Positions 1 to 59,845 of a stretch of DNA of 59,845 bases are shown one piece after another (position 1 is the first letter of the stretch; each line of letters begins with the position of its first letter). The stretch covers positions 1-59,845 of the IMG/VR virus record IMGVR_UViG_3300005533_000243; one strand, written 5' to 3'. Source of the DNA: a virus. The position numbers and the translations under genes are program-made. A model generated the notes under the pieces. That model did no database searches, was not told the DNA's origin, and saw only the letters and a program-made list of their open reading frames with translations.

Positions 1-183
1 TTAGTGATCGACACTTCTGACGGGACCAATGACTTCGAAGTCGGGGATGTCGATGCTCTCCTCGACGCCGCAGCAGTACCAGAGGCCATCTTCGCGAAGC
101 GCTATGAAAGTCGTCCCGTCTGACGAGCAGCGGCACCAGTAATAGCCGTCCTCGTACTTGTCGCGATTGATGCCTAGGCTCAA
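1..183 (-). CDS. Small hypothetical protein
   Basis: This is a protein of about 60 residues that lies downstream of the integrase and overlaps its stop codon by a few bases. The open frame extends further upstream, but that part lies inside the integrase gene, so I place the start at the TTG at 181-183, which has AGAGGTG about 12 bases upstream. The sequence is rich in Trp, Tyr and Cys (YYWCRC, WYCCG), which suggests a small compact fold, possibly metal-binding. I do not recognise the family. Its stop codon occupies the first three bases of the window, so the window begins exactly at a gene end. Confidence 0.5.
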   Translation of the reverse strand: MSLGINRDKYEDGYYWCRCSSDGTTFIALREDGLWYCCGVEESIDIPDFEVIGPVRSVDH

Positions 184-1277
184 GCCGTCTTCACCTCTGG
201 TGGTTTCTCGCGGACGAAGTACCGCGACTTGGCGAGTGGGTTCTTGATCCACTCGAGCTCGCGCCATGCCGGCGGCACGGGGAGTGTGTTGATCGCTTCG
301 ATCAGGGACTTCACCGGGACGTGCGTGTAGACGCGGCTCATCTCGGTGACGGCGTGGCCGAGGATCTGGTCCTTGATATGTGGGTGGACCCCGTTCACGA
401 CAAGCTGGGTTGAGACGGTGTGCCGGCCGGTGTACGGCGACACGTCCGTGATCCCCGTGCGCTCGCGCGCGCCGAGGATCGCCGTCTTGATCTGCCCCCC
501 ATCGGTGTAGGGCCTATTCTTGGGCGTGCGGAAGAGCCTTCCGCCGCGGGTCTTGAGCGCCCGAAAGATCGGCACGATGAAATCGTGGAGCGGCACGCCG
601 CGCGGCTGGCCGGTCTTCGAGTTCGATAGCACCAGCCAGCTATCGTCGGGACGGACGTCGTCGACGTCCGCGTCGAGCGACATGAGCTCGATCGGCCGCA
701 TCCCCGTGTAAAACAGACACGTCATGATCAGCCCGGGAGCCGGGCTCATGGCCGAGACGAATTCGTAAGCGCGCTCGTAGCCGACAGCGCGCGTGCCGGA
801 GCGCTTCGGCGCCGGCTTGTTGAGCGTGCCCTTCGGCTTCTTTGGGCGCGACCATTTCTTTTCCGGCGCCCACCCGCCGGCGACCGCCTTGTTCCAGATG
901 GCGATGAAAGGCGTGTGCACCTGCCGGTTCTTGGTCTGGTAGCTCGCGTTCGGATAGATCTCGTCGGCGGCGGCATCTAGATCTGACTGCGAGATCGTAT
1001 GCAGCTTCCGCTGCGAGCCGAAGTGGCTGACCAGCTTGCCCACATATTCGGGAGCGCCGTGGTGGGCCAGATAGTGGGCCGCTGCCTCGTTGAAGGTGAG
1101 AGTGGCGCGCTTACCGAAGACCGACTGCTCGATGAGCTCGGCCTCGCGCAGCGCGCGGATAGGCTCCGCGGACTTCCTGTCTATGACGCCGGTGCTTTCA
1201 AAAACGAAAGCCCCCCGGACGGTGCCCCGCATGTAGATATATTTCGATCCCTTTCGCTTGACGAGTTTCAGTGCCAT
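180..1277 (-). CDS. int: Tyrosine recombinase / phage integrase
   Basis: This 365-residue protein is a phage integrase that would catalyse site-specific recombination between attP and the host attB. The C-terminal catalytic domain shows box I Arg in FYTGMRPIEL, the box II region SPYTGRHTVS, LGHAVTEMSR, and the nucleophile Tyr in RVYTHV. The usual His of HxxR appears as Tyr (YTGR), a substitution known in this family. The N-terminal half contains a SAM-like core-binding region. The start ATG has GGGGAG six bases upstream. It sits at the left edge of the window. No attP was identified next to it, because the flanking gap is only about 40 bases. Its presence indicates a temperate phage. Confidence 0.93.
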   Translation of the reverse strand: MALKLVKRKGSKYIYMRGTVRGAFVFESTGVIDRKSAEPIRALREAELIEQSVFGKRATLTFNEAAAHYLAHHGAPEYVGKLVSHFGSQRKLHTISQSDLDAAADEIYPNASYQTKNRQVHTPFIAIWNKAVAGGWAPEKKWSRPKKPKGTLNKPAPKRSGTRAVGYERAYEFVSAMSPAPGLIMTCLFYTGMRPIELMSLDADVDDVRPDDSWLVLSNSKTGQPRGVPLHDFIVPIFRALKTRGGRLFRTPKNRPYTDGGQIKTAILGARERTGITDVSPYTGRHTVSTQLVVNGVHPHIKDQILGHAVTEMSRVYTHVPVKSLIEAINTLPVPPAWRELEWIKNPLAKSRYFVREKPPEVKTA

Positions 1278-1317
1278 ACGCGCTCCCCACTAGAAACCAT
1301 CTCATTGCGCCCTTCGA

Positions 1318-1626
1318 CTAAATTATTTTCTTGCGCCAGTTACCATTGACCGTCTTTTCGTAGTTTTCCAGCCACCAGTAATGCCAAACGTGTCCGAGCC
1401 ACGCAATGTTGACCGAGACGACTATCGCGCCGCCAGTGAACGACAGCCACTGCCCGAGGCTGGGATAGTAGTAGAGGTTCCAGAGCCCCCATGCGGTGGT
1501 CCACGCGATCGTCGGCCAATAAAATCCCTGCACCTTCTTGCTCTGGCGGAGCATCATGACGCCTCGCCAAAGGAAGTAGGCGATGCCGAACTCGAAGATG
1601 CCGTTGGTGAGATCGGCCCAGGTCAT
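1318..1626 (-). CDS. Small membrane protein
   Basis: This 102-residue protein starts MTWADLTNG and has about three hydrophobic, aromatic-rich segments, so it is predicted to be an inner-membrane protein. The longer open frame upstream is rejected because the ATG at 1626 overlaps the stop of the lipoprotein gene by ATGA, indicating translational coupling. It is the last gene of a four- or five-gene cluster of exported or membrane proteins between the HD hydrolase and the integrase. I cannot assign a function. Phage membrane proteins beside the integrase are sometimes lysogenic-conversion or superinfection-exclusion factors, but nothing here proves that. Confidence 0.7.
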   Translation of the reverse strand: MTWADLTNGIFEFGIAYFLWRGVMMLRQSKKVQGFYWPTIAWTTAWGLWNLYYYPSLGQWLSFTGGAIVVSVNIAWLGHVWHYWWLENYEKTVNGNWRKKII

Positions 1627-1826
1627 TGCCCGCCTTTGCCCGGTGCTGCGCAGTATGGGCGGCCGTTGTGGGAGAAGAGCACTTGAGGCGGGAAGCAGAA
1701 ATACTCGCCACTCATGCACTTTGCGGACTGCAAGTCGCGCTCCGTGCACTTGAATTCGGGGAAGCTTCCATAGTTGTCGCAGGCGGACGCCAGGAGCGCT
1801 GCGATCACGGCTAGAGCTCTAATCAT
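1623..1826 (-). CDS. Small predicted lipoprotein
   Basis: This 67-residue protein has a short signal peptide ending in a lipobox (LLASAC), so Cys16 should be lipidated after cleavage by signal peptidase II. The mature part is short and has four further cysteines, compatible with disulfides in the periplasm. It overlaps both neighbours by ATGA. It could be an outer-membrane exclusion lipoprotein or an Rz1-like spanin. It is far from the lysis genes and not nested in an Rz-like gene, so exclusion or conversion seems more likely. This is inference. Confidence 0.7.
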   Translation of the reverse strand: MIRALAVIAALLASACDNYGSFPEFKCTERDLQSAKCMSGEYFCFPPQVLFSHNGRPYCAAPGKGGQ

Positions 1827-2035
1827 TGGCAGAACTCCTGTTTGAGGTTCTCGAGGCCGGCAATCACTTTCTCGATTTGCGCCATCGAGACGCCGGTCGA
1901 GTCCTTGAGGAGAACGACGATCGCCCGCTTCTTGAGACCGCCATTGAGGAGACGCGTAACGCCCTCGCTGATCTTGGTGATCGACTCGGCGAGGATCTGA
2001 TCGCTCTCCTCGAAGCCTTCGGTTTTCTTAACCAT
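1823..2035 (-). CDS. Hypothetical protein, helical
   Basis: This 70-residue protein (MVKKTEGFEESDQ) is predicted to be mostly helical and has no signal peptide. Its C-terminal half (LKDSTGVSMAQIEKVI) could form a small three-helix bundle. It overlaps the lipoprotein start by ATGA and the upstream exported-protein gene by eight bases, so it belongs to the same operon. The family is not recognised. Confidence 0.6.
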   Translation of the reverse strand: MVKKTEGFEESDQILAESITKISEGVTRLLNGGLKKRAIVVLLKDSTGVSMAQIEKVIAGLENLKQEFCQ

Positions 2036-2384
2036 GGGGCTTCTTCTCGGCGACTTTCTTTTCGAGGGCGCGAAGCGCTTCGATCTCGAGCGTGAGCGCC
2101 ACTTCGACGTCGCAGTTGGAGAATAACTTTTCGCGATATTTGTTGACGCCGTTGCCGAACCAGATATCGCTGCATGTCGTATTGCCTCCCGCGGTCGGAG
2201 CCGATTGCATGTTCAGCTCCTGCGACATGGTCGCTCTACGGCAGTCTCGATATTCGTTGTCGCCGTGATCGAGCGCGGCGTAGCAGCGCAGCGGGATGCC
2301 GCTGAGGATCGAGGGAGTAGCCGGTCGACCATCTCCGCCTGCGAACACAGCCGCACCAAGAAGTAGACCGAAAATAAAACCCAT
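2028..2384 (-). CDS. Exported hypothetical protein
   Basis: This 118-residue protein has an N-terminal hydrophobic signal (MGFIFGLLLGAAVFAGG) and a polar, Cys-containing mature region ending in a charged helix. A GTG precedes the ATG, but the strong GGAGG at 2391-2395 is only three bases from the GTG and six from the ATG, so the ATG at 2384 is preferred. The stop of a 12-codon upstream micro-ORF overlaps this start as TGATG. Function unknown. It is probably periplasmic or membrane-anchored. Confidence 0.6.
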   Translation of the reverse strand: MGFIFGLLLGAAVFAGGDGRPATPSILSGIPLRCYAALDHGDNEYRDCRRATMSQELNMQSAPTAGGNTTCSDIWFGNGVNKYREKLFSNCDVEVALTLEIEALRALEKKVAEKKPHG

Positions 2385-2422
2385 CACTTACCTCCATGTA
2401 GTTCTTCGGTTTTGGTGACCAT
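2384..2422 (-). CDS. Putative 12-residue coupling micro-ORF
   Basis: The frame reads MVTKTEELHGGK. Its ATG overlaps the stop of the preceding gene (TAATG) and its stop overlaps the start of the next gene (TGATG), so it bridges the gap exactly. Its last codons contain the GGAGG that serves the downstream gene. It may act only to carry ribosomes across the gap, and the peptide need not have a function. Confidence 0.35.
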   Translation of the reverse strand: MVTKTEELHGGK

Positions 2423-2637
2423 TATTTCCGCGGATTTTCCGCGAGCACCCGCTCAATATCGGCGCGCGATATGATGATGGAGCGATGAACCCCGACCCAC
2501 CACGCGGGAAGCGAGATGCAGAAGACCTGCGGTCTATTGTTTATGCAGAGGCGAGCACTCAGACGTATGTCTGGAGCGGCCAGGTTGCCGCCGTCATCAA
2601 ATGTTTCCATCTTCGCCCATGCGCAAACACGGGCCAT
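2422..2637 (-). CDS. Hypothetical protein
   Basis: This 71-residue protein begins MARVCAWAKMETFDDG. Its start overlaps the stop of the HD hydrolase gene as TAATG, so the two are translationally coupled. The longer open frame upstream is ruled out by that coupling. The last 20 residues (SIIISRADIERVLAENPRK) look like a short amphipathic helix. The family is not recognised. Confidence 0.6.
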   Translation of the reverse strand: MARVCAWAKMETFDDGGNLAAPDIRLSARLCINNRPQVFCISLPAWWVGVHRSIIISRADIERVLAENPRK

Positions 2638-3185
2638 TATTTCCCTCCGTACTGGTAGAACGACGACAGGAACTCGGTGGCCGCGGTCTCCGGCGACCAG
2701 AAGCACAGCTTCACGTGCAGCGGCGGCTCGTCACTGCCCCAGTCGCGGGGGGGTACGTCCATCGTTGCCATGTTCTGCGCGCGCTCGTCGGCGAGGATCG
2801 CGTTGTCGAGTCGCTTCACCTCGTCGGGCACCGGCCACTGGATCCCGTAGCGTTTGGCGACGGTGAGCATGATCTCGTGCTCGATCTCGGCGTAGTTGCT
2901 GAGATTCGCTTTGATCGGGCGCGGGATGTCGACGAGGTACGCTTCGCTCGCATCGTGCAGGAGCGCGGTGAGCGCAAGCTCGCGTGGCGCATGGCGCGCC
3001 ACCAGGACGCAGTGCTCGGCCACCGAGTAGAAGCGCGTGCAGTGACCGCCGTAGCGGCACATCTTCGCAAGCGCGTGCGCGATGTCGTTGATGTCAAGCT
3101 CGTCCGCGCGCGGATCCACCGGCCAGAACTTCCGGCCCGAGTAGGTCTGCATCCAATTGCCTTTACGCGTCTTGTGGATTGTCAT
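2637..3185 (-). CDS. HD-domain phosphohydrolase (YfbR-like)
   Basis: This 182-residue protein has the HD-superfamily metal-binding pattern: His in VAEHCVLVARH, then the HD pair in LLHDASEAYLVDIPRP, and a distal Asp in KRLDNAILADE. Proteins of this type in phages resemble YfbR 5'-deoxynucleotidases and are thought to adjust dNMP pools. The substrate here is not shown by the sequence. The ATG at 3185 is preferred over the upstream GTG at 3194 because GAGAG lies at a suitable distance. It overlaps the 3' end of the winged-helix gene, with which it is probably cotranscribed. Confidence 0.82.
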   Translation of the reverse strand: MTIHKTRKGNWMQTYSGRKFWPVDPRADELDINDIAHALAKMCRYGGHCTRFYSVAEHCVLVARHAPRELALTALLHDASEAYLVDIPRPIKANLSNYAEIEHEIMLTVAKRYGIQWPVPDEVKRLDNAILADERAQNMATMDVPPRDWGSDEPPLHVKLCFWSPETAATEFLSSFYQYGGK

Positions 3186-3621
3186 TTGGAACACTCTCGT
3201 GAGGGGGGAGGGGATGGAGCTCGAGCCGGTATCCCGTCCCGAACGTGTTGGTGATCGTTATGTGCAGCTCGGCCGCGCGGCTGCGCAGGCCCTTCAGCAG
3301 GACGCGCACGGTGTTCTTGTTGCGCTTAAGCGTGCGTCCGTAGACCGCGACGTAGAGCTCATCGAGCGTGACGGACTTCGGATGCGATTGTGTCATCCGG
3401 TAGAGAAGCGACGCCTCCGACGGGCTGAGCTTCACGGTCTTCAGGCCGCGCGTGGCGAGGTTGGTGAACAGGTTCACGGACACAAGATCATCCGGACGAA
3501 CGCGCGCAATGAGATCGACGATCGCCGAGGCCGACTCGGCAGCGAGCGCGTCGCCGACGGCCGCCGCGTTGTTCAGCTTCTCGATCAGTGCGTCCAGTTG
3601 ATTTCGTTCTTCTGAGTTCAT
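3163..3621 (-). CDS. Winged-helix transcriptional regulator (OmpR C-terminal type)
   Basis: This 152-residue protein has a C-terminal winged-helix domain of the Trans_reg_C type: LSPSEASLLYRMTQ, then VTLDELYVAVYGRT, the recognition-helix region NTVRVLLKGLRSR, and the wing hairpin ending FGTGYRLEL. The first 60 residues are helical with no receiver domain, so it is not a classical response regulator. A second protein of the same general design lies at 11381. The start has no clear Shine-Dalgarno, but the CACCCACA element lies directly before the ATG. It is a candidate regulator of the left arm. The binding site is unknown. Confidence 0.75.
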   Translation of the reverse strand: MNSEERNQLDALIEKLNNAAAVGDALAAESASAIVDLIARVRPDDLVSVNLFTNLATRGLKTVKLSPSEASLLYRMTQSHPKSVTLDELYVAVYGRTLKRNKNTVRVLLKGLRSRAAELHITITNTFGTGYRLELHPLPPHESVPNDNPQDA

Positions 3622-3641
3622 CTGTGGGTGCCCAATGGTGG

Positions 3642-6600
3642 TTAGGCTTCGTCGATGAAGTTGGCGTGCGGCGAATTATTCAGGTCGATTTCCACGAGAT
3701 ATTCAGACGCGACCGCGTACTGCGTTCCCGAGCCAATGAACCCGCGCACGGTCTTCGCTTTGAACTCGCGCTCGAGCGCGCGATTGAAGATATGGCGGGA
3801 ATAGTTGTTGTCGCCCAACCAGTTAGACAGCTTCGTGGAGCTGATCCGCATCAGCTTCTGATCGAGGCCGACGTGCACGTACACGCTCTCTAGCCGAGAG
3901 GCATCACGCTTCACCACGATGCCGGATGGCTTGCCCTTCGAGGTGTGGATGCGGTTGGTGTAAAGCGTGTGGCGGGCGCGCATCTCATTCAGAAATTGCG
4001 CGAGAATGTTGGACACGTTCATCGTGTCCTTCATGTCCACCGGTTGGCTGGCGCGCTCGCTCCGCATTCCGGCAAGCGTAGTGATCATGAATTGCTTCAG
4101 CCCCTCTTCGTCGATCTCCGTGAACTTCAGCTCGTTTGAGTATTTCGCTCCCAAACAGACGCAGGTGATCAACGCCGCCCAAAATCTTTCGTCGGGCTGT
4201 ATCCTGAGTTCGGTCTCCAGATTTTTGAAGTAGGAATTGACTTCAGAGTTAAGGCGCGCGTGGTGCGCTCCCAAAAACTTCGCGAACTCAAGTCCGACGA
4301 TGCCGTAGTTATCGTGCAGTGCACCAAGCAGACTTTGTGCATCAGCGAGCGCAACCTGAGCACCAATCGCTGGTGGTACTTCGTATTCGAAGACGCGATA
4401 CAAACCAGCCGTCGTCATTTTTGTCCTCGTCAACACGAAGTCGAGAAGACTTTCATTCGACGCCGAAACTAGAATCGTTTGCCACGTCCCCGGGTTCCGC
4501 TGCTGGGACGACTGCGTTAACCGCGACTTTTCTTTTCCTAGGGAAAGCTGGAACGCGAGATTGACGAACTTCTTCGTATCGTCTTCAGTTTTCAGCTCGT
4601 CCCAAAAGAGGGGCAGCGAGCGGATCTCGCCGATCTTGTTGACGACGGAGTTCTGCGTATCTGAAAGCCCCTGCATGGCTTTAATGGGATCGCCCCACAC
4701 CGCCTGCGCGATCTTGAGCGCAGTCGATTTTCCGATGCCGGACTCGATCGAGTAGAGGCTCATGAGGAGCCCCGTCTGGCCGGTAAAGCGCACGAGCGGC
4801 GCGCCGAAAGAGGCGGCAATCACCGCGTCTAGCGCCGGCCGCTTCTGTTGCGTGACCATCTTTGCCGCCGTGATCCACGGCTCGATGGCGCCGGTCGGCT
4901 CGTACTGCTGCGCGATAACGAAGTCGGGGCTGGCGGCTTGGCGCTCGCCGTTCGGCGACCAGACGTGGCCACCGAAACAGAAACCGTCGATCTTGCCGAA
5001 GGCGGTGTTCCACCCGAACGGCACGGAGGAGACGGTCATCCCCTTCGTCTTCTGAAGCTTCTCGATCCAGCTAACCACGAATTCCACCGTCATGCTGGTC
5101 TCGCCCTTGCGGAGCGGAACACCCTGCGCCCATAGCGTCGAGCGCATTCCCGCGTCGTCGCTTACGTCGGTAAAAGGGAGGGTGATTTTTTTCTGCCTCC
5201 CACTATCCAGAATGGTTGTGAAGTGCAGTGCCCACGGACTAACTTGTAGCCAGGGGTCCTGCATCGGATACTTGCAGATCGGGATGAAGTCTTGCTGACC
5301 GTCTTCACGCGTGGTGATTTTGAGAACGACGCCGTCGGCGCGTCGGACATAACCAGTCGGTAGGTCGGACTGGGAAACGGCGGGCTGAGGTGGACCACCG
5401 AATTGGGTTCCAGATGGAGCCCCGCCAGCTTGGCCGTTACCAACACCAGCGACATTCCCAGGTAGATTCCCACCACCAGCGTTAGGAGTGGGAGAGTTCC
5501 TGGGCGTGAAATGTAGTGGCGATTTCCCAGCGGCGAAGTGGACGCAGCTCTGGCAGAGCTTGCAACCGCTGCCACTGATCGTGCGGCACGCCGGCCAGCC
5601 GAGGCCTTTGGCTTCTTTCTCGCGTTCTTTCCTGTCGAATAGCTCATCAGTGCTCTCCTGGGTGTAGCCCGGATGCTTGTTCGCCATCCGGTGCGCGTCC
5701 GCGCGCGGATTGTCCGTGAACGTCGCGATCAGCGTCGTCAGGTTCCACAGCGGATTGGTGAAAGCCGCGCCGCCAGTATCGAGAGCATCGCGAATGAACC
5801 CACACTCAGACTTGAGCTCATCGAGCTTGATCGGCGCGGCCCTTCCCATATCGACTCCCATCGCGAGCGCACTGTCGCCCGTGATCGGGGGCCGAGACGG
5901 GAAAAGCGAGGGGTCGATGTCTTTGGTGATTGGTGCGGCGACGCGGTACGGCTCGAGCGCCGCCCAGATCCGATCGACTGCGTAATCGAAATCGGTCCGG
6001 CCTCCGGTGAGGCGAACGGGACGCGGCGGCTCGGTCTTCCGGTTGAAAGTGTCGGGCACGCGCAAAACGCGCGCCGCGTCGATTGTGCATTGCGTGTCGC
6101 ATTTCAGGCCGAGCTGCTTCGTGGCTTCGGCGAGGGCGAAAGCGAGCGGGTTCCACTCGGGCGGCGTGAGTGCGCGCGCAAGCGTCCAGTAGACGTGCAT
6201 CCCACCGCCCGACGAAACGATCAGGCTCGGCTTCGGCATGTTGGATTTGGCGAGGAAGTTACCCAGCGAGGTAACGGCCTCGTCGGGCGTGTCGTAGCCG
6301 TGATCGCCACCCTTGAAGTCGATGTCGATGAACAACGACTTGAGGTAGGCGGCGTTCGCCTGCGAGCGTACGGGCGTGAAATACTTGCCGCCGCTGCGGG
6401 CGGCGGTCTTTTCCGTCGCCGTCCGCTGCGAGCTCATGCACGCATAGATGTCGCGCGTAGTGGAATTTTTTAGCGCATACTCGATCGCCCGCACGGCTTC
6501 GTTGAGCGATCGACATGCGCGCCCCGTCCACGGCGCCTTGCGCCCCGGCTCGAGATCTGGGGGCACAAAGGTCCAATGGATATTCACGAAGGTAGGAGCT

Positions 6601-6662
6601 TCCCCTTCTTGGGGCCAAGGAACGACGCGCGCCAGATATTCTTTTGCTTGTTCGGTGGACAT
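3642..6662 (-). CDS. Primase-polymerase / helicase fusion
   Basis: This 1006-residue replication protein joins an archaeo-eukaryotic-type prim-pol domain to a helicase-like ATPase. The N-terminal part has the metal-binding FIDIDF near residue 110, SSGGGMHVYW and DAARVLRVPDTFNRK. The C-terminal part (roughly residues 600-900) resembles DUF927 ATPases, with a Walker A SGIGKST and a Walker B LPLFWDEL. A Pro/Gly/Asn-rich linker separates the domains. It probably primes and unwinds phage DNA. A perfect GTTACC-N6-GGTAAC palindrome lies inside the coding region at 6258. The ATG lacks a strong Shine-Dalgarno. Confidence 0.88.
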   Translation of the reverse strand: MSTEQAKEYLARVVPWPQEGEAPTFVNIHWTFVPPDLEPGRKAPWTGRACRSLNEAVRAIEYALKNSTTRDIYACMSSQRTATEKTAARSGGKYFTPVRSQANAAYLKSLFIDIDFKGGDHGYDTPDEAVTSLGNFLAKSNMPKPSLIVSSGGGMHVYWTLARALTPPEWNPLAFALAEATKQLGLKCDTQCTIDAARVLRVPDTFNRKTEPPRPVRLTGGRTDFDYAVDRIWAALEPYRVAAPITKDIDPSLFPSRPPITGDSALAMGVDMGRAAPIKLDELKSECGFIRDALDTGGAAFTNPLWNLTTLIATFTDNPRADAHRMANKHPGYTQESTDELFDRKEREKEAKGLGWPACRTISGSGCKLCQSCVHFAAGKSPLHFTPRNSPTPNAGGGNLPGNVAGVGNGQAGGAPSGTQFGGPPQPAVSQSDLPTGYVRRADGVVLKITTREDGQQDFIPICKYPMQDPWLQVSPWALHFTTILDSGRQKKITLPFTDVSDDAGMRSTLWAQGVPLRKGETSMTVEFVVSWIEKLQKTKGMTVSSVPFGWNTAFGKIDGFCFGGHVWSPNGERQAASPDFVIAQQYEPTGAIEPWITAAKMVTQQKRPALDAVIAASFGAPLVRFTGQTGLLMSLYSIESGIGKSTALKIAQAVWGDPIKAMQGLSDTQNSVVNKIGEIRSLPLFWDELKTEDDTKKFVNLAFQLSLGKEKSRLTQSSQQRNPGTWQTILVSASNESLLDFVLTRTKMTTAGLYRVFEYEVPPAIGAQVALADAQSLLGALHDNYGIVGLEFAKFLGAHHARLNSEVNSYFKNLETELRIQPDERFWAALITCVCLGAKYSNELKFTEIDEEGLKQFMITTLAGMRSERASQPVDMKDTMNVSNILAQFLNEMRARHTLYTNRIHTSKGKPSGIVVKRDASRLESVYVHVGLDQKLMRISSTKLSNWLGDNNYSRHIFNRALEREFKAKTVRGFIGSGTQYAVASEYLVEIDLNNSPHANFIDEA
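6258..6275. repeat. GTWACC palindrome, perfect
   Basis: GTTACC-CAGCGA-GGTAAC, in the prim-pol gene (encodes VTSLGN). Confidence 0.75.
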
Positions 6663-6688
6663 TGGCTTCGCTTATGGGCGCGAGGTGA

Positions 6689-7624
6689 TTATTCGGGCAT
6701 CAGCTCCTTCAGCTTGGCGTCGAGGCTGTCCTCGAAGCTCTTGCCGTTGGTCGCCGGCTGCTGCGCGGCGACCGTGGTGGCCGTGGGCGGGGCGAAGCCA
6801 TGCGACTGAGGCTGGGGTCCCGCCTGGATCTGCGGAGCGGGAGCCGACTGAGGCGGCTGCTCGAAGGCGCCGGCAGGCGGATTGGCCGTTGCTGGAGCGG
6901 TGATTTCCGAGCCCTCGGCGAGGATGCGGGCAACTTCCGGCGACTTCTGCATTTCAATGATGAGGTCGGCTTCGGCGTCGGTCAGCGGCCTGATCGCGCT
7001 GAACTCGAACTTCGGATACGACTCTTTCGCGTCGAACGCGATGCGCACACCGATCGAGTAGTAGGGATACCCCATCGCCTGGTAGCGCTGACCGAACGTC
7101 GCGAGATCCTGGAGCGATCCGGCAGGCACGCGCAGGAGCATCGGCCCCTTGAACATCTCGTTGCGAATATCGTCGAGCGGCACGACGGCGAGGCGCTTCG
7201 AGTCCTGGCAGGCCTTACCCTGCTTGCCCGAAGGCGTGATGCGCGATCCCCACGCGTTTTTGGGGCAGCTCGCACACGAAGGGCTCTGCTTCTTGGCCGC
7301 TCCCGGCTCTGGCGTGAGGCCCGTGGTCGAGAAGCAGTCGGGAGCGGCGGACGCGCCTTCGGTGTAGCCCGCCTCGTACCAGATCTTGGAAACGTGGGAG
7401 CTCGCCTTGACGATCACGATCTCGATCGAGTTGCGCGGCCCGTCGCCGTCAGCACGCATGAGCTGGCGCTCTTCGCCGCGGTAGCGGGTGCTCCACACCT
7501 TGCCACGATACCCGATGATGCCGAAGCCGGTTTGGACGCCGGCGGCAAGATCGTTCTCGGGGGGACGGTTGGCGAAGCGCGTAGAGACGGCTCCGAAACC
7601 GGGCTGCTGTACGATTGCATTCAT
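6689..7624 (-). CDS. Putative ssDNA-binding protein with zinc-finger-like motif
   Basis: This 311-residue protein has a compact N-terminal region with a Cys cluster (CASCPKNAWG, then GKACQDSKR), a Pro/Gln-rich linker and an acidic C-terminal tail (SFEDSLDAKLKELMPE). An acidic tail after a flexible linker is typical of single-stranded DNA-binding proteins, and the neighbours are prim-pol, helicase and nucleases. The assignment rests on architecture and context, not on a recognised OB-fold motif. The ATG at 7624 is chosen over the GTG at 7630 because of the GGAGAA spacing. The leader has the CCATCCACA element. Confidence 0.5.
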   Translation of the reverse strand: MNAIVQQPGFGAVSTRFANRPPENDLAAGVQTGFGIIGYRGKVWSTRYRGEERQLMRADGDGPRNSIEIVIVKASSHVSKIWYEAGYTEGASAAPDCFSTTGLTPEPGAAKKQSPSCASCPKNAWGSRITPSGKQGKACQDSKRLAVVPLDDIRNEMFKGPMLLRVPAGSLQDLATFGQRYQAMGYPYYSIGVRIAFDAKESYPKFEFSAIRPLTDAEADLIIEMQKSPEVARILAEGSEITAPATANPPAGAFEQPPQSAPAPQIQAGPQPQSHGFAPPTATTVAAQQPATNGKSFEDSLDAKLKELMPE

Positions 7625-7652
7625 AGTCACTTCTCCTGTGGATGGCTCGAAA

Positions 7653-8072
7653 TTACTTGCGGCGGACGCCGACGACGTGCGTCACCGAATAGTTCACACC
7701 AGGCGGCGGCGTCTGGTGTTTCTCGACGTGGTCAGCGACGGCGGTGACGTTCGCCTTCTTGTCGATCAGATCCCAGTCGCCTTGCGAGACGACGTAGGTC
7801 CAGAAGGCAGTCATGTCCGCCACCGAGGCCGATTTCTTCGCCGTGCGATAAACCGTGCCGTGCGGCGTCTGAATGCTGTCGCCGTTCACCTCGTTGAGGT
7901 GCTGCAATAAAACAGCATTGAGTTGCTCAAGGGTCTCCTTGTACGGTTTCAGCTCGGCTTTTGCGGCGGCTTCTTTATCCGCGATAAGATCGCGCAGCTT
8001 CACGAACTGCTGCACGCGCTTGGCGAAGTCGATTTTCTCGGGCGCCGGCGGCGTCTGGACGGGTGCGTTCAC
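7653..8072 (-). CDS. Hypothetical replication-cluster protein
   Basis: This 139-residue protein has a long charged helix in its first half (DLIADKEAAAKAELKPYKETLEQL) and an alpha/beta second half, with TPHGTVYRTAKKSASVADM at its start. It lies between the SSB-like and SNF2 helicase genes, a place where phages often encode recombination helpers or host-nuclease inhibitors such as Gam. A Gam-like coiled-coil role is possible but not demonstrated. The start is GTG. Its GGAGG is part of the GTWACC palindrome at 8074-8091. Confidence 0.65.
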   Translation of the reverse strand: MNAPVQTPPAPEKIDFAKRVQQFVKLRDLIADKEAAAKAELKPYKETLEQLNAVLLQHLNEVNGDSIQTPHGTVYRTAKKSASVADMTAFWTYVVSQGDWDLIDKKANVTAVADHVEKHQTPPPGVNYSVTHVVGVRRK

Positions 8073-8073
8073 G

Positions 8074-8091
8074 GTTACCTCCGTAGGTTAC
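8074..8091. repeat. GTWACC palindrome over ribosome-binding site
   Basis: GTTACC-TCCGTA-GGTTAC. On the minus strand it reads into GGAGGTAAC directly before the GTG of the 7653-8072 gene. Confidence 0.8.
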
Positions 8092-9641
8092 GCGCGGCTC
8101 GCCTCTTCGAAGAGCTCGAGCAGCTTCTCTTGGACTTTCTGTTGGGCACGCAAGAGCGAATAGATTCGCCGCTCGACCGGCGTGCTCTGAAGGTGCAGCA
8201 CGAGTTGCTTGTGCTGCTGGCCAATTCGCCGGATGCGGCGGTTGGCCTGGTCGTAAATCTCGAGTGACGTCACCGGCGCGAACCAGATGATGGTGTCGGC
8301 GGCGGTGAGGGTGACGCCGTGCGCAAGGCATTGCGGATGCGCGGCGATCGTCCGGTACTTGTTGGTGTTCTGGAAGGCGTTAAAGATCTGCGCCCGATCG
8401 TTCGGGGGAGTGTCGCCGGAGACGGTCGCGTGCTCGATATTGTTCTTGGTGAGCGTCTCCGAGATGCCAGCGAGCGCGTGCTTGAACGGGGCGAATACGA
8501 GCACCTTGCGGCCCGAGGCGTTGATGGCGTCGAGCATTGCGTCGATGCGATTCTGGTTGTCGAGCGAGATCGTGCCGCCGTCCTTGGTGTAGACCCAGCC
8601 AGACGACACCTGGAGAAGCTTCATCATCACGGCGCCGGCATTGGCCGCGGTGATTTCCTGCGACTGGATCGCGGCGTAGCAGTCGTCGACAAGCGCCTTG
8701 TAGATTTTGGCTGTAGATGGCGCGAGGTCGACGTCGACGAACTGCTCGACGCAATCCGGCAGCTCCACGACGTCATCGAGCGAGAAACGCACCGCCGGCT
8801 GAAGGGCAGCGAAGGCGCGCTCCACCGCGTCCTGCTTCGGCACCCATTTGAACTGGGTGACACGCTGCATCAGCTCATCGCGGAAGCGCGAGAAATACTT
8901 AGGCACCGTGTGGGGCGTGACGATCGACGCCTCCGCCCACGCGTCTGTCGGCTCATGCGGGATCGGGGCGCCGGTCATGCCCCACACCCACTTCATCTTC
9001 TGCGCGAGCTTGCGCGTTAGCTTGGTGCGGTCGGCTTGCCCGTTGCGGTAGACCGCGAGCTCGTCGAGGCCGAGCACGTCGAGGTCGGGCATCTTGAGGA
9101 TGTCATCGAAGACGACCTTCAGCCCGTCGTGGTTGAGGATGAAGATTTCGACATCCGGGTTGTTGAGCAGCGCGAGCCGACGCTTTCGGTCGCCGTGGAC
9201 GACCGCGCAGCGGCGGTGCGGGATCGTGTTGAAGACCTCTCGCTCCCACGTGAAGCGTAGTGTCGAGAGCGGCGCCAAGATCAGCAGGCGGCCGCAGAGG
9301 TTGTTACTTCGAAGGTAATCCCACGCCCAGAGAAGCGCCTTCGTCTTGCCTGTGCCCATGTCGTTGAGCACGTAGGCGCGTTCGTTCAGCGACAGCAGCG
9401 CGCAGGTTTTCTTCTGGACTTCGAACGGCTTACCGCCGGCCCAGTCGTAGTGTGTCAGGATCGGCGCGGGAACGGTGTATCCGAGCTTGCGAAGGATGAA
9501 CGTCTCGGTGGGGCCGTGCGGAAGGAGAAGATGCTCCGCCCCGTTGAACTCCATAGACTTCGCCGCGGGAAAGAGATTGCGCACCTCGTTGCTGAACGGA
9601 ACGCCGAGCAGCTTATGTTTTGGGCTTACGTGTACGGACAT
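8088..9641 (-). CDS. SNF2-like SF2 DNA helicase
   Basis: This 517-residue protein is a superfamily 2 helicase of the SNF2/RapA type common in phages. It has a Q-like region (FEVQKKTCALL), Walker A NDMGTGKTKALL, a DExx-type motif LDELAVY, motif III MTGAPIPHEP and motif VI QANRRIRRIGQQ. Such proteins translocate on duplex DNA and are thought to assist replication or recombination. The ATG lies 29 bases inside the VRR-NUC gene, consistent with coupled translation. The gene is full length. Confidence 0.92.
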   Translation of the reverse strand: MSVHVSPKHKLLGVPFSNEVRNLFPAAKSMEFNGAEHLLLPHGPTETFILRKLGYTVPAPILTHYDWAGGKPFEVQKKTCALLSLNERAYVLNDMGTGKTKALLWAWDYLRSNNLCGRLLILAPLSTLRFTWEREVFNTIPHRRCAVVHGDRKRRLALLNNPDVEIFILNHDGLKVVFDDILKMPDLDVLGLDELAVYRNGQADRTKLTRKLAQKMKWVWGMTGAPIPHEPTDAWAEASIVTPHTVPKYFSRFRDELMQRVTQFKWVPKQDAVERAFAALQPAVRFSLDDVVELPDCVEQFVDVDLAPSTAKIYKALVDDCYAAIQSQEITAANAGAVMMKLLQVSSGWVYTKDGGTISLDNQNRIDAMLDAINASGRKVLVFAPFKHALAGISETLTKNNIEHATVSGDTPPNDRAQIFNAFQNTNKYRTIAAHPQCLAHGVTLTAADTIIWFAPVTSLEIYDQANRRIRRIGQQHKQLVLHLQSTPVERRIYSLLRAQQKVQEKLLELFEEASRA

Positions 9642-9924
9642 GAGTGGTTCGTTTCAGATAGAGCTCGAGCTGGGTGGTGTCGCCGTCGACAACGAGAACC
9701 TTGCCGCGGGCCGCGACGATGTCGCGCGCGGTCTGGCGCTGGAGCTCCGTTAGTTGTTTGCCCGGAGCTTTCGTCTCGATGGCGAGAAATTTTCCGTTGA
9801 CGCAAACGAGGAAGTCGAGCGTCTTCGCTCCGTACCCCGATTGCACTGGCATAAATCTGTAGACGAGATCGTATTTTTCAAGGACGCGTTTGACGCGCGC
9901 CTTCACTTTTCCTTCGGGCGTCAC
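9613..9924 (-). CDS. VRR-NUC domain nuclease
   Basis: This 103-residue single-domain VRR-NUC protein belongs to the PD-(D/E)XK superfamily. It has GYGAKTLDFLVCVNG followed by FLAIETKAPGKQLTELQ, giving the D...ExK catalytic triad. Stand-alone VRR-NUC proteins in phages are probably structure-specific endonucleases acting on branched DNA. It overlaps the helicase downstream and is four bases into the gene upstream. The start is GTG or ATG-like within the overlap. Confidence 0.88.
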   Translation of the reverse strand: MTPEGKVKARVKRVLEKYDLVYRFMPVQSGYGAKTLDFLVCVNGKFLAIETKAPGKQLTELQRQTARDIVAARGKVLVVDGDTTQLELYLKRTTHVRTRKPKT

Positions 9925-10250
9925 GTGACCAGCAGCACCTGTGCGACCATCGCGTCACTCGGAAAAGTTTCGAATGGCTCGGTGAATTCGAGTTGGATCT
10001 TATCGTCGTTCACCCTCACGATGAACCGCACCATCACCCGGTCCTCGTGCTCGTCGTGGTAGACCTTGAGCACCCACTTTCGTTTTCCGTCGTGCGGCAC
10101 GAAGCGAGCCTGGACGCCATAATACGAATATCCGAAACGATCTATGGCGCGTTGGTCCGCGACTTCACGCGCAGCGTTGAGGCGAATGATCTGGCGTCCA
10201 GCCGACATCTCGCCAAGAGTCCTCGCGGTTATTCCCCGTGGTACGGACAT
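9921..10250 (-). CDS. Hypothetical protein with C-terminal FPSD motif
   Basis: This 109-residue protein begins MSVPRGITART. The open frame extends upstream into the nuclease gene, but the ATG at 10250 has GGTGAAA upstream and limits the overlap to 22 bases. Its last 40 residues (beta strands, then FPSDAMVAQVLLV) match the end of the protein at 10924-11355 (FPSDSLITQLRVL). The two are therefore probably paralogues that flank the Cas4-like gene. Function unknown. Confidence 0.65.
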   Translation of the reverse strand: MSVPRGITARTLGEMSAGRQIIRLNAAREVADQRAIDRFGYSYYGVQARFVPHDGKRKWVLKVYHDEHEDRVMVRFIVRVNDDKIQLEFTEPFETFPSDAMVAQVLLVT

Positions 10251-10924
10251 TGTTTCACCGGGCACCAGTTGCGGCAGAGGCGGCCGGGCTTCGCCGGATA
10301 CGAGTTCGTCTCGTAGGCGTGCTTGAGCGACTCGATACGCGGCCATAGCCCCTTCCAGAGCTCGACCATTCCCTCGCGCGTGAAGTCCTCGCGCGTGCTG
10401 GCGTTCTCTTTGAGCCAGATAAATTCGCTACGCACCTTCTGCACTTCGGGGTAATGCGCGAAGACGCAGGCGGCGGCGAGCGCAAGCTGCACCGAGTCCT
10501 CGACGATCTTGCCGGTCTTCCAGTCGACGATCAGCGCCACCGGGCCGGCCACCTTGATGACGTCGCCGACCGCGCGGAACCACACCGGCGCGTCGAAAAA
10601 CCCGCACGGGCCGAACTCTTTGGTGATCGCGAGCTTCTGCTCGACGAGGATGCGGACGCCGGGCTGGTCGGCGCCGGCGAGGATCTTCTGGCACCACGGC
10701 TCGAACGACGTCATGGTGATCGGCAGTGGCGTGTTCTTGGCGATGCGCGCCGCGCACGCCGCGTGAACCTGGTTGCCCCAGAGGAGCTGCTCGCTCTCTT
10801 CCTCTTTGACGTCTTTGGCGACTTCGAGATGGTAGTGCCGCTTGGGGCACGTCTCGAAGTTTTTCAGGCGACTATAGCTCCACGTGAAGGGCTTCGGCCC
10901 TCCGCGGAATTGAGTGACCGCCAT
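10229..10924 (-). CDS. PD-(D/E)XK exonuclease, Cas4/RecB type with Fe-S cysteines
   Basis: This 231-residue nuclease is of the RecB/Cas4 family. It has TWSYSRLKNFETCPKRHYH near the start, a central VEQKLAI, the catalytic LIVDWKTGK, a QLALAAACVF helix and a C-terminal Cys group CRNWCPVKQCPYH. Together with the N-terminal Cys this gives four cysteines in the arrangement of the iron-sulfur cluster of Cas4/AddB. It is likely to process DNA ends in recombination. The ATG at 10924 overlaps the upstream stop as TGATG. No CRISPR array is present, so a spacer-acquisition role is not implied. Confidence 0.85.
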   Translation of the reverse strand: MAVTQFRGGPKPFTWSYSRLKNFETCPKRHYHLEVAKDVKEEESEQLLWGNQVHAACAARIAKNTPLPITMTSFEPWCQKILAGADQPGVRILVEQKLAITKEFGPCGFFDAPVWFRAVGDVIKVAGPVALIVDWKTGKIVEDSVQLALAAACVFAHYPEVQKVRSEFIWLKENASTREDFTREGMVELWKGLWPRIESLKHAYETNSYPAKPGRLCRNWCPVKQCPYHGE

Positions 10925-11355
10925 CAGCGGTTCTCCAGCACGCGAAGCTGCGTGATCAGCGAGTCGGAGGGGAACATCGCCCAATCGTCCTTGAGGATTA
11001 CCGACTCGTTGCCGGTGATGACGAACACGTGCACCGTGTCGGCGACCCTCGCTGCGTCCCAGTAGTCAAAAAACTTGGACGAGTCGGGCGTGCGGAGACG
11101 GTGCTTGATCATGTCGATCAGCCCCATGCCTTTATGGGCTTTCTCGAATTTGGGGGTGCCGACCATCGCTTGGAACATTTCCGCCATAGCGGACGGCATC
11201 GGCGTGTACCTCTGGAGATAATCCATCTCCAGCCCTTTGAGTCGCTGCAGGATCTCGTGTTTGCAATCCGGAGATATATTCGGATCTCTCAGAATTCTCT
11301 CTACGGGCTCGCCGAGATAGTTGTATTTGGGAGGACAAAGATCGCTGATCGCCAT
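10924..11355 (-). CDS. Hypothetical protein, paralogue of the 9921 gene
   Basis: This 143-residue protein has a helical first half (ILRDPNISPDCKHEILQRL) and a beta-rich second half ending in AMFPSDSLITQLRVL. That ending matches the C-terminus of the protein at 9921-10250. It overlaps the nuclease start by one base. The leader contains CACCCACA followed by GCGAG before the ATG. The family is not recognised. Confidence 0.65.
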   Translation of the reverse strand: MAISDLCPPKYNYLGEPVERILRDPNISPDCKHEILQRLKGLEMDYLQRYTPMPSAMAEMFQAMVGTPKFEKAHKGMGLIDMIKHRLRTPDSSKFFDYWDAARVADTVHVFVITGNESVILKDDWAMFPSDSLITQLRVLENR

Positions 11356-11380
11356 CGTTACTCGCTGTGGGTGAGTGTGG

Positions 11381-11743
11381 TTATGCGGCTACGGATGGTT
11401 TCGTTTCGCTCTCCGTAACCTGCGGGGTAATCATCCCGCGGATTTTTTCTTTGGTTTCTTCGTCGAGCCAGTAGCCGACGTTGCGCCGCGAGTGGATTTG
11501 GATCTCCCACTCTTTCAGGTGGCGGCGAAGGCGGTGAACGGCGACCTTGGCGTCAGTCGCGATCTCGAGCCGCTGCCGGATGATTTCAGGCGTGACGGTA
11601 TCGAGTGAGATGAGAAGGCCGAACAGATTGTTCTGGGCCGGGGAGAGACGAAACGTGTTAGCGATGGTCTGATTGTTCTGGTTGAGAGCGGCACGCAGGT
11701 CTCGCAGTTGCTGCCGCAGAACTTCGATTTCGTCGTCCGACAT
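11381..11743 (-). CDS. Winged-helix regulator, second copy
   Basis: This 120-residue protein begins with a coiled-coil segment (EIEVLRQQLRDLRAALNQ) followed by a winged-helix domain: LSPAQNNLFGLLIS, VTPEIIRQRLE, KVAVHRLRRHLKEW and a wing ending NVGYWLDEE. The order matches the regulator at 3163. The coiled coil could serve for dimerisation. A degenerate GTWACC palindrome lies in its 3' coding part, and a perfect CGCGACA/TGTCGCG dyad lies in its leader, so autoregulation is possible. Confidence 0.7.
   Translation of the reverse strand: MSDDEIEVLRQQLRDLRAALNQNNQTIANTFRLSPAQNNLFGLLISLDTVTPEIIRQRLEIATDAKVAVHRLRRHLKEWEIQIHSRRNVGYWLDEETKEKIRGMITPQVTESETKPSVAA
11415..11431. repeat. GTWACC palindrome, degenerate
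   Basis: GTAACC-TGCGG-GGTAAT, inside the coding region of the 11381 regulator. The second arm has one mismatch. Confidence 0.5.
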
Positions 11744-11796
11744 GCGTGGTGGTGCCTCTCGGTTGGGTTACGCACGCCTTACAAAACGGAGAGTCA

Positions 11797-11813
11797 CGCG
11801 ACAAGCTGTCGCG
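11797..11813. promoter_or_regulatory. Perfect dyad CGCGACA-AGC-TGTCGCG
   Basis: A 7-bp-arm inverted repeat with a 3-base centre lies 54 bases upstream of the winged-helix gene at 11381-11743, in the 129-base gap after the polymerase gene. It could be an operator or a small RNA hairpin. There is no T-run on either side, so it is not a standard terminator. Its CGACA/TGTCG core is shared with the dyad at 26429. Confidence 0.45.
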
Positions 11814-11872
11814 CGTCACAAAACCGCAACAGAACCAAAATCCATTCAAGTGTTCAGAGAGTTGCACGAAGG

Positions 11873-13783
11873 TCACTTTGCATCGCCGTATGTCGGGCCG
11901 CTTCCGACCTCCGCGGCGAGCGGAAGGTCCAACGCCCATTGCGGGCGCCGCACCATTTCCTCGTGAATAATTTTCTTCACCTCCGCGACGTGTTGCTTCG
12001 GCGTGATGAAGACGAGCTCGTCGTGCGCTTGCAGATTGAGCCACACGTTGTACTTGGCCACGCGCCGCTGAATTCGTACGGCAGCAGACATAGTCACGAT
12101 GCGGGCGATCGCTTGCACGATGTTCTCGAGCAGCGCTCCACCCCAAATAAATTTGGTCTTGGGTCCGTACTTGAAGCGCCACTGACCGCCTTCTTGCTGG
12201 AGGTCGCGATAGAAGAGACGTAACCCGCTGGGTAACAGGATCGAGCCCTTCTCGATCAGGCACGGACCGAATTCAGCACGGCCGCCGCCGGACAGGATGT
12301 TGAGATGCGCGCCGAGCGTTTTCCACGCACCCGAAATCCGGTAGTTTTTTCGACGATAAGTTTTGACGGTCTTGATCGACGTCTCGTCGTCCAACTCGAT
12401 CGCGGTACCGATTTGTTGCTTCGATAGGATTTTGACCGAGCGTTGAAACTTCTCCCAGCCGACGCCGAAGCCGAGGCTGAGAATTCCGGTCTTGCCGACG
12501 AAGCCCATGCCGACTTGTTGCGGATCAGGATCACCGTTCGGGAGTTTTGCCTTGCGGTTGACCGGCTGGTCGAACACTTCGGATGCAAAGTCCGAATAGA
12601 CGTCGGCTCCGCGCGCGAACGCGTCAACAAGATCAGTCTGGCCGCAGATCCACGCGGTAATGCGCGCCTCGATTTGTGAGGCATCGGCGACAACGGCTTC
12701 TTCGTCCGGGCCAACCGTGAGTGCGCGCCGGAGCGCCTTGACGCCGTCGCGCGCCGGCATGTTCTGCATATTGATTTTCCACTCGCCCGACAGGCGATGT
12801 GTATGCGCGCCGGAGAAGCGCAGCGGCACCGGCATCAGTCCGACTTGTCCCTTACCAGGCCAGTTCAAGGCGGCAATCTCGAGCAGGCGCTTGGTGCGCG
12901 TCTCCTCGAGCGTGCTCTTGTGACCCAATCGGGCGGCGATCAGCGCCTGCACCGCGGGGTTGTCGTCCTCCTCAAGTGCGAGGAAATCGGGATCGGTCTT
13001 TGAGAACGCCCACGTCGAAAGCCCGGTCGTCGGCGAAATCTTCTTCGGCGGTTCGCACCCGACGTTCCGCAGGAGCTCGGCGAAGCGATCGTTCGACATC
13101 AAATCGCTCTTGCCGTCGACGCCGCCCGCGAGCATTGCCTGGGCGAGAAGTTCGTTCTTCTGCTGGACGATGCTGTTGAGGTGAACAGCGAGTTTCGGCG
13201 CGTCGAGAATGAAGCGCGGTTTGATCGCGCAACGCAGGACCATATCCATGACCGGCAGCTCTTCGGCCGGGAATTCACCCGACTCGACAAGCTTCTCGAA
13301 GATCCCTTCGTTCAGATCGTTATCGTTGAGCGCGTACACCTCGTAATCCGGCCAGAGGCCGGCGGCCTTGATGGCCGCGCCGCACATGCCCTCGACTTTG
13401 AGGATCGTCTTGCCTTTCGCCGGCAGGCCCAGATGCTCCGCTACGGTTTCGAGGTTGAGGCGCTTGAGTTCGGAGCCGCGGCAAGCGCGCGCGACCCCCA
13501 TCGTGTCGACCATCAGCTTGGGCACGAAGTCATATTTCCACGCTGTGATGCACATATCGAACAGCGCGTTGAAAGTTACCATGCAGGTATCTTTCGGATC
13601 GAGCGACGCAAAGTAGGCGCGGAGCTCCGCGTCCTCGAGAAAGACACCGGGTTGACGCCGTTCTTTCACGGCGCAGCCGATCATTTCGAAGCGGGGATCG
13701 AGGATGTATTGCACCGGCGTCATGCGGCGCAGCGTGTATTCCTTGGAGTAGAACGTCTCGTAGTCGAGGAAAACGAATTTCAT
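11873..13783 (-). CDS. DNA polymerase, family A
   Basis: This protein of about 636 residues is a phage DNA polymerase I-type enzyme. The N-terminal 3'-5' exonuclease starts FVFLDYETFY (Exo I DxE). The polymerase domain has motif A VVADASQIEARI, motif B GKTGILSLGFGVG and motif C LQAHDELVF. It lacks a 5' nuclease domain, as in T7-like enzymes. The ATG at 13783 is preferred, though a GTG at 13798 is in frame and neither has a good Shine-Dalgarno. Its leader overlaps, in antisense, the candidate small RNA at 13840-13917. Confidence 0.93.
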   Translation of the reverse strand: MKFVFLDYETFYSKEYTLRRMTPVQYILDPRFEMIGCAVKERRQPGVFLEDAELRAYFASLDPKDTCMVTFNALFDMCITAWKYDFVPKLMVDTMGVARACRGSELKRLNLETVAEHLGLPAKGKTILKVEGMCGAAIKAAGLWPDYEVYALNDNDLNEGIFEKLVESGEFPAEELPVMDMVLRCAIKPRFILDAPKLAVHLNSIVQQKNELLAQAMLAGGVDGKSDLMSNDRFAELLRNVGCEPPKKISPTTGLSTWAFSKTDPDFLALEEDDNPAVQALIAARLGHKSTLEETRTKRLLEIAALNWPGKGQVGLMPVPLRFSGAHTHRLSGEWKINMQNMPARDGVKALRRALTVGPDEEAVVADASQIEARITAWICGQTDLVDAFARGADVYSDFASEVFDQPVNRKAKLPNGDPDPQQVGMGFVGKTGILSLGFGVGWEKFQRSVKILSKQQIGTAIELDDETSIKTVKTYRRKNYRISGAWKTLGAHLNILSGGGRAEFGPCLIEKGSILLPSGLRLFYRDLQQEGGQWRFKYGPKTKFIWGGALLENIVQAIARIVTMSAAVRIQRRVAKYNVWLNLQAHDELVFITPKQHVAEVKKIIHEEMVRRPQWALDLPLAAEVGSGPTYGDAK

Positions 13784-13804
13784 TTTTCTGAAACCCACCG
13801 ATAG

Positions 13805-13833
13805 TTGACTTGGGGAGTCGCAACCCCTATCTG
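13805..13833 (+). promoter_or_regulatory. Plus-strand promoter with embedded 8-8-8 dyad
   Basis: TTGACT (13805-13810) is followed after 17 bases by TATCTG (13828-13833), a reasonable sigma-70 match on the plus strand within an otherwise minus-strand region. GTCGCAAC (13817-13824) and GTTGCGAC (13833-13840) form a perfect inverted repeat with an 8-base centre lying on the -10 element, which is an operator-like position. Confidence 0.5.
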
Positions 13834-13839
13834 TTGCGA

Positions 13840-13917
13840 CGCTCGCGACCAGCGAGTGCTCCTGTGGGTGGAGTTCGGCGCGTCGAGGATGGTGGTCCTC
13901 GGCGCGCCTTTTATTTA
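13840..13917 (+). ncRNA. Candidate small RNA antisense to the polymerase leader
   Basis: From the predicted start near 13840, about 78 bases are bounded by the promoter above and the terminator below. The RNA can form GCTCGC/GCGAGT with loop GACCA (13841-13857), CTCC/GGAG with a 7-base loop (13859-13873) and the terminator stem. It contains no credible ORF. It is complementary to the leader region upstream of the DNA polymerase gene, including its CCACCCACAGGAG element, and touches the stop codon of the 13915 gene. A regulatory antisense RNA is inferred, not proven. Confidence 0.4.
13877..13916 (+). terminator. Strong plus-strand intrinsic terminator
   Basis: A 13-bp stem (13877-13889 with 13896-13908, one G-T pair) has loop TGGTGG and is followed by TTTTATTT. 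The T-run is on the plus strand, although both neighbouring genes are on the minus strand. The T-run overlaps the stop codon of the 13915 gene. Confidence 0.8.
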
Positions 13918-14625
13918 GGTCTCCCTACGATCGACAGCCTTTCCGCAGAATTCGAACGATGGCATCGAAGTCAGGTTGGCAAAGGCTTCCGCCTTGGGCG
14001 CCGGCGCCGCCTCGATCAGCTTTGACGCGGTGATTATGCCGGACGAAATCCGACATGCCTGCCGCAGGTCTTCGGGGAGTGACGGCGTATTTTTGGGCGC
14101 GCGGAAATCGCGAATCTTGTCGGCGAATTCCTTGAGCTCGTCGACGCCGTCGCACAGAGTGAGGATCACCGGCCAGTAGAACCGCATCTGCTGCGCGGAG
14201 CCGCACGTACTGACCAGATTATCCAGCGCGTAGTGCGCTAGACTAAAACCTTTCGCCGTCTCCATTCGAAGTTCGGCCCACGCGTTGAGCTTTGCGCGCA
14301 GGGAATCGGATATTTGGTCGTATCGCGCTGTGGCGCGCGCGGGGAGCACCGGCGGCGACTTACCGTTGTGTGGGCGGCACGTCGCCTGAATTACTGCATG
14401 GTGTTCGCCGCCAACGGGGTACCCGATTTGGGTTTGGTCCACCGAATTGAGGTTCGTTAGAACCCCGGCGCGCTTCAAGATGAAGGCATCTTCTGGGTCG
14501 GCGATCAGGTCCAGCACCTCGTCGTGCGTGAGCTCGATGGACTGCGTCTTTGCCATCTCGCTGTGCAGGTACATGATCCGCCGGTTGAGCTGCGAATGGA
14601 TGTTCCAAGAGATTGCGCGACTCAT
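13915..14625 (-). CDS. Hypothetical protein
   Basis: This 236-residue, mainly helical protein begins MSRAISWNIHSQL and has no signal or membrane segment. The start is fixed by GGAGGTAACTGA before the ATG, where the GGAGG is part of the palindrome at 14629. It lies directly upstream of the polymerase gene in the direction of transcription, but its end abuts a terminator for the opposite strand. I do not recognise a family. Confidence 0.7.
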   Translation of the reverse strand: MSRAISWNIHSQLNRRIMYLHSEMAKTQSIELTHDEVLDLIADPEDAFILKRAGVLTNLNSVDQTQIGYPVGGEHHAVIQATCRPHNGKSPPVLPARATARYDQISDSLRAKLNAWAELRMETAKGFSLAHYALDNLVSTCGSAQQMRFYWPVILTLCDGVDELKEFADKIRDFRAPKNTPSLPEDLRQACRISSGIITASKLIEAAPAPKAEAFANLTSMPSFEFCGKAVDRRET

Positions 14626-14675
14626 TCAGTTACCTCCGTGGTAATTTTCGGTGGCTTGCGTGGTTTCACCGCCAT
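14622..14675 (-). CDS. Putative 17-residue leader micro-ORF
   Basis: The frame reads MAVKPRKPPKITTEVTE. Its stop overlaps the next start by ATGA, and its last codons encode the palindrome at 14629. AAGG lies about nine bases upstream of its ATG. It could couple translation to the 13915 gene through the palindrome region. Expression is unproven. Confidence 0.3.
   Translation of the reverse strand: MAVKPRKPPKITTEVTE
14629..14645. repeat. GTWACC palindrome over ribosome-binding site
   Basis: GTTACC-TCCGT-GGTAAT. The minus strand gives GGAGGTAAC four bases from the ATG of the 13915 gene. Confidence 0.75.
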
Positions 14676-14832
14676 GATTACGGCCTTGAGGGGATGCGGA
14701 ACCTCGCCTTGTCTCGCCTATCCACGCGGCCTCATGAAAGAACCGCGCGGCCTACGTTCGCCCATACAAACAGCGGGAATGTCGGAACCGCCATCTGCAC
14801 TGCCACCGGTGGAAGCGGGGGATAACCTCCCC

Positions 14833-16083
14833 TCAGGCATCACTCCCGCTCGGCACGTCAACGACGTCGCCGAACGGATATTTCGAACTCGGATAGATGT
14901 TCCCCCAGATCACCGGGTAAGCCGGCGGCTTATCGGGGAACGAACCCATGCCGTCCGTGAGGAACACGAGCGCCTCCGGCTCTAGACCGCGCTCGGCAAT
15001 CTCGTCGAATACCGGACGAAAATCCGTGCCACCACCCCCCGGTGCGCCCTTGCAGCGCACAGAGTTGAGGTCGCTCGGATCATAGAGCTCGTCGACGCGG
15101 TGGACTTTCGCGTCACACCAGATCACCACGAGCTCGCGCGGCCGGACATCTTCCAAGATCCCGGCCATCTCGGCGAAGAACATATCCAATTCCTTCTCGC
15201 CGATAGATCCCGACGTATCGCAGCCGACGACGACAGTGCCGGCACCGAAGCCGGAGCGTCCGGGGGCAACGATACCCCGCACGATCAGGCGGCGATCGGG
15301 CTTCTGCCAGTTGTACGAGCCGCTACCGACCTTGCGCGCGAACAGCGCACGGATCTTCTCGCGCCAGTCGATCTGCGGATCGAGAAGCTCTCCGAAGAGC
15401 CGTTCGAGACCGGCGGGAAGCTTGCCCTGTGCACGAGCGGCATTGGCCGCCGCGGCAATCGCCGTCTTCCACGCGATCTCGTTTCGCTGCTGGGACGCCG
15501 TGTTGGGATCTTGGCCCCTGCCGGCGCCCGGCGACAGGTGGATGTCGAAGCCCTTGCCGCTCATCGGCGGCTTGTCCTTGATCAGCTTCCGATAAGCGTC
15601 GAGGCCGGTATCCTTCGCCGTCGCGATCTTCGGGTCGTGCAGCCAGTCCTTGTTGAACTGGCCGACCTTCGACTCGATCAGCGCGTCGTTGATCACCAAG
15701 TCGAGCGCCTGGTTCATCGTCTGCTGGTCGTAGGGAAACGACTTACCATCGGGGTAACTTACCTTTCCCCGCTGGGCGAATTGGTGCATCGTGATGCAGT
15801 GGTTGTAGATGCAGTGCATGATTTCGTGCGCCACGATGAACACGCGCTCGTTCAGGTTATATTTGAAGAACGTGTCGGGGTTGATGATGAGCGAAGAGCC
15901 ATCGGTGGCCGCGATCGGAACGTCCTTCGTGAACATCGCGATGTGCTTCGAGTTCACGGTGTCGAGCATCGTGTAAAAAATGTGCGAGAACGCGGGGCAG
16001 TGCCAGAGCAACGAAACGCGCGTGTCGCTCCAAGCTTTTTCCTGCGCCGGTGTGAGTGCGCACGGTTCAGGCTTCTTGTCCAT
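14833..16083 (-). CDS. VWA-like metallopeptidase (DUF2201 type)
   Basis: This 416-residue protein has an N-terminal zincin-like region with HEIMH near residue 84 and a C-terminal von Willebrand factor A-like domain with the MIDAS motif VVGCDTSGSIGE, followed by GGGTDFRPVF and FLTDGMGSFP. This combination is the VWA/metallopeptidase partner of MoxR-type AAA+ ATPases, and a MoxR gene lies 1.1 kb upstream in the same operon. Together they probably form a chaperone-like or maturation module. The role in the phage is unknown. The ATG at 16083 has GAGGAG at good spacing. Confidence 0.85.
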   Translation of the reverse strand: MDKKPEPCALTPAQEKAWSDTRVSLLWHCPAFSHIFYTMLDTVNSKHIAMFTKDVPIAATDGSSLIINPDTFFKYNLNERVFIVAHEIMHCIYNHCITMHQFAQRGKVSYPDGKSFPYDQQTMNQALDLVINDALIESKVGQFNKDWLHDPKIATAKDTGLDAYRKLIKDKPPMSGKGFDIHLSPGAGRGQDPNTASQQRNEIAWKTAIAAAANAARAQGKLPAGLERLFGELLDPQIDWREKIRALFARKVGSGSYNWQKPDRRLIVRGIVAPGRSGFGAGTVVVGCDTSGSIGEKELDMFFAEMAGILEDVRPRELVVIWCDAKVHRVDELYDPSDLNSVRCKGAPGGGGTDFRPVFDEIAERGLEPEALVFLTDGMGSFPDKPPAYPVIWGNIYPSSKYPFGDVVDVPSGSDA

Positions 16084-16354
16084 TCTCACTCCTCTCTTTG
16101 GGTGGCGGTGTTGGTGTAGGTGGAAGCTGTCCGAGCTCGTGCAAGCGGGCGACGACCTCGATAATCGTTTCGTAGGATTCCGGGATCACGATCCTCTTGC
16201 CGAGGAACTCCACCGATCCCTCTCGATAGACCACGTAGTCGCCTTCACGCGACTCGAGAACGAACGCGGTGTCGCTTCCGTTAGGAGCGCACCGGTAAAA
16301 GCGGCCGCTGGACGCGAGCACTTCAAAAGGGAATCCCAACAGAGGGATCGTCAT
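16067..16354 (-). CDS. Hypothetical protein
   Basis: This 95-residue protein is beta-rich in its first 60 residues (FYRCAPNGSDTAFVLESREG) and ends in a helix and a Pro/Thr-rich tail. It overlaps both neighbours in the MoxR-VWA operon (its start by ATGA). The family is not recognised. Its location suggests it may assist the VWA protein. Confidence 0.6.
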   Translation of the reverse strand: MTIPLLGFPFEVLASSGRFYRCAPNGSDTAFVLESREGDYVVYREGSVEFLGKRIVIPESYETIIEVVARLHELGQLPPTPTPPPKERSENGQEA

Positions 16355-16605
16355 CCGGTGCCCTGATCTTCGGCAGGCTGCTCTTCCGGAATGTCGTCGG
16401 CCAGCAGGATCTCTTCCTGCGGCGTGAACATATCTTCGGTGAACAGCGCGACCTGCGGCTTGCTCTTGTCCTGCAAGAGCAGCGCGGTGGTGTAGATGTG
16501 CTTCGCGGCCATCTTGGCGGCGGTCAGCATCTGCTTGTCCTTCTCCTCCTTCGTGTCGGCGTCACGATGGTCGAAGCGGACTTGGATGGTGAGCGTGTTG
16601 CTCAT
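16351..16605 (-). CDS. Hypothetical protein
   Basis: This 84-residue protein has an N-terminal beta strand (LTIQVRFDHR), a central helix rich in Lys and Ala and an acidic tail. The start follows GGAGGTAACCC, which belongs to the palindrome at 16608. It overlaps the 16067 gene by ATGA. Function unknown. Confidence 0.6.
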   Translation of the reverse strand: MSNTLTIQVRFDHRDADTKEEKDKQMLTAAKMAAKHIYTTALLLQDKSKPQVALFTEDMFTPQEEILLADDIPEEQPAEDQGTG

Positions 16606-17144
16606 GGGTTACCTCCAGGGGTTACTCCGAGAATGATGCGAAAGACGGGATTGGTGCGGCACGCTTCGCGCCACGCGTGGAAGACTTTCGTGCCCTCTTC
16701 ATCGAAGAACACGAAGGTCCAATTGCCCTTGCGCTCGATGCGGGAAACGCCTTCTTCGGCTTGCTCCCCCCGCCGAACTACTTTGCTGACCAACAGAAGC
16801 GACGACACCAACTGCTGTGATCTCTTGCTGCGGCGTACGTCCATCGTGATCAAAGGAATTTCCCGCCAAGTTTGCGTGGCCTCATCCCACCGGCTGCGAG
16901 CCTCTTCCTCGGCGAACGGCCGAATGCGATCGGACTTCGAGGCGAGCTCTTTGAACTCATCGCGAAGCGATGATCCAATCTGGTGCAACAATCCGGCGGC
17001 CTCTTTGCTGATGTAGACGATCCCGTCTTTTTCGAAGCCATCGAAGGCCGCTTGAATTGCAGCGGCGCCGGCGTCGATAAGCCGTCCTGCTTCCTCGTGC
17101 TGCTTGCGCACCTCGAGGATCTTTTCCCTGATGTGTGGGTGCAC
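16602..17144 (-). CDS. Hypothetical protein
   Basis: This 180-residue helical protein starts with GTG (MHPHIREKILEVRKQ). GGAGG from the palindrome at 17150 lies nine bases upstream. Its C-terminal residues (LGVTPGGNP) are encoded by the palindrome at 16608, so that repeat is both coding and the leader of the next gene. It lies between MoxR and VWA genes. The family is not recognised. Confidence 0.6.
   Translation of the reverse strand: MHPHIREKILEVRKQHEEAGRLIDAGAAAIQAAFDGFEKDGIVYISKEAAGLLHQIGSSLRDEFKELASKSDRIRPFAEEEARSRWDEATQTWREIPLITMDVRRSKRSQQLVSSLLLVSKVVRRGEQAEEGVSRIERKGNWTFVFFDEEGTKVFHAWREACRTNPVFRIILGVTPGGNP
16608..16625. repeat. GTWACC palindrome over ribosome-binding site
   Basis: GTTACC-TCCAGG-GGTTAC, just before the ATG of the 16351 gene and within the last codons of the 16602 gene. 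Confidence 0.8.
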
Positions 17145-17149
17145 GGTGG

Positions 17150-17166
17150 GTTACCTCCAAGGTAAA
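17150..17166. repeat. GTWACC palindrome over ribosome-binding site
   Basis: GTTACC-TCCAA-GGTAAA, upstream of the GTG of the 16602 gene. The second arm has one mismatch. Confidence 0.7.
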
Positions 17167-17168
17167 GG

Positions 17169-17213
17169 GCCGGGCTCGCCGCTCGCGGGGGCGGGGGACG
17201 CGACGAGCCCGGC
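17169..17213 (-). terminator. GC-rich hairpin downstream of MoxR gene
   Basis: GCCGGGCTCG (17169-17178) and CGAGCCCGGC (17204-17213) form a perfect 10-bp stem around a GC-rich 25-base loop. On the minus strand it is followed only by CCTTTACC, so it may attenuate rather than fully stop transcription from the MoxR gene. Confidence 0.5.
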
Positions 17214-17232
17214 AGGCGTATCTTCGGTGCGA

Positions 17233-18303
17233 TTACTTCGCGCCGGAGATGGCCGCCATCAGTGAGCTGTTCTCCATGCACCACTTCTGCATCGCAGGCG
17301 TGGAGACCAGCGAGATGTCCTTCTTGCACGCGGCCTTCGCGAAGGTGACGCTGAATTCCTTCGGCATCCGTTCGACGTACTTGATGACGGGAACGATGTC
17401 CTTCTGCGTGACGCGGTGCGCGAGGTTGTAACAGACGAGCATCTGGGCATCCGGTTTCGTCGGCAGCTTCGCCTTGTCCGGACCCGCGACGATCGTCTCG
17501 TACTTCGGCATCTCGCGCTCGAGCTTGACGAACGCGAAATACTGCGCTGTCGCACCCTGACCGATAATGCCTCCGACTTCCTCCATCGCGGTGGGATCGT
17601 CGGGGATGTTGCCCTTCTCGGAGATGGCTTGCAGATACCGATCCGCACCGACCAGAGACCGCGGCGTGCACCACGGCCCCTGCTTGTCAGGCACCTTGTC
17701 GGCGAACACGATCTGCGGGTTCTGGGAAGCGAACGCCACGGTGAGGGGCATCACACCGTTGTTCATCGCCCAGTCGACCCACGATTCGAGGTCGTCGGTG
17801 ACGTCGATTTCCATGCGGCGGTTGATCAGATGGTCCAGCTCCTTGGTCGAACCGGAACGATCCTCGCTGCGGTTACCCGCCATCCACACGCGCCAGCCCT
17901 TCGGCAGGCGATGCGGACCGAGGCGACCAGACAGGGCGGCCTCACCGATGATCTTCTTGACGTCGGTGTCCATCTTGTCGGCTTCGTCGACAACGACGAT
18001 CCCGCCGTCATACTGATCGAGCCGCTTGCCTTCGTCCGTCCTGAACCAGAACGGATCGGAGAACAGCGACTCCAGGTGTCCCTCGATTTCGCGCGGCATG
18101 AGATAGCCGACCGAGTCCGGCGGGTTGAGCAACGGCCCATTGATGATCACGAGGCCGAAGTTCTTACCGAGCTTCTTCGAGAGGATCGCCGGCGCTTCGG
18201 AAAAGACGGTGGTCTTTCCTCGGCCGGGCGACGACTTGAGATAGACGCAATACCCGGAGGCGTACCAGCCGGGGATGCGCTCAAGGACAGTGTTCAACTT
18301 CAT
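17233..18303 (-). CDS. MoxR-family AAA+ ATPase
   Basis: This 356-residue AAA+ ATPase has Walker A SSPGRGKTTVF near residue 25, Walker B GIVVVDEADKMD near residue 100, sensor I WMAGNRSED, and an arginine-finger region LINRRMEID. MoxR ATPases act as chaperones with VWA-domain partners, and such a partner is encoded at 14833. The ATG follows CCACCCACACTCAGGAG. A matching pair in a phage is uncommon enough to note. The substrate is unknown. Confidence 0.87.
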   Translation of the reverse strand: MKLNTVLERIPGWYASGYCVYLKSSPGRGKTTVFSEAPAILSKKLGKNFGLVIINGPLLNPPDSVGYLMPREIEGHLESLFSDPFWFRTDEGKRLDQYDGGIVVVDEADKMDTDVKKIIGEAALSGRLGPHRLPKGWRVWMAGNRSEDRSGSTKELDHLINRRMEIDVTDDLESWVDWAMNNGVMPLTVAFASQNPQIVFADKVPDKQGPWCTPRSLVGADRYLQAISEKGNIPDDPTAMEEVGGIIGQGATAQYFAFVKLEREMPKYETIVAGPDKAKLPTKPDAQMLVCYNLAHRVTQKDIVPVIKYVERMPKEFSVTFAKAACKKDISLVSTPAMQKWCMENSSLMAAISGAK

Positions 18304-18619
18304 TCACGGGCTCCTGAGTGTGGGTGGGCGGGGACTTCACGCGCCGCAGGTGGGGCGGACGCGTAAACGGAATGCGGCGGACGGGCTGCACCAGCTCGAT
18401 CTTGCCGGCTGAATTCGTCTCGACGGCGAGGCGCGCGCGCCGCGTCTTGATGACGAGCGACTGCTCGCTCTTGGTGAGCTTGTCGAAAAAGTCGCGGTCG
18501 ACGCGGAGGACGTTCAGCGACTTGTCGAGCACGGCGACAGTGCTAGTGCCCAGCGATCCATCCGTTACGAAGCGGACCACCCGCGGCGGCCCGTCGTCGG
18601 GCATCATGGAGAAGTTCAT
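18281..18619 (-). CDS. Hypothetical protein
   Basis: This 112-residue protein (MNFSMMPDDGPPRVVRF) has a beta-rich first half and a basic, Pro-rich C-terminus that overlaps the start of the MoxR gene by 23 bases. The start follows CGAGGTAACG from the palindrome at 18621. The family is not recognised. Confidence 0.55.
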   Translation of the reverse strand: MNFSMMPDDGPPRVVRFVTDGSLGTSTVAVLDKSLNVLRVDRDFFDKLTKSEQSLVIKTRRARLAVETNSAGKIELVQPVRRIPFTRPPHLRRVKSPPTHTQEPVNEVEHCP

Positions 18620-18620
18620 C

Positions 18621-18638
18621 GTTACCTCGTGGGGTTAC
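18621..18638. repeat. GTWACC palindrome at start/stop junction
   Basis: GTTACC-TCGTGG-GGTTAC. It contains the TAA of the upstream kinase gene and the GAGG for the 18281 gene. Confidence 0.8.
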
Positions 18639-19177
18639 GCGGCCTTGGATCTCTTCAGCTCACGGACAAACTTGCGGACGTCGCCGACGAATTCCTTCAG
18701 CGATCCGAAATTCTGGATCGTGTAGTCGGCGGGGAAGTTCATCAGCTCGCTGGGATGCGACGACTTCGGAAACAGTTCCGGCCGGTCGATCCGCAAAATG
18801 AAACCGCCCGCGGCTTTGATGGCGCGGGCTTCATTCTCAAATCGGCAATCCTCGGCGACGACATGCAGCTTGGACGGCAGCATCTGGCACGAACGCTTCC
18901 ATGCATTGATCCAGAGGTCGGGATGGATCATGTCGCGGCCCCACTCGGAGCCGAGCGTTTGCATCGCGTGCCGCGGAGTGCGGCCGCCGAGCAACGCGCA
19001 TGGCGTTTCTTTCAGCGAGCCTTCTATCTCTTCGTCGTTGAGGCCGAGAGCACGCATCATGTTCTTGAACGGCGCGGCGAAGCGCACGCGCGCAAAGCCC
19101 AGCTCTTCGAATTCGACGGCGGCCGTGCTCTTGCCGGCGCCAATCTTTCCGGTGATGCCGATGACGAGACGTTTCAT
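18635..19177 (-). CDS. Deoxynucleoside monophosphate kinase-like protein
   Basis: This 180-residue P-loop kinase has a Walker A GKIGAGKSTAA at residues 10-20, then FAAPFKNMMRAL, a central PRHAMQTLGSEWGR of the type seen in phage dNMP kinases, and AEDCRFENEARAIK. Enzymes of this family convert dNMPs to dNDPs for phage DNA synthesis. It is full length for the family. With the HD hydrolase at 2637 it suggests active dNTP pool control. Confidence 0.85.
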   Translation of the reverse strand: MKRLVIGITGKIGAGKSTAAVEFEELGFARVRFAAPFKNMMRALGLNDEEIEGSLKETPCALLGGRTPRHAMQTLGSEWGRDMIHPDLWINAWKRSCQMLPSKLHVVAEDCRFENEARAIKAAGGFILRIDRPELFPKSSHPSELMNFPADYTIQNFGSLKEFVGDVRKFVRELKRSKAA

Positions 19178-19211
19178 TGATCGCTTTCTTGCAGGTGGAA
19201 GACATGCGCCA

Positions 19212-19229
19212 GTAACCCCGCAGGGTTAC
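19212..19229. repeat. GTWACC palindrome, perfect
   Basis: GTAACC-CCGCAG-GGTTAC lies in the 84-base gap upstream of the dNMP kinase start. It is the clearest purely intergenic copy. Confidence 0.8.
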
Positions 19230-19261
19230 GCGGGGGTCACATTTCAAAATCGTTCAGGAAT

Positions 19262-19390
19262 TTATTTCTGTTCGGCGGCGCGCTCGTGCGCGAGTTTCGC
19301 CAACGCCAAGAGCAGGCCAGCGATCTTCTCCAGCGAGCGCCAGATAAAGAGGAGCAGAAGCGCGACGACGATGAGTGTGGCGGTCAGCAT
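19262..19390 (-). CDS. 42-residue membrane protein
   Basis: MLTATLIVVALLLLFIWRS begins a single hydrophobic segment followed by a short amphipathic helix (LEKIAGLLLALAKLAH) and a charged end. GAGGAG lies seven bases before the ATG. The longer frame upstream is rejected because it overlaps the nuclease gene. It is probably an inner-membrane micro-protein of unknown role. Confidence 0.65.
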   Translation of the reverse strand: MLTATLIVVALLLLFIWRSLEKIAGLLLALAKLAHERAAEQK

Positions 19391-19398
19391 GATGCTCC

Positions 19399-19806
19399 TC
19401 AGCAGTAGGGTTTCTGGATAAGCCGACGGCGCGCGCCATCCGGCTCGATCTGGTGATACTTGCCGCCGGAATAGTGCGCGCAATCGAGCGCGAACCCGCG
19501 GCGGATGATCTCTGCGTTGATCTCGATACCGTGCGAGGTAACGCAGGTGCCGACCACGCGATTGTACGACCAACCAGACCACTTGCAGGTCACGCGGTCG
19601 TTGCCGATGATTTCGATGAGCGCGTCTCGCGCCGCCGGCCCGTTCGGCTCGTCCAGCTCCTCGGCGTCAACGCCCTGGAGGCGGACGCTTTGGCCTTGCA
19701 CGCGGATGGTGTCGCCATCGTGGACGCGTGCGTATCCCGATAGCGTGCCGGATTGCGCGATCGTGAGTGCGCACAACCCCAGCCACTTGCATATGATCGG
19801 CGTCAT
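19399..19806 (-). CDS. Exported thermonuclease-like (SNase) protein
   Basis: This 135-residue protein has a signal-like N-terminus (MTPIICKWLGLCALTIAQS) followed by a staphylococcal-nuclease fold: ARVHDGDTIRVQGQSVRLQGVDAEELDEP, AARDALIEIIG and a C-terminal INAEIIRRGFAL. The paired Arg and Glu of the first block match the SNase active site. It probably cuts nucleic acid in the periplasm, which could help superinfection exclusion or nucleotide scavenging. Its start overlaps the upstream stop by four bases. Confidence 0.82.
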   Translation of the reverse strand: MTPIICKWLGLCALTIAQSGTLSGYARVHDGDTIRVQGQSVRLQGVDAEELDEPNGPAARDALIEIIGNDRVTCKWSGWSYNRVVGTCVTSHGIEINAEIIRRGFALDCAHYSGGKYHQIEPDGARRRLIQKPYC

Positions 19807-20108
19807 GATTTCTGTCCAATGAGCGCGAGCATCAGCTCGGCGGCCGGTCGGTCTTTGTCGAGCAATTCGAGGAACCCGCGACCCGCTTCCGTGAGGAGGT
19901 AACGCTTGCCCTTGCGCGGCCCGGCGCGCCGCATCTCGACAAGCCCGAAAGCGAGTCTGGTCTCGTTTGGATTCCAAGACGGGGATTTGGAGTAAACAGA
20001 CTTTGGAATGAACGGCAGCCGGGCGCCGCCTTCGTGTTGGCACAGCCGAAGCCACTCAACGAACTTGGTTTCCTTGCCGGCATAGAAGAGCTTCGGGACG
20101 CCCTTCAT
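19803..20108 (-). CDS. Hypothetical protein, possible winged helix
   Basis: This 101-residue basic protein contains KRYLLTEAGRGFLELLDKD, which resembles the wing and following helix of small winged-helix proteins. That resemblance is weak. The start follows GAGGTTACGAA from the palindrome at 20112. It overlaps the SNase gene by four bases. Confidence 0.55.
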   Translation of the reverse strand: MKGVPKLFYAGKETKFVEWLRLCQHEGGARLPFIPKSVYSKSPSWNPNETRLAFGLVEMRRAGPRKGKRYLLTEAGRGFLELLDKDRPAAELMLALIGQKS

Positions 20109-20452
20109 TTCGTAACCTCGTCAGGTAACTTCGGCACGCGGCCCATCCAGGGCTCAGGCTTGATCGCCCGCATCCAGTCGACGAACGACGGGATATGTCC
20201 GAAGTCCTCTTGAACGTGCTGCTCGCCAACCCACCGAGTCGGTACTTCGCGGCCGGTGCTGATCTTCACGATCGGTCCAAAGAGCTGCACGCAGAGCATG
20301 ATGCCCTCGGCGTGATGGCGCAGCGCGCGATGTCGAAAGTCGCAACTGATCGCCTTCGATCCGTCGAACCATTGGTGGATGTGCAGGTAATCTTCCGGCG
20401 TTCCACCCCACTTCTTCGCGCTCGACCTCGCGTGGTGATAGGGGTCAGCCAT
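20105..20452 (-). CDS. DUF6915-like protein
   Basis: This 115-residue protein begins MADPYHHARSSAKKWGG and contains HQWFDGSKA, CDFRHRALRHHAEG and WVGEQHVQEDFGHIPS. This pattern matches a family of small phage and bacterial proteins that I recall as DUF6915. The many conserved His residues suggest metal binding. Function unknown. Its last codons (DEVTK) are encoded by the palindrome at 20112. Confidence 0.65.
   Translation of the reverse strand: MADPYHHARSSAKKWGGTPEDYLHIHQWFDGSKAISCDFRHRALRHHAEGIMLCVQLFGPIVKISTGREVPTRWVGEQHVQEDFGHIPSFVDWMRAIKPEPWMGRVPKLPDEVTK
20112..20129. repeat. GTWACC palindrome over ribosome-binding site
   Basis: GTAACC-TCGTCA-GGTAAC lies three bases upstream of the ATG of the 19803 gene and inside the end of the 20105 gene. 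Confidence 0.75.
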
Positions 20453-20871
20453 TTTTCTTCCGCTGCCGGCTGCGGACCTTGTTGCCCGTCGAGTAATCCC
20501 AATGGGAATGCTTGGAGTCGGTGAACCGCTCGTTCATTTCGAGCAGCACCTGGCCGGTGTCCGCGACGACTTCGACCCGGCCAAAGCCACCATCGTTGTT
20601 GTACCAGTCGATCCCCGGCCGGTTGATGATCGCGTAAACGAATTCCTCGATCGCTTCCCGCAGCGGCATTCGGGCTCGGCTGCCGTCGGAAATCAGGCGT
20701 TCGAAAAATAACCCGTCAAGGTTACCTTCCGTCAGACCCTCGACCAGGAAGTCGCTGATCTGGCCGCTATCGCCGGCGCCATCGAAGTCGACGACCAGCT
20801 TGGTGATGCCATGCTTCTTCATGACGTCGATAAGCAGCTCATCGTTGTCGAAAGTATTTTTCGTTGGCCAT
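20445..20871 (-). CDS. DUF6878-like protein with apparent frameshift at start
   Basis: The main frame encodes ITKLVVDFDGAGDSGQISDF, typical of a family I recall as DUF6878, and runs to KVRSRQRKKNG. No good start lies in this frame. The ATG at 20871 has GGAG eight bases upstream but is one base out of frame and stops after 10 codons. If the run of five A (minus strand, 20857-20861) were six, the protein would read MANEKNTFDNDELLID and continue in frame. It is either a sequencing or assembly error, a true mutation, or programmed slippage. About 142 residues when corrected. Confidence 0.6.
20709..20726. repeat. GTWACC palindrome, degenerate
   Basis: ATAACC-CGTCAA-GGTTAC, inside the DUF6878-like gene. 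The first arm has one mismatch. Confidence 0.5.
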
Positions 20872-20896
20872 GGTGGTGGCTCCAAGGTGTGGGTGG

Positions 20897-21205
20897 TCAG
20901 TCGAGGTGGAAGAACCAGCGAACGTGTTGCTTGAGGGTTTTCCACAGGCGGCGGCGCGCACGCGCGCGGAGATATTTGATGTACCAATCGTTCGGCGCCG
21001 GCGTCGTGTCGAACTTGTCGAGGAAGCCGCCCAGCTCTTCCATCATCGCGCGCCAGTAAATTTGCTTGCTGCGGGCGGCGTTCGTTTGCGGAAACCCGAC
21101 ATTGCCGTTCCCCAATCGAACCGGCAGCTCGACGTCCATCCAGATGTCGGCATCGGTCACACCGTGCGCATCCAGCTTCTTCTTGATCGCCTCGACATAG
21201 TTCAT
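20897..21205 (-). CDS. Hypothetical protein
   Basis: This 102-residue protein (MNYVEAIKKKLDAHG) has an N-terminal helix, a central region with VELPVRLGNGNVGFP and a very basic C-terminal helix (YLRARARRRLWKTLKQH). The basic tail could bind nucleic acid. The family is not recognised. Confidence 0.6.
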   Translation of the reverse strand: MNYVEAIKKKLDAHGVTDADIWMDVELPVRLGNGNVGFPQTNAARSKQIYWRAMMEELGGFLDKFDTTPAPNDWYIKYLRARARRRLWKTLKQHVRWFFHLD

Positions 21206-21250
21206 GGGCTCACCCCTGCGCGCAGCGTCGCGCGTTTGAGTATCGCGTGG

Positions 21251-21268
21251 GTAACCTTGCGGGGTTAC
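21251..21268. repeat. GTWACC palindrome, perfect, at a stop codon
   Basis: GTAACC-TTGCGG-GGTTAC. It contains the TAA of the 21265 gene. Confidence 0.8.
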
Positions 21269-21597
21269 TCGGCGGAATTTTTCAGGCGGTCTAGCTTCTT
21301 CTGAAGCGACCGGATAAGCCCGTCGTTCAGATCGAGCGTGCGATCCTGCCTGAACTTGTGGTGTGGATGTTCCGGCACTGGGCCGGCTTCCAGTCGGCGA
21401 TTTCGGTCGCGCAAATACTTGATGCGTTGTTCGAGCGCCGCGATTTCGACGGCTGTATTTGCCGGCTTTGGTTCGGGCGTTTTTGGTTCGTGAGTGCGCG
21501 CCACTTCGATCGGCGCTTCTCGCACCTCGCCACGCTTGCGTTTCAGAAAATCGGGAATCTCCAGCTCGGCGTATTCGTCCTTATTTTCTTCGTCCAC
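21265..21597 (-). CDS. Hypothetical coiled-coil protein
   Basis: This 110-residue, highly charged protein has an acidic N-terminus, a Pro/Glu/Lys-rich linker (THEPKTPEPKPAN) and a coiled coil (IAALEQRIKYLRDRNRRL). It contains one of the GCGCACTCAC motif copies. No function can be assigned. It overlaps the 21581 gene by 17 bases. Confidence 0.55.
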   Translation of the reverse strand: MDEENKDEYAELEIPDFLKRKRGEVREAPIEVARTHEPKTPEPKPANTAVEIAALEQRIKYLRDRNRRLEAGPVPEHPHHKFRQDRTLDLNDGLIRSLQKKLDRLKNSAE

Positions 21598-21874
21598 GTT
21601 TCTTCCAACGCTCCAATAGATCGTAGATCACCGCCTGCGCTTCCACGGCGTCCAAACACACGGACAGATCAGTGCCCTTGTTCGGCCAGCCGAACTTCTC
21701 GCTGCTGTCGAAACCGACGATGCAATACTTGGTGCCGTTTTTGCTTCGCCAAACCATCATGTGGTCGGCGCGGCGACCGCCAAACTTGTTGTCGGTCAGT
21801 GGTGCCCAATGTGTCCACTCCACGCGACCCGGTGGAAGTTCAGCGTCTCGCCAGTCGAGATGCTCCAGTTTCAT
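21581..21874 (-). CDS. Small paralogous family protein, member a
   Basis: This 97-residue protein starts MKLEHLDWRD and ends with CLDAVEAQAVIYDLLERW and a basic tail. The C-terminal D-x3-AQ-x2-(L/I) signature is shared with the proteins at 22175, 22726, 22983 and 23456. The middle is beta-rich (MMVWRSKNGTKYCIVGF). The start follows the stop of the 29-residue ORF within two bases. Function unknown. Confidence 0.65.
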   Translation of the reverse strand: MKLEHLDWRDAELPPGRVEWTHWAPLTDNKFGGRRADHMMVWRSKNGTKYCIVGFDSSEKFGWPNKGTDLSVCLDAVEAQAVIYDLLERWKKRGRRK

Positions 21875-21875
21875 C

Positions 21876-21965
21876 TCACCACCAGACCATCGAATGACCC
21901 AATAGCCAGGCGACGTAACCCAGCGAGGTTACCGCGGCGGCGTAGGCAGCGAGTGGAGTGAGCAT
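21876..21965 (-). CDS. 29-residue membrane micro-protein (putative)
   Basis: The frame reads MLTPLAAYAAAVTSLGYVAW and continues hydrophobic to a stop two bases before the next gene start. It would be a single membrane helix. The codons for VTSLGY are the palindrome at 21915. The Shine-Dalgarno is weak, so expression is uncertain. Confidence 0.4.
   Translation of the reverse strand: MLTPLAAYAAAVTSLGYVAWLLGHSMVWW
21915..21932. repeat. GTWACC palindrome, perfect
   Basis: GTAACC-CAGCGA-GGTTAC, about 40 bases upstream of the 21581 gene start. The centre CAGCGA is the same as at 6258. Confidence 0.8.
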
Positions 21966-21999
21966 CAGCGGGGTTCCGTGATTTCGTGGTTCGGTGGTG

Positions 22000-22230
22000 T
22001 TATTTGGTAGGCTTCTTCGATCGGCGCTTCTTCTTGATCTTGCCTTGCGCGCGGAGTTCGCAGAGGGTTTCGAACCTATGATCGCTGACCAGCTCGTTCC
22101 ACCCCTCGCCGATTTCGAGTTTCTCGATCGCCTTTAGGTGCGGTATCCAGTCTTTCTCCGTGCCGACAAAGAGTTTACATTTCGCCTTGCCGAAAAGCGT
22201 TGAGCAGCAGTTGCGCTTCGAGCGGGTCAC
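22000..22230 (-). CDS. Hypothetical basic protein
   Basis: This 76-residue protein starts with GTG inside the 22175 gene (overlap of 56 bases) because no ATG, GTG or TTG occurs closer. It has KDWIPHLKAIEKLEIGEGW and a Lys/Arg-rich end (KIKKKRRSKKPTK), which suggests nucleic-acid binding. The start is uncertain. The family is not recognised. Confidence 0.5.
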   Translation of the reverse strand: MTRSKRNCCSTLFGKAKCKLFVGTEKDWIPHLKAIEKLEIGEGWNELVSDHRFETLCELRAQGKIKKKRRSKKPTK

Positions 22231-22438
22231 GATCGTACCATTCTAGCGTTTGGAGTTTGGGCCGCGTGTAGATGACCGTCATAGCGTGCGGCGAGTAATT
22301 CGTGCGCATGAACTCAATGCGCGCGCCGTCAGCGCGGTTCACGCAGGCTTTTTCGACAACCAATCTCGGCGTGCCGCCCGGTGGTCGATGGCACGGCAAA
22401 AACTTCAAATCGCCAATCGTGAGTGCGCGCCTACTCAT
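22175..22438 (-). CDS. Small paralogous family protein, member b
   Basis: This 87-residue protein ends with WYDRDPLEAQLLLNAFRQ, matching the D-x3-AQ-x2-L signature of its neighbours. The body has beta-strand-like stretches (ARIEFMRTNY, MTVIYTRP). The first codons contain a copy of the GCGCACTCAC motif. It overlaps the 22431 gene by eight bases. Function unknown. Confidence 0.65.
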   Translation of the reverse strand: MSRRALTIGDLKFLPCHRPPGGTPRLVVEKACVNRADGARIEFMRTNYSPHAMTVIYTRPKLQTLEWYDRDPLEAQLLLNAFRQGEM

Positions 22439-22748
22439 CGAGCGGCAGTCCCAACAGCGAGGCCGTCTCGGCGTCGAGCTGCAAGCCAGGTCCGTTGTTC
22501 GCTTTCATGTGCTCGGCCATGCGGAACAGTTGCTCGCACTTGAACATGGCGTTGCCGTTATGCAGCGCGAACTTCGGGTCGGAGTTGGCCTTGCGGAGCG
22601 CGTCGCGCGCGATCGCGCGCCACGAGCGCGGCTGCGCCATGCGCCGGCGAGCCTCGTCCTTGATCGCTCTCCAGCGACCACGACCTAGGGCTTCGATCTG
22701 CGCCTGTGCGGCGCGCATGATTTCGTCAGGCGGCACTATGCGGGTCAT
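22431..22748 (-). CDS. Hypothetical helical protein
   Basis: This 105-residue helical, Arg-rich protein (MTRIVPPDEIMRAAQAQ) interrupts the paralogous array. It starts one base after the palindrome at 22750, using its GAGG, and overlaps the 22726 gene by 23 bases. The family is not recognised. Confidence 0.6.
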   Translation of the reverse strand: MTRIVPPDEIMRAAQAQIEALGRGRWRAIKDEARRRMAQPRSWRAIARDALRKANSDPKFALHNGNAMFKCEQLFRMAEHMKANNGPGLQLDAETASLLGLPLDE

Positions 22749-22986
22749 TGTTACCTCGCTGGTTACCTGTGAGTTCGATCAGGATGCACTGGGCCTGAAG
22801 TGGGTCGAGCCGCCGCCAGGTCTCTGTGACTTTGTTGTTTTTGTATCGGTAGACAAGATCGTAGAACGGTGTCGAGTTGGCTCGCATCCAAATAGAGATG
22901 TAGCCGTCGTCCGTGACCACGTGCGCGTATTTCCATAGCGAGCCATCGTCCACCGGCTCTTCCCACGGTATCTCGTCGAGCGTCAT
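22726..22986 (-). CDS. Small paralogous family protein, member c
   Basis: This 86-residue protein starts MTLDEIPWEE and has WRRLDPLQAQCILIELTG near the C-terminus. The N-terminal M-x-LDE-(I/L)-P and the C-terminal D-x3-AQ-x2-L are shared with members d and e. The middle (YISIWMRANSTPFYDLVYRY) is beta-rich. The ATG at 22986 overlaps the stop of member d by four bases. Function unknown. Confidence 0.7.
   Translation of the reverse strand: MTLDEIPWEEPVDDGSLWKYAHVVTDDGYISIWMRANSTPFYDLVYRYKNNKVTETWRRLDPLQAQCILIELTGNQRGNNDPHSAA
22750..22766. repeat. GTWACC palindrome over ribosome-binding site
   Basis: GTTACC-TCGCT-GGTTAC, with GAGGTAAC one base before the ATG of the 22431 gene. Confidence 0.8.
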
Positions 22987-23207
22987 AGCTTCGGTCTCCA
23001 CCGGGGAATGAGTTTCCACAGAACCGCCTGCGCCGTCGGAGCATCGAGGTCATCGAACCTTTTCATGCGGCCGCGACCATCGCGCTTCTGAAAATGTATC
23101 GAGTAGGCGCTATCCACGGCGCTCAATAGGATCACCAGGTAAGCGCCATGCGGCGCTTTAACCCGCGTCCATAATCCTTTCTCAAGCGGTAGATCACTAA
23201 GCAGCAC
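22983..23207 (-). CDS. Small paralogous family protein, member d
   Basis: This 74-residue protein starts with GTG (MLLSDLPLEKG) seven bases after AGGAG. The longer frame lies inside the upstream gene and is rejected. The end has DDLDAPTAQAVLWKLIP, the family signature. The middle (AYLVILLSAVDSAYSIHF) is beta-rich. It is tightly overlapped with its neighbours on both sides. Confidence 0.65.
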   Translation of the reverse strand: MLLSDLPLEKGLWTRVKAPHGAYLVILLSAVDSAYSIHFQKRDGRGRMKRFDDLDAPTAQAVLWKLIPRWRPKL

Positions 23208-23463
23208 GCAGCATCTCCTGCGCCAGCGCGTACTCCGCGAGCTTCTCGATCGGACCATGGAATAGGGTGTGGCGCCGACCGGGGTTCAACTCGATCACGA
23301 TCGACACGCCGTTTATCTCTACGTCGCCGACGTCCATCGCAAAGAGCCGCACGTGGATCGCCTCGCTCCGCGAGGTCGCCGATACCCTCAGTCCCGTCGA
23401 CGCGTGGCCAACCCGCGAACCTTCGCCGTTGCCGCCTTGCACGGCGCCGTAGTACCTAGCCAT
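23197..23463 (-). CDS. Hypothetical protein
   Basis: This 88-residue protein begins MARYYGAVQGGNGEGS and may form a beta sandwich (VSATSRSEAIHVRLFAMD), with an amphipathic C-terminal helix. The GTG of member d lies in its last codons. Its ATG follows GGAGGTAACG from the palindrome at 23465. It is not clearly a member of the AQ family. Confidence 0.6.
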   Translation of the reverse strand: MARYYGAVQGGNGEGSRVGHASTGLRVSATSRSEAIHVRLFAMDVGDVEINGVSIVIELNPGRRHTLFHGPIEKLAEYALAQEMLRAA

Positions 23464-23698
23464 CGTTACCTCCGCAGGTAATGTGGTTGAGGATGCACTG
23501 GGCGGACGCAGCGTCGATGTTCTTGTGCTTGAAGAACATGTCGCCTTGCCCGTCCCAGTCACGCGAGCAGGTGTGTGAGATCGTGAACAGGTTGTTTTCC
23601 TCACGCCGCACAAAGTAAAAAATCCCGTCGCGGCCGAGCAGCATCTTCGTTGTGCCGCCGTCACCGTTGGTGAGGAACGGCAATTCATCGAGGCGCAT
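23456..23698 (-). CDS. Small paralogous family protein, member e
   Basis: This 80-residue protein starts MRLDELPFLTNGDGG and has NIDAASAQCILNHITCGG at the C-terminus. It shares both the N-terminal and C-terminal signatures of the family, and a middle with IFYFVRREENNLFTISHT. The start follows GAGGTAACC from the palindrome at 23700. Confidence 0.7.
   Translation of the reverse strand: MRLDELPFLTNGDGGTTKMLLGRDGIFYFVRREENNLFTISHTCSRDWDGQGDMFFKHKNIDAASAQCILNHITCGGNDG
23465..23482. repeat. GTWACC palindrome over ribosome-binding site
   Basis: GTTACC-TCCGCA-GGTAAT. It encodes the last residues of member e and carries the GGAGG for the 23197 gene. Confidence 0.75.
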
Positions 23699-23699
23699 G

Positions 23700-23717
23700 G
23701 TTACCTCGCGTGGTTAC
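23700..23717. repeat. GTWACC palindrome over ribosome-binding site
   Basis: GTTACC-TCGCGT-GGTTAC, one base from the ATG of member e. A GCGCACTCAC motif copy lies just upstream. Confidence 0.8.
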
Positions 23718-23785
23718 GTTGGCGTGAGTGCGCGCGACACTACGGCGTGGCGTCACTGTGTTCACGGTGCATCTCCGCGTCACGA

Positions 23786-23923
23786 TCAGTGCTCGGCCAG
23801 ATAGGCGAGCAGCTTCTCGTACTTGCCGTCCATGATGTCGCGCCGCATCTGCGCTTCGATACGCTTGCGCTCTTCGGCGCTGACGGGGCGCGCGACCATC
23901 ACGGGTTTCTTCTCGGTCGCCAC
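23786..23923 (-). CDS. 45-residue hypothetical protein
   Basis: The protein begins MATEKKPVMVARPVSAEERK, is highly helical and ends with YEKLLAYLAEH. It starts with GTG seven bases after GGAG, and the leader contains a CCCACAC element. It is chosen over a longer frame across the same region, which has no leader signal and an odd composition. Confidence 0.65.
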   Translation of the reverse strand: MATEKKPVMVARPVSAEERKRIEAQMRRDIMDGKYEKLLAYLAEH

Positions 23924-24179
23924 GGGTTGTCTCCATCGTGGTGTGGGTAGGCGTGAAGAAATTTCCTAACGAATGAATTTGAATATGTGTGAAGATGATG
24001 GGGTGGCGGCGCTGCTCACTCGCACGCTGGCGGGAACTGCCGCCACCCCACGCTCGCGGCTCTGGCCAACCGTTCAAGGGTCAGCCTGCTGCGAGCTACC
24101 GGCGCACTGCTCCCAACTCTTGGGTTCAGGGCATCACGCCCCTAGCTGCGCCGGGATACTTAGGCGTTACCTGTGGGGG
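23924..24179. other. Non-coding gap with long stem
   Basis: No credible gene is seen. GGGGTGGCGGC (24000-24010) and GCCGCCACCCC (24039-24049) form a perfect 11-bp stem. A smaller CCCAA/TTGGG stem lies near 24114. It is downstream of the 24180 gene on the minus strand, so it could end or attenuate that transcript, although no clear T-run follows. Confidence 0.55.
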
Positions 24180-24183
24180 TTAC
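24166..24183. repeat. GTWACC palindrome at a stop codon
   Basis: GTTACC-TGTGGG-GGTTAC. It contains the TAA of the 24180 gene. Confidence 0.75.
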
Positions 24184-24920
24184 GCCGCCTCGGCCTGCTG
24201 CTCGCCGGGCTGCTCGGTCGCGGGAGTATTCTCCACCACCGTCAGTCCCAGCGAAGCCGCCTTGGCCAGAACCTCGTCGCGCTCCTTCACGCTCATGAGG
24301 GCAGCGAGACGCTGCTTCACGAGCGAGTGAGCCTGCACGAGTTCGTCCGACTGATCCTGCACGCCGGCTTCGCCAGTCACGATCTTCTCGATCGAGTTGA
24401 CGATGCGCGTGAGTTCGGTTTCCAAGGTCTTGTCCTTGGAGACCTTCTCGCAGGCGGCGCGGATCTGGTCGTCGGTCAGGTCGGTGTCGCACGCAAGCTG
24501 CGCCCGCGCGACGGCGACGAGCGCCGGATACGGGGACACAACTTTCACTTCGCTCTTCACCATCTCCTGATAGAGACGGGAAGCGCGCGTGAACACTTCG
24601 ACCGGATCGCAGGTCGTCATGCCGCCGACCGCGATAAGCTGGCGAAGCTTGGAGACATTCGCCTTCTTGCCCGTGGCGGTGTGATCGTGAACGGCCTTCT
24701 TGCTCTCGGCCGTCAGATAGGCGTCGTAGACGCGATGCGCGTCGTCCTTGCCTTCGCTGTCCTTGTCCAGCGTAACGATGCCATCGTTCGCCGCGCGCAC
24801 GATCTTGTGCGCGAGCGACGGAAGGCTGTCCTTGCCGGACGCGGCGTCACGACCCAGCTCGCGGACCTCGCTCATGAGGTCGTCGAGCCGCTTGTCGTTC
24901 TTCTGCGCTTTGGTGACCAT
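24180..24920 (-). CDS. Hypothetical helical protein
   Basis: This 246-residue, mostly helical protein (MVTKAQKNDKRLDDLM) ends in a Glu/Gln/Ala-rich tail. It has no membrane segment, signal or recognisable motif. The leader has AACCCACGGAG before the ATG. It is a single gene between two non-coding regions, the first after the origin-like block, so it could be expressed early and strongly. That is inference. Confidence 0.65.
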   Translation of the reverse strand: MVTKAQKNDKRLDDLMSEVRELGRDAASGKDSLPSLAHKIVRAANDGIVTLDKDSEGKDDAHRVYDAYLTAESKKAVHDHTATGKKANVSKLRQLIAVGGMTTCDPVEVFTRASRLYQEMVKSEVKVVSPYPALVAVARAQLACDTDLTDDQIRAACEKVSKDKTLETELTRIVNSIEKIVTGEAGVQDQSDELVQAHSLVKQRLAALMSVKERDEVLAKAASLGLTVVENTPATEQPGEQQAEAA

Positions 24921-25055
24921 TTCAAGTTGCTCCGTGGGTTGCCATCTCGCTACTCAGCGCCGGAGATAGCTGTCGGCGCGTGCGGGGAGAAATCCCCGCG
25001 GTGGTTCGCGCGTCGATACACGGCGTGCGAATTACGTGGTCTTGGTTGCCTATGG

Positions 25056-25072
25056 GTAACTTCACAGGTTAC
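25056..25072. repeat. GTWACC palindrome, degenerate
   Basis: GTAACT-TCACA-GGTTAC. It also reads as GGGTAAC/GTTACCC with a 7-base centre. Confidence 0.55.
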
Positions 25073-25100
25073 CCGACGCTCTCGCGCTGAGGCGCGGCGA

Positions 25101-25181
25101 AAAGAAAAAGCCCATCGCACCACGACACCAACAAATCGCGCGAGCGATCTGGCTGCTAAGGGTCGGACGGTACGATGGGCT
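25101..25181 (-). terminator. Minus-strand terminator with long internal loop
   Basis: A 13-bp stem (25109-25121 with 25169-25181, one G-U pair) encloses about 47 bases with an inner ATCGC/GCGAT hairpin. On the minus strand it is followed by TTTTTCTTTT. It would end transcripts coming from the 25.2-25.9 kb region, and its size suggests the end of a short structured RNA. Confidence 0.65.
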
Positions 25182-25405
25182 AGTCAGCGCGACGCGGGAG
25201 GACGATCGCGCAGGGGGATGGTTTGGTGGTTGCGTGGTGTAATAGACCGGACACCAAGTTCAACCGGCGGTGTGGTGAGGCGGGTTCGTGCGCGCGTGAG
25301 TGCGCGCCGCGTCACCGGCGGCGATCTTTATATGTGTGAATAATCGCCGGTTCAGATAAGTTACAGCAAATTTGTTTTCGCTGCCGCGCCAATGGCTTGC
25401 GGCTT

Positions 25406-25432
25406 ATTCTCCATATTCTCCATATTCGCAGG
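25406..25432. repeat. 9-bp tandem repeats, left array
   Basis: ATTCTCCAT occurs twice in tandem, followed by a partial ATTCGCAGG. It lies 25 bases from the hairpin at 25458 and mirrors the right array. Confidence 0.7.
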
Positions 25433-25457
25433 AGATACAGGCGAATTATTTCGAGCT

Positions 25458-25502
25458 TCAATTCCAAAATGTAACCTAGCGAAAGTTACATTTTGGAATT
25501 GA
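25458..25502. repeat. Perfect 18-bp-arm hairpin
   Basis: Two 18-base arms (25458-25475 and 25485-25502) are perfectly complementary around a 9-base loop. The stem is AT-rich and the inner ends are GTAAC/GTTAC, related to the GTWACC family. No T-run follows on either strand, so it is more likely a cruciform or protein site than a terminator. Confidence 0.8.
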
Positions 25503-25540
25503 GGGGTCGCGCGGGGGGTGTGTATCTAAAACCTATAGTA

Positions 25541-25563
25541 AATATAGAGAATATAGAGAATAA
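25541..25563. repeat. 9-bp tandem repeats, right array
   Basis: AATATAGAG occurs twice in tandem, followed by AATAAG. Read on the minus strand it is ATTCTCTAT twice, one base different from the left array and in inverted orientation. Confidence 0.7.
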
Positions 25564-25594
25564 GAAAGAATGTCGCTGCGGCACTAAGCTAACT

Positions 25595-25649
25595 TTAATT
25601 GCTATACTTTCAAGCAACCGAGTTCGGTTGTGGTAAATATAGCAATTAA
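25595..25649. repeat. Nested stem-loop
   Basis: TTAATTGCTATA (25595-25606) pairs with TATAGCAATTAA (25638-25649), and CAACCG (25615-25620) pairs with CGGTTG (25625-25630) inside. It lies directly after the stop of the 25663 gene. Confidence 0.7.
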
Positions 25650-25662
25650 GTTTTAGTTGTAG

Positions 25663-25938
25663 TCAGCGCGCCTTGATGAGTTCGTCGCGCGGCTCGGCCC
25701 AGCAAACCACCGGACCATTAGACCACCGACGCGCGCCATTGCCGTAAGTCTTAGCGCGATATGGTTTCACGCCGGCGCAAGGCACGCGCACGACCAGCGC
25801 ATCATCGTATGATGCAATGGTCTTGTGGTGCGGATTGAACACGGCGCGATAGAGTTCGCGGTCGAAAGCCTCGTGGCATCGCTCGCTGAATTGCTTGCGC
25901 GCCTTCTCGATCTTCGCCCGCATGGATGGGTTCGCCAT
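25663..25938 (-). CDS. Hypothetical basic protein
   Basis: This 91-residue basic protein begins MANPSMRAKIEKARKQF and has an N-terminal helix followed by a beta-rich region (DALVVRVPCAGVKPYRAKTYG) and RRWSNGPVVCWAEP. It lies alone between two non-coding regions. The start follows GAGGTTACCCC of the palindrome at 25942. The family is not recognised. A DNA-binding role near the origin is possible but unsupported. Confidence 0.65.
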   Translation of the reverse strand: MANPSMRAKIEKARKQFSERCHEAFDRELYRAVFNPHHKTIASYDDALVVRVPCAGVKPYRAKTYGNGARRWSNGPVVCWAEPRDELIKAR

Positions 25939-25941
25939 GGG

Positions 25942-25958
25942 GTAACCTCGTGGGTAAC
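25942..25958. repeat. GTWACC palindrome over ribosome-binding site
   Basis: GTAACC-TCGTG-GGTAAC, three bases upstream of the ATG of the 25663 gene. Confidence 0.8.
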
Positions 25959-25986
25959 AAAACGATCAGACCATGAAATGAACAAA

Positions 25987-26021
25987 TGCGCCCACGACCG
26001 CAATCGCAAGCCGTGGGCGCA
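25987..26021 (-). terminator. Hairpin upstream of the 25663 gene
   Basis: TGCGCCCACG (25987-25996) and CGTGGGCGCA (26012-26021) form a perfect 10-bp stem with a 15-base loop. On the minus strand it is followed by TTTGTTCATTTCATG, moderately T-rich, so a leaky terminator or attenuator is possible. Confidence 0.5.
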
Positions 26022-26428
26022 ATGAGATGGTTTCCCGGTATCCAGTCTCTTGTTGACTGGGGTCTAGCCCTTCCACTGACGCGGTGTTCGCACGGCTCTG
26101 GGTGAGCGTGCTACTGGGCGCGCACCAAGTTCACTTGGTTTCGTGGTCGCATGGTGTTAGGCAGTTTAAGACCTTGAGAGTTGCGGATAACGTGGCCAAT
26201 AGTCCAGCATCTCCGCCACACCCTTCGGGACCATACCGACGACATGACGGCGCAGGGTTCACTCGGCTCCGCGCTCGCGGAATTTCCTCTGGCACCATCG
26301 GGCTTTTTCATAAGTCAGGGCACCCGAAGCCCCCGCGCGTCTGCACGCGCCGCGATATGACCTAGCTATCTCGCCCGTTGGCAATCTCGCCCGCACCGCG
26401 TAGCTCCACTGGTGAGCAGGAGCGCCGC

Positions 26429-26449
26429 CGACAGCCTTTTATACTGTCG
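26429..26449. promoter_or_regulatory. Operator-like dyad around TATACT
   Basis: CGACAG (26429-26434) and CTGTCG (26444-26449) flank CCTTTTATA. The TATACT in the middle is a good plus-strand -10 hexamer, although no convincing -35 is seen 17 bases upstream. The arms share the CGACA core with the dyad at 11797. Confidence 0.4.
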
Positions 26450-26512
26450 CACCTTTCGGTGGCATGGTTCCGGTTCGGGTAGGGCGCTTGATTGCCCTAC
26501 AGCCTAGGTGCG
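26448..26512 (+). ncRNA. Structured segment, possible leader RNA
   Basis: CGCACCT (26448-26454) pairs with AGGTGCG (26506-26512), closing a 65-base segment that contains a perfect GTAGGGC/GCCCTAC hairpin (26479-26500). It is not a tRNA: the length, D-arm and T-arm do not fit. It may be a leader of the right-arm transcript. Confidence 0.3.
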
Positions 26513-26519
26513 GGGGCCG

Positions 26520-26537
26520 GGTACCCGGCGGGGTAAC
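26520..26537. repeat. GTWACC palindrome, degenerate
   Basis: GGTACC-CGGCGG-GGTAAC, one mismatch in the first arm, about 75 bases upstream of the promoter at 26611. Confidence 0.45.
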
Positions 26538-26610
26538 TGGACAGCGGGGGCCGCCGGGGGGGCCGCGCTTTTTTGGGGACTCCGGAAATATCCAGGACCC
26601 AAAATCGACG

Positions 26611-26639
26611 TTGTTACTTTCGAGCAACTTCCCTACATT
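26611..26639 (+). promoter_or_regulatory. Promoter for a leaderless mRNA
   Basis: TTGTTA (26611-26616), a 17-base spacer and TACATT (26634-26639) form a moderate sigma-70 match. The expected start site, seven bases on, falls at the A of the ATG at 26647, and no Shine-Dalgarno precedes that ATG. Confidence 0.5.
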
Positions 26640-26646
26640 CGCATTC

Positions 26647-26868
26647 ATGAAAACCTTCACCACCTGGATCGAAGGCGTTCCGCTGATCGAAGTCGACGCG
26701 GAGAACCTGCCGCCGATCGCCGCCTATCGCGATGCTTTCGACGTTCCGGAGCCGGTGCGGGCACAGATCCGCGCCGCGCGCGACGCCGGCGTGCCGCCGT
26801 CGGAGCTCTCGAGAATCTTCAATATGCCGATTGCGTGGGTTGCAATTTTCCTGGGCGAGCCCAACTAG
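26647..26868 (+). CDS. Small HTH-like protein, possible repressor
   Basis: This 73-residue protein begins MKTFTTWIEGVPLIEVD. Its C-terminal half (GVPPSELSRIFNMPIAWVAIFLG) fits a helix-turn-helix. It is the first rightward gene after the control region and is followed at once by a strong terminator, so it forms its own transcription unit. It appears leaderless, as phage repressor mRNAs sometimes are. A Cro- or CI-like role is inferred from position and mRNA layout. A longer open frame upstream is rejected because it reads through the regulatory dyad. Confidence 0.6.
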   Translation: MKTFTTWIEGVPLIEVDAENLPPIAAYRDAFDVPEPVRAQIRAARDAGVPPSELSRIFNMPIAWVAIFLGEPN

Positions 26869-26904
26869 CAACCCCAAGAGCCTTGACTCCGAACTAGCAG
26901 CGAG

Positions 26905-26934
26905 CCCCGGCGCACATCGCCGGGGTTTCGTTTT
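26905..26934 (+). terminator. Strong intrinsic terminator
   Basis: CCCCGGCG (26905-26912), loop CACAT and CGCCGGGG (26918-26925) are followed by TTTCGTTTT. It isolates the 26647 gene from the following genes. Confidence 0.9.
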
Positions 26935-26998
26935 GTGACACAGCCGATACCCCCACCTGCGATACGGCACCTCGAGAAAACTTTTCAGAGGGCTGTTC

Positions 26999-27664
26999 AT
27001 GTCTGCGTTGAATGCAAGTTTGGAAGCCGCGCGCATCTACGCGCAGTTGGCGAACGGTGATTTTTCCGAGGCCCAGCTCACTGCGTTGAGCGAGCTCAAG
27101 GTCGATATCGCCAAGCTTCTCTACCTTGCCAACGGCGGCGAGCTGCGGGTTGCGCACGTCCAGCGGATGTTCGTGTCCGCATTCGGCGTGCTGATCCGGC
27201 CGGCGAATACGACCGCCTATTCGGCCAACGACAGCATTTCGAACAACAGCACCGCCGGGAACGTGATCCCGATTTACACGAATCCAGCGGACGTGAATGA
27301 TCAGCCGATTGAGATCAAAGAGCTGTTGCTCGAGACAAACGACACGGGCGTCGGAACGGCCAACATGCGCGCGTTCCTTTTCAATGCCGATCCGACCGCC
27401 AACGGCGGCGTGATCAACGGCGACAACGGCGCCTACTCCAACAAACGCAACGGCTTCATCGGCTCGATGCAGGGGCAGTTCCGCGTGTTCAGCGATGGTG
27501 GGAAGGCCAAGCTGACGCCGGACGAAGGCCAGAGCATCATCACGCTCCCCGTGGCCGGCAGCAATCTGATCTATTACCAGTTGCAAACGCTCACCGGCTT
27601 CACGCCGTCGGCGAACAGCACGCTCTTCAACGCGACGCTCCGCGGATATATCGGCCGCGCCTAA
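26999..27664 (+). CDS. Hypothetical protein, possible virion protein
   Basis: This 221-residue protein starts MSALNASLEAARIYAQL after AGAGGG. The first 60 residues are helical and the rest is beta-rich with many Asn, Thr and Gly (YSANDSISNNSTAGNVIPIY), as in capsid decoration or receptor-binding proteins. It is a single gene between a terminator and a long inverted repeat, so it may be highly expressed. The family is not recognised. Confidence 0.6.
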   Translation: MSALNASLEAARIYAQLANGDFSEAQLTALSELKVDIAKLLYLANGGELRVAHVQRMFVSAFGVLIRPANTTAYSANDSISNNSTAGNVIPIYTNPADVNDQPIEIKELLLETNDTGVGTANMRAFLFNADPTANGGVINGDNGAYSNKRNGFIGSMQGQFRVFSDGGKAKLTPDEGQSIITLPVAGSNLIYYQLQTLTGFTPSANSTLFNATLRGYIGRA

Positions 27665-27686
27665 TCGCGGTCTCGCTGCCGACTAA

Positions 27687-27746
27687 ACCACCAAACCATC
27701 TGACCATCTCGCCGCGCGCAAGAACGCGACGGGATGGTTTCGTGGT
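27687..27746. repeat. Long imperfect inverted repeat
   Basis: Bases 27687-27700 pair with 27733-27746 over 14 positions with one mismatch, and CG-rich pairs can form inside. The left arm is the exact complement of a sequence at 25218-25231. No T-run follows, so it is not a standard terminator. Confidence 0.6.
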
Positions 27747-27827
27747 GTGATGGGCCAGACGGTTCCGCGCGGCAGTGAACGAAAAAATTCACACCCGGTC
27801 GAACCGAATTGAGACTCATGTGTAACC

Positions 27828-27847
27828 CCGGCGGCCGATACCGCCGG
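27828..27847 (+). promoter_or_regulatory. Hairpin abutting a start codon
   Basis: CCGGCGG (27828-27834), loop CCGATA and CCGCCGG (27841-27847) form a perfect 7-bp stem ending one base before the ATG at 27849. No Shine-Dalgarno is present, so the hairpin may restrict translation. Confidence 0.5.
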
Positions 27848-27848
27848 C

Positions 27849-28226
27849 ATGATGATCTCCGAAATCAAGAAGACCCTCCACGCCGCGCTCTTCGCGTTGG
27901 CATTCGGTCTCACCGGAATGGGCGTCACTCACGCGGTGACCCCCGATCTTTCCCAGTGTGAGGCGAGCGTCACCGAGATCGACGACCTGATCAAGACGAG
28001 CCCGATGGGCAACGTTGTTCGCGTCGATCGACTGAAAGGCCCGGAGGTGAAGGCATACTTCCTGAATTGGGGTGAAGACGTCGAATGGGATGTCGCCATC
28101 TCATTCGTTTTGAAAGACGGCCGCGTTCTAACCCTCGCTGGCAACGGTGAGTGTTTTACTTGGCACGGCATCACCGACGTCGAGAAACACGATCGGGCGA
28201 TGCGCAAAGCGAAAATCGAAGCGTGA
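27849..28226 (+). CDS. Exported hypothetical protein
   Basis: This 125-residue protein has a signal peptide (KKTLHAALFALAFGLTGMGVTHA) with a likely cleavage after THA. The mature part is a small alpha/beta protein with two Cys, which could pair. Its stop overlaps the endolysin start (GTGA). It lies at the head of the lysis cassette, so a periplasmic role in lysis or endolysin control is possible. Confidence 0.65.
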   Translation: MMISEIKKTLHAALFALAFGLTGMGVTHAVTPDLSQCEASVTEIDDLIKTSPMGNVVRVDRLKGPEVKAYFLNWGEDVEWDVAISFVLKDGRVLTLAGNGECFTWHGITDVEKHDRAMRKAKIEA

Positions 28227-29056
28227 GCTACCAGTACGGCGACCTCAAAGACGAATACGCTGAGCTCCTCAAGACGGCCCGGGTGACCCGGGCCACCGAG
28301 ATTGAACGCACCGCGGACCGGCTGATCAAACTGATCCCCCGGTATCGTGACGTCGAAGCGGCGACCGGTGTCCCCGCTGTATGGCTCGCGGCAATCAACG
28401 AGCGCGAGAGCTCTTCGAACTTCCGAACCTATTTGGGCAACGGCGACCCACTCAATCGGGTCTCCGTTCATGTCCCCGCGGGACGCGGGCCGTTCTCCTC
28501 CTGGGAGGCCGGCGCAAAGGACGCGCTTCATCTGGATCGCATGGACACGGTCAAGGACATGCCTGAGGGCTGGTCTTGGACGCGTGGATGCTTCCAGGGC
28601 GAGGCGTGGAACGGGTTCGGACCCCGGATGCACGGGATCCACACCGGATACCTGTGGGCCGGGATGACCCCGTACGTGCGCGGCAAGTACGTTGCCGACG
28701 GCGTATGGGATCGCAATCACGTCGACGAGCAGCTCGGGATCATTCCCATGATGCGCGCGCTCGTCGAGCGCGATGCTTCGCTCGATCTGGCCGGCGACCC
28801 GTGGTCCACGGATCCGCTGACCAACTACGTGCCGCCGCCGGCGCCCAAGAGCCAGGACGATCTCGACGACGTCGCCACGCTTCAGCGCGATCTCAACAAG
28901 ATCATGGGAACGGATCTGCGGGTGGACGGCTCTTACGGCCGGCTGACCCGCGGCGTGGTCATGGACTTCCAGAAAAAGTTCGGACTTCAATGGATCGACG
29001 GCATCGTCGGTAACGAGACCAAGTCGGCCATTCAGCAGCAGTTGGGTGGCCACTGA
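28223..29056 (+). CDS. Endolysin with C-terminal peptidoglycan-binding domain
   Basis: This 277-residue protein starts with GTG (MSYQYGDLKDE). The N-terminal 200 residues resemble a lysozyme or transglycosylase-type muramidase (VPAVWLAAINERESSSNF, with the likely catalytic Glu in NERES). The C-terminal 65 residues (DDVATLQRDLNKIMGTDL, then RGVVMDFQKKFGL) are a PG_binding_1 repeat. No signal peptide is present, so release through a holin is expected, and holin-like genes follow. The frame extends upstream but the GTGA overlap fixes the start. Confidence 0.85.
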   Translation: MSYQYGDLKDEYAELLKTARVTRATEIERTADRLIKLIPRYRDVEAATGVPAVWLAAINERESSSNFRTYLGNGDPLNRVSVHVPAGRGPFSSWEAGAKDALHLDRMDTVKDMPEGWSWTRGCFQGEAWNGFGPRMHGIHTGYLWAGMTPYVRGKYVADGVWDRNHVDEQLGIIPMMRALVERDASLDLAGDPWSTDPLTNYVPPPAPKSQDDLDDVATLQRDLNKIMGTDLRVDGSYGRLTRGVVMDFQKKFGLQWIDGIVGNETKSAIQQQLGGH

Positions 29057-29583
29057 TGCACGGCAACATCGGCAGCAAACACGATCACACTTACGAGACG
29101 TCGAGCTGGCGCTACTGGTTCGACTTCTGTCTCTTTCCCGCGGTGTTCTGCCTGACCGTGGCGGTTTACGACCGCTCGTTCGGTTTCAACCTCGGGATGC
29201 TGTTTGGGTTCGTGTTCGGCACCTTCGCCGAGTACTGGGCGCACCGAACGCTGCTGCACGTTTTCTTTTGGCATGGGACGCACGAGCGGCATCACCAGCA
29301 TCCGAAAGAGTACGTGGTGTTTCCGCTCTGGAGGCTGCCGGCGTTCTTCGCGACGGTGTTCCTCGTGAGCCATGCGATCGGCGCCGAGGGGTTCTTCGCC
29401 GGATTCACGCTCTGGTACTGCTGGTTTCTTCTCCTGCACCACATGCTCCACCACCTCGATCTTAACGAGCATACGTGGCTGCATCGCTACGCCATTTGGC
29501 ACAACCGCCACCACAAACTCACCCACTACAACTACGGCATCACGACCCCGTTCTGGGACCGGATGTTCGGCACCTATCTGTGA
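29056..29583 (+). CDS. Fatty-acid hydroxylase superfamily membrane protein
   Basis: This 175-residue integral membrane protein has the diiron His boxes of the sterol desaturase/fatty acid hydroxylase family: HRTLLH, HERHHQH, HHMLHH and HNRHHKLTHYNYG. At least four hydrophobic segments are seen. Family members oxidise lipid acyl chains or related substrates. It starts within the endolysin stop (TGATG), so it is translationally coupled to lysis. A host lipid modification before lysis, or an auxiliary metabolic role, is inferred. The gene appears complete. Confidence 0.85.
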   Translation: MHGNIGSKHDHTYETSSWRYWFDFCLFPAVFCLTVAVYDRSFGFNLGMLFGFVFGTFAEYWAHRTLLHVFFWHGTHERHHQHPKEYVVFPLWRLPAFFATVFLVSHAIGAEGFFAGFTLWYCWFLLLHHMLHHLDLNEHTWLHRYAIWHNRHHKLTHYNYGITTPFWDRMFGTYL

Positions 29584-29590
29584 GGCTTCC

Positions 29591-30094
29591 ATGAAAAAGC
29601 ATATCGCCGCGCTCGCGCTGTCGACTTCCATTCTGCTCGCCGCCTCTGCGGCTGAAGCGAAGAAGGTCGTCGTGATCCGCGGCATCTTCGGGAACATCGT
29701 GTCCCCGATGACCGAAATCGTCACCGGTCTCCAAAAGCGAGGTCACCAGGTCACCGTCCGCGAATGGTGGATGGGCGTCCCGGAGCCCGGGTTTGATGTC
29801 GCAGTCGTGCACTCCGCCGGCGATGTCCCGGGACTTATGTCGCGGGCCAAGCAGGTAATCACCATAGATCCGACGTTCATCAACCCGGGATGTCAGCCCG
29901 GTTCGAAGTGCACGAACTACTACGCGCCGATCGACAAGATGCCGTTCCTGGTCTGCTGCGGCGGATACGCGGTGGCCGGCGCGACCAACAAGAAAGTCCC
30001 AGGCACGCCGAGCTTCTTCCTCTTCGCGCCCGGGCATATCGCCATGCCGGCCAACCAAGCGCCGGCCGTCATCAACACCGTCAACGGCGGCTGA
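29591..30094 (+). CDS. Exported hypothetical protein
   Basis: This 167-residue protein has a clear signal peptide (MKKHIAALALSTSILLAASA, cleavage after AEA). The mature part (VVVIRGIFGN, VREWWMGVPEPGFDVAVVHSAG) looks like a small alpha/beta domain of hydrolase or flavodoxin type, but without a recognisable catalytic motif. It has a CCGG and other Cys residues. It lies between the hydroxylase and the lipoprotein in the lysis region. Confidence 0.7.
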   Translation: MKKHIAALALSTSILLAASAAEAKKVVVIRGIFGNIVSPMTEIVTGLQKRGHQVTVREWWMGVPEPGFDVAVVHSAGDVPGLMSRAKQVITIDPTFINPGCQPGSKCTNYYAPIDKMPFLVCCGGYAVAGATNKKVPGTPSFFLFAPGHIAMPANQAPAVINTVNGG

Positions 30095-30122
30095 TCAGCC
30101 ACCCAGTAGGAGAGAAATCGAG

Positions 30123-30539
30123 ATGAATAAGCGCATTGCCACGGTTGTACTTGTCGCTGCCCTGGGCCTTCCCCTCGGCTCGTGCATGACGACCGCCGAG
30201 ATCAAGCAGGGCTTTCAGACGGCGTGGAACAACGCGGTCGCCGTGTGGGACGAGATCAACGCCGACATTCAGATCGCGCTGAACAACGTCCCCGCGCTCT
30301 GCAACGACGCGTTCGACGCGCATTCCGGCTTCCGGACCGCGGTTGCGAACTTGAACGCCGTCGGCGTCAAGATTCCGGCCGACGTGCTCAACAACGAGCA
30401 GGCCGCGGTCGCGGCGTTGGCCGTACCCTGCAACAACCCGCCGACCTCGCTTGCTCAGGCCATTGCCGAGTTCAAGCCGGCGCTGCTCGCCTTTAAGAAG
30501 GCGTACGCCGCCGCACAGGCTTCGCTGGTCAACAACTGA
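30123..30539 (+). CDS. Predicted lipoprotein
   Basis: This 138-residue protein has a signal peptide with the lipobox LPLGSC, so Cys21 should be lipidated. The mature protein is mainly helical and Ala-rich with two further Cys. GGAG lies about 10 bases upstream of the ATG. It could act as an o-spanin-like lipoprotein or an exclusion factor. The length is larger than typical Rz1 proteins. Confidence 0.75.
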   Translation: MNKRIATVVLVAALGLPLGSCMTTAEIKQGFQTAWNNAVAVWDEINADIQIALNNVPALCNDAFDAHSGFRTAVANLNAVGVKIPADVLNNEQAAVAALAVPCNNPPTSLAQAIAEFKPALLAFKKAYAAAQASLVNN

Positions 30540-30582
30540 TCCGTACGAGGGACACGCTCGACCAACTGAAGGAGTGAGTGAA

Positions 30583-30795
30583 GTGCTTAACCAAGACTAC
30601 GTGGTGATGGTCATCCGGACCATCTTCCAGATGGGTGGCGTCGTCGTCGCATTGCGGCCCGACCTGATCACCCCGGCGGAGTTCTCCCAGCTCGGCGACA
30701 CGCTCGTCGCCGTTGTCGGCGGAGCCTTCTCGGCCGCAGCCACGCTCCACATGCTGTGGACGCGGTTCAACACGAAAGTGATCGTGGCGAAGTGA
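30583..30795 (+). CDS. Holin-like protein (Pam3-gp28 type)
   Basis: This 70-residue protein starts with GTG eight bases after AAGGAG. It has two hydrophobic segments (VVMVIRTIFQMGGVVVAL and LVAVVGGAFSAAATLHMLW) separated by a short polar turn. That resembles the small Pam3-gp28-like phage holins. It lies downstream of the endolysin, as expected. The longer frame upstream is rejected because it runs through the lipoprotein gene. Confidence 0.65.
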   Translation: MLNQDYVVMVIRTIFQMGGVVVALRPDLITPAEFSQLGDTLVAVVGGAFSAAATLHMLWTRFNTKVIVAK

Positions 30796-31094
30796 ACATC
30801 ACCACAATCACCTGGATCCTGCGACTCGCGTCGCCGTTCATCGGTGGGTCGATCTTCGGCCTGCCGGTGGCGGCGATCGTGTCGTTCCTCACGGCGAACT
30901 CCACCGAGATCACGATGGCGGCGACCGTCATTCAGAACGTGGCGAAGAAACTCGCCGCGGCGAAAGGGATCTCGATCCAGTCGGCGCTCGCCGAGGCGGC
31001 GCAGATGGTCGCCAAGGTGCACCCGATGGTGCCTGGAAGCATCGAGGAGAAGATCTGGATGGAGCGGCAGTCTCTGCCGGTGAACGGCGGATGA
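30792..31094 (+). CDS. Membrane protein, holin partner candidate
   Basis: This 100-residue protein starts with GTG overlapping the holin stop (GTGA). It has one strong membrane segment (PFIGGSIFGLPVAAIVSFL) followed by a helical cytoplasmic or periplasmic part. It may be a second holin or antiholin. Its stop overlaps the next ATG. Confidence 0.6.
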   Translation: MNITTITWILRLASPFIGGSIFGLPVAAIVSFLTANSTEITMAATVIQNVAKKLAAAKGISIQSALAEAAQMVAKVHPMVPGSIEEKIWMERQSLPVNGG

Positions 31095-31369
31095 ACGTTA
31101 CCCAGGAGGTAACCCGCTCGGTCCTAGGCATCATTGCCGAGGAGGAACTCGCCGCGGCCATTCGTGTGACCGTGCAAACGCTGGCGACGTGGCGTAGCGA
31201 GGGCAGAGGCCCCAAATACGCAAAGCTTGGACGTTCAGTTTTTTACAGGGTGTCAGATCTCCATGAGTGGATCGCCGACTGTATGGAGGGAGTGGAAGAC
31301 CAGTCCGGAGATCGGACGCATGAAGTTCCAGGATCACATTCGAAGCCAGCCGCCCGCGCGGCGGGTTGA
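31091..31369 (+). CDS. Excisionase-like HTH protein
   Basis: This 92-residue protein contains a MerR/HTH_17 type domain: LAAAIRVTVQTLATWRSEG, then GPKYAKLGRSVFYRVSDLHEWI, which is the typical recognition helix and wing of excisionase-like proteins. It may be the recombination directionality factor for the integrase at 180, or a regulator. Codons 3-8 (VTQEV) are encoded by a perfect GTTACC-N5-GGTAAC palindrome, which could allow self-binding. It overlaps the holin-partner stop by ATGA. Confidence 0.75.
   Translation: MNVTQEVTRSVLGIIAEEELAAAIRVTVQTLATWRSEGRGPKYAKLGRSVFYRVSDLHEWIADCMEGVEDQSGDRTHEVPGSHSKPAARAAG
31097..31113. repeat. GTWACC palindrome in the HTH gene start
   Basis: GTTACC-CAGGA-GGTAAC, perfect, covering codons 3-8 of the HTH gene. 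The 18-base GTTACCCAGGAGGTAACC recurs exactly at 53473. Confidence 0.85.
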
Positions 31370-31625
31370 GATCGTCCACCAGATTATTCAGCACGGACGC
31401 GACCGCGGCGGAAAAACCGTCGGCGAGTGCATCAAAGAGCTCAACGCTGACGAGTTTCATGCGCTAGAGGCGATCGTGATCGGGAAGTCGTATACCTACG
31501 ACGCAACCACCGATCGGGTGTTCAGCCGGGCTGAGGCGGGGGATTTTCCAGAAAAAGTTCTCGAGTGGCTACTGCGGAACCCTCTACCGGAGGGCCACCC
31601 GCTTACGTCCACGCAGCCGAGTTGA
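31320..31625 (+). CDS. Hypothetical protein
   Basis: This 101-residue helical protein (MKFQDHIRSQPPARR) starts nine bases after GGAG and overlaps the 3' part of the HTH gene. Its C-terminus overlaps the end of TerL on the other strand by 23 bases, so the two transcripts converge here. The family is not recognised. Confidence 0.55.
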   Translation: MKFQDHIRSQPPARRVEIVHQIIQHGRDRGGKTVGECIKELNADEFHALEAIVIGKSYTYDATTDRVFSRAEAGDFPEKVLEWLLRNPLPEGHPLTSTQPS

Positions 31626-33048
31626 CTTTCGTGCGGGGCGTTTTGACGCCGCGCTTGAGATGTCTGGCGACGAGCTCCGTCATGCCGCCGTGGGCGACCA
31701 AGCAGACATATTGAAACGCATCAATCACATGCGAGAACTCGTTCTTCTCGGGCAAGGGACGACGGATCCCAGCCCGCGTTTTGGCGTAGCGATAGCCACC
31801 CTGTAGCGCTTTGATCAGGATCGGGCAGCGCTTCCCGTCGATCTGCACCGCGCCTCCGCCGTCGAACTGGCGCATGAGCCATGCGTCAATAGCGCGCACC
31901 CGCGGGTCGATATCGTTGGTCGGCGCCGGAAACGCAGAGAAGCCCATGCGCTTCAGCACGTCGAACGTGGTCTCTTCATAGATCGAGCTTTTGGACTTGC
32001 CCGCCGGATCGCCGATGATCGCGACCGGCCGCCCGAGATATCGCTCTTGTAGTAGCGCCGGGCGCAGGGCGCGCGCGATGTGCTGCTCGAGACCGATGTC
32101 TTCGGCGATCACTTCCTCGAGCACGAGCAGCCGGCCCTTGTGGTCGACCTGGCAGATGATGCTGCACGGGTCGCGGCCGAAGTCCTGACCCACCATCAGC
32201 GGGTGCGACGAGACCGGCTGGAGCTCGTCGACGACGTGGAATTTCGGGTTGAAGCTCTTCGCGTAAACGGCGCTGCCGCTCGGGTCGTTGCCGTATTGGG
32301 CATCGACATATCGCCGGATCCAGTCTTCATTCTGATTGCGCGCCAGCCGCTCGTAATATTTGCGCCCCTCGGCGAGCCGGCGAGTGTCGGTCTCGGGCAT
32401 GGCCAGCGTGATCTTGGACTGGTTAAGCCATTGAAGATTCTCGGCTTCCGGCGTCAGGCCGCCAGGCTGGATGAAGATCTGCCAGTCCGGCGGCGTGTCC
32501 ACGTCCATGAATTTGTGCCAGTCGCCGCCTTCGGTGGGCATGTTCGTGTCGGCGATGATCCCCTTCCAGGTGGCGCCGCCCATCATTGCGCTCGGATAGC
32601 GGCCGCAGCGGCCGGCGATGTCGGGCACCACGCCGCAGTCCATTTCGATCGCTTCCGACATCCATGCGCCGGTGAGCTGCATCGAGAGCAGGCGCGCGCG
32701 GTCTTCCGGGTCCTCGAGGGGGATGAGGATCCATTCCGATTTCACGTCGCCGATTTCAACGTAGATCGTGTTCTCGCTGACCTTGTATTCGGCGATGCCC
32801 TCAAGCCACGAGGTGATGTCCTTCAGGACGGTGTCTTTGAGCTGCTTCAGCGTCTGCCGGAGGATGGCAAAGCGCGTGTAGCGGAAGCCGTCGGCCGCCG
32901 GCGACTGCTCGCAGGCGCGCCGGAAGAGCTCGAACAGGCAGGCCGTGGTCTTGCCGGATCCGACCGGGCCGGCGATCAGCCGCCCAAACGACTCCGATTT
33001 CATGAACCGGGCGCAGGTCGGCGGCGCGGTATAAAGAATATTCTTCAC
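31603..33048 (-). CDS. terL: Terminase large subunit
   Basis: This 481-residue packaging ATPase-nuclease has Walker A GPVGSGKTTACLF at residues 27-39 and a Walker B-like AWMSEAIEM. The RNase H-like nuclease is at the C-terminal end, with VGQDFGRDP, IGDPAGKS and SHVIDAFQY. It cuts and threads genome DNA into the prohead through the portal. It starts with GTG inside the stop of the HNH gene. It is encoded opposite to the portal and the other virion genes, which is unusual. Confidence 0.93.
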   Translation of the reverse strand: MKNILYTAPPTCARFMKSESFGRLIAGPVGSGKTTACLFELFRRACEQSPAADGFRYTRFAILRQTLKQLKDTVLKDITSWLEGIAEYKVSENTIYVEIGDVKSEWILIPLEDPEDRARLLSMQLTGAWMSEAIEMDCGVVPDIAGRCGRYPSAMMGGATWKGIIADTNMPTEGGDWHKFMDVDTPPDWQIFIQPGGLTPEAENLQWLNQSKITLAMPETDTRRLAEGRKYYERLARNQNEDWIRRYVDAQYGNDPSGSAVYAKSFNPKFHVVDELQPVSSHPLMVGQDFGRDPCSIICQVDHKGRLLVLEEVIAEDIGLEQHIARALRPALLQERYLGRPVAIIGDPAGKSKSSIYEETTFDVLKRMGFSAFPAPTNDIDPRVRAIDAWLMRQFDGGGAVQIDGKRCPILIKALQGGYRYAKTRAGIRRPLPEKNEFSHVIDAFQYVCLVAHGGMTELVARHLKRGVKTPRTKVNSAAWT

Positions 33049-33464
33049 ACTTGCACCGCCCCCGCGAGCGCGCGCAGGAGCGCAGTGCGCTCGGCGGCGC
33101 CCCAGGTCAGGACGTGTTCGGTAATTTCTGAATGGGTGAATGTAGTGAGGACGCCGATCTTGCGGCGGTTCCGGAGCTGATCTGAGAACGTCGACCAGCG
33201 GCAGTTAGCTTTGGAGTAACCCTTGTTGACGTTCTTGCGGTCGAGAGAATGCCCCTCTGGGGGATTCCCCATGTCCTTGAAGAAGTTGATGAAGCCTTTT
33301 TTCGGCTCGAGCCACCGCTTGCAGACTGTGATCCCGCGGCCGCCGTAGTTCCTGAAGTCCTTGCTTTTGGCGCTGGTGCATCTCTCCCGCATTCCCCGCC
33401 AGGAATTCTTGCATCGTTCGCTTGCCCCCAGAGCTCGTTCCCGAGCGTTAGGAAGGACCTTCAC
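33045..33464 (-). CDS. HNH / homing-like endonuclease
   Basis: This 139-residue protein has CKNSWRGMRERC, NYGGRGITVCKRWLE, then SLDRKNVNKGYSKANCRW and QLRNRRK. This is the pattern of phage HNH-type endonucleases found near packaging genes. It lies between TerS and TerL and overlaps both. It could be a selfish insertion or, as in some phages, a partner of the terminase. Both flanking genes appear intact. Confidence 0.82.
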   Translation of the reverse strand: MKVLPNARERALGASERCKNSWRGMRERCTSAKSKDFRNYGGRGITVCKRWLEPKKGFINFFKDMGNPPEGHSLDRKNVNKGYSKANCRWSTFSDQLRNRRKIGVLTTFTHSEITEHVLTWGAAERTALLRALAGAVQV

Positions 33465-33975
33465 GTTTTACGGGTTCTGCTTCGATGAGTTTGGGCTGCG
33501 TCTCTTTCTCGAATTTGAGCTGAGAGTCGGCGCCCAGGTTGATGGTTACGGTGAATTTTTCGCCACTGGCGACGCCGGCGCCGATGCCGGTGATCCCCAT
33601 TTCCGCGATGCGGCTGATGAGTTTCCCGAGCTCGACCTTGGCGTTGAGGTTCTCTTTTTGGTCGTGCAAGCGAGCGTTCGCTTCCGGCAGCCATTCCTCG
33701 ATCAGCGCGCCGGCCTTCATCTTGGTGCGCTCGTGCGTGTTGGACGCAGTTTCCCAGGCGAGAATCTCGGCCTCGAGGATCTGCGCGAAGCGCGGGTGCG
33801 ACTTGATGCGATCCCAGTCTTCAGGGCTGACGCGATGCGTCTCGAGGATCTTCTCGAGGGGGAGGATGTTCTTTGCGACCTCTCGAGCGAGCTTGACGAG
33901 CATCGCTTCGGTGGGTTCGGCGGCCGTGGTCTGTAACGCTACTGCAACCAAAGCATGTAACTTTCGAGACACCAT
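33448..33975 (-). CDS. Candidate terminase small subunit
   Basis: This 175-residue protein has an N-terminal HTH-like region (VAKNILPLEKILETHRVSPEDWDRI), a central helical region for oligomerisation and a beta-rich C-terminal part. Position, length and the HTH suggest a TerS-like packaging initiator, but the family is not recognised with certainty. The ATG has no Shine-Dalgarno and lies about 16 bases from the predicted transcription start. Confidence 0.6.
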   Translation of the reverse strand: MVSRKLHALVAVALQTTAAEPTEAMLVKLAREVAKNILPLEKILETHRVSPEDWDRIKSHPRFAQILEAEILAWETASNTHERTKMKAGALIEEWLPEANARLHDQKENLNAKVELGKLISRIAEMGITGIGAGVASGEKFTVTINLGADSQLKFEKETQPKLIEAEPVKREGPS

Positions 33976-33997
33976 ACATAGAGTTGTGTCGGCGGCC

Positions 33998-34026
33998 GCT
34001 ATACTATATGTCGTCGGCTATGACAA
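33998..34026 (-). promoter_or_regulatory. Promoter for the packaging operon
   Basis: On the minus strand TTGTCA (34026-34021) is followed after 17 bases by TATAGC (34003-33998), a good sigma-70 match. Transcription would begin near 33991, leaving a very short leader before the ATG at 33975. A TATACT on the plus strand (34000-34005) in the same place may serve the portal gene. Confidence 0.55.
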
Positions 34027-34050
34027 ATTTGTTCGTAGCGTTTGTGGTCA

Positions 34051-36138
34051 GTGGCAGAGACGCTTCCTAAACGAGGGCTTCTCCGCGTCGTTCCGCCGGC
34101 GCAACTCGAGAGCCAAATTCAAGAGCAGAACAAGCAGCAGGCCGAGGCCGATCAATCGCCTGCGCCTACGGTCGGCAACCTCGCCGCGTTCGTCCGCACG
34201 CAGTTCGATCTCTTCCGCCAGCATCGCAACGATGCGCGTTCAGGATGGTCAGAGCGTTTGCTTCGCGCGCTCCGCGCGTTCAACGGCCAGTACGATCCCG
34301 ACAAGCTCGCGCAGATCCAAAAATTCACCGGCTCGCAAATCTACGCGCGCCTGATCGCCATGAAGTGCCGCGGCGCGAGCTCGCTACTCCGCGACGTCTA
34401 CCTTTCCCCCGAACGTTGCTGGGGAATTGATCCTCCGACGGACCCCGAGGTCCCGGATCAGATCGTCTCCAGCATCGGTCAGCTAGTGCAGTCCGAGCTT
34501 TCGACCCTGTCGCAAGCCGGGCAGCCGGCCGACGTGAATACCATCCGCGATCGCGTGCAGCAGCTTATGCTTGCCGCGCGCGACGCCGCGAAGAAGCGCG
34601 CATCCAAGCAGGCCAAGGTCGCCGAGGAAAAGATCGACGAGCTGCTGATTTCCGGCGGCTTTTACAAAGCGCTCGCCGAGTTTCTCGTCGACCTGCCGGT
34701 CTTTCCGTTTGCGTGCATCAAAGGCCCAACCGTCCGAATCGTGCCGTCTGTCTCTTGGCAGAACGGGACGCCGACGATCGACCAGAAGCCGCGACTGTTC
34801 TGGCAGCGGGTTTCTCCGTTCGATCTCTGGTGGACGCCAGGCGCCGCCGACATCGAGGATGCCGCCGTCATCGAGCGCACGCGTGTGACGCGCGCGGACC
34901 TCAACGATCTCCTCGATCTCCCCGGGTACAACACCGACGAGATTCGCGCCGTGCTCGACGAGTACGGCCGCGGCGGCCTTGCCGACAACTGGGACAACAC
35001 CGACGCCGAGCGCGCGGTGCAGGAAAACCGCGAGAACCCGCAGCTCAACCGCTCGGGGATGATTTCGTGCCTCGAGTACAACGGAAACATCCAGGGGCAG
35101 CTTCTTATCGAGTACGGGATGGATCCGAGCATCATCCAGGACCCGCTCCGCGACTACATGGTCCAGCTCTGGATCATCGGCACGCACGTCATCAAGGTGC
35201 AGCTCACGCCGTCGCCGCGCCGCCGCCACCCGTACTTCATCACCTCCTTCGAGAAGGTCCCCGGCACGCCGGTCGGAAACGGCCTCACCGATATCCTGAA
35301 CGATCTTCAGGAGGCGGCGAATGCGACGCTGCGCTCGCTCGTGAACAATATGTCGCTCGCTTCGGGGCCGCAGGTGGTTGTGAACGACGACCGCCTCGCT
35401 GCCGGCGAAGATGGCGAAGAGCTGTTTCCGTGGAAGCGTTGGCATGTCGAGGACGATCCGCTCGGCAACAATACGCAGGTGCCGATCAGCTTCTTCCAGC
35501 CCGTTTCGAACGCGCAGGAGCTGCTCGCCGTCTACCAGAAACTTAACGACATGGCCGACGATATTTCGGCCATTCCGCGGTATCTCTCCGGCCAGTCGCC
35601 GGGAGGCGCCGGCCGGACGGCTTCGGGCCTCGCGATGCTTATGGGCAACGCGTCGAAAATCCTTCAGACCGTCGCCGCGAATATCGACCGCGATGTTTTT
35701 GATCCGCTGCTGACGACGCTCTTCGATCTCATCATGCTCACCGACACGTCGGGGATTCTTACCGGCGAAGAGAACGTGCGCGTCATGGGCGTGAACGTCG
35801 CGATCCAGCGCGAGACCGAGCGTTCCCGCCAGATCGAGTTCCTTCAGATCACGGCCAACCCGATGGACGCCCAGATTATGGGACCGCAGGGTCGCGCCGT
35901 CGTTCTCCGTTCCGTCGCGCAGAAGATCGGCCTCGACGGCGAGAACATCATTCCGAATCCAGACGACATGCCGAAAGGTGGCGCCCCCGCGGCGTCGCCG
36001 CCCGGCGGCGCGCCCGGCTCGCCCGCGGCGCCCAACATGGCTTCTGCCGGCGCTGCCGCGCAGGGAAACCAGCACGGACCATCGTCCACCGGGGATATGG
36101 GTCCGCGCACAAATACCGTCGCCGGCGGCGCCGGGTAA
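34051..36138 (+). CDS. Portal protein
   Basis: This protein of about 695 residues matches podovirus portal proteins in length, position and layout: an N-terminal helical region (LAAFVRTQFDLFRQHR, RLLRALRAFNGQYDP), a central wing/stem region (PRRRHPYFITSFEKVPGTPVG) and a Pro/Gly/Ala-rich tail. It forms the dodecameric ring through which DNA enters and leaves the capsid. The start is either TTG at 34042 or GTG at 34051. Neither has a clear Shine-Dalgarno, and I take the GTG. Confidence 0.88.
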   Translation: MAETLPKRGLLRVVPPAQLESQIQEQNKQQAEADQSPAPTVGNLAAFVRTQFDLFRQHRNDARSGWSERLLRALRAFNGQYDPDKLAQIQKFTGSQIYARLIAMKCRGASSLLRDVYLSPERCWGIDPPTDPEVPDQIVSSIGQLVQSELSTLSQAGQPADVNTIRDRVQQLMLAARDAAKKRASKQAKVAEEKIDELLISGGFYKALAEFLVDLPVFPFACIKGPTVRIVPSVSWQNGTPTIDQKPRLFWQRVSPFDLWWTPGAADIEDAAVIERTRVTRADLNDLLDLPGYNTDEIRAVLDEYGRGGLADNWDNTDAERAVQENRENPQLNRSGMISCLEYNGNIQGQLLIEYGMDPSIIQDPLRDYMVQLWIIGTHVIKVQLTPSPRRRHPYFITSFEKVPGTPVGNGLTDILNDLQEAANATLRSLVNNMSLASGPQVVVNDDRLAAGEDGEELFPWKRWHVEDDPLGNNTQVPISFFQPVSNAQELLAVYQKLNDMADDISAIPRYLSGQSPGGAGRTASGLAMLMGNASKILQTVAANIDRDVFDPLLTTLFDLIMLTDTSGILTGEENVRVMGVNVAIQRETERSRQIEFLQITANPMDAQIMGPQGRAVVLRSVAQKIGLDGENIIPNPDDMPKGGAPAASPPGGAPGSPAAPNMASAGAAAQGNQHGPSSTGDMGPRTNTVAGGAG

Positions 36139-36153
36139 TTAGGAGAGAGTGAG

Positions 36154-36456
36154 ATGGCAAAGACCAAAGAAATTTCCCAGAAGTCGCCGACGATGGCGAA
36201 AGGCGGGAAGGGCAAGATGTTCGGCCAGCAGCACGCAGGCCCGCAGAAGCCCGGCGTTACGGCGCATGAGACCAGCGGCGACGGCGGCAAGTTCGCCAAG
36301 GGCGGCTCGGGCAAGATGTTCGGCAAGCAGACTGCCGGTCCGCAGAAGCCCGGCACTTCCGGCCATAGCGTCGGCGGCGGCGATCCGAAGTTTGCGCAAG
36401 GTGGGTCGACGAAAATGTTCGGCTTCACCGGCTCTTCGCCGGCGAAACCCTGCTGA
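36154..36456 (+). CDS. Small repeat protein (KMFG repeats)
   Basis: This 100-residue protein contains three imperfect repeats of about 30 residues (KGGKGKMFGQQHAGPQKPG, KGGSGKMFGKQTAGPQKPG, QGGSTKMFGFTG). It is basic, Gly/Lys-rich and predicted to be disordered. Such proteins are often found after the portal in podoviruses and may be minor virion proteins. A good AGGAGAG lies upstream. Confidence 0.7.
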   Translation: MAKTKEISQKSPTMAKGGKGKMFGQQHAGPQKPGVTAHETSGDGGKFAKGGSGKMFGKQTAGPQKPGTSGHSVGGGDPKFAQGGSTKMFGFTGSSPAKPC

Positions 36457-36462
36457 GGACCA

Positions 36463-36672
36463 ATGGCCGGCATCAAGCTAACCAGCAAGATCTCAACCAA
36501 GGTCCCCATGCCGAAAGGCAAGGGCACGAGCTCTCGCGGGTTTCTGAAGCTGAGGCCGCCGAAACAGCCCAGCCTGACGAAGCGCATCTACACGAAAGCG
36601 GTCGCCAAGCAGGATCCTTCCGAATTCGGTAACTCCGGGTTCGGAGACACTGGGCTAACCGGCGAAAGCTAA
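36463..36672 (+). CDS. Small basic hypothetical protein
   Basis: This 69-residue protein (MAGIKLTSKISTKVPMPKG) is rich in Lys, Pro, Gly and Ser and probably disordered. Its TAA overlaps the next ATG (TAATG). It may be a minor head component by context. Confidence 0.6.
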   Translation: MAGIKLTSKISTKVPMPKGKGTSSRGFLKLRPPKQPSLTKRIYTKAVAKQDPSEFGNSGFGDTGLTGES

Positions 36673-36914
36673 TGAAGGCAGAGCGGAAGAACCTAATTCT
36701 TGCTTCTGCCGAGCTCGCGCGCGCTGCGCCCGAGAGCTGGAATAAATTTCTGGTCGCCTTCGTCGAGCACGTTGACGACCTGAAAAACCAATGCGTGGAC
36801 GCACCTCCTGACGCTGTTCACGTCGCCCAGGGAATGGCGAAGGAAGGAAACGAGCTCGCCAGGCTCTTTGGGGATGCGGTGAAGTCCGCCGACCGCATCG
36901 GAGATAGGCGGTAA
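36672..36914 (+). CDS. Hypothetical protein of the head gene cluster
   Basis: This 80-residue helical protein (MKAERKNLILASAELARAA) is translationally coupled to the previous gene. It may be a small head or portal-associated protein, as small helical proteins occur in this position in related phages. No specific family is recognised. Confidence 0.6.
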   Translation: MKAERKNLILASAELARAAPESWNKFLVAFVEHVDDLKNQCVDAPPDAVHVAQGMAKEGNELARLFGDAVKSADRIGDRR

Positions 36915-36935
36915 CTAGAGGAGAGTGAGTAAGAC

Positions 36936-37358
36936 ATGGCTTTGTTCCCTTCAACCGTTCTGAGTGACGAGGAAGCGATCGCTTTCCTCGGCACGGCCCT
37001 TCAGAACAACGGCAAAACGACTCTCGTTTCGAAGACCGCGGCCAGCATTTCTGCTGTGTTCGCGGACATATTCCGGACGATTATCGCGCTGTCGACGCAG
37101 TCGACCTGCACGTTCACGCTGCCGACCCCGGCACAGATCGTTGCTGGTCTTTCCAACCCGGTTGCTGGATCGAGCTTCGAGTTCGTCATCCAGAACAACA
37201 ACTCGGGCACGGCCACGGTGGCCGGGAATGGTTGCACCATTCAAGGCACCGCGACCATTCCCACGACCAAGACGCAGATCTTCCGCGCCGTCGTTACGAA
37301 CGCCAACGTGGGTTCGGAAGCGGTGACCGTGGTCGCGCTGCTCAACGCCGCGCAGTAA
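36936..37358 (+). CDS. Putative head decoration protein
   Basis: This 140-residue, Thr/Ala/Asn-rich protein (FTLPTPAQIVAGLSNP, TATVAGNGCTIQGTATIP) is strongly beta-rich and ends without a charged tail. The composition and position, just before a terminator and the scaffold gene, suggest a virion decoration or spike protein. This is inferred. Confidence 0.55.
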   Translation: MALFPSTVLSDEEAIAFLGTALQNNGKTTLVSKTAASISAVFADIFRTIIALSTQSTCTFTLPTPAQIVAGLSNPVAGSSFEFVIQNNNSGTATVAGNGCTIQGTATIPTTKTQIFRAVVTNANVGSEAVTVVALLNAAQ

Positions 37359-37375
37359 GCGCAACACGAAGAGTA

Positions 37376-37406
37376 CGGGGCCGGCACCCACGCCGGCCCC
37401 GTTTTT
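37376..37406 (+). terminator. Strong intrinsic terminator
   Basis: CGGGGCCGGC (37376-37385), loop ACCCAC and GCCGGCCCCG (37392-37401) are followed by TTTTT. It separates the portal gene group from the scaffold and coat genes. Confidence 0.92.
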
Positions 37407-37476
37407 CCCCACCCGGTGGCCACCAACACCCTTTCGGCCCGTGCCGCAGAAGCCGCACGCGCCACCGGAGAAGTAG

Positions 37477-38547
37477 ATGCCCAAGCTTGCCGCTAAGGAC
37501 GACCCGAACGTAAAACTTCCGGCCGCCGCCCGTAGAGCTTCCCAAAACGCAGATCGCCTGCACGCGGAAGCGTACAAACCCCAAGACCCCAATCCAGATC
37601 CTGCCACTGCCGCGCCCGCCCCCGCAGCGGGCGAGCAGACCACCGAGGTTACCTCCAAGGTAACCGGTCAGCCGGAAAACGATCCTCCGGCGAATCCTCC
37701 AGCCGCGCCCGCGGCTGCCAACCCCAAGACGGCTTCCGCCGCCGGCGAAGACGACGACTTCAAACACAAATACCAGTCCCTGAAGGGGCGCTTCGATCAG
37801 CAAGCGAAAGCGTTGCGGGAGGCTGGCGATACCATCAGCACTCTGCGCGTGCAGCTCGCCGAGGCGGCGACTGCGCCACCAACGCGTATGCCTGCCGAGC
37901 AGTCGTTCAAAAAGCTCCTCACGCCCGATCAAGAGAAAGAGTTCGGCGAGGAATTTTTGGACGTCGTTGGCAAGAAGGCGCAGGAAGTTGTCGTGCCGGA
38001 GTTGTCGGTTATTCGCCGGGAACTCAGCGAGCTCGCCAATCGAGTTTCCAATACCGGCCAGCGGATCACGCAGGAGGCGCGCCGCCAGCTCGAGTCCACG
38101 CTAACGGAACACGTGCCAGACTGGCGCCAAATCAATGTTGATCCGAATTTTTTGGATTGGCTTGCGTTGCCCGATACTTACTCGGGTGATATCCGTCTCT
38201 CGTTGTTGAAATCGGCCTACGAGGCAAACGACGCCAGTCGTGTGGTCGCTTTCTTCAAAGGCTTCCTCGCTGAAGAGGCTGCCCTGGTCCCCGCACCAGC
38301 ATTGCCGGACAATCCGCCGGCGGATCCATCCGCCCAGCCGAAAGTCCCGCTTAATTCACTCGCGGCGCCAGGCAGAGCTAAGACAGCGGCATCCAATCCC
38401 CCCGCTGAGAAGCCCGTATTCACCCGTGCCCAGATCGCTCAGTTTTACGCTGACGTGACCGCGAACAAGTATCGCGGCCGCGAAAAAGAGAAGGACTCCC
38501 TGGAAAGGGAAATCTTCGCAGCGCAACGAGATGGGCGCATCCGATAA
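37477..38547 (+). CDS. Scaffolding protein
   Basis: This 356-residue protein has a Pro/Ala-rich N-terminal third, a coiled-coil centre (FDQQAKALREAGDTISTLRVQL) and a charged C-terminal helix (REKEKDSLEREIFAAQRDG). It immediately precedes the coat gene, where scaffolds are usually encoded. It should drive prohead assembly and leave before packaging. A perfect palindrome (37648) encodes its VTSKVT. Confidence 0.8.
   Translation: MPKLAAKDDPNVKLPAAARRASQNADRLHAEAYKPQDPNPDPATAAPAPAAGEQTTEVTSKVTGQPENDPPANPPAAPAAANPKTASAAGEDDDFKHKYQSLKGRFDQQAKALREAGDTISTLRVQLAEAATAPPTRMPAEQSFKKLLTPDQEKEFGEEFLDVVGKKAQEVVVPELSVIRRELSELANRVSNTGQRITQEARRQLESTLTEHVPDWRQINVDPNFLDWLALPDTYSGDIRLSLLKSAYEANDASRVVAFFKGFLAEEAALVPAPALPDNPPADPSAQPKVPLNSLAAPGRAKTAASNPPAEKPVFTRAQIAQFYADVTANKYRGREKEKDSLEREIFAAQRDGRIR
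37648..37664. repeat. GTWACC palindrome, perfect
   Basis: GTTACC-TCCAA-GGTAAC, in the scaffold coding region. Confidence 0.8.
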
Positions 38548-38572
38548 CGCTTCTCTTTGAGGGCCTACAGTA

Positions 38573-39556
38573 ATGACCTTCCCTGTCGCATCCGGCGTAA
38601 CGACCCCTCCGATTTATCCGGCGGGTTCGGCTGGAAACGGCATGTCCGGCGCCGGGTTTATCCCGGAAATTTGGTCGGGCAAGCTGATCGAAAAATTCTA
38701 CGCGTCCACCGTTCTGACCGCGATCTCGAATACCGACTACGAAGGCGAGATCAAAAATCAGGGCGACAAGGTGCGTATCCGCACCAAGCCGACCGTCACT
38801 ATCAAGGACTACAAGGCTGACGGCGCGCTCGAGCTCGAGCGTCCGGTTGGTAGCGAAGTCGACTTGCTCATCGACAAGGGCAAGTACTTCAACACCATCC
38901 TCGACGACGTGATGGACGTCCAATCGGATCTGAACCAGCTCAGCATGTGGTCTGACGACGCTGCCGAGCAGATGAAGATCACGATCGACAAGGACGTTCT
39001 CCTCGGCATCCTGAACCAGGCGAATGCCGCGAACCAGGGTCTGACCGCCGGCGCAATCTCCGGCAACATCAACCTTGGTGTCACCGGCACCCCGCTCGCC
39101 GCCGTTTCGGTGGCGGCTTCGAGCAAGGTCGACATCCTGTCGATCCTGCTTCGTCTCGGCCAGGCGCTCGATGAAAAGAACATCCCGGAGACGGGCCGCT
39201 GGGTGATCCTGCCGGCCTGGGCCGCGGTCCTCGTGAAGAATTCGGAACTCCGTCAGGCCTACCTGTCTGGCGACAGCGTTTCGATCCTTCGCAACGGCCG
39301 CCTGGGTATGGTCGACCGCTTCACGCTGTACATCAGCAACCTGTTGCCGAGCGGCACCGCTGCCGGCCTGGCTTCTGGTGAGTGGCCCATTTACGCGGGC
39401 CACGCGCACGGTCTGACCTTCGCTTCGCAGGTTTCGAAAGTCGAAACTCTCCGCTCGGAGATGACCTTCGGCACCGTCCTGCGCGGCCTCCAGGTCTACG
39501 GCTACAAGGTGCTCGACGGCACGGCGCTCGCGCAGGCCATCGTCACCCCCGGCTAA
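38573..39556 (+). CDS. Major capsid protein
   Basis: This 327-residue coat protein has the features of the HK97-like fold as found in podoviruses: an N-arm with FIPEIWSGKLIEKFYAST, then TIKDYKADG, and P-domain-like segments (YFNTILDDVMDV, ALDEKNIPETGRWVILP). The gene follows the scaffold with GAGGG upstream of the ATG, and a strong hairpin follows it. Moderate length, no fused domain. Confidence 0.9.
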   Translation: MTFPVASGVTTPPIYPAGSAGNGMSGAGFIPEIWSGKLIEKFYASTVLTAISNTDYEGEIKNQGDKVRIRTKPTVTIKDYKADGALELERPVGSEVDLLIDKGKYFNTILDDVMDVQSDLNQLSMWSDDAAEQMKITIDKDVLLGILNQANAANQGLTAGAISGNINLGVTGTPLAAVSVAASSKVDILSILLRLGQALDEKNIPETGRWVILPAWAAVLVKNSELRQAYLSGDSVSILRNGRLGMVDRFTLYISNLLPSGTAAGLASGEWPIYAGHAHGLTFASQVSKVETLRSEMTFGTVLRGLQVYGYKVLDGTALAQAIVTPG

Positions 39557-39568
39557 CCAATGAAGTGA

Positions 39569-39593
39569 GGGGGTACGGATCTTCCGTACCCCC
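39569..39593 (+). terminator. Strong hairpin after the coat gene
   Basis: GGGGGTACGGA (39569-39579) and TCCGTACCCCC (39583-39593) form an 11-bp stem. No T-run follows (GTTAGCC), so it may stabilise the coat mRNA or partly end transcription. Confidence 0.65.
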
Positions 39594-39613
39594 GTTAGCC
39601 TCCGAGGAGAGCG

Positions 39614-39955
39614 ATGGCGCTCGACACCGTTGCTGATTACGTTTCGTACGCTCGAGTGCTTTTGCAAGACCAGGTTGTTCCGTACCGCTACCCCGACAAC
39701 GATCTGGTTCAGGCGCTGAATATCGCCGTGTTCGAGTCCCGCCGCCTGCGGCCGGACCTCTACATCGGCGGCGCAGCGCTCCCGTCATTCTCCGCCCCGG
39801 ACACGACCGCGGTCGCTATCGACCCGCAGTACCGCATGGCCTTCGTCTATTTCATGTGCGGCCATGCGCAACTACGGGACGAAGAAAATACACAGGACGC
39901 TCGCGCGAGCGAGTTCCTGAACAAGTTCTCGGCCCAGATGGTTTCGATCGCGTAA
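39614..39955 (+). CDS. Head-tail connector protein, hypothetical
   Basis: This 113-residue protein (MALDTVADYVSYARVLLQD) has helical ends and a short middle (AVAIDPQYRMAFVYFMCG). Its position after the coat gene and its size are typical of head completion proteins. The start follows GAGGAG. The family is not certain. Confidence 0.65.
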   Translation: MALDTVADYVSYARVLLQDQVVPYRYPDNDLVQALNIAVFESRRLRPDLYIGGAALPSFSAPDTTAVAIDPQYRMAFVYFMCGHAQLRDEENTQDARASEFLNKFSAQMVSIA

Positions 39956-39956
39956 A

Positions 39957-40550
39957 ATGAGCACCAACCCATACGTGACCCGCATCCTAGATAACCTTCG
40001 GGTCCGCCTGCCGGGCGCGCTGGACACCGCGCTGAAGCTCGAACTCTTCAACGTCCTCAACGAATTTCTCAAGAAATCCAACGCGTGGCAGGAAGACATC
40101 CTTGTCGACGTAAAGCCCGGCGTCACCGATTACCCGATCGAGCCCGCTGACGGCGTCATCAACCGCGTGATGCAGGTCGTCAATAGCGCCGGGATCAACG
40201 TGCGCGCCACGTTCGCGGTACCTCCGGACCTGATCTTGGAGGTCGCGCCCGTTCAGAACGACACGCTAACGGTCACCGTTTCCCTCACGGTTGCCGATAC
40301 GGATCGCGACGAGTTCCCGGTCTTCCCGGATTGGATGTTCAGCAATTACTACGACGACTTCATCGACGGCGCGCTCGGCCGCATGATGTCGCAGCCGGCG
40401 AAACCGTATTCGAACGAGCGCCTTTCTATCTACCACTTGCGCCGGTTTCACAACGCCGTGGCTCGAGCGAAGGCCGAGATCCAGCACGGAAACCTCTACT
40501 CGGCGCAGTCTTGGCGCTACCCGGCGTTCGCGTCCGGGCGGCAGCGGTGA
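39957..40550 (+). CDS. Tail-tube / adaptor protein (gp11-like candidate)
   Basis: This 197-residue protein has a helical N-terminus (NLRVRLPGALDTALKLEL) with FNVLNEFLKKSNAWQED, a beta-rich centre and a C-terminal helix bundle. The combination and place, between the coat and the tail fibre genes, fit the adaptor (gp11/gp4-like) of podoviruses. It probably forms the ring below the portal. Confidence 0.65.
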   Translation: MSTNPYVTRILDNLRVRLPGALDTALKLELFNVLNEFLKKSNAWQEDILVDVKPGVTDYPIEPADGVINRVMQVVNSAGINVRATFAVPPDLILEVAPVQNDTLTVTVSLTVADTDRDEFPVFPDWMFSNYYDDFIDGALGRMMSQPAKPYSNERLSIYHLRRFHNAVARAKAEIQHGNLYSAQSWRYPAFASGRQR

Positions 40551-40558
40551 GGTGATAG

Positions 40559-40903
40559 ATGGCCTCGCCCGCTGCATTCCAGGGATCTTACTTCTCCGCT
40601 GAGTTCACGATTACGGACGGCACCAATCCGATCGACATCACCGGATGGACGTTCGACGCGCAGTTTCGCGCGCGCGTTACCGACGATCAGATTCTGCTCG
40701 AACTTACGACCGCCAATACGGGCTTCCAGATGATCGACGCCCCCAACGGTCGCTTCCGTATTCAGATGACGGAAGAGCAAACCGAAAACCTTCCCGAGGG
40801 GAAGTTGGTGTTCGACATCATGCGGACCGACCTCTCTCCGGGACCCCGCTGGCTGTGCAGTGGAAAGCTGAAAGTGAAGAAGCCGGTGACGCGCGATGAC
40901 TGA
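40559..40903 (+). CDS. Beta-rich virion protein (BppU-like candidate)
   Basis: This 114-residue protein (FQGSYFSAEFTITDGTNP, ITGWTFDAQFR) is beta-rich and resembles the N-terminal domain of phage baseplate-upper or fibre-attachment proteins. It ends eight bases inside the fibre gene. It may fix the tail fibre to the tube. Confidence 0.6.
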   Translation: MASPAAFQGSYFSAEFTITDGTNPIDITGWTFDAQFRARVTDDQILLELTTANTGFQMIDAPNGRFRIQMTEEQTENLPEGKLVFDIMRTDLSPGPRWLCSGKLKVKKPVTRDD

Positions 40904-43235
40904 CGCCATTACCATTGACGCCCAAGCCGACGGCATCGTCATTGACCTACAGCTCGTGGGAATGAATGACGCTGCCGCAGCGGCCTCGTCCGCCGCTGCC
41001 GCAGCGGCGTCCGCGGCGTCTGCTGCATCCCACGATACGAGTTCTGCTGCTCACGATTCGAGCGCGGCCGCTCACGACAGCTCGGCGGCCTCTTCCGCCA
41101 CGGCCGCGGCCGCGTCCGCCGCATCCGCCGCATCCCACGACTCGAGCGCCGCATCCCACGACTCGAGCGCCGCATCTCACGACACCGCTGCCGCTGCGTC
41201 GGCTACCGCCGCCGCTGCCTCAGCCTCGAGCGCAGCTACGCACGATACGAATGCCGCCGCGAGCGACTCGAACGCAAATACCGTCTACACGAATTTCGAT
41301 AAACGGTTTCTCGGCGCGAAAGCTTCCAACCCGACGCTCGACAACCAGGGCGCCGCGCTCCAGACGGGCGCGCTCTATTTCAACACTACGTCGGGTGACA
41401 TGCGCGTGTGGAACGGCTCCGCCTGGCAAGTTTCGTACAACCCCTCCGCCGGCGCCGTCGACAGCTTTAACGGTCGAACCGGCGCGGTCACTCCACAATC
41501 TGGCGACTACTCGTCTGGCCAAATCACCGGCCTCGGAAACGCGGCAACGAAGAACGTCGGCACGACCGCCGGTACCGTCGCGGCCGGCGACGACTCGCGC
41601 ATCGCCGGTGCCGCGCAAACGGCGAACAACCTTTCGGATCTTGCATCGTATCTGACGGCGCTGACGAACATACACGCCGAAGGTGGTACAGGGCACGGCG
41701 ACTCAAACTACACTATCCTGCCGACCGACAAATTTGTCTACACGAACGCTAACTTTACGGCGAACCGCACGTGGACGCTCCCCGCGGCGAACGCGGTCAA
41801 TCCAGGCCGCTTTCTGCTCGTTGCCGACGCCAAGGGAATGCTTACGAGCTCCCACACGCTTATTGTACAACGAGCGGGCTCCGATACGGTCAACGGCGGC
41901 ACGTCGATTACGATTCGAGATCCGCTCGCTTTCATAATCTTGGTTTCGGATGGTGTGTCGAACTGGTTCGCGTTCATGTTTCAGGGCGCCGCGCAATTCC
42001 GCCAGTCCGACGTTCTTCAGAGCGCGCTTAATCTTTCCGATCTCGCGAGCGCATCGACGGCGCGTACGAACCTCGGCCTCGGCGACGCCGCCGTCAAGAA
42101 TACAGGTACGACCGCCGGCACGCTCGCCGCCGGCGATGACTCGCGTATTACTGGCGCCGCTCAAAAGGCGAACAATCTTTCCGATCTCGCAAGCGCGGCA
42201 ACGGCGCGTACGAACCTTAAGGTTGATGGGCGGACGGCGATCGGTGACGCGAACAATACGTTCTCGTCGACCGATGGTCCGACCTATGCGACGAGCGCGA
42301 CTTTAACCGCTGCGCGCACCTGGACGCTACCGGCCGCGAACACGCTCAATGCCGGCGAGCGGCGCTTCATTGTCGATGAAGCTGGCGGAGTATCGGCCTC
42401 GAATACGCTTACTGTCCAACGTGCCGGCTCCGACACAATCGAAGGTGGCACGTCGCTCGTACTCGCGACGAAATATGCAGCCGTAATTCTGGAGAGCGAC
42501 GGCACATCGAAATGGACGAAAATCGCGGTCGCGACCTTCGATCAGGTGTCGCACCGTCTCGGCGACGAAACGTCGATCGCCTCGGCCGCCACGACCGACA
42601 TTGGCGCATCGCCGACGACGCGCGTGCAAGTGACCGGCACGACGACGATCACGAGCCTGGGAACGGTCGCGAACAAGCTTCGCATCGTGCGCTTTGCGGG
42701 TGTGCTCACGCTCACGTACAACGCCTCGACGCTCATCTTGCCGGGCGGCGGCAACATCGCGACGAAGGCGGACGACGTTGCGTTTTTCGTTTCGGACGCG
42801 AGCGGAAATTGGCGCTGCATCTATTATGCGAAGGCGGAGTTCCCGTATCGCGCGGCGCCGACGGCGGACTTTCTAGCGAACGTTGCGGCGGAATATCTGA
42901 TTACGGATCAGATTTGGAACGCCGCTGGCATCGTAAACCTCACCGACGCGGCGACGATCGCCGTTGATATGTCGACGTTCATCAATGCGAGCGTCACCCT
43001 CGGCGGTAACCGCACGCTCGGCAATCCGTCGAATACGAAGGGCGGTCAAAGCGGCGCCATCCAGATTATCCAGGACGGCACCGGCTCGCGCACGCTCGCC
43101 TATTCGTCGAATTGGAAATTCAACAGCGCCGCCGCTCCGACCCTCTCGACGACTGCGGGCGCCCGCGATGTGCTTTTCTATTTGGTCGTTTCGTCGACGC
43201 ATATCCAAGCGTGGCTGCAAAAGGATATGCGATAA
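40896..43235 (+). CDS. Tail fibre protein
   Basis: This 779-residue protein has a short N-terminal head, a Ala/Ser/His/Asp-rich stretch of imperfect 7-residue repeats (SHDSSAA type, residues 24-125), and a shaft with two copies of a module around TTAGTVAAGDDSRI and TTAGTLAAGDDSRI, each followed by ANNLSDLAS. The repeats suggest a trimeric, coiled-coil-like shaft. The C-terminal region (ADFLANVAAEYLITDQIW and beyond) is probably receptor-binding. DNA repeats of 21 bases underlie the heptads. Confidence 0.85.
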   Translation: MTDAITIDAQADGIVIDLQLVGMNDAAAAASSAAAAAASAASAASHDTSSAAHDSSAAAHDSSAASSATAAAASAASAASHDSSAASHDSSAASHDTAAAASATAAAASASSAATHDTNAAASDSNANTVYTNFDKRFLGAKASNPTLDNQGAALQTGALYFNTTSGDMRVWNGSAWQVSYNPSAGAVDSFNGRTGAVTPQSGDYSSGQITGLGNAATKNVGTTAGTVAAGDDSRIAGAAQTANNLSDLASYLTALTNIHAEGGTGHGDSNYTILPTDKFVYTNANFTANRTWTLPAANAVNPGRFLLVADAKGMLTSSHTLIVQRAGSDTVNGGTSITIRDPLAFIILVSDGVSNWFAFMFQGAAQFRQSDVLQSALNLSDLASASTARTNLGLGDAAVKNTGTTAGTLAAGDDSRITGAAQKANNLSDLASAATARTNLKVDGRTAIGDANNTFSSTDGPTYATSATLTAARTWTLPAANTLNAGERRFIVDEAGGVSASNTLTVQRAGSDTIEGGTSLVLATKYAAVILESDGTSKWTKIAVATFDQVSHRLGDETSIASAATTDIGASPTTRVQVTGTTTITSLGTVANKLRIVRFAGVLTLTYNASTLILPGGGNIATKADDVAFFVSDASGNWRCIYYAKAEFPYRAAPTADFLANVAAEYLITDQIWNAAGIVNLTDAATIAVDMSTFINASVTLGGNRTLGNPSNTKGGQSGAIQIIQDGTGSRTLAYSSNWKFNSAAAPTLSTTAGARDVLFYLVVSSTHIQAWLQKDMR
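41020..41200 (+). repeat. 21-bp tandem repeats in the fibre gene
   Basis: Repeats based on GCATCCCACGACTCGAGCGC and shorter variants encode SHDSSAA-like heptads. The copy number could change by slippage and alter the fibre length. Confidence 0.75.
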
Positions 43236-44117
43236 ATGGCTCTCGACCTTCCACCGAAGCTTTGGACGCCTCCCGCGATCGGAGTTCTGCGCGCGGCGGA
43301 GCCGTGGGAAAAACAGGCGTACGCGAAGCTCGCGAAAGAGGGCGTTCCACGCGAAGTACGCCGTGCGGTTGTTGCCGAACTCCGCCGACTGCAAGGTCTT
43401 CGCCAGTCGATCATCAAGCCGGCGATCGACGATCTCTCGAGGTACGTTGAACGCAAAGGCGTCGTTATCCCCGGCATCGGTCTTCTGCCGCCGGCCGGCG
43501 GCCTACCGAGGGCGGCCACATTCATCACGAACAGTTCATCGAATACGAATGCGAACAACCAAACCTTCAGCGGCATAAATATCGGACCGGTCAACCCCGA
43601 TCGGTACGTCGTCGTCGTTTTCTATTGCGGCTTTGGCCCAGCGGTAACATTCAGCAGCGCAACGCTCGATTATGGGTCTGGCGCAACCGCTATGACCAAC
43701 ATCAAGGCGCAATCGAACAATGACTCCATGTGCGTCATTTTGCTGGTCGCCGCATTTAGCGGCAACACGACCGGCACGGTTGTTCTCAATGTGTCGTCGT
43801 CGCAAGCAAATTGGCGCATAGGCATCTACAACCTTAACGGCCTCTCGTCGGCGACGCCGGTAGCGACTGCCGGGTCGAATGCGTCGAACCCGACCTCCGG
43901 TGCGTTGACGACCACGCCGGGCGGTTGCGCTATCGCGTGCGCTGGCGCGCGTAGCACGAACACAAGCTCCTGGTCGGGTGCAACACAAGATTTCGACGGT
44001 TCGACGACCGTTGGGTTTTCGGGTGCTCACACCAACAACATCGGCGGCTCCTCGGTGACGATCACCGATACGATCGGTGGCACCGAGCCGTGCGGTGCTT
44101 TCGCATCCTGGTTTTAA
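43236..44117 (+). CDS. Second tail fibre / receptor-binding protein
   Basis: This 293-residue protein has an N-terminal helical segment (WEKQAYAKLAKEGVPREV) that could anchor it, and a beta-rich C-terminal domain (residues 90-293) rich in Thr, Ser, Asn and Gly. The composition is typical of receptor-binding tips. It directly follows the main fibre. No specific family is recognised. Confidence 0.65.
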   Translation: MALDLPPKLWTPPAIGVLRAAEPWEKQAYAKLAKEGVPREVRRAVVAELRRLQGLRQSIIKPAIDDLSRYVERKGVVIPGIGLLPPAGGLPRAATFITNSSSNTNANNQTFSGINIGPVNPDRYVVVVFYCGFGPAVTFSSATLDYGSGATAMTNIKAQSNNDSMCVILLVAAFSGNTTGTVVLNVSSSQANWRIGIYNLNGLSSATPVATAGSNASNPTSGALTTTPGGCAIACAGARSTNTSSWSGATQDFDGSTTVGFSGAHTNNIGGSSVTITDTIGGTEPCGAFASWF

Positions 44118-44128
44118 GAGGAAAGCAA

Positions 44129-44569
44129 ATGCTCGCGTTCAAGGATCAGAATGGTGCCTGGAAAGCATGGAACGGCGAACCGATCGACGAAATTCGTTAT
44201 CCACCTAATATCGGAGAGCTCTGGACCGACGATGAATTGGCCGCCGTTGGGCTTTGGCGCGTATCGACCGCTACGCCTCCCGATGGCTATGTCGGCGCCG
44301 GCAATCAGCGCATCGAAGATCGCTCCGGCACACCAACGCTCGTCGAGGATTGGATCATCGCGCCGCGCCGCCTTGTGCAGAAGACGGTCATCGTTGACCG
44401 GCTTCAGACCGCGGGAAAACTGAACGCAGCGCGCGCCGCGCTCGATGCCGCGGATCTATACACGCGCGAACGGTGGAACGCCCGCGACGCAATCTACGCT
44501 GACGATCCTACGGCGCTGGCCCTACTCCAGGCAGTCGGTGCTGACCCGAACGTCATTATGGCCCCCTGA
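44129..44569 (+). CDS. Fibre-cluster protein, tail fibre assembly-like
   Basis: This 146-residue protein begins MLAFKDQNGAWKAWNGEP after AAGAGGAAAG. The N-terminal beta domain and the C-terminal helical part (LQTAGKLNAARAALDAADLY) resemble phage proteins encoded beside tail fibres, including assembly chaperones. An earlier in-frame start is rejected because it overlaps the fibre gene. Confidence 0.6.
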   Translation: MLAFKDQNGAWKAWNGEPIDEIRYPPNIGELWTDDELAAVGLWRVSTATPPDGYVGAGNQRIEDRSGTPTLVEDWIIAPRRLVQKTVIVDRLQTAGKLNAARAALDAADLYTRERWNARDAIYADDPTALALLQAVGADPNVIMAP

Positions 44570-44607
44570 GACGACCGTGAAACCTTCGAAAGTTAAGTGA
44601 CCTATCC

Positions 44608-45459
44608 ATGACACTGACAGTCAAACACAAGTTCCAATCCGCAAAAGGCGACGACGTCGACTCGACACTTATTCGGCCGTCAAATTGGAACGACACGCAC
44701 GACATCCAGATGGCTTCAGATTCAGTGATCGGGCGCGACTCGTCGGGCGCAGGCGCGGCGCAGGAAATCTCTTTTACCGCGCTCGCGCGCACGCTGGCCG
44801 CGATCAACGACCCGACGGCCTTTATCGCCGCGCTGGGTATCGGTGGATTTTCTACGGGCGACGTGAAACTTACGTTGAAGACGACGGCTGATCCAGGCTG
44901 GATTATCATGAACGACGGCACCATCGGTGATGCCTCGTCTTCTTCCACCACTCGCGCAAATGCCGACTGCCAAGCGTTGTTCACCCTGCTCTGGAACAAC
45001 ATCTCCGACACTTATGCCCCCGTCGTCGGCGGTCGCGGAGGAAGCGCGGCGGCTGACTGGGCCGCCCATAAGTCGATCACGCTCACGAAAGTTCTTGGTC
45101 GTGCGCTCGCAGTGGCTGGCTCTGGCTCAGGACTATCCGCCAGGTCTCTTGGTCAGAACCTGGGCGAAGAAGCGCATACGCTCGTAACGGGAGAAATCCC
45201 CGCGCACCAACACACCGGCAACACGCAGTCCGCTGGCGACCACACCCATAACCTGGCGCTGCCCGGCAACTCCAACCTCGGCAATAACTTGGCGACGGTT
45301 CCTTCGGCCAACGTCAATACGCAGACGACGAATATCTCCAACGGCGCGCAGACCGCAGGCGCCCACACGCACAGCTTTACGACTGACAACGCCGGTGGCG
45401 GTGGATCGCATAACAACATGCAGCCGACCAGCTTCCTCAACGCAATGATCAAACTATGA
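44608..45459 (+). CDS. Tail collar-domain fibre protein
   Basis: This 283-residue protein has an N-terminal adaptor (MTLTVKHKFQSAKGDD), a collar-domain centre with WIIMNDGTIGDASS and LFTLLWNNISDTYAPV, and a C-terminal half with EEAHTLVTGEIPAHQHTG and several HTH/HSF His clusters. That is the phage tail collar (gp12-like) signature, in which His residues bind metal along the fibre axis. It is probably a short tail fibre or spike. Confidence 0.85.
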   Translation: MTLTVKHKFQSAKGDDVDSTLIRPSNWNDTHDIQMASDSVIGRDSSGAGAAQEISFTALARTLAAINDPTAFIAALGIGGFSTGDVKLTLKTTADPGWIIMNDGTIGDASSSSTTRANADCQALFTLLWNNISDTYAPVVGGRGGSAAADWAAHKSITLTKVLGRALAVAGSGSGLSARSLGQNLGEEAHTLVTGEIPAHQHTGNTQSAGDHTHNLALPGNSNLGNNLATVPSANVNTQTTNISNGAQTAGAHTHSFTTDNAGGGGSHNNMQPTSFLNAMIKL

Positions 45460-45761
45460 TTTTCGATTGGACCGTCACGCTTGGAAACGTCTTGACGATT
45501 TTGGGGTTCTTGGTGACCGGGCTCGTGGCTATTCTGGCCATGAAGCAAAATATCGCCATCCTCGCTATCCGGATGAGCACCGTGGAGAAGACGCTCAGCG
45601 AAATTTCTCATGCGGTTTTGGATCTGGCCCGCCAGGGGGAACGCTTGACGTCGGTTGAGAGGCGGCTCGAGGACAACAGCCGTATTCGTTCCGAGCAGCT
45701 CGACGCCATGAACAAGCGCATCGACGACATTTCGCGGCGCCTAGGTCCTGTCCAGCTTTAA
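45456..45761 (+). CDS. Membrane protein with coiled coil
   Basis: This 101-residue protein has one N-terminal membrane segment (TLGNVLTILGFLVTGLVAILA) and a long coiled coil to the end (MSTVEKTLSEISHAVLDL, RRLEDNSRIRSEQLDAMNKR). That is the layout of i-spanin-like or other phage membrane coiled-coil proteins. No partner o-spanin is nested in it. It overlaps the previous stop by ATGA. Confidence 0.65.
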   Translation: MIFDWTVTLGNVLTILGFLVTGLVAILAMKQNIAILAIRMSTVEKTLSEISHAVLDLARQGERLTSVERRLEDNSRIRSEQLDAMNKRIDDISRRLGPVQL

Positions 45762-45769
45762 GGGAACCG

Positions 45770-45970
45770 ATGCCGGCACCGAACCCGAACCGGTTTCCCA
45801 AACACGAATCTTCCTTCGACACGCTGGCCACGGCGCTGAAGAAGAGCTTGAAGCGCCCGTTTATCGGCGTGACGCAGGGAGGATCCAGTCGCAAGGACAG
45901 GGGCGCCAAGCCCGCTGCCACGACTGCGAAGTTCAACCCCCGAACCCAGATGCCACTAAGGAGTAAGTAA
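45770..45970 (+). CDS. Small basic hypothetical protein
   Basis: This 66-residue basic protein (MPAPNPNRFPKHESSFD) has one helix and Lys/Arg-rich flexible parts. GGGAA lies upstream of the ATG. Function unknown. It may be a minor virion protein. Confidence 0.6.
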   Translation: MPAPNPNRFPKHESSFDTLATALKKSLKRPFIGVTQGGSSRKDRGAKPAATTAKFNPRTQMPLRSK

Positions 45971-45971
45971 A

Positions 45972-46127
45972 TTGGCTGATACCGAACAGAAAGACACCAA
46001 GCCAGAAAACGACAAACTCGAGAAGGCGCCGCCGGCACCGAAGAAGCCCGCCCTTTCGCCGCAGACGCTCGCAGAAATGAAGGCCGGTAAGGAAGCGCTG
46101 AAGGCGCGCAACGGCGGCGTGGAGTAA
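45972..46127 (+). CDS. 51-residue hypothetical protein
   Basis: The protein begins MADTEQKDTKPENDKLEK and ends with a helix (LAEMKAGKEALKARNGG). The start is TTG, supported by AAGGAG about 10 bases upstream. It fills the gap between the basic protein and the tail-tube gene and was too short for routine calling. Confidence 0.6.
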   Translation: MADTEQKDTKPENDKLEKAPPAPKKPALSPQTLAEMKAGKEALKARNGGVE

Positions 46128-46130
46128 CGA

Positions 46131-47915
46131 GTGGTCGCCAAACTCATTGACAGGTTTGGCGGAATGGTGCCCGCGGTCGACGACCGGCTTATCCCCGACG
46201 CGGCCGCGGCGCTCTCTCGTAACACGTGGCTCTACTCGGGAAAGCTCATGGGCATTCCGACCCCGAAGCTGCTTCACACCTGTGTTCTCTCCAACTGCGG
46301 CCGGGTGTTTCGTCTTCCGAAGAGCTACACCGACCCCAAGCATTTTGCCGATTCCGATTGGCTTGAGTTTTCCGACGTCAACACTGACGTCCTTCGTTCG
46401 CCCGTCGTCGGCGATACATTCGACCGATACTATTGGGCCTCGTCTTCCAGCTCGCCCAAGTACAATACGCGCGCCCGCATCACCGCCGGCAGCCCCGAAT
46501 TCCTTCTCGGAATTCCCGCACCGTCGACGCCGCCCGGCGTTTCCGCCTCGGGCGGCTCGTCTTCGGTTACCGATTCCCGCGCCTACGTCACGACGTGGGT
46601 CAGCGCCTACGGCGAGGAAGGCCAGCCTAGCCCGCCGACCAACCTCACCGGCAAGATCGACGACACCTGGCACATCACCCTGCCGACGCCCGACGCCGGA
46701 GATCTAGGGACGAACCGAAACCTTACTAAGGTCCGGATCTACCGCACGGTGACTGCCTCGACGGGCCAGGCGACGTTTTTCTTCGTTGCGGAACTTCCGA
46801 TCGCGACGGCGTCATACGATGATACCCTTAGTGACACTGTAGTTTCGGAAGCGAGCGAACTCGAGAGTACGAACTGGAGCCCTCCGCCCAGCGATCTGCA
46901 AGGAATTACCGCCATGCCGAACGGCATGTTCGTCGGTTTCCGCGGCAACGAGCTTTGGTTCTGTGAACCCTACCGCCCACATGCGTGGCCGGCCCTCTAC
47001 ACGATCACGACCGAATACCCGATCATCGGGCTGGGCGTTACCGGCCAGACGCTGATCGCCTGCACGCAGGGCTTCCCTACCGCGTTCAGCGGCGTCAATC
47101 CGGCCTCGGTCACCGAATCGAAGATCCAGAGCTTTGAGCCATGTGAATCGCGTGGCTCGATCCTCTCTTCGGTGGAGGGCGTATATTACGCTTCGCCGAA
47201 TGGATTGATCCTCTGCACAGCATACGGCGCAATCAACGTGACGCGCACGATGCTGACCAAGGACAAGTGGCAGTCCCTTGCGACCCTTACGACGCTGCGT
47301 TCCGCCCGACTCGGGCAGGCATATTTGGGTTTTGGCAGCCCCCGCGTTGGCGTGTTTCAGAGCAATGCGTTTCAGTCCAACGCTGTCCCCTCGCAGGATT
47401 TCGGCGACTCCCGGAGCGGTGTCCTGATCGACCCCACCGATGCGCGCGTCGCGTTCAACGTGCTGACGTCAGACGATCCGACGTTCAACATCTTCAACGA
47501 CACGTGGTCCGGCGAAATCTTCATCATCCGGAACAACGAGGTTCAGTGGTTGGACTTCGCCGATGACGCTCAACCGCGGGAGCCGTTCTTGTGGCGATCG
47601 AAGATTTTCCAGACCACACAGAAGAAGAGTTTCGAGGCGCTGAAGATTTATTTCGAGGTCCCCGATGGGACTGCGCCACAAAACCCGGTGCGCGACACCG
47701 ATCCCGTGCAGACGCTCGCCGATGACCAATACGGGATTGTGCGTGTGTACGCCGACAACAACCTGAAACTTACGCGAGAGATCCGCACGAGCGGGGAGCT
47801 CATGCGCCTACCGTCCGGTTTCAAAGCCGATTTCTGGCAGTTCGAGATCGAGGCGCGCGTCAACATTTTCTCGTTCCAGGTAGCGACGAGCTCGAAGGAA
47901 CTGGCGAATGTCTAA
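46131..47915 (+). CDS. Tail-tube / nozzle protein (gp12-like candidate)
   Basis: This 594-residue protein (MVAKLIDRFGGMVPAVDDRL) has several beta-rich repeats (RAYVTTWVSAYGEEGQPSPP, LTKVRIYRTVTASTGQATFF), a large GLGVTGQTLIACTQG region and a C-terminal beta sandwich. The layout and length fit podovirus nozzle (tubular protein B) proteins. It starts with GTG after GGAG. It should form the end of the short tail. Confidence 0.8.
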   Translation: MVAKLIDRFGGMVPAVDDRLIPDAAAALSRNTWLYSGKLMGIPTPKLLHTCVLSNCGRVFRLPKSYTDPKHFADSDWLEFSDVNTDVLRSPVVGDTFDRYYWASSSSSPKYNTRARITAGSPEFLLGIPAPSTPPGVSASGGSSSVTDSRAYVTTWVSAYGEEGQPSPPTNLTGKIDDTWHITLPTPDAGDLGTNRNLTKVRIYRTVTASTGQATFFFVAELPIATASYDDTLSDTVVSEASELESTNWSPPPSDLQGITAMPNGMFVGFRGNELWFCEPYRPHAWPALYTITTEYPIIGLGVTGQTLIACTQGFPTAFSGVNPASVTESKIQSFEPCESRGSILSSVEGVYYASPNGLILCTAYGAINVTRTMLTKDKWQSLATLTTLRSARLGQAYLGFGSPRVGVFQSNAFQSNAVPSQDFGDSRSGVLIDPTDARVAFNVLTSDDPTFNIFNDTWSGEIFIIRNNEVQWLDFADDAQPREPFLWRSKIFQTTQKKSFEALKIYFEVPDGTAPQNPVRDTDPVQTLADDQYGIVRVYADNNLKLTREIRTSGELMRLPSGFKADFWQFEIEARVNIFSFQVATSSKELANV

Positions 47916-48405
47916 GACGTATCCCGCCATTCCAAACCCTACGCCCGACCCCGAAAGCCTGCGTTCATCTGTCGCCGCCATCAAGGAGACGGTGGAGATC
48001 CTCACCACATCTCGCGCCGGCGAAGCGTCGAAGGTCGCAACGCAGCAGGACGTCATTGATCTCTCAGGAGAGATCGACGCGCTGGCCGACGCCAACGATC
48101 TCGGAAGCTTCATCGAATCGCCGGCGAACAAGGACTATGTCCTTCGGGAAAAGTTCTCGTTCCCATTCACGATTTTGGAGACGACAGTACGGACCCGCGT
48201 CGGCACCTGCACCGTCACTTTCAAGATCGACGGCAACGCGATCGGCGGAGCCGCGCATTCTGCGTCGACGATCCAGAACTCGATCCAACGCACTGCGGGT
48301 AACACGGGTGTCGTCGGTTCGCGCCTGACCGCGACGGTCTCCGCAGTTGCGGGCGGCTGCGCCGACCTAGCCATTGCCGTGAAGTATTCGCGGCCGGTGT
48401 CCTGA
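47908..48405 (+). CDS. Hypothetical virion-cluster protein
   Basis: This 165-residue protein has an N-terminal coiled-coil-like part (SLRSSVAAIKETVEILTTS) and a C-terminal beta domain (TCTVTFKIDGNAIGG). It overlaps both neighbours. It may be a tail or internal virion protein by context. Confidence 0.6.
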   Translation: MSKTYPAIPNPTPDPESLRSSVAAIKETVEILTTSRAGEASKVATQQDVIDLSGEIDALADANDLGSFIESPANKDYVLREKFSFPFTILETTVRTRVGTCTVTFKIDGNAIGGAAHSASTIQNSIQRTAGNTGVVGSRLTATVSAVAGGCADLAIAVKYSRPVS

Positions 48406-48872
48406 TGATCTCGTTCAACAACGCCGAGCACGCTGCCCAGATCGCCGCCGCCGCGCGCGTGCCCATCGGGCCGGCCGATGTATCCATCTCGTATTCGGTT
48501 GATGGCGTTCTTCGCGGCGGCGTGATCTACCACAATTTCACCGGCGCGAGCATCGAGATGCACCAGGCTGCGTTCAGCAAGCATTGGATCACGCGCGACA
48601 TGCTTTGGGTATGCTTTCACTATCCGTTTGCGAAGCTGGGCGTGAAGAAGGTTTTCGGTTTGACACCTTCCAGCAACCCAAAAGTGATTGAATTGAACAA
48701 GAAGTTGGGCTTTACGATTGAGACCGTGGTCGGTGAAGTTTTTCCCGACGGCGATCTGGTTGTCATGTCGATGAAGCGCGACGACTGTCGGTGGCTCAAA
48801 ATCGAACCGCGTGCGTTCGAGTGGAGTGTGAAATCGAGTAATGGGAAAAAGCAGTCCTCCGCCGCCGCCTGA
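48405..48872 (+). CDS. GNAT-like acyltransferase
   Basis: This 155-residue protein has a GNAT-like centre (DMLWVCFHYPFAKLGVKKVFGL, then PSSNPKVIELNKKLGFTIE) and a C-terminal beta strand (DLVVMSMKRDDCRWL). Similar genes sit beside internal virion genes of many podoviruses. The substrate is unknown. It starts at the TGATG overlap and ends inside the next gene. Confidence 0.78.
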   Translation: MISFNNAEHAAQIAAAARVPIGPADVSISYSVDGVLRGGVIYHNFTGASIEMHQAAFSKHWITRDMLWVCFHYPFAKLGVKKVFGLTPSSNPKVIELNKKLGFTIETVVGEVFPDGDLVVMSMKRDDCRWLKIEPRAFEWSVKSSNGKKQSSAAA

Positions 48873-50139
48873 CTATACGCCGATCGCTCAAGCCTCCGAA
48901 GCGTCTGCTGACAAAGCGTACCAACTGGGCGAAGACCAGCTCGCCTGGGCCAAGCAGCAATATGCCGAGAACAAGGACGTTACCGATCAGGTCGTCGGTT
49001 CATTCCTACAAACTCAGGATCTCAACGACCAATCGGCGCAGGCAGACCGAGCGCGATACCAGACCGAGTTTCAGCCGCTCGAAGACCAGCTCGTTCAGGA
49101 TGCGCAAAGCTATGCGACGCCGCAGCGCAAGGATCTCGAACGCGGGCGAGCGCAAGCGGCCGTCTCGCAGAGCTTCGATACGCAGCGACAGAATTCGCAG
49201 CGCGATCTAGAAGCCTTCGGCATCAACCCCGGTGCGACGCGCTTCGGCGCCCTCGACATCGCAACGCGAGCCCAGCAAGCCGCGGCCACGGCCGCTGCTG
49301 GCAATCAGTCGGATCAGATGGTCGATGCTACCGGCCGCGCCATCCGCTCGGAAGCGATCAACGTCGGCCGCGGATATCCAGGCCAGATCGCCGGCCAGTA
49401 CGGCACCGCGCTCACCGGAGGCACGTCGGCCGTCAATGCCGGTCTCGCTACAACCGCCAGCGGCGCCCAGACCATGGGCACGTCGCCGCAATACATGGCG
49501 CTAGGAAACAATGCGCTCGGCGTTTGGGGTAACACGCTCAACATGGGCTACCAAAACCAGCTCTCTGCGTTCAACGCGCAGCAGCAGGCTTCTTCCGGCT
49601 TCGGTTCGGCGCTCGGCCTCGCCGCCGGCCTCATGTTCGCGAAGGAAGGCGGTGCGGTTCCCGACCCGAAGCGGCCGTTCAGCGATCACCACTTCTACGT
49701 CATCCCGCGCGTCAACAAGCAGGGCAAGCAGCTCTCGCACGAAGAAGCGATGACCCATTTCTTCCATACCGGCGAGCATCACGGTGTGTTCAATTCGCCG
49801 GAAGAGGCGCAACAGCATTTCGCCGGCGGCGGTGTTCCACTCGACCAGACCCAAGGCGGCGGCGTCCCCGCCGGCGCTTCGCCGTCCGGAGGCCAGGCGA
49901 TTGACGACGTTGCCGCCCGCCTCACTGCCGGCGAGTTCGTCGTGCCGAAAGACGTCGCCCGGTGGAAGGGTGAAGAGTTCTTCCAGAAACTGATTTCGCA
50001 GTCGCGCAACGCCAAACAGAAGGCGGTGGCGAGACCGACATTCGGTCCGGCAATCCCGATGGGCGGAGCTCCACAACCGCGTCCGGGAGCGGCTCCCGCT
50101 CCCCAGCAAGCGCCGCGCGCGGCGTTACCCGTGAGGTAA
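48841..50139 (+). CDS. Internal virion protein
   Basis: This 432-residue protein has a Pro-rich start (MGKSSPPPPPDYTPI), a long Gln/Ala-rich helical part (residues 25-230), a short GLAAGLMFAKEGG segment, a conserved-looking HHFYVIPRVNKQGKQ region and a Pro/Ala tail. The pattern and position fit the smallest of three podovirus ejection proteins. Its stop lies inside a perfect GTWACC palindrome. Confidence 0.75.
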   Translation: MGKSSPPPPPDYTPIAQASEASADKAYQLGEDQLAWAKQQYAENKDVTDQVVGSFLQTQDLNDQSAQADRARYQTEFQPLEDQLVQDAQSYATPQRKDLERGRAQAAVSQSFDTQRQNSQRDLEAFGINPGATRFGALDIATRAQQAAATAAAGNQSDQMVDATGRAIRSEAINVGRGYPGQIAGQYGTALTGGTSAVNAGLATTASGAQTMGTSPQYMALGNNALGVWGNTLNMGYQNQLSAFNAQQQASSGFGSALGLAAGLMFAKEGGAVPDPKRPFSDHHFYVIPRVNKQGKQLSHEEAMTHFFHTGEHHGVFNSPEEAQQHFAGGGVPLDQTQGGGVPAGASPSGGQAIDDVAARLTAGEFVVPKDVARWKGEEFFQKLISQSRNAKQKAVARPTFGPAIPMGGAPQPRPGAAPAPQQAPRAALPVR

Positions 50140-50140
50140 C
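50124..50140. repeat. GTWACC palindrome at stop and ribosome-binding site
   Basis: GTTACC-CGTGA-GGTAAC. It contains the TAA of the 48841 gene and the GAGG for the ATG at 50143. This is the plus-strand equivalent of the left-arm leaders. Confidence 0.85.
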
Positions 50141-50142
50141 CG

Positions 50143-52110
50143 ATGTCCTTCGCGAAAGAGATTAAGGATTTCATCTCGGCCATGCAGGCCGGACAGAAGA
50201 TTATCGGCGCTCGCGACGACCGCGAATACAAGCGCGCCCGCGCGCGATATTTCAACGCTCGCGCCGGCGCGCTCGAGGGTGGCGGCGGTGGCAACTCGGA
50301 ACTCTCGAAATATCGTCAGCTCCGCAATAAGTTCTTGCAGGGGAAGATCGACCAGCAAAACGGCAAGAAGGGGCAACAGCCTCCGAGCACCGACAATGTG
50401 AACCCCGATCTCGTCGGCGGTGCGTCTCAGAAAGCCAAGAATTCCATCGGACCGCAGAGCGCGATCCCGACGATTGATCCGACCGGACAGCAGCAGGCTG
50501 GAGGCGATCAGCCCGATCTACCGGATGAGGCAAAGCCGGTCGAGTACGCGGTTGGAGACCAGAACGATTCCGGCACCGATACGCTATCCCAGCAGAGCGC
50601 CATTCCTGATAGCGACGCCAACAACATCGAGGTGGCCGAACAGAACAACGACCTCGAGGACGATGGCGGCGACGTCGAGTATGCCGCCACGGGCGGTGAC
50701 ATCGAGCCCGACGACGATCAGACCCAACAGGTTGCCCTGCCGACCGGCGGAGAGGACGATAGCGATACCGACGAGCCTGAGCTGCCGAAGGGCGCGATCC
50801 CCGCGGCCGATAGCGGCCAACAGGCGCCACCCGACGATACGAAAGCTGGCGACCAGCCGGATATTCCCGATGACGCGCAGCCCGCTCGCGCGCGCGGCTT
50901 CAGCATCCAGGCTGCCCACGATGCGACCAAGGATGGCCTGTTGTATGGCCTGAACGATCAGCAGGAAGCGGTCCCCACGCGCAGCCGCAGCCGCTCTCGC
51001 GCCGCCGAATCGCAGTTGAACGCCGTCTCTCCGAAGGAGCTGGAGGCGATCAAGAACAATATCGACCCCGACAAGAAGATGAGCGAGGGACAACGCAACA
51101 TGGCCGCGCTCGGCGGCGTGTGGCAGTACTACATGGAGAAGGGGGACCCGCAGAAGGCACAGAAGGTCTCCGCCGAGATCCTCCAGTACTATAAGGTGTC
51201 CGCGCAGCGATATGCCGCATACGGCGCCGTTGCCGCGCAGAACGGCGACCTCGATCAGGCGGCAAAGGCCGCCATGATGGCCTACGCGAATATCCCGGAC
51301 GGCCGAGACCTGAAGGTCGTAGTCGACGGCGACAAGTTCGCTTACCAGTACACCGACGAAAACGGAAAGCTGATCAAGAAGGGTGTCGCGACGCCCGAAG
51401 AGATGGCCGCTCAAGCGATGGGCGTCGCGCGCGATGGCTTCGAGAAATTCATTCTCGACGCTGCGGGAAATCGCGCCGGCACTTCCAACAAGAAGGGTCA
51501 GGATAGCGGAAACGTGAATTACACGGACCGCGGCCGCATCGACACGCAGGTGAGTAATGCGTTCGACGATGCGGTGAACAACCTCGCGCCGGAAGGCGGC
51601 ACGCCGCCCAAGATCCCCGGCCGCGACAAGACCGCGATCAAGAACTCGGCGTTCCAGATCATGGCCGATCCGCGGAACAAGAATATGAACGCGAGCCAGG
51701 CCGTTGACGCGTCGATGCGCTTGATGCTGCCGAATCCGAAAAGCCCGGACCAGCCCGACTTCCAGGTGAAGCCCGGCCAAGACGGCGCCCTCGTGCAGTT
51801 CAAAGACGGCGCGCGCGTCTTCGTGCCGAAGGATCAGTTCGACCAGATCATGACGATGCGCAACTCGCGCATCAAAGCGCTTCAGCCGAAAACCGATAAG
51901 CCGACGGCGGCCATCCCGACGAACAAGGGTCCGGAGGCGCCGAACGACGACAACAGCGATTCGTACATGGGCGGCCTCATCAAAGTTCGAAAAGACAGTC
52001 CGGCCGCCCGGTACATCCAAAGCAAGAAGCAGCAGTGGGATGCCCAAGGCCAGGAAGATCAGTTTGCCGATGCGAAGCGGCGCGGAGCTCTGGAAGAGAT
52101 TGGTCCCTAA
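50143..52110 (+). CDS. Internal virion protein
   Basis: This 655-residue protein has a helical N-terminus, an acidic, Asp/Gln/Pro-rich low-complexity part (residues 80-270) and a mostly helical C-terminal half (MAALGGVWQYYMEKGDPQK, AAKAAMMAYANIPDGRD). It is the second of three candidate ejection proteins. No enzymatic motif is seen. Confidence 0.7.
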   Translation: MSFAKEIKDFISAMQAGQKIIGARDDREYKRARARYFNARAGALEGGGGGNSELSKYRQLRNKFLQGKIDQQNGKKGQQPPSTDNVNPDLVGGASQKAKNSIGPQSAIPTIDPTGQQQAGGDQPDLPDEAKPVEYAVGDQNDSGTDTLSQQSAIPDSDANNIEVAEQNNDLEDDGGDVEYAATGGDIEPDDDQTQQVALPTGGEDDSDTDEPELPKGAIPAADSGQQAPPDDTKAGDQPDIPDDAQPARARGFSIQAAHDATKDGLLYGLNDQQEAVPTRSRSRSRAAESQLNAVSPKELEAIKNNIDPDKKMSEGQRNMAALGGVWQYYMEKGDPQKAQKVSAEILQYYKVSAQRYAAYGAVAAQNGDLDQAAKAAMMAYANIPDGRDLKVVVDGDKFAYQYTDENGKLIKKGVATPEEMAAQAMGVARDGFEKFILDAAGNRAGTSNKKGQDSGNVNYTDRGRIDTQVSNAFDDAVNNLAPEGGTPPKIPGRDKTAIKNSAFQIMADPRNKNMNASQAVDASMRLMLPNPKSPDQPDFQVKPGQDGALVQFKDGARVFVPKDQFDQIMTMRNSRIKALQPKTDKPTAAIPTNKGPEAPNDDNSDSYMGGLIKVRKDSPAARYIQSKKQQWDAQGQEDQFADAKRRGALEEIGP

Positions 52111-52122
52111 GAAAGGTGAGTA

Positions 52123-55100
52123 ATGGCCGAGGGTGATCCTTGGTGGAGCGGTCTATACAACGACAGTTCCGAAGCGCCTGCCCCAGACAATAGCAGCCCG
52201 ACGTGGGGAGATTACGGTAAAGCCTTAAAGTCCGGAGCCGAGGAGCTCGGAGCGTCGATTGGCGCCGGTATTCAGGAATACGCCAGCGACGAAACGCCAG
52301 AGGGCCGCCTCGTAAAGGAGATGGGCGGCGTTATCCGCCGCAATCTCGGTGACCAGGCAGAAGACACTTCGCAGTCCATGACGCCGGTGGCGCGCCAGCG
52401 CCTGGAGGCGTCGATCACCAGCCCCGAATTCTGGAACCATCCGCTCAGCTCGACGGCGCTCAAAGCGACAAAAATGTCGCCGGCTGCCGCCGCGATGATC
52501 GTTCCCGGCGGCCTGATCGCCGACGCCACTGCCGCGACGATCGCCACCGCCGGCGTTGGTGGCGCCCTGAACGTCGCGCAGCTTGTCGACAATGTCTACA
52601 AGATGGTCGACCAGCTTCCGGACGATCAGCTCCGCGCCAAGAGCGATTATTACAACACCCTCCGCGACTCGAACGTCAGCGAAGAGGACGCGCGACAGCA
52701 ACTCAAGAGCCGTCTCGTCACCGACGCCAAGCCGGCGCTCAACTTCGCTGTTGGCTCAGTCGCCGCAGCCCTTGGACCCTCTGCCGCCATCGTGCGCGGC
52801 GCCAAGGGCGCTACCGCCGTAATCGGCGCCGGCGAACGCGGAGCCCTGGGCCGGGCTGCCATCGGCGCGGGAGAAGCTGGTGCCGGCATGGGCACCCAAA
52901 CCGGAGTCGAGGAAGCGAGCCGCCAACAGGCCGCAATCCAAGAGGGCCTCCAGCAGAATTTCGATACCGACAAACTCGTCGAAGCGGTGCTCGAGCCCAC
53001 GTATCTGGGCGCCATCACGGGTGGCGCTGCCGGCGCCGTGATCAAGGGCAAAGGGGTAAAGACCGAACCCAAGCCGAAGGTTGAGACTGAAACCGAGACC
53101 ACGAGCCCCGCCGCCGAGGATCGCGGCGTTACCGACGAGAAGGTCGGAACGTCACAGGTGCAGAAGGGGACCGGCACAGGAAATCAGCCGCCGCCCCCCG
53201 ACGCCAAGCGCCCTGACGTTCGTTATCCGAAGCCCAGCGCCAGCGACGAAGAGAAGATCCGCTCGGCGACACTCGAGGACGTGCTCGCGCGCACGCGCCA
53301 GAACAAGGGCGCCGAGGTCGTGGATGTCGTGGGTCCGACGTCGGAGCAGGAGCTCGCGCTCGGTAAGACCGAACGTCTCGCGAACCAAGACGTAAATCCC
53401 GACGTAAACCCAGACCTTGTTGAGCGCCGCGACGACGTGCAGCCTCCCGCCGGTCCTCCGGAGCAGCCGGACGTTACCCAGGAGGTAACCGCCGCGCCCC
53501 GCCCCGCCGCGCCGCCCGCTCCCGAAGTCAGGCCCGAAGACGTCGCACCGCCCAAGGATGTGGAGACGCCGCAGGCTCCCCGCGTCCTGCCGGCCCTGGA
53601 TCAGGACACCGCGCAGAATGTGCGCGCGACCAACCAGAGGATCGCCGCCAATGTCAAAGAGGCGCAACCGAAAGAGCCCAAAGGCAAGAACCGGTCGAAG
53701 ACTGATCAGGAGGCGCGCGCCAAGTCAGCCGCGGCGGCCGAGGCGCTATTCGTCCGGAGCGTGCCCGACGAGCACGTCATGCCCACGACGCCAGCGCAGC
53801 GTGGCGAGCTGCGCGATCGCCTGAAGGCGATCTCCGACGAGGCCGATAAGCTCGGGATCCAGGTGCCGACAAAGGTCGGATACGCCAATACGCCCGACCA
53901 CATCGTGTGGCTGCGCGAGGTCAAGAATCTCGCCAAGCGCATGGACCAGAAGAGCTTCGTCGGGAAGCGCGCCGCCGAGCATATCGGTACGTTCCTCGCC
54001 CGCGAGAAGGCTGCAAAAGCTGGCGACTTCAGCGTGATGCGTAATGAGCGCAAGGCTGAGGGCGACCTCGCCATGCGCCGCGACCAGGGCGAAGTGGAGA
54101 ATGCAGCGCCCTCGGCCGGCCTCGTCGCCGAGTCGCCTGAAGACGCGATCATCCGGCGCGAAGAGGAAGAGGGTCGGGTTGCGCCCGAAGCGCCCCGTCC
54201 GGCCCCGAAGCCTCGCGCCCCCGAGACCCCCGAGAAAGCGTCGGCGCGCACCAAGATCGAGGAGATCAAGAAGAAAGCTCGCGCCCAGGCCGAGGCGAAA
54301 GAGGCGGAAGAGAAAGACCGCCCGTGGCGCCGGATCCAGCTCACTGAGGAGCAGAAGAAGGCCGCCATCGAGTCGCTCGAGAAGAACATGAAGCGCCCCC
54401 CGCGTCCCGAGCCGATTGCGGACGCGATGCGCGAGGTAGAGACGAACCCGACACCTGCGCAGAAGGAGGCCGGCAACTACGCTAAGGGCCACATCAACGT
54501 GCAGGGTCTCAAGATCTCGATCGAGAACCCGCGCGGCTCTGTGCGCCGCGGCGGCGCGCCCGGGAAAGAATGGGAGACGAAAGTCCCCGATCACTACGGT
54601 TATGTGAAGCGCACCGAGGGAGCGGACGGCGATCAGGTTGATGTGTATGTCGGCCGCCACCCGGACAGCGATCGCGTTTACGTTGTGGATCAGATGGATC
54701 ACCGAACCGGCCGCTTTGACGAGCACAAGGCAATGCTCGGCTATCGGACGCAAGAAGAAGCCGAGAGCGCCTACAAGCGTGGATTCTCCGACGGTAAAGG
54801 CGCCGCGCGCATGGGCGCCGTGACGGAGATGTCCGTCGGCGACTTCAAGAACTGGCTTCGGGAAGGCGACACGAAAAACCCTGTCTCCGAGTCGGCGCCG
54901 CGCGCTTCAACCGCGGAAGACGTCGGACGATTGCTCGACGAGGAAGCCGAGCGGAAGCAGCCTCCCCAGCCGATCCGTACGACTACCACCGGTGAAATCC
55001 TAAAAAATCTGGACCTGAAGCATCTGGCTGACGTGCCGGGTGCGATCCAGCCGTTTATCGCTCGCCGCCTGCGAAATCTGGTGGGGGACAACGAAGTCCA

Positions 55101-58100
55101 GGTCATCTCTAAAGACGATATGTCCAAGTGGCGCGGACCGAAGGATCTGGGCCTCTACACGTACGACCCCGAAACTCGGAAGACGATCGTTTACGTTCGC
55201 GAAGACCAATTCGCCAACAAGCGCCAGCTTGCGCACACGATGATCCACGAGGCGACCCACGCCGCTACCGTGCATTCGCTCGAGATGCACCCACAACAAA
55301 AAGAACTCGTTCGCCAGATGATGGGCGAGGTCGGGGAATTTTTGCATCACCCCGTCGACGCCAAACGTACACTTGCTCGGGACAAGTTCAGCTACGCGAT
55401 GACGAGCGAGAGGGAGTTCATCGCCGAAGCGTTTTCCAATCCGGACTTCCAACGCTTCCTTTCTCTCATCCCTACCTCGCGCGAGCTCTCCGAGAAGTTG
55501 TCGCTGGATCATCGGCGTTCCAGCTCCATGTGGGACGCGGTCGTCGACTATGTTCGCCGGATCGTAGAGCGCGTCACCGGAAAGATTCCGGGCGATGTGC
55601 ACAACATGATGTCAGCGATCATGCGCCACGGCGAAACGCTGATGAACATCGAAAAAAATCGCCAGATCCGAAATGGTGATATCCCTATAGCCTATGCCGA
55701 TCGCATCGAGGCACCGCTTACGATCCGCGATGCGATCGAAGGCGGCGCTGAGGCGGTGAAGCGAGTGGCCTCGGATCCGGTCGAGTCGATCAAGCAATTC
55801 GCTGATCGTCCGGACGCGTGGCGTCTCTTGAAGACGCTCGGCCACAAGCTGCTTACCAACGACCAGTTCCGCCAGCGCGTCGAGCCGGTCTTGCCGCACG
55901 CCAGAACGGTTTTCGACCTTGTCGAGAAGCAAGGCGTCTACGCGAACAAGCTGAAGCAGGAAGGCAACCGCCTGATTGCGGACCTGATGGGGCTCGAGAA
56001 GAAGCTCCCCGGTGCGTTCGACAAGTGGTCTGACCTCGTGAATCGCCAGACGGCTTTCGGCGTCGATGCGTCGTCGCCTCTTGGCATCAGCCGGAACGAA
56101 TATCTCGCGCTGTCGAAGACGAACCAGCAGCGCATGGCATCCGGCAAATACAGCCCCGAGGACGCGCCGATGGCGCATTGGGAGGCGCAAGCCGCGCATC
56201 CCGGCCTCGCCAAAGAATTCAACGACCTGGCGACCCAGCATCCGGAATTCCGCGAAGCCCAAGAGCGCCTGTTCCGTTTCTTCGAAGAAGCGCAGGCCGA
56301 CATGACGCGCGGCCACATCGACCAGTACCTGCGCGCTGCCGGCGTCGACGAGTCCACGCGCGTCACCGAATCGAAGCGTCTTCTGAATGCGAACCCGACC
56401 AAAGAGCTCATCGAGGAGCTCGAGAACAAGTATGGCGACGTGGTCGCGAAACAGATCCTCGATGCCAAGAAGCTCTCGGGAAAGGAGGGTGTCTACGCGC
56501 CCCTCGTGCGCCATGGCGACTACGTCGTCAGCGGCAAGTATAAGGTGGCGGAGCCCACGAACGCGGTGAATAAGGTCGACGAGAATACGTGGGAGTTCCG
56601 CACTCGCAAGGAAGCCTACAACTTCGCGCAGAAGACCGGCCTCCACTACAACGTCGACACGGTCTATTACGACCCGAATACCGGCGAGCGCACCACGAAG
56701 ATGGGCGGCCTGTCTCAGACGGGAAGCGCCGAGCAGCGGTACGAAGTCAACGTGCAGCGCAAGCACGTCGAATTCAGCGAAAGCCTGAAGGATGCACAGG
56801 CGCGCCAGAAAGAACTCCACGAGTCGGGCGTGCTCGAGCGCGAACCCTACGTCGAGGAGAAGCAGGACTACATCGGCCGCGATGCCGAGATCGGCGCCGG
56901 CGCGCTCCACACGATCATGAAGAAGCTCGAGCAGACGGATGAGTACCGTCGGGCCACGAACGTCCAGAAACAGGAGATGCGGAAGGCGCTGGAGGAGGCG
57001 GCTCTGGTTACCCAGGCAGGTAACCGTGTCCAATCCCGCCGGCTGCCGCGGCGCCGGGTGGAGGGGGCTTCCGACGACCTCACCCGCAACATGGCCATAT
57101 ATAATGACAGCCAGTCGAACTACCGAGCCAAGGTCGAGTTTCGCCCCAAGGTCGAGGAAGCGATCCGCGACATGCAGAAGTATGTAGAGGACAACCGCTA
57201 CTCGAAAGAGGGTGCGCTCGATCCGAATGCGCTTTCCCGCTCTGAAGCCGCAAACGAGGTGATTGCCCGCGCGCGAGCGCTGGATCCGAACGAGTATTCG
57301 GGCACCTATACCGACTGGACACGCCGGCTATCGACCTGGTCGTATATCGACCGCATGGCGCGCCCGTCGCACTTGCTGCTGCACCAGACGCACCTTCCCA
57401 TGATTACGGCGCCGTTCATCTCCGGTCGCCACGGGCTCGCGGCGACGTATGGAGTGATGCTGCGGACCTGGAAGACCGCCGTGCGGTTCTACCAGGCGGG
57501 CGGCAACGACTTCGTGAAGTCGATCGCCGACGGCCTCCACGAGGGGACCGACTACGACAAGCTCGTCAAGGAGAGCTTCAAGGGCGAGAAGGACAGCGGC
57601 CGCCTGAACAAGATGTTCGACACGCTCGCCGAGATCGGCCTGATCCATCCGCAGGCCGGCCTCGAGGTGCACAAGTATGCGCCGTCGCGACAGCTCAAGG
57701 GCGCGGTCGGCGTCATGGATAAGACGATCGCGAAGCTCGACACGGTCTTCCGCCATGCCACGAACGCCACGGAAGCGATCAACCGCTACGTCGGCGCGGC
57801 GATGGCGTATCGCCTCGAGTACGCGAAGCTTCGCAAGACGATGAGCGAGCAGAAGGCGCACGACGGCGCGGTCGAGTATGCCCGCCAGACGCTCGCCAAC
57901 ACGCAGGGCTTCTACAGCTCGACCAACGCGGCGCCGCTGTTCAAGAACAAGTGGCTGCGTCCATTCCTTCAGTTCCGCCAGTTCCCGCAGATGATGTACC
58001 ACCTGCTGATCAGCACGGCGGAGAAGGCATTCTCCGGCGACGACGTCCGGACGCGCGTGCAGGCGGCGGCGTCTCTTGCGACGGTGCTCGGCACGCACAC

Positions 58101-58905
58101 GTTCATGACCGGTCTGCTCGGCGGTCTTCCGCTCGAGGTGGGCAAGATCGCGGGTCTCGTCGGCAAGGGCCTCGGCATCACGCAGAACGACTGGAACGAC
58201 TTCGAGCGCTGGCAATACGAGCAGGCGGTGAAGAACCTCGGCAAAGAAGGCGCCGAGTACATCATGCACGGTGCCGGCCGGCTGCTGGGGGTCGACGTCC
58301 ATCACCGTCTCGGCCTCAACTCGCTCTTCACGTTCGGTATGCCCGAGAAGCTCACGGGCGAGAACGTTTGGGCGTTCCTCGCCAAGACCGCGGCCGGCGC
58401 TCCGGGCGGCCTCGTCGAGGACGCGATCAAGGGCTTCCAAAAGATGATGCAGGGGAATATCGCCGACGGCGCGGCGCAGGCGTTCCCGCTTCAGGTGGTG
58501 CGCGACGTCAAGCGCGCGCTCGAGGGCGGGAAGCAGAGCGGATACGAATACAAGTCGCCGGGCGAGGTGGCTGCGCGGTTCCTCGGATTCACGCCTTCGG
58601 GCGAAGCAGAATATTACGAGCGCAAGAGCGAGGCTTACAACCTCAAACAGAAATACACCGACGAGAAGAACGCGCTGACGAAGCGCTGGTCGGATGCGAA
58701 GCCCGACGAGAAGGCGCAAGTCTGGGCCGCGGTGCAGAAGTGGAACGCGGACAAGCCCAAGGACGCGCAGCTCACCATGGCTGATCTTCAGAAGAGCGCG
58801 CATCGGCGCGAGAAGAATAAAGAGAGCTCGAACCGGATCTACGACATCAATCTCGATAAGCGCACCAAGTTCATCCAGGACCGTGCCGAAGCGATCTATC
58901 GCTAA
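52123..58905 (+). CDS. Giant internal virion protein, multidomain
   Basis: This 2260-residue protein is probably the main ejection protein. Seen in order: a hydrophobic Ala/Gly-rich region (residues 120-280), a long Pro/Glu/Lys-rich part, a domain near 795-915 with KVPDHYGYVKRTEGADGDQ and VDVYVGRHPDSDRVYV that resembles the pyrophosphatase-like domain of phage polyvalent proteins, a metallopeptidase-like HEATH at 1041-1045, helical regions, and a C-terminal part (residues 1740-2160) resembling LPD38-type polyvalent-protein domains, with KWLRPFLQFRQFPQ. It may degrade the wall or host proteins during entry. Two perfect GTWACC palindromes lie inside (53473, 57007). Confidence 0.8.
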   Translation: MAEGDPWWSGLYNDSSEAPAPDNSSPTWGDYGKALKSGAEELGASIGAGIQEYASDETPEGRLVKEMGGVIRRNLGDQAEDTSQSMTPVARQRLEASITSPEFWNHPLSSTALKATKMSPAAAAMIVPGGLIADATAATIATAGVGGALNVAQLVDNVYKMVDQLPDDQLRAKSDYYNTLRDSNVSEEDARQQLKSRLVTDAKPALNFAVGSVAAALGPSAAIVRGAKGATAVIGAGERGALGRAAIGAGEAGAGMGTQTGVEEASRQQAAIQEGLQQNFDTDKLVEAVLEPTYLGAITGGAAGAVIKGKGVKTEPKPKVETETETTSPAAEDRGVTDEKVGTSQVQKGTGTGNQPPPPDAKRPDVRYPKPSASDEEKIRSATLEDVLARTRQNKGAEVVDVVGPTSEQELALGKTERLANQDVNPDVNPDLVERRDDVQPPAGPPEQPDVTQEVTAAPRPAAPPAPEVRPEDVAPPKDVETPQAPRVLPALDQDTAQNVRATNQRIAANVKEAQPKEPKGKNRSKTDQEARAKSAAAAEALFVRSVPDEHVMPTTPAQRGELRDRLKAISDEADKLGIQVPTKVGYANTPDHIVWLREVKNLAKRMDQKSFVGKRAAEHIGTFLAREKAAKAGDFSVMRNERKAEGDLAMRRDQGEVENAAPSAGLVAESPEDAIIRREEEEGRVAPEAPRPAPKPRAPETPEKASARTKIEEIKKKARAQAEAKEAEEKDRPWRRIQLTEEQKKAAIESLEKNMKRPPRPEPIADAMREVETNPTPAQKEAGNYAKGHINVQGLKISIENPRGSVRRGGAPGKEWETKVPDHYGYVKRTEGADGDQVDVYVGRHPDSDRVYVVDQMDHRTGRFDEHKAMLGYRTQEEAESAYKRGFSDGKGAARMGAVTEMSVGDFKNWLREGDTKNPVSESAPRASTAEDVGRLLDEEAERKQPPQPIRTTTTGEILKNLDLKHLADVPGAIQPFIARRLRNLVGDNEVQVISKDDMSKWRGPKDLGLYTYDPETRKTIVYVREDQFANKRQLAHTMIHEATHAATVHSLEMHPQQKELVRQMMGEVGEFLHHPVDAKRTLARDKFSYAMTSEREFIAEAFSNPDFQRFLSLIPTSRELSEKLSLDHRRSSSMWDAVVDYVRRIVERVTGKIPGDVHNMMSAIMRHGETLMNIEKNRQIRNGDIPIAYADRIEAPLTIRDAIEGGAEAVKRVASDPVESIKQFADRPDAWRLLKTLGHKLLTNDQFRQRVEPVLPHARTVFDLVEKQGVYANKLKQEGNRLIADLMGLEKKLPGAFDKWSDLVNRQTAFGVDASSPLGISRNEYLALSKTNQQRMASGKYSPEDAPMAHWEAQAAHPGLAKEFNDLATQHPEFREAQERLFRFFEEAQADMTRGHIDQYLRAAGVDESTRVTESKRLLNANPTKELIEELENKYGDVVAKQILDAKKLSGKEGVYAPLVRHGDYVVSGKYKVAEPTNAVNKVDENTWEFRTRKEAYNFAQKTGLHYNVDTVYYDPNTGERTTKMGGLSQTGSAEQRYEVNVQRKHVEFSESLKDAQARQKELHESGVLEREPYVEEKQDYIGRDAEIGAGALHTIMKKLEQTDEYRRATNVQKQEMRKALEEAALVTQAGNRVQSRRLPRRRVEGASDDLTRNMAIYNDSQSNYRAKVEFRPKVEEAIRDMQKYVEDNRYSKEGALDPNALSRSEAANEVIARARALDPNEYSGTYTDWTRRLSTWSYIDRMARPSHLLLHQTHLPMITAPFISGRHGLAATYGVMLRTWKTAVRFYQAGGNDFVKSIADGLHEGTDYDKLVKESFKGEKDSGRLNKMFDTLAEIGLIHPQAGLEVHKYAPSRQLKGAVGVMDKTIAKLDTVFRHATNATEAINRYVGAAMAYRLEYAKLRKTMSEQKAHDGAVEYARQTLANTQGFYSSTNAAPLFKNKWLRPFLQFRQFPQMMYHLLISTAEKAFSGDDVRTRVQAAASLATVLGTHTFMTGLLGGLPLEVGKIAGLVGKGLGITQNDWNDFERWQYEQAVKNLGKEGAEYIMHGAGRLLGVDVHHRLGLNSLFTFGMPEKLTGENVWAFLAKTAAGAPGGLVEDAIKGFQKMMQGNIADGAAQAFPLQVVRDVKRALEGGKQSGYEYKSPGEVAARFLGFTPSGEAEYYERKSEAYNLKQKYTDEKNALTKRWSDAKPDEKAQVWAAVQKWNADKPKDAQLTMADLQKSAHRREKNKESSNRIYDINLDKRTKFIQDRAEAIYR
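53473..53489. repeat. GTWACC palindrome, perfect
   Basis: GTTACC-CAGGA-GGTAAC, in the giant gene (encodes VTQEVT). It is the same 18-base sequence as at 31097. Confidence 0.8.
57007..57024. repeat. GTWACC palindrome, perfect
   Basis: GTTACC-CAGGCA-GGTAAC, in the giant gene (encodes VTQAGN). Confidence 0.75.
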
Positions 58906-59048
58906 TGGAACAGCACGCGGCGTTCTGGCTGATTTTTGGCGCGGTTATTCTTGCGGTGTTCTGTATCGAGTTCAAAGACCCGAAGGCGCCGCAGGATGAC
59001 TGGAAGGAGAGACGCCTCAAGCGCGTCAAAGTGAAAGACAAGGAATGA
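58905..59048 (+). CDS. 47-residue membrane protein
   Basis: The protein begins MEQHAAFWLIFGAVILAVFC, a single membrane helix, and ends with a charged tail. The ATG overlaps the stop of the giant gene (TAATG), and its own stop overlaps the next start (ATGA). It may act in late lysis or be a minor virion component. Confidence 0.6.
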   Translation: MEQHAAFWLIFGAVILAVFCIEFKDPKAPQDDWKERRLKRVKVKDKE

Positions 59049-59254
59049 AAGAGCAGTTCGCGTACCTATGGAATATCGTCGAGCACTGGCCGTACGGCGT
59101 TCGAGTCATGTGGGCCTACCTACTCGCAACGATCCTGGTCGCGACGCTGCTTGATATTTTCCGCCCCGGCTTCCTCATGCCGGACGACGACCCCAAAGAC
59201 GACCACGGACTCGGCGGACAGTATCCGCCTTGGAATAAGGAGAAGGACAGATGA
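59045..59254 (+). CDS. Small membrane protein
   Basis: This 69-residue protein has one membrane segment (VMWAYLLATILVATLLDIF) followed by an acidic, Pro-rich tail. It overlaps both neighbours by ATGA. The role is unknown. Confidence 0.6.
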   Translation: MKEQFAYLWNIVEHWPYGVRVMWAYLLATILVATLLDIFRPGFLMPDDDPKDDHGLGGQYPPWNKEKDR

Positions 59255-59430
59255 GCAAGTACAAGAAGGTCGCCCCCGGCGCACACCCCGGTTTCAAGGC
59301 CGTGCAGGGGCAGATCGCGCACAAGGAGGGTATCTCGATGGCGAACGCCGGCGCGATCCTCGCCGCGCGCACGCGCAAGGCGGGCGCCGCCGCGCGCCGC
59401 CGGAACCCCCGCCTCAACCGCGTGAAGTGA
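59251..59430 (+). CDS. 59-residue basic protein
   Basis: The protein begins MSKYKKVAPGAHPGFKAVQG and has AHKEGISMANAGAILAARTRK and a very basic end. The pattern suggests a small DNA- or RNA-binding protein. It overlaps the next ATG (TGATG). Confidence 0.6.
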   Translation: MSKYKKVAPGAHPGFKAVQGQIAHKEGISMANAGAILAARTRKAGAAARRRNPRLNRVK

Positions 59431-59573
59431 TGGACTACGGCGACAAGCTGATGGCGGTGATGAAGACGATCCGGACGAAGCTCGATGCGTCGGGCTACGG
59501 GTCGTTCGTCAGCGACAAGCAGGTCGAAGATCTCGCCGTGGAAATCTTAGCGTCGATCGGTATCCGGGAATGA
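59430..59573 (+). CDS. 47-residue hypothetical protein
   Basis: The protein begins MDYGDKLMAVMKTIRTKLDA and is helical throughout. It is coupled to both neighbours. The family is not recognised. Confidence 0.55.
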   Translation: MDYGDKLMAVMKTIRTKLDASGYGSFVSDKQVEDLAVEILASIGIRE

Positions 59574-59845
59574 GTAATTACGGAAAACGAGACCCGAGCT
59601 CACACCGCACGCCCGAGCAGATTCGGGCGATGGATCACGGCTACAACCACACGCCGGAGCACATCAAAGGTCGCTCCGAGCGCAACCAGGCGCGCCGCAT
59701 CGTGGCGAAGCGCGACGGGAAGGCGGCGATCAAGGGCAAGGACGTCGACCACAAGAAAATGGTCAAGGACGGCGGCACGAATAACCCATCGAACCTGCGC
59801 GTGAAGAGCGCGCACTGGAATAGGGGTTGGCGCGCGCGTGTCTGA
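59570..59845 (+). CDS. HNH endonuclease-like protein
   Basis: This 91-residue protein has DVDHKKMVKDGGTNNPSNLR, the core of a small HNH nuclease (DH, then N and N/H), preceded by a basic helix. Small HNH proteins near packaging genes can be needed for terminase activity, but this one lies at the end of the window, far from TerL in linear order. Its TGA is the last codon of the window. Confidence 0.75.
   Translation: MSNYGKRDPSSHRTPEQIRAMDHGYNHTPEHIKGRSERNQARRIVAKRDGKAAIKGKDVDHKKMVKDGGTNNPSNLRVKSAHWNRGWRARV

What the first reader, a model, noticed from the sequence alone, without database searches (positions are those of the whole stretch)
31091..31369. Excisionase-like HTH gene with the palindrome in its own first codons
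Seen: a perfect GTTACC-N5-GGTAAC covers codons 3-8 of a MerR/HTH_17-type protein. The exact 18-base sequence recurs at 53473. Known: such proteins act as directionality factors or repressors. Inference: it could recognise the family and regulate itself.
Basis: partly seen in the sequence, partly recalled or inferred. Interest (0 to 1): 0.65.

Follow-up and report, generated by a model that had tools for sequence, protein, structure and literature searches.

The report
Dispersed palindrome array in rhizobial-type phages
The palindrome in this excisionase-like gene is one of about 30 copies scattered over the phage genome, and related phages carry up to about 100; it is most likely the binding site of a phage regulator that is not yet known, and probably not of the excisionase-like protein itself.

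Summary
In detail: ATG-AAC-GTTACC-CAGGA-GGTAAC-C opens an HTH_17 gene (31091-31369), and the 18-mer recurs exactly at 53473. The inference is mostly wrong.

The palindrome belongs to an array of GTWACC-N5/N6-GGTWAC sites: 29 in the window, almost only with spacers 5 and 6, against about 0.1 expected. The array is shared by phages related through the terminase, including isolated Rhizobium phage RHph_TM3_14A (55 sites) and G028 (about 83-100). It is essentially absent from 60 Bradyrhizobium genomes. The two arms vary independently (317 sites), so it is a two-half-site DNA element, not an RNA hairpin. Sites are enriched immediately upstream of start codons. In some relatives the whole array has shifted (GTTACT, GTAACT), as expected for a phage-encoded binder.

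The HTH_17 protein is best read as an RdfS-like excisionase: it matches RdfS by sequence and fold, occurs in all 8 integrase-positive phages, and is adjacent to int in three. It is missing from the most site-dense phages, and no relative keeps the site in its first codons.

Best explanation (about 50%): a stoperator-like operator array. Its binder is unidentified; the best candidate is the novel-fold protein at 24180-24920, then a PhoB-like protein at 11381-11743. No binding was tested.

The parts
31091..31369 (+). HTH_17 gene, 92 aa; RdfS/Xis-like protein (the finding's gene)
   Evidence: Pfam HTH_17 2.2e-8; PHROG 66 excisionase 2e-7; PDB profile hit RdfS 1.4e-4; AlphaFold pLDDT 79, core above 90; top fold hit RdfS
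31097..31113 (.). array site N5 GTTACCCAGGAGGTAAC, codons 3-8 of the HTH_17 gene
53473..53489 (.). array site N5, identical 17-mer (18 with the following C), inside the 2260-aa gene
37648..37664 (.). array site N5 GTTACCTCCAAGGTAAC, inside gene 37477-38547
50124..50140 (.). array site N5, ends 2 nt before ATG 50143 (655-aa gene); same placement in several relatives
57007..57024 (.). array site N6 GTTACCCAGGCAGGTAAC
42993..43010 (.). array site N6, one mismatch
6258..6275 (.). array site N6 GTTACCCAGCGAGGTAAC
8074..8091 (.). array site N6, 1 nt before GTG 8072 (-)
11415..11431 (.). array site N5, inside the PhoB-like gene
12220..12236 (.). array site N5 GTAACCCGCTGGGTAAC, inside the DNA polymerase gene
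13575..13591 (.). array site N5, inside the DNA polymerase gene
14629..14645 (.). array site N5, 3 nt before ATG 14625 (-)
15742..15758 (.). array site N5
16608..16625 (.). array site N6, 2 nt before ATG 16605 (-)
17150..17166 (.). array site N5, 5 nt before GTG 17144 (-)
18621..18638 (.). array site N6, 1 nt before ATG 18619 (-)
19212..19229 (.). array site N6 GTAACCCCGCAGGGTTAC
19525..19542 (.). array site N6, one mismatch
20112..20129 (.). array site N6, 3 nt before ATG 20108 (-)
20708..20725 (.). array site N6, one mismatch
21251..21268 (.). array site N6 GTAACCTTGCGGGGTTAC
21915..21932 (.). array site N6 GTAACCCAGCGAGGTTAC
22750..22766 (.). array site N5, 1 nt before ATG 22748 (-)
23465..23482 (.). 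array site N6, 1 nt before ATG 23463 (-)
23700..23717 (.). array site N6, 1 nt before ATG 23698 (-)
24166..24183 (.). array site N6, at the 3' end of the 24180-24920 gene
25056..25072 (.). array site N5, 136 nt upstream of the 24180-24920 gene
25942..25958 (.). array site N5, 3 nt before ATG 25938 (-)
26520..26537 (.). array site N6/N5, one mismatch
24180..24920 (-). 246-aa all-helical protein from ATG (257 aa from the upstream GTG), early region; leading candidate for the array-binding protein
   Evidence: family in every related record that spans the locus; model pLDDT 88; no PDB fold match; site within 160 nt upstream of its start in 11 of 20
11381..11743 (-). 120-aa PhoB/OmpR-like winged-helix protein without receiver domain; second candidate binder
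   Evidence: Pfam Trans_reg_C 7e-4, below the cut-off; PDB profile hit PhoB family 5.5e-4; in every record that holds the pol-exonuclease interval
180..1277 (-). tyrosine integrase, likely partner of the HTH_17 protein
   Evidence: Pfam Phage_integrase 3.1e-15

Best explanation
The palindrome in the HTH gene is one member of a phage-wide operator array. A phage-encoded protein, acting as a dimer on two GTWACC half-sites 5 or 6 bp apart, binds dozens of places per genome, many of them over the ribosome-binding site and start region of genes, and so blocks or tunes transcription from many points, in the manner of mycobacteriophage stoperators. The HTH_17 protein is a separate RdfS-like directionality factor whose gene happens to hold one site. 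SHOWN by sequence: the array, its two spacings, its conservation over the phage group, its absence from host genomes, independence of the two arms, enrichment before start codons, and coordinated drift of the whole array. INFERRED: dimer binding, repression, phage-encoded binder. GUESSED: the binder is the 24180-24920 protein (about 40%) or the PhoB-like protein at 11381-11743 (about 20%).
For: Only spacers 5 and 6 are enriched: 14 and 16 sites in the window against 2 for the ten other spacers together; over 74 terminase relatives 89 and 148 sites against 3-17 per other spacer. De novo search finds GTTACC-N6/N5 as the top palindrome in the window and the leading one in most dense relatives. 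Isolated phage RHph_TM3_14A has 55 sites. Host genomes: 0-2 exact sites per 8 Mb in 60 Bradyrhizobium genomes, no more than the reversed control; in Bradyrhizobium sp. 139 all 7 sites lie in two contig stretches that hold phage genes. Arms vary independently: 90 sites with unequal position-3 letters against 90.9 expected, Fisher p=0.84. Start codons: 10 of 55 sites in RHph_TM3_14A end 1-12 nt before one, against 0.94 expected; ATG excess at 0-6 nt across records. Intragenic sites avoid only the frame with an in-frame TAA, so the signal is in DNA, not peptide. Arrays drift as a set: GTTACT in G020 and L039, GTWACT in L011.
Against: No binding, expression or footprint data. Phages without a detected integrase (RHph_TM3_14A, G028, G027, G004, G009) carry the array too, so it is not simply a lysogeny device. 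Stoperators are asymmetric and oriented, these sites are not. Near-even spacing in dense genomes would also fit an architectural role. The binder is not identified: protein-motif distance correlations do not separate the candidates well (24180-24920 family r=0.63, helicase 0.59, PhoB-like 0.33), and motif variants largely follow the terminase tree. The 24180-24920 protein is acidic overall (pI 5.4) and has no recognised DNA-binding fold.
Confidence: 0.5

Rival explanations
1. The HTH_17 protein itself binds the palindrome family and regulates itself.
For: It is a DNA-binding fold and carries a perfect site in its first codons.
Against: Absent from RHph_TM3_14A and G028, which have among the densest arrays; none of 13 relatives keeps the site in its first codons; related RDFs bind direct repeats or no clear consensus (PMC7498355, PMC11963761). 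It correlates with integrase, not with the array.
Confidence: 0.07
2. Architectural or segregation-type array: a phage protein coats or organises the phage genome (nucleoid-like, ParB-like or packaging-related), with no direct control of transcription.
For: About one site per kb and more even than random in G028, RHph_TM3_14A, G039, G036 and G033 (CV 0.47-0.71, p<0.01); present with and without integrase.
Against: In the window, G017 and G011 sites concentrate in the early region, and sites are placed at start codons, which an architectural role does not need.
Confidence: 0.2
3. RNA-level control: the palindrome forms a hairpin in mRNA that hides the Shine-Dalgarno sequence (AGG in the right arm).
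For: Enrichment directly before start codons with AGG in the right arm.
Against: Position 3 of the two arms does not covary: mismatched stems are as common as chance predicts (90 against 90.9). Many sites are deep inside genes.
Confidence: 0.05
4. The sites are bound by a host protein that the phage exploits.
For: The group appears linked to Rhizobium and Bradyrhizobium hosts, so one host regulator could be shared.
Against: Host genomes hold no more exact sites than the reversed control, and relatives change the whole array sequence together, which fits a phage-encoded partner better.
Confidence: 0.1

Closest known systems
Stoperators of Cluster A mycobacteriophages (L5, TipsytheTRex)
   Same: Many copies of one short site over the whole phage genome, often in short intergenic spaces; site sequence differs between relatives (PMC9283540, PMC6550527).
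   Different: Stoperators are 13-bp, asymmetric, oriented with transcription and bound by a monomer, with up to about 30 per genome. Here the site is palindromic with two spacings, reaches about 50-100 per genome, and also occurs in phages without a detected integrase. The binder is unknown.
SPBRE elements and MrpR repressor of Bacillus phage SPbeta
   Same: A repeated phage element found in silico before its binder was known, then shown to be the site of the master repressor (PMC10516654).
   Different: 15-bp motif at the promoters of about ten genes, bound by a tyrosine-recombinase-fold protein; here sites are far more numerous and often intragenic.
RdfS recombination directionality factor (Mesorhizobium ICE)
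   Same: Sequence profile and predicted fold of the HTH_17 protein; association with a tyrosine integrase.
   Different: In the window the HTH_17 gene lies about 30 kb from int; RdfS has no apparent consensus site (PMC11963761). Concerns the gene, not the array.

Membership tests
Recombination directionality factor (RdfS/Xis type), for the HTH_17 protein | winged HTH fold of the Xis/RdfS kind | tested here: met
   Pfam HTH_17 over cut-off; RdfS top hit by profile and by fold. Lambda terminase gpNu1 and BldC share the fold and rank lower.
Recombination directionality factor (RdfS/Xis type), for the HTH_17 protein | genetic link to a tyrosine integrase | tested here: met
   8 of 8 integrase-positive records have it, 4 of 11 others; directly downstream of int in G020, G036 and G039, far from it in the window, G003, G008, G011 and G017. 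Records are related, so not independent.
Recombination directionality factor (RdfS/Xis type), for the HTH_17 protein | binds attP and stimulates excision | not testable with these tools
   needs protein and recombination assay
Stoperator system | many sites of one motif across the phage genome, outside the host background | tested here: met
Stoperator system | asymmetric site oriented with transcription | tested here: not met
   sites are palindromic
Stoperator system | cognate repressor that blocks elongation at the sites | not testable with these tools
   no expression or binding data; binder not identified
RNA hairpin / translational operator | compensatory changes in the two arms | tested here: not met
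   317 sites, position 3 independent, Fisher p=0.84

The most novel reading that the evidence does not exclude
A phage-encoded protein of a fold not seen in the PDB (the 24180-24920 family) binds about one site per kilobase across the whole phage genome, many sites doubling as ribosome-binding sites, and works in phages with and without integrase: a genome-wide control or packaging array unlike stoperators in symmetry, number and binder.
Probability: 0.25. Interest if true: 0.8.

Novelty: new variant of a known kind. Interest (0 to 1): 0.6.

Why it matters
Few phage groups are known with genome-wide operator arrays, and the known ones are asymmetric or small. Here an array of up to about 100 symmetric sites is conserved in a phage group that includes an isolated Rhizobium phage and a Bradyrhizobium prophage, so the binder and its effect can be tested directly. 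The coordinated change of site sequence between relatives would let immunity-type specificity be studied without mycobacteria.

Tried and rejected
HTH_17 as binder: rejected as unlikely. RNA hairpin: rejected on lack of covariation. Peptide signal (VTxxVT): rejected, frames are limited only by the in-frame TAA. Host motif: rejected. Identification of the binder by protein-motif distance and by trees: inconclusive. In one search the site models included a few sites with spacers 3, 4 and 7. Upstream-site counts take the first Met of the open frame as the start, so they are approximate, and the HTH_17 count there misses the window's own site. Fold of the 24180-24920 protein: no PDB match, only relatives in BFVD. 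Related-locus scan with the HTH_17 protein alone found nothing. Paper searches for the motif and for RHph_TM3_14A gave nothing relevant; the library covers open-licence papers only. G011 lacks the PhoB-like gene because its record has a deletion or misassembly between helicase and polymerase, so it was not counted against that candidate.

Full report
OBSERVATION. The ORF at 31091-31369 is real and begins ATG AAC GTT ACC CAG GAG GTA ACC; the palindrome covers codons 3-8 and its 18-mer recurs exactly at 53473. The protein matches Pfam HTH_17. The window is a whole IMG/VR virus record, a tailed phage with integrase, polymerase, terminase, portal and a 2260-aa gene.

THE FAMILY. The palindrome is not peculiar to this gene. 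Counting GTWACC-Nk-GGTWAC with at most one mismatch, the window has 14 sites with k=5 and 16 with k=6 (29 distinct), and 2 with any of the other ten spacers tested; in 15 simulated sequences spacers 5 and 6 gave about 0.1. An unbiased search over all 6-mer arms and spacers returns GTTACC-N6, GTTACC-N5 and GTAACC-N6 as the three top motifs of the window. Over 74 loci with terminase identity of 53% or more, spacers 5 and 6 give 89 and 148 sites against 3-17 for each other spacer; six loci with terminase identity 34-37% give none. RHph_TM3_14A, an isolated Rhizobium phage, has 55 sites and G028 about 83 (101 with a fitted model). Bradyrhizobium genomes hold 0-2 exact sites per 8 Mb, no more than the reversed control, and in Bradyrhizobium sp. 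139 all seven sites lie in two contig stretches that hold phage genes. So the sites belong to the phages.

NATURE OF THE SITE. Arms are GTWACC with a weak preference for C or T next; the centre is free. Across 317 distinct sites the T/A choice at position 3 of one arm is independent of the other (p=0.84; 90 unequal against 90.9 expected). A conserved RNA stem would need them equal. Intragenic sites use the two frames that avoid an in-frame TAA. The natural reading, an inference, is a dimeric DNA-binding protein that accepts both spacings; G009 and G027 use almost only N6, G017 mostly N5.

PLACEMENT. In RHph_TM3_14A 10 of 55 sites end 1-12 nt before an annotated start codon (0.94 expected) and 19 touch non-coding DNA (6.2 expected). 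Over all records ATG is in excess 0-6 nt after a site. In the window about eleven sites stand 1-5 nt before a start codon, nearly all in the leftward early region. In several dense genomes sites are more evenly spaced than random; in the window, G011 and G017 they concentrate in the early region.

VARIATION. G020 and L039 carry GTTACT in place of GTTACC, L011 GTWACT. Whole arrays change together, as expected if one trans-acting partner sets the sequence. The variants sit in one terminase clade, so descent explains the pattern as well.

THE HTH PROTEIN. Its profile and its model both match RdfS best. It occurs in all eight records with a detected integrase, adjacent to int in G020, G036 and G039, and is absent from RHph_TM3_14A and G028. 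No relative has the site in its first codons. I read it as a directionality factor and think it unlikely to bind the array.

THE BINDER. Not identified. Two families occur in every record that spans their locus: the all-helical 24180-24920 protein and the PhoB-like protein at 11381-11743. The first most often has a site upstream of its start (11 of 20) and the highest motif-distance correlation (0.63), but helicase and others come close and it has no known DNA-binding fold. These are hints only.

COMPARISON. Closest known are the stoperators of Cluster A mycobacteriophages and SPBRE/MrpR of SPbeta (PMC9283540, PMC6550527, PMC10516654). The array works like them in spread, but fails the asymmetry criterion, so I do not call it a stoperator system. 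I rate it a new variant of a known kind.

Noticed in passing
L083 18202-18309: A 35-aa ORF (MKWLNWSTRRVGGLRFIKIGRINISFSISREFRPL) just before the 24180-24920 homologue is conserved in six other records.
   Followed up: no
L083 21650-24767 and nearby: RHph_TM3_14A holds about ten small paralogous early genes sharing an AMLLG motif, several with an array site before the start.
   Followed up: no
G002 record (L105-L107): A more distant relative without the array has 10 copies of CTACCG-N12-CGGTAG against 0.23 expected; it may have an array of its own.
   Followed up: no
G024 contigs C111 and C166 (L247-L250): Bradyrhizobium sp. 139 carries what looks like one prophage of this group split over two contigs.
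   Followed up: partly
G011 record (L085): Helicase and polymerase are truncated and fused over a missing stretch, a deletion or assembly error.
   Followed up: no
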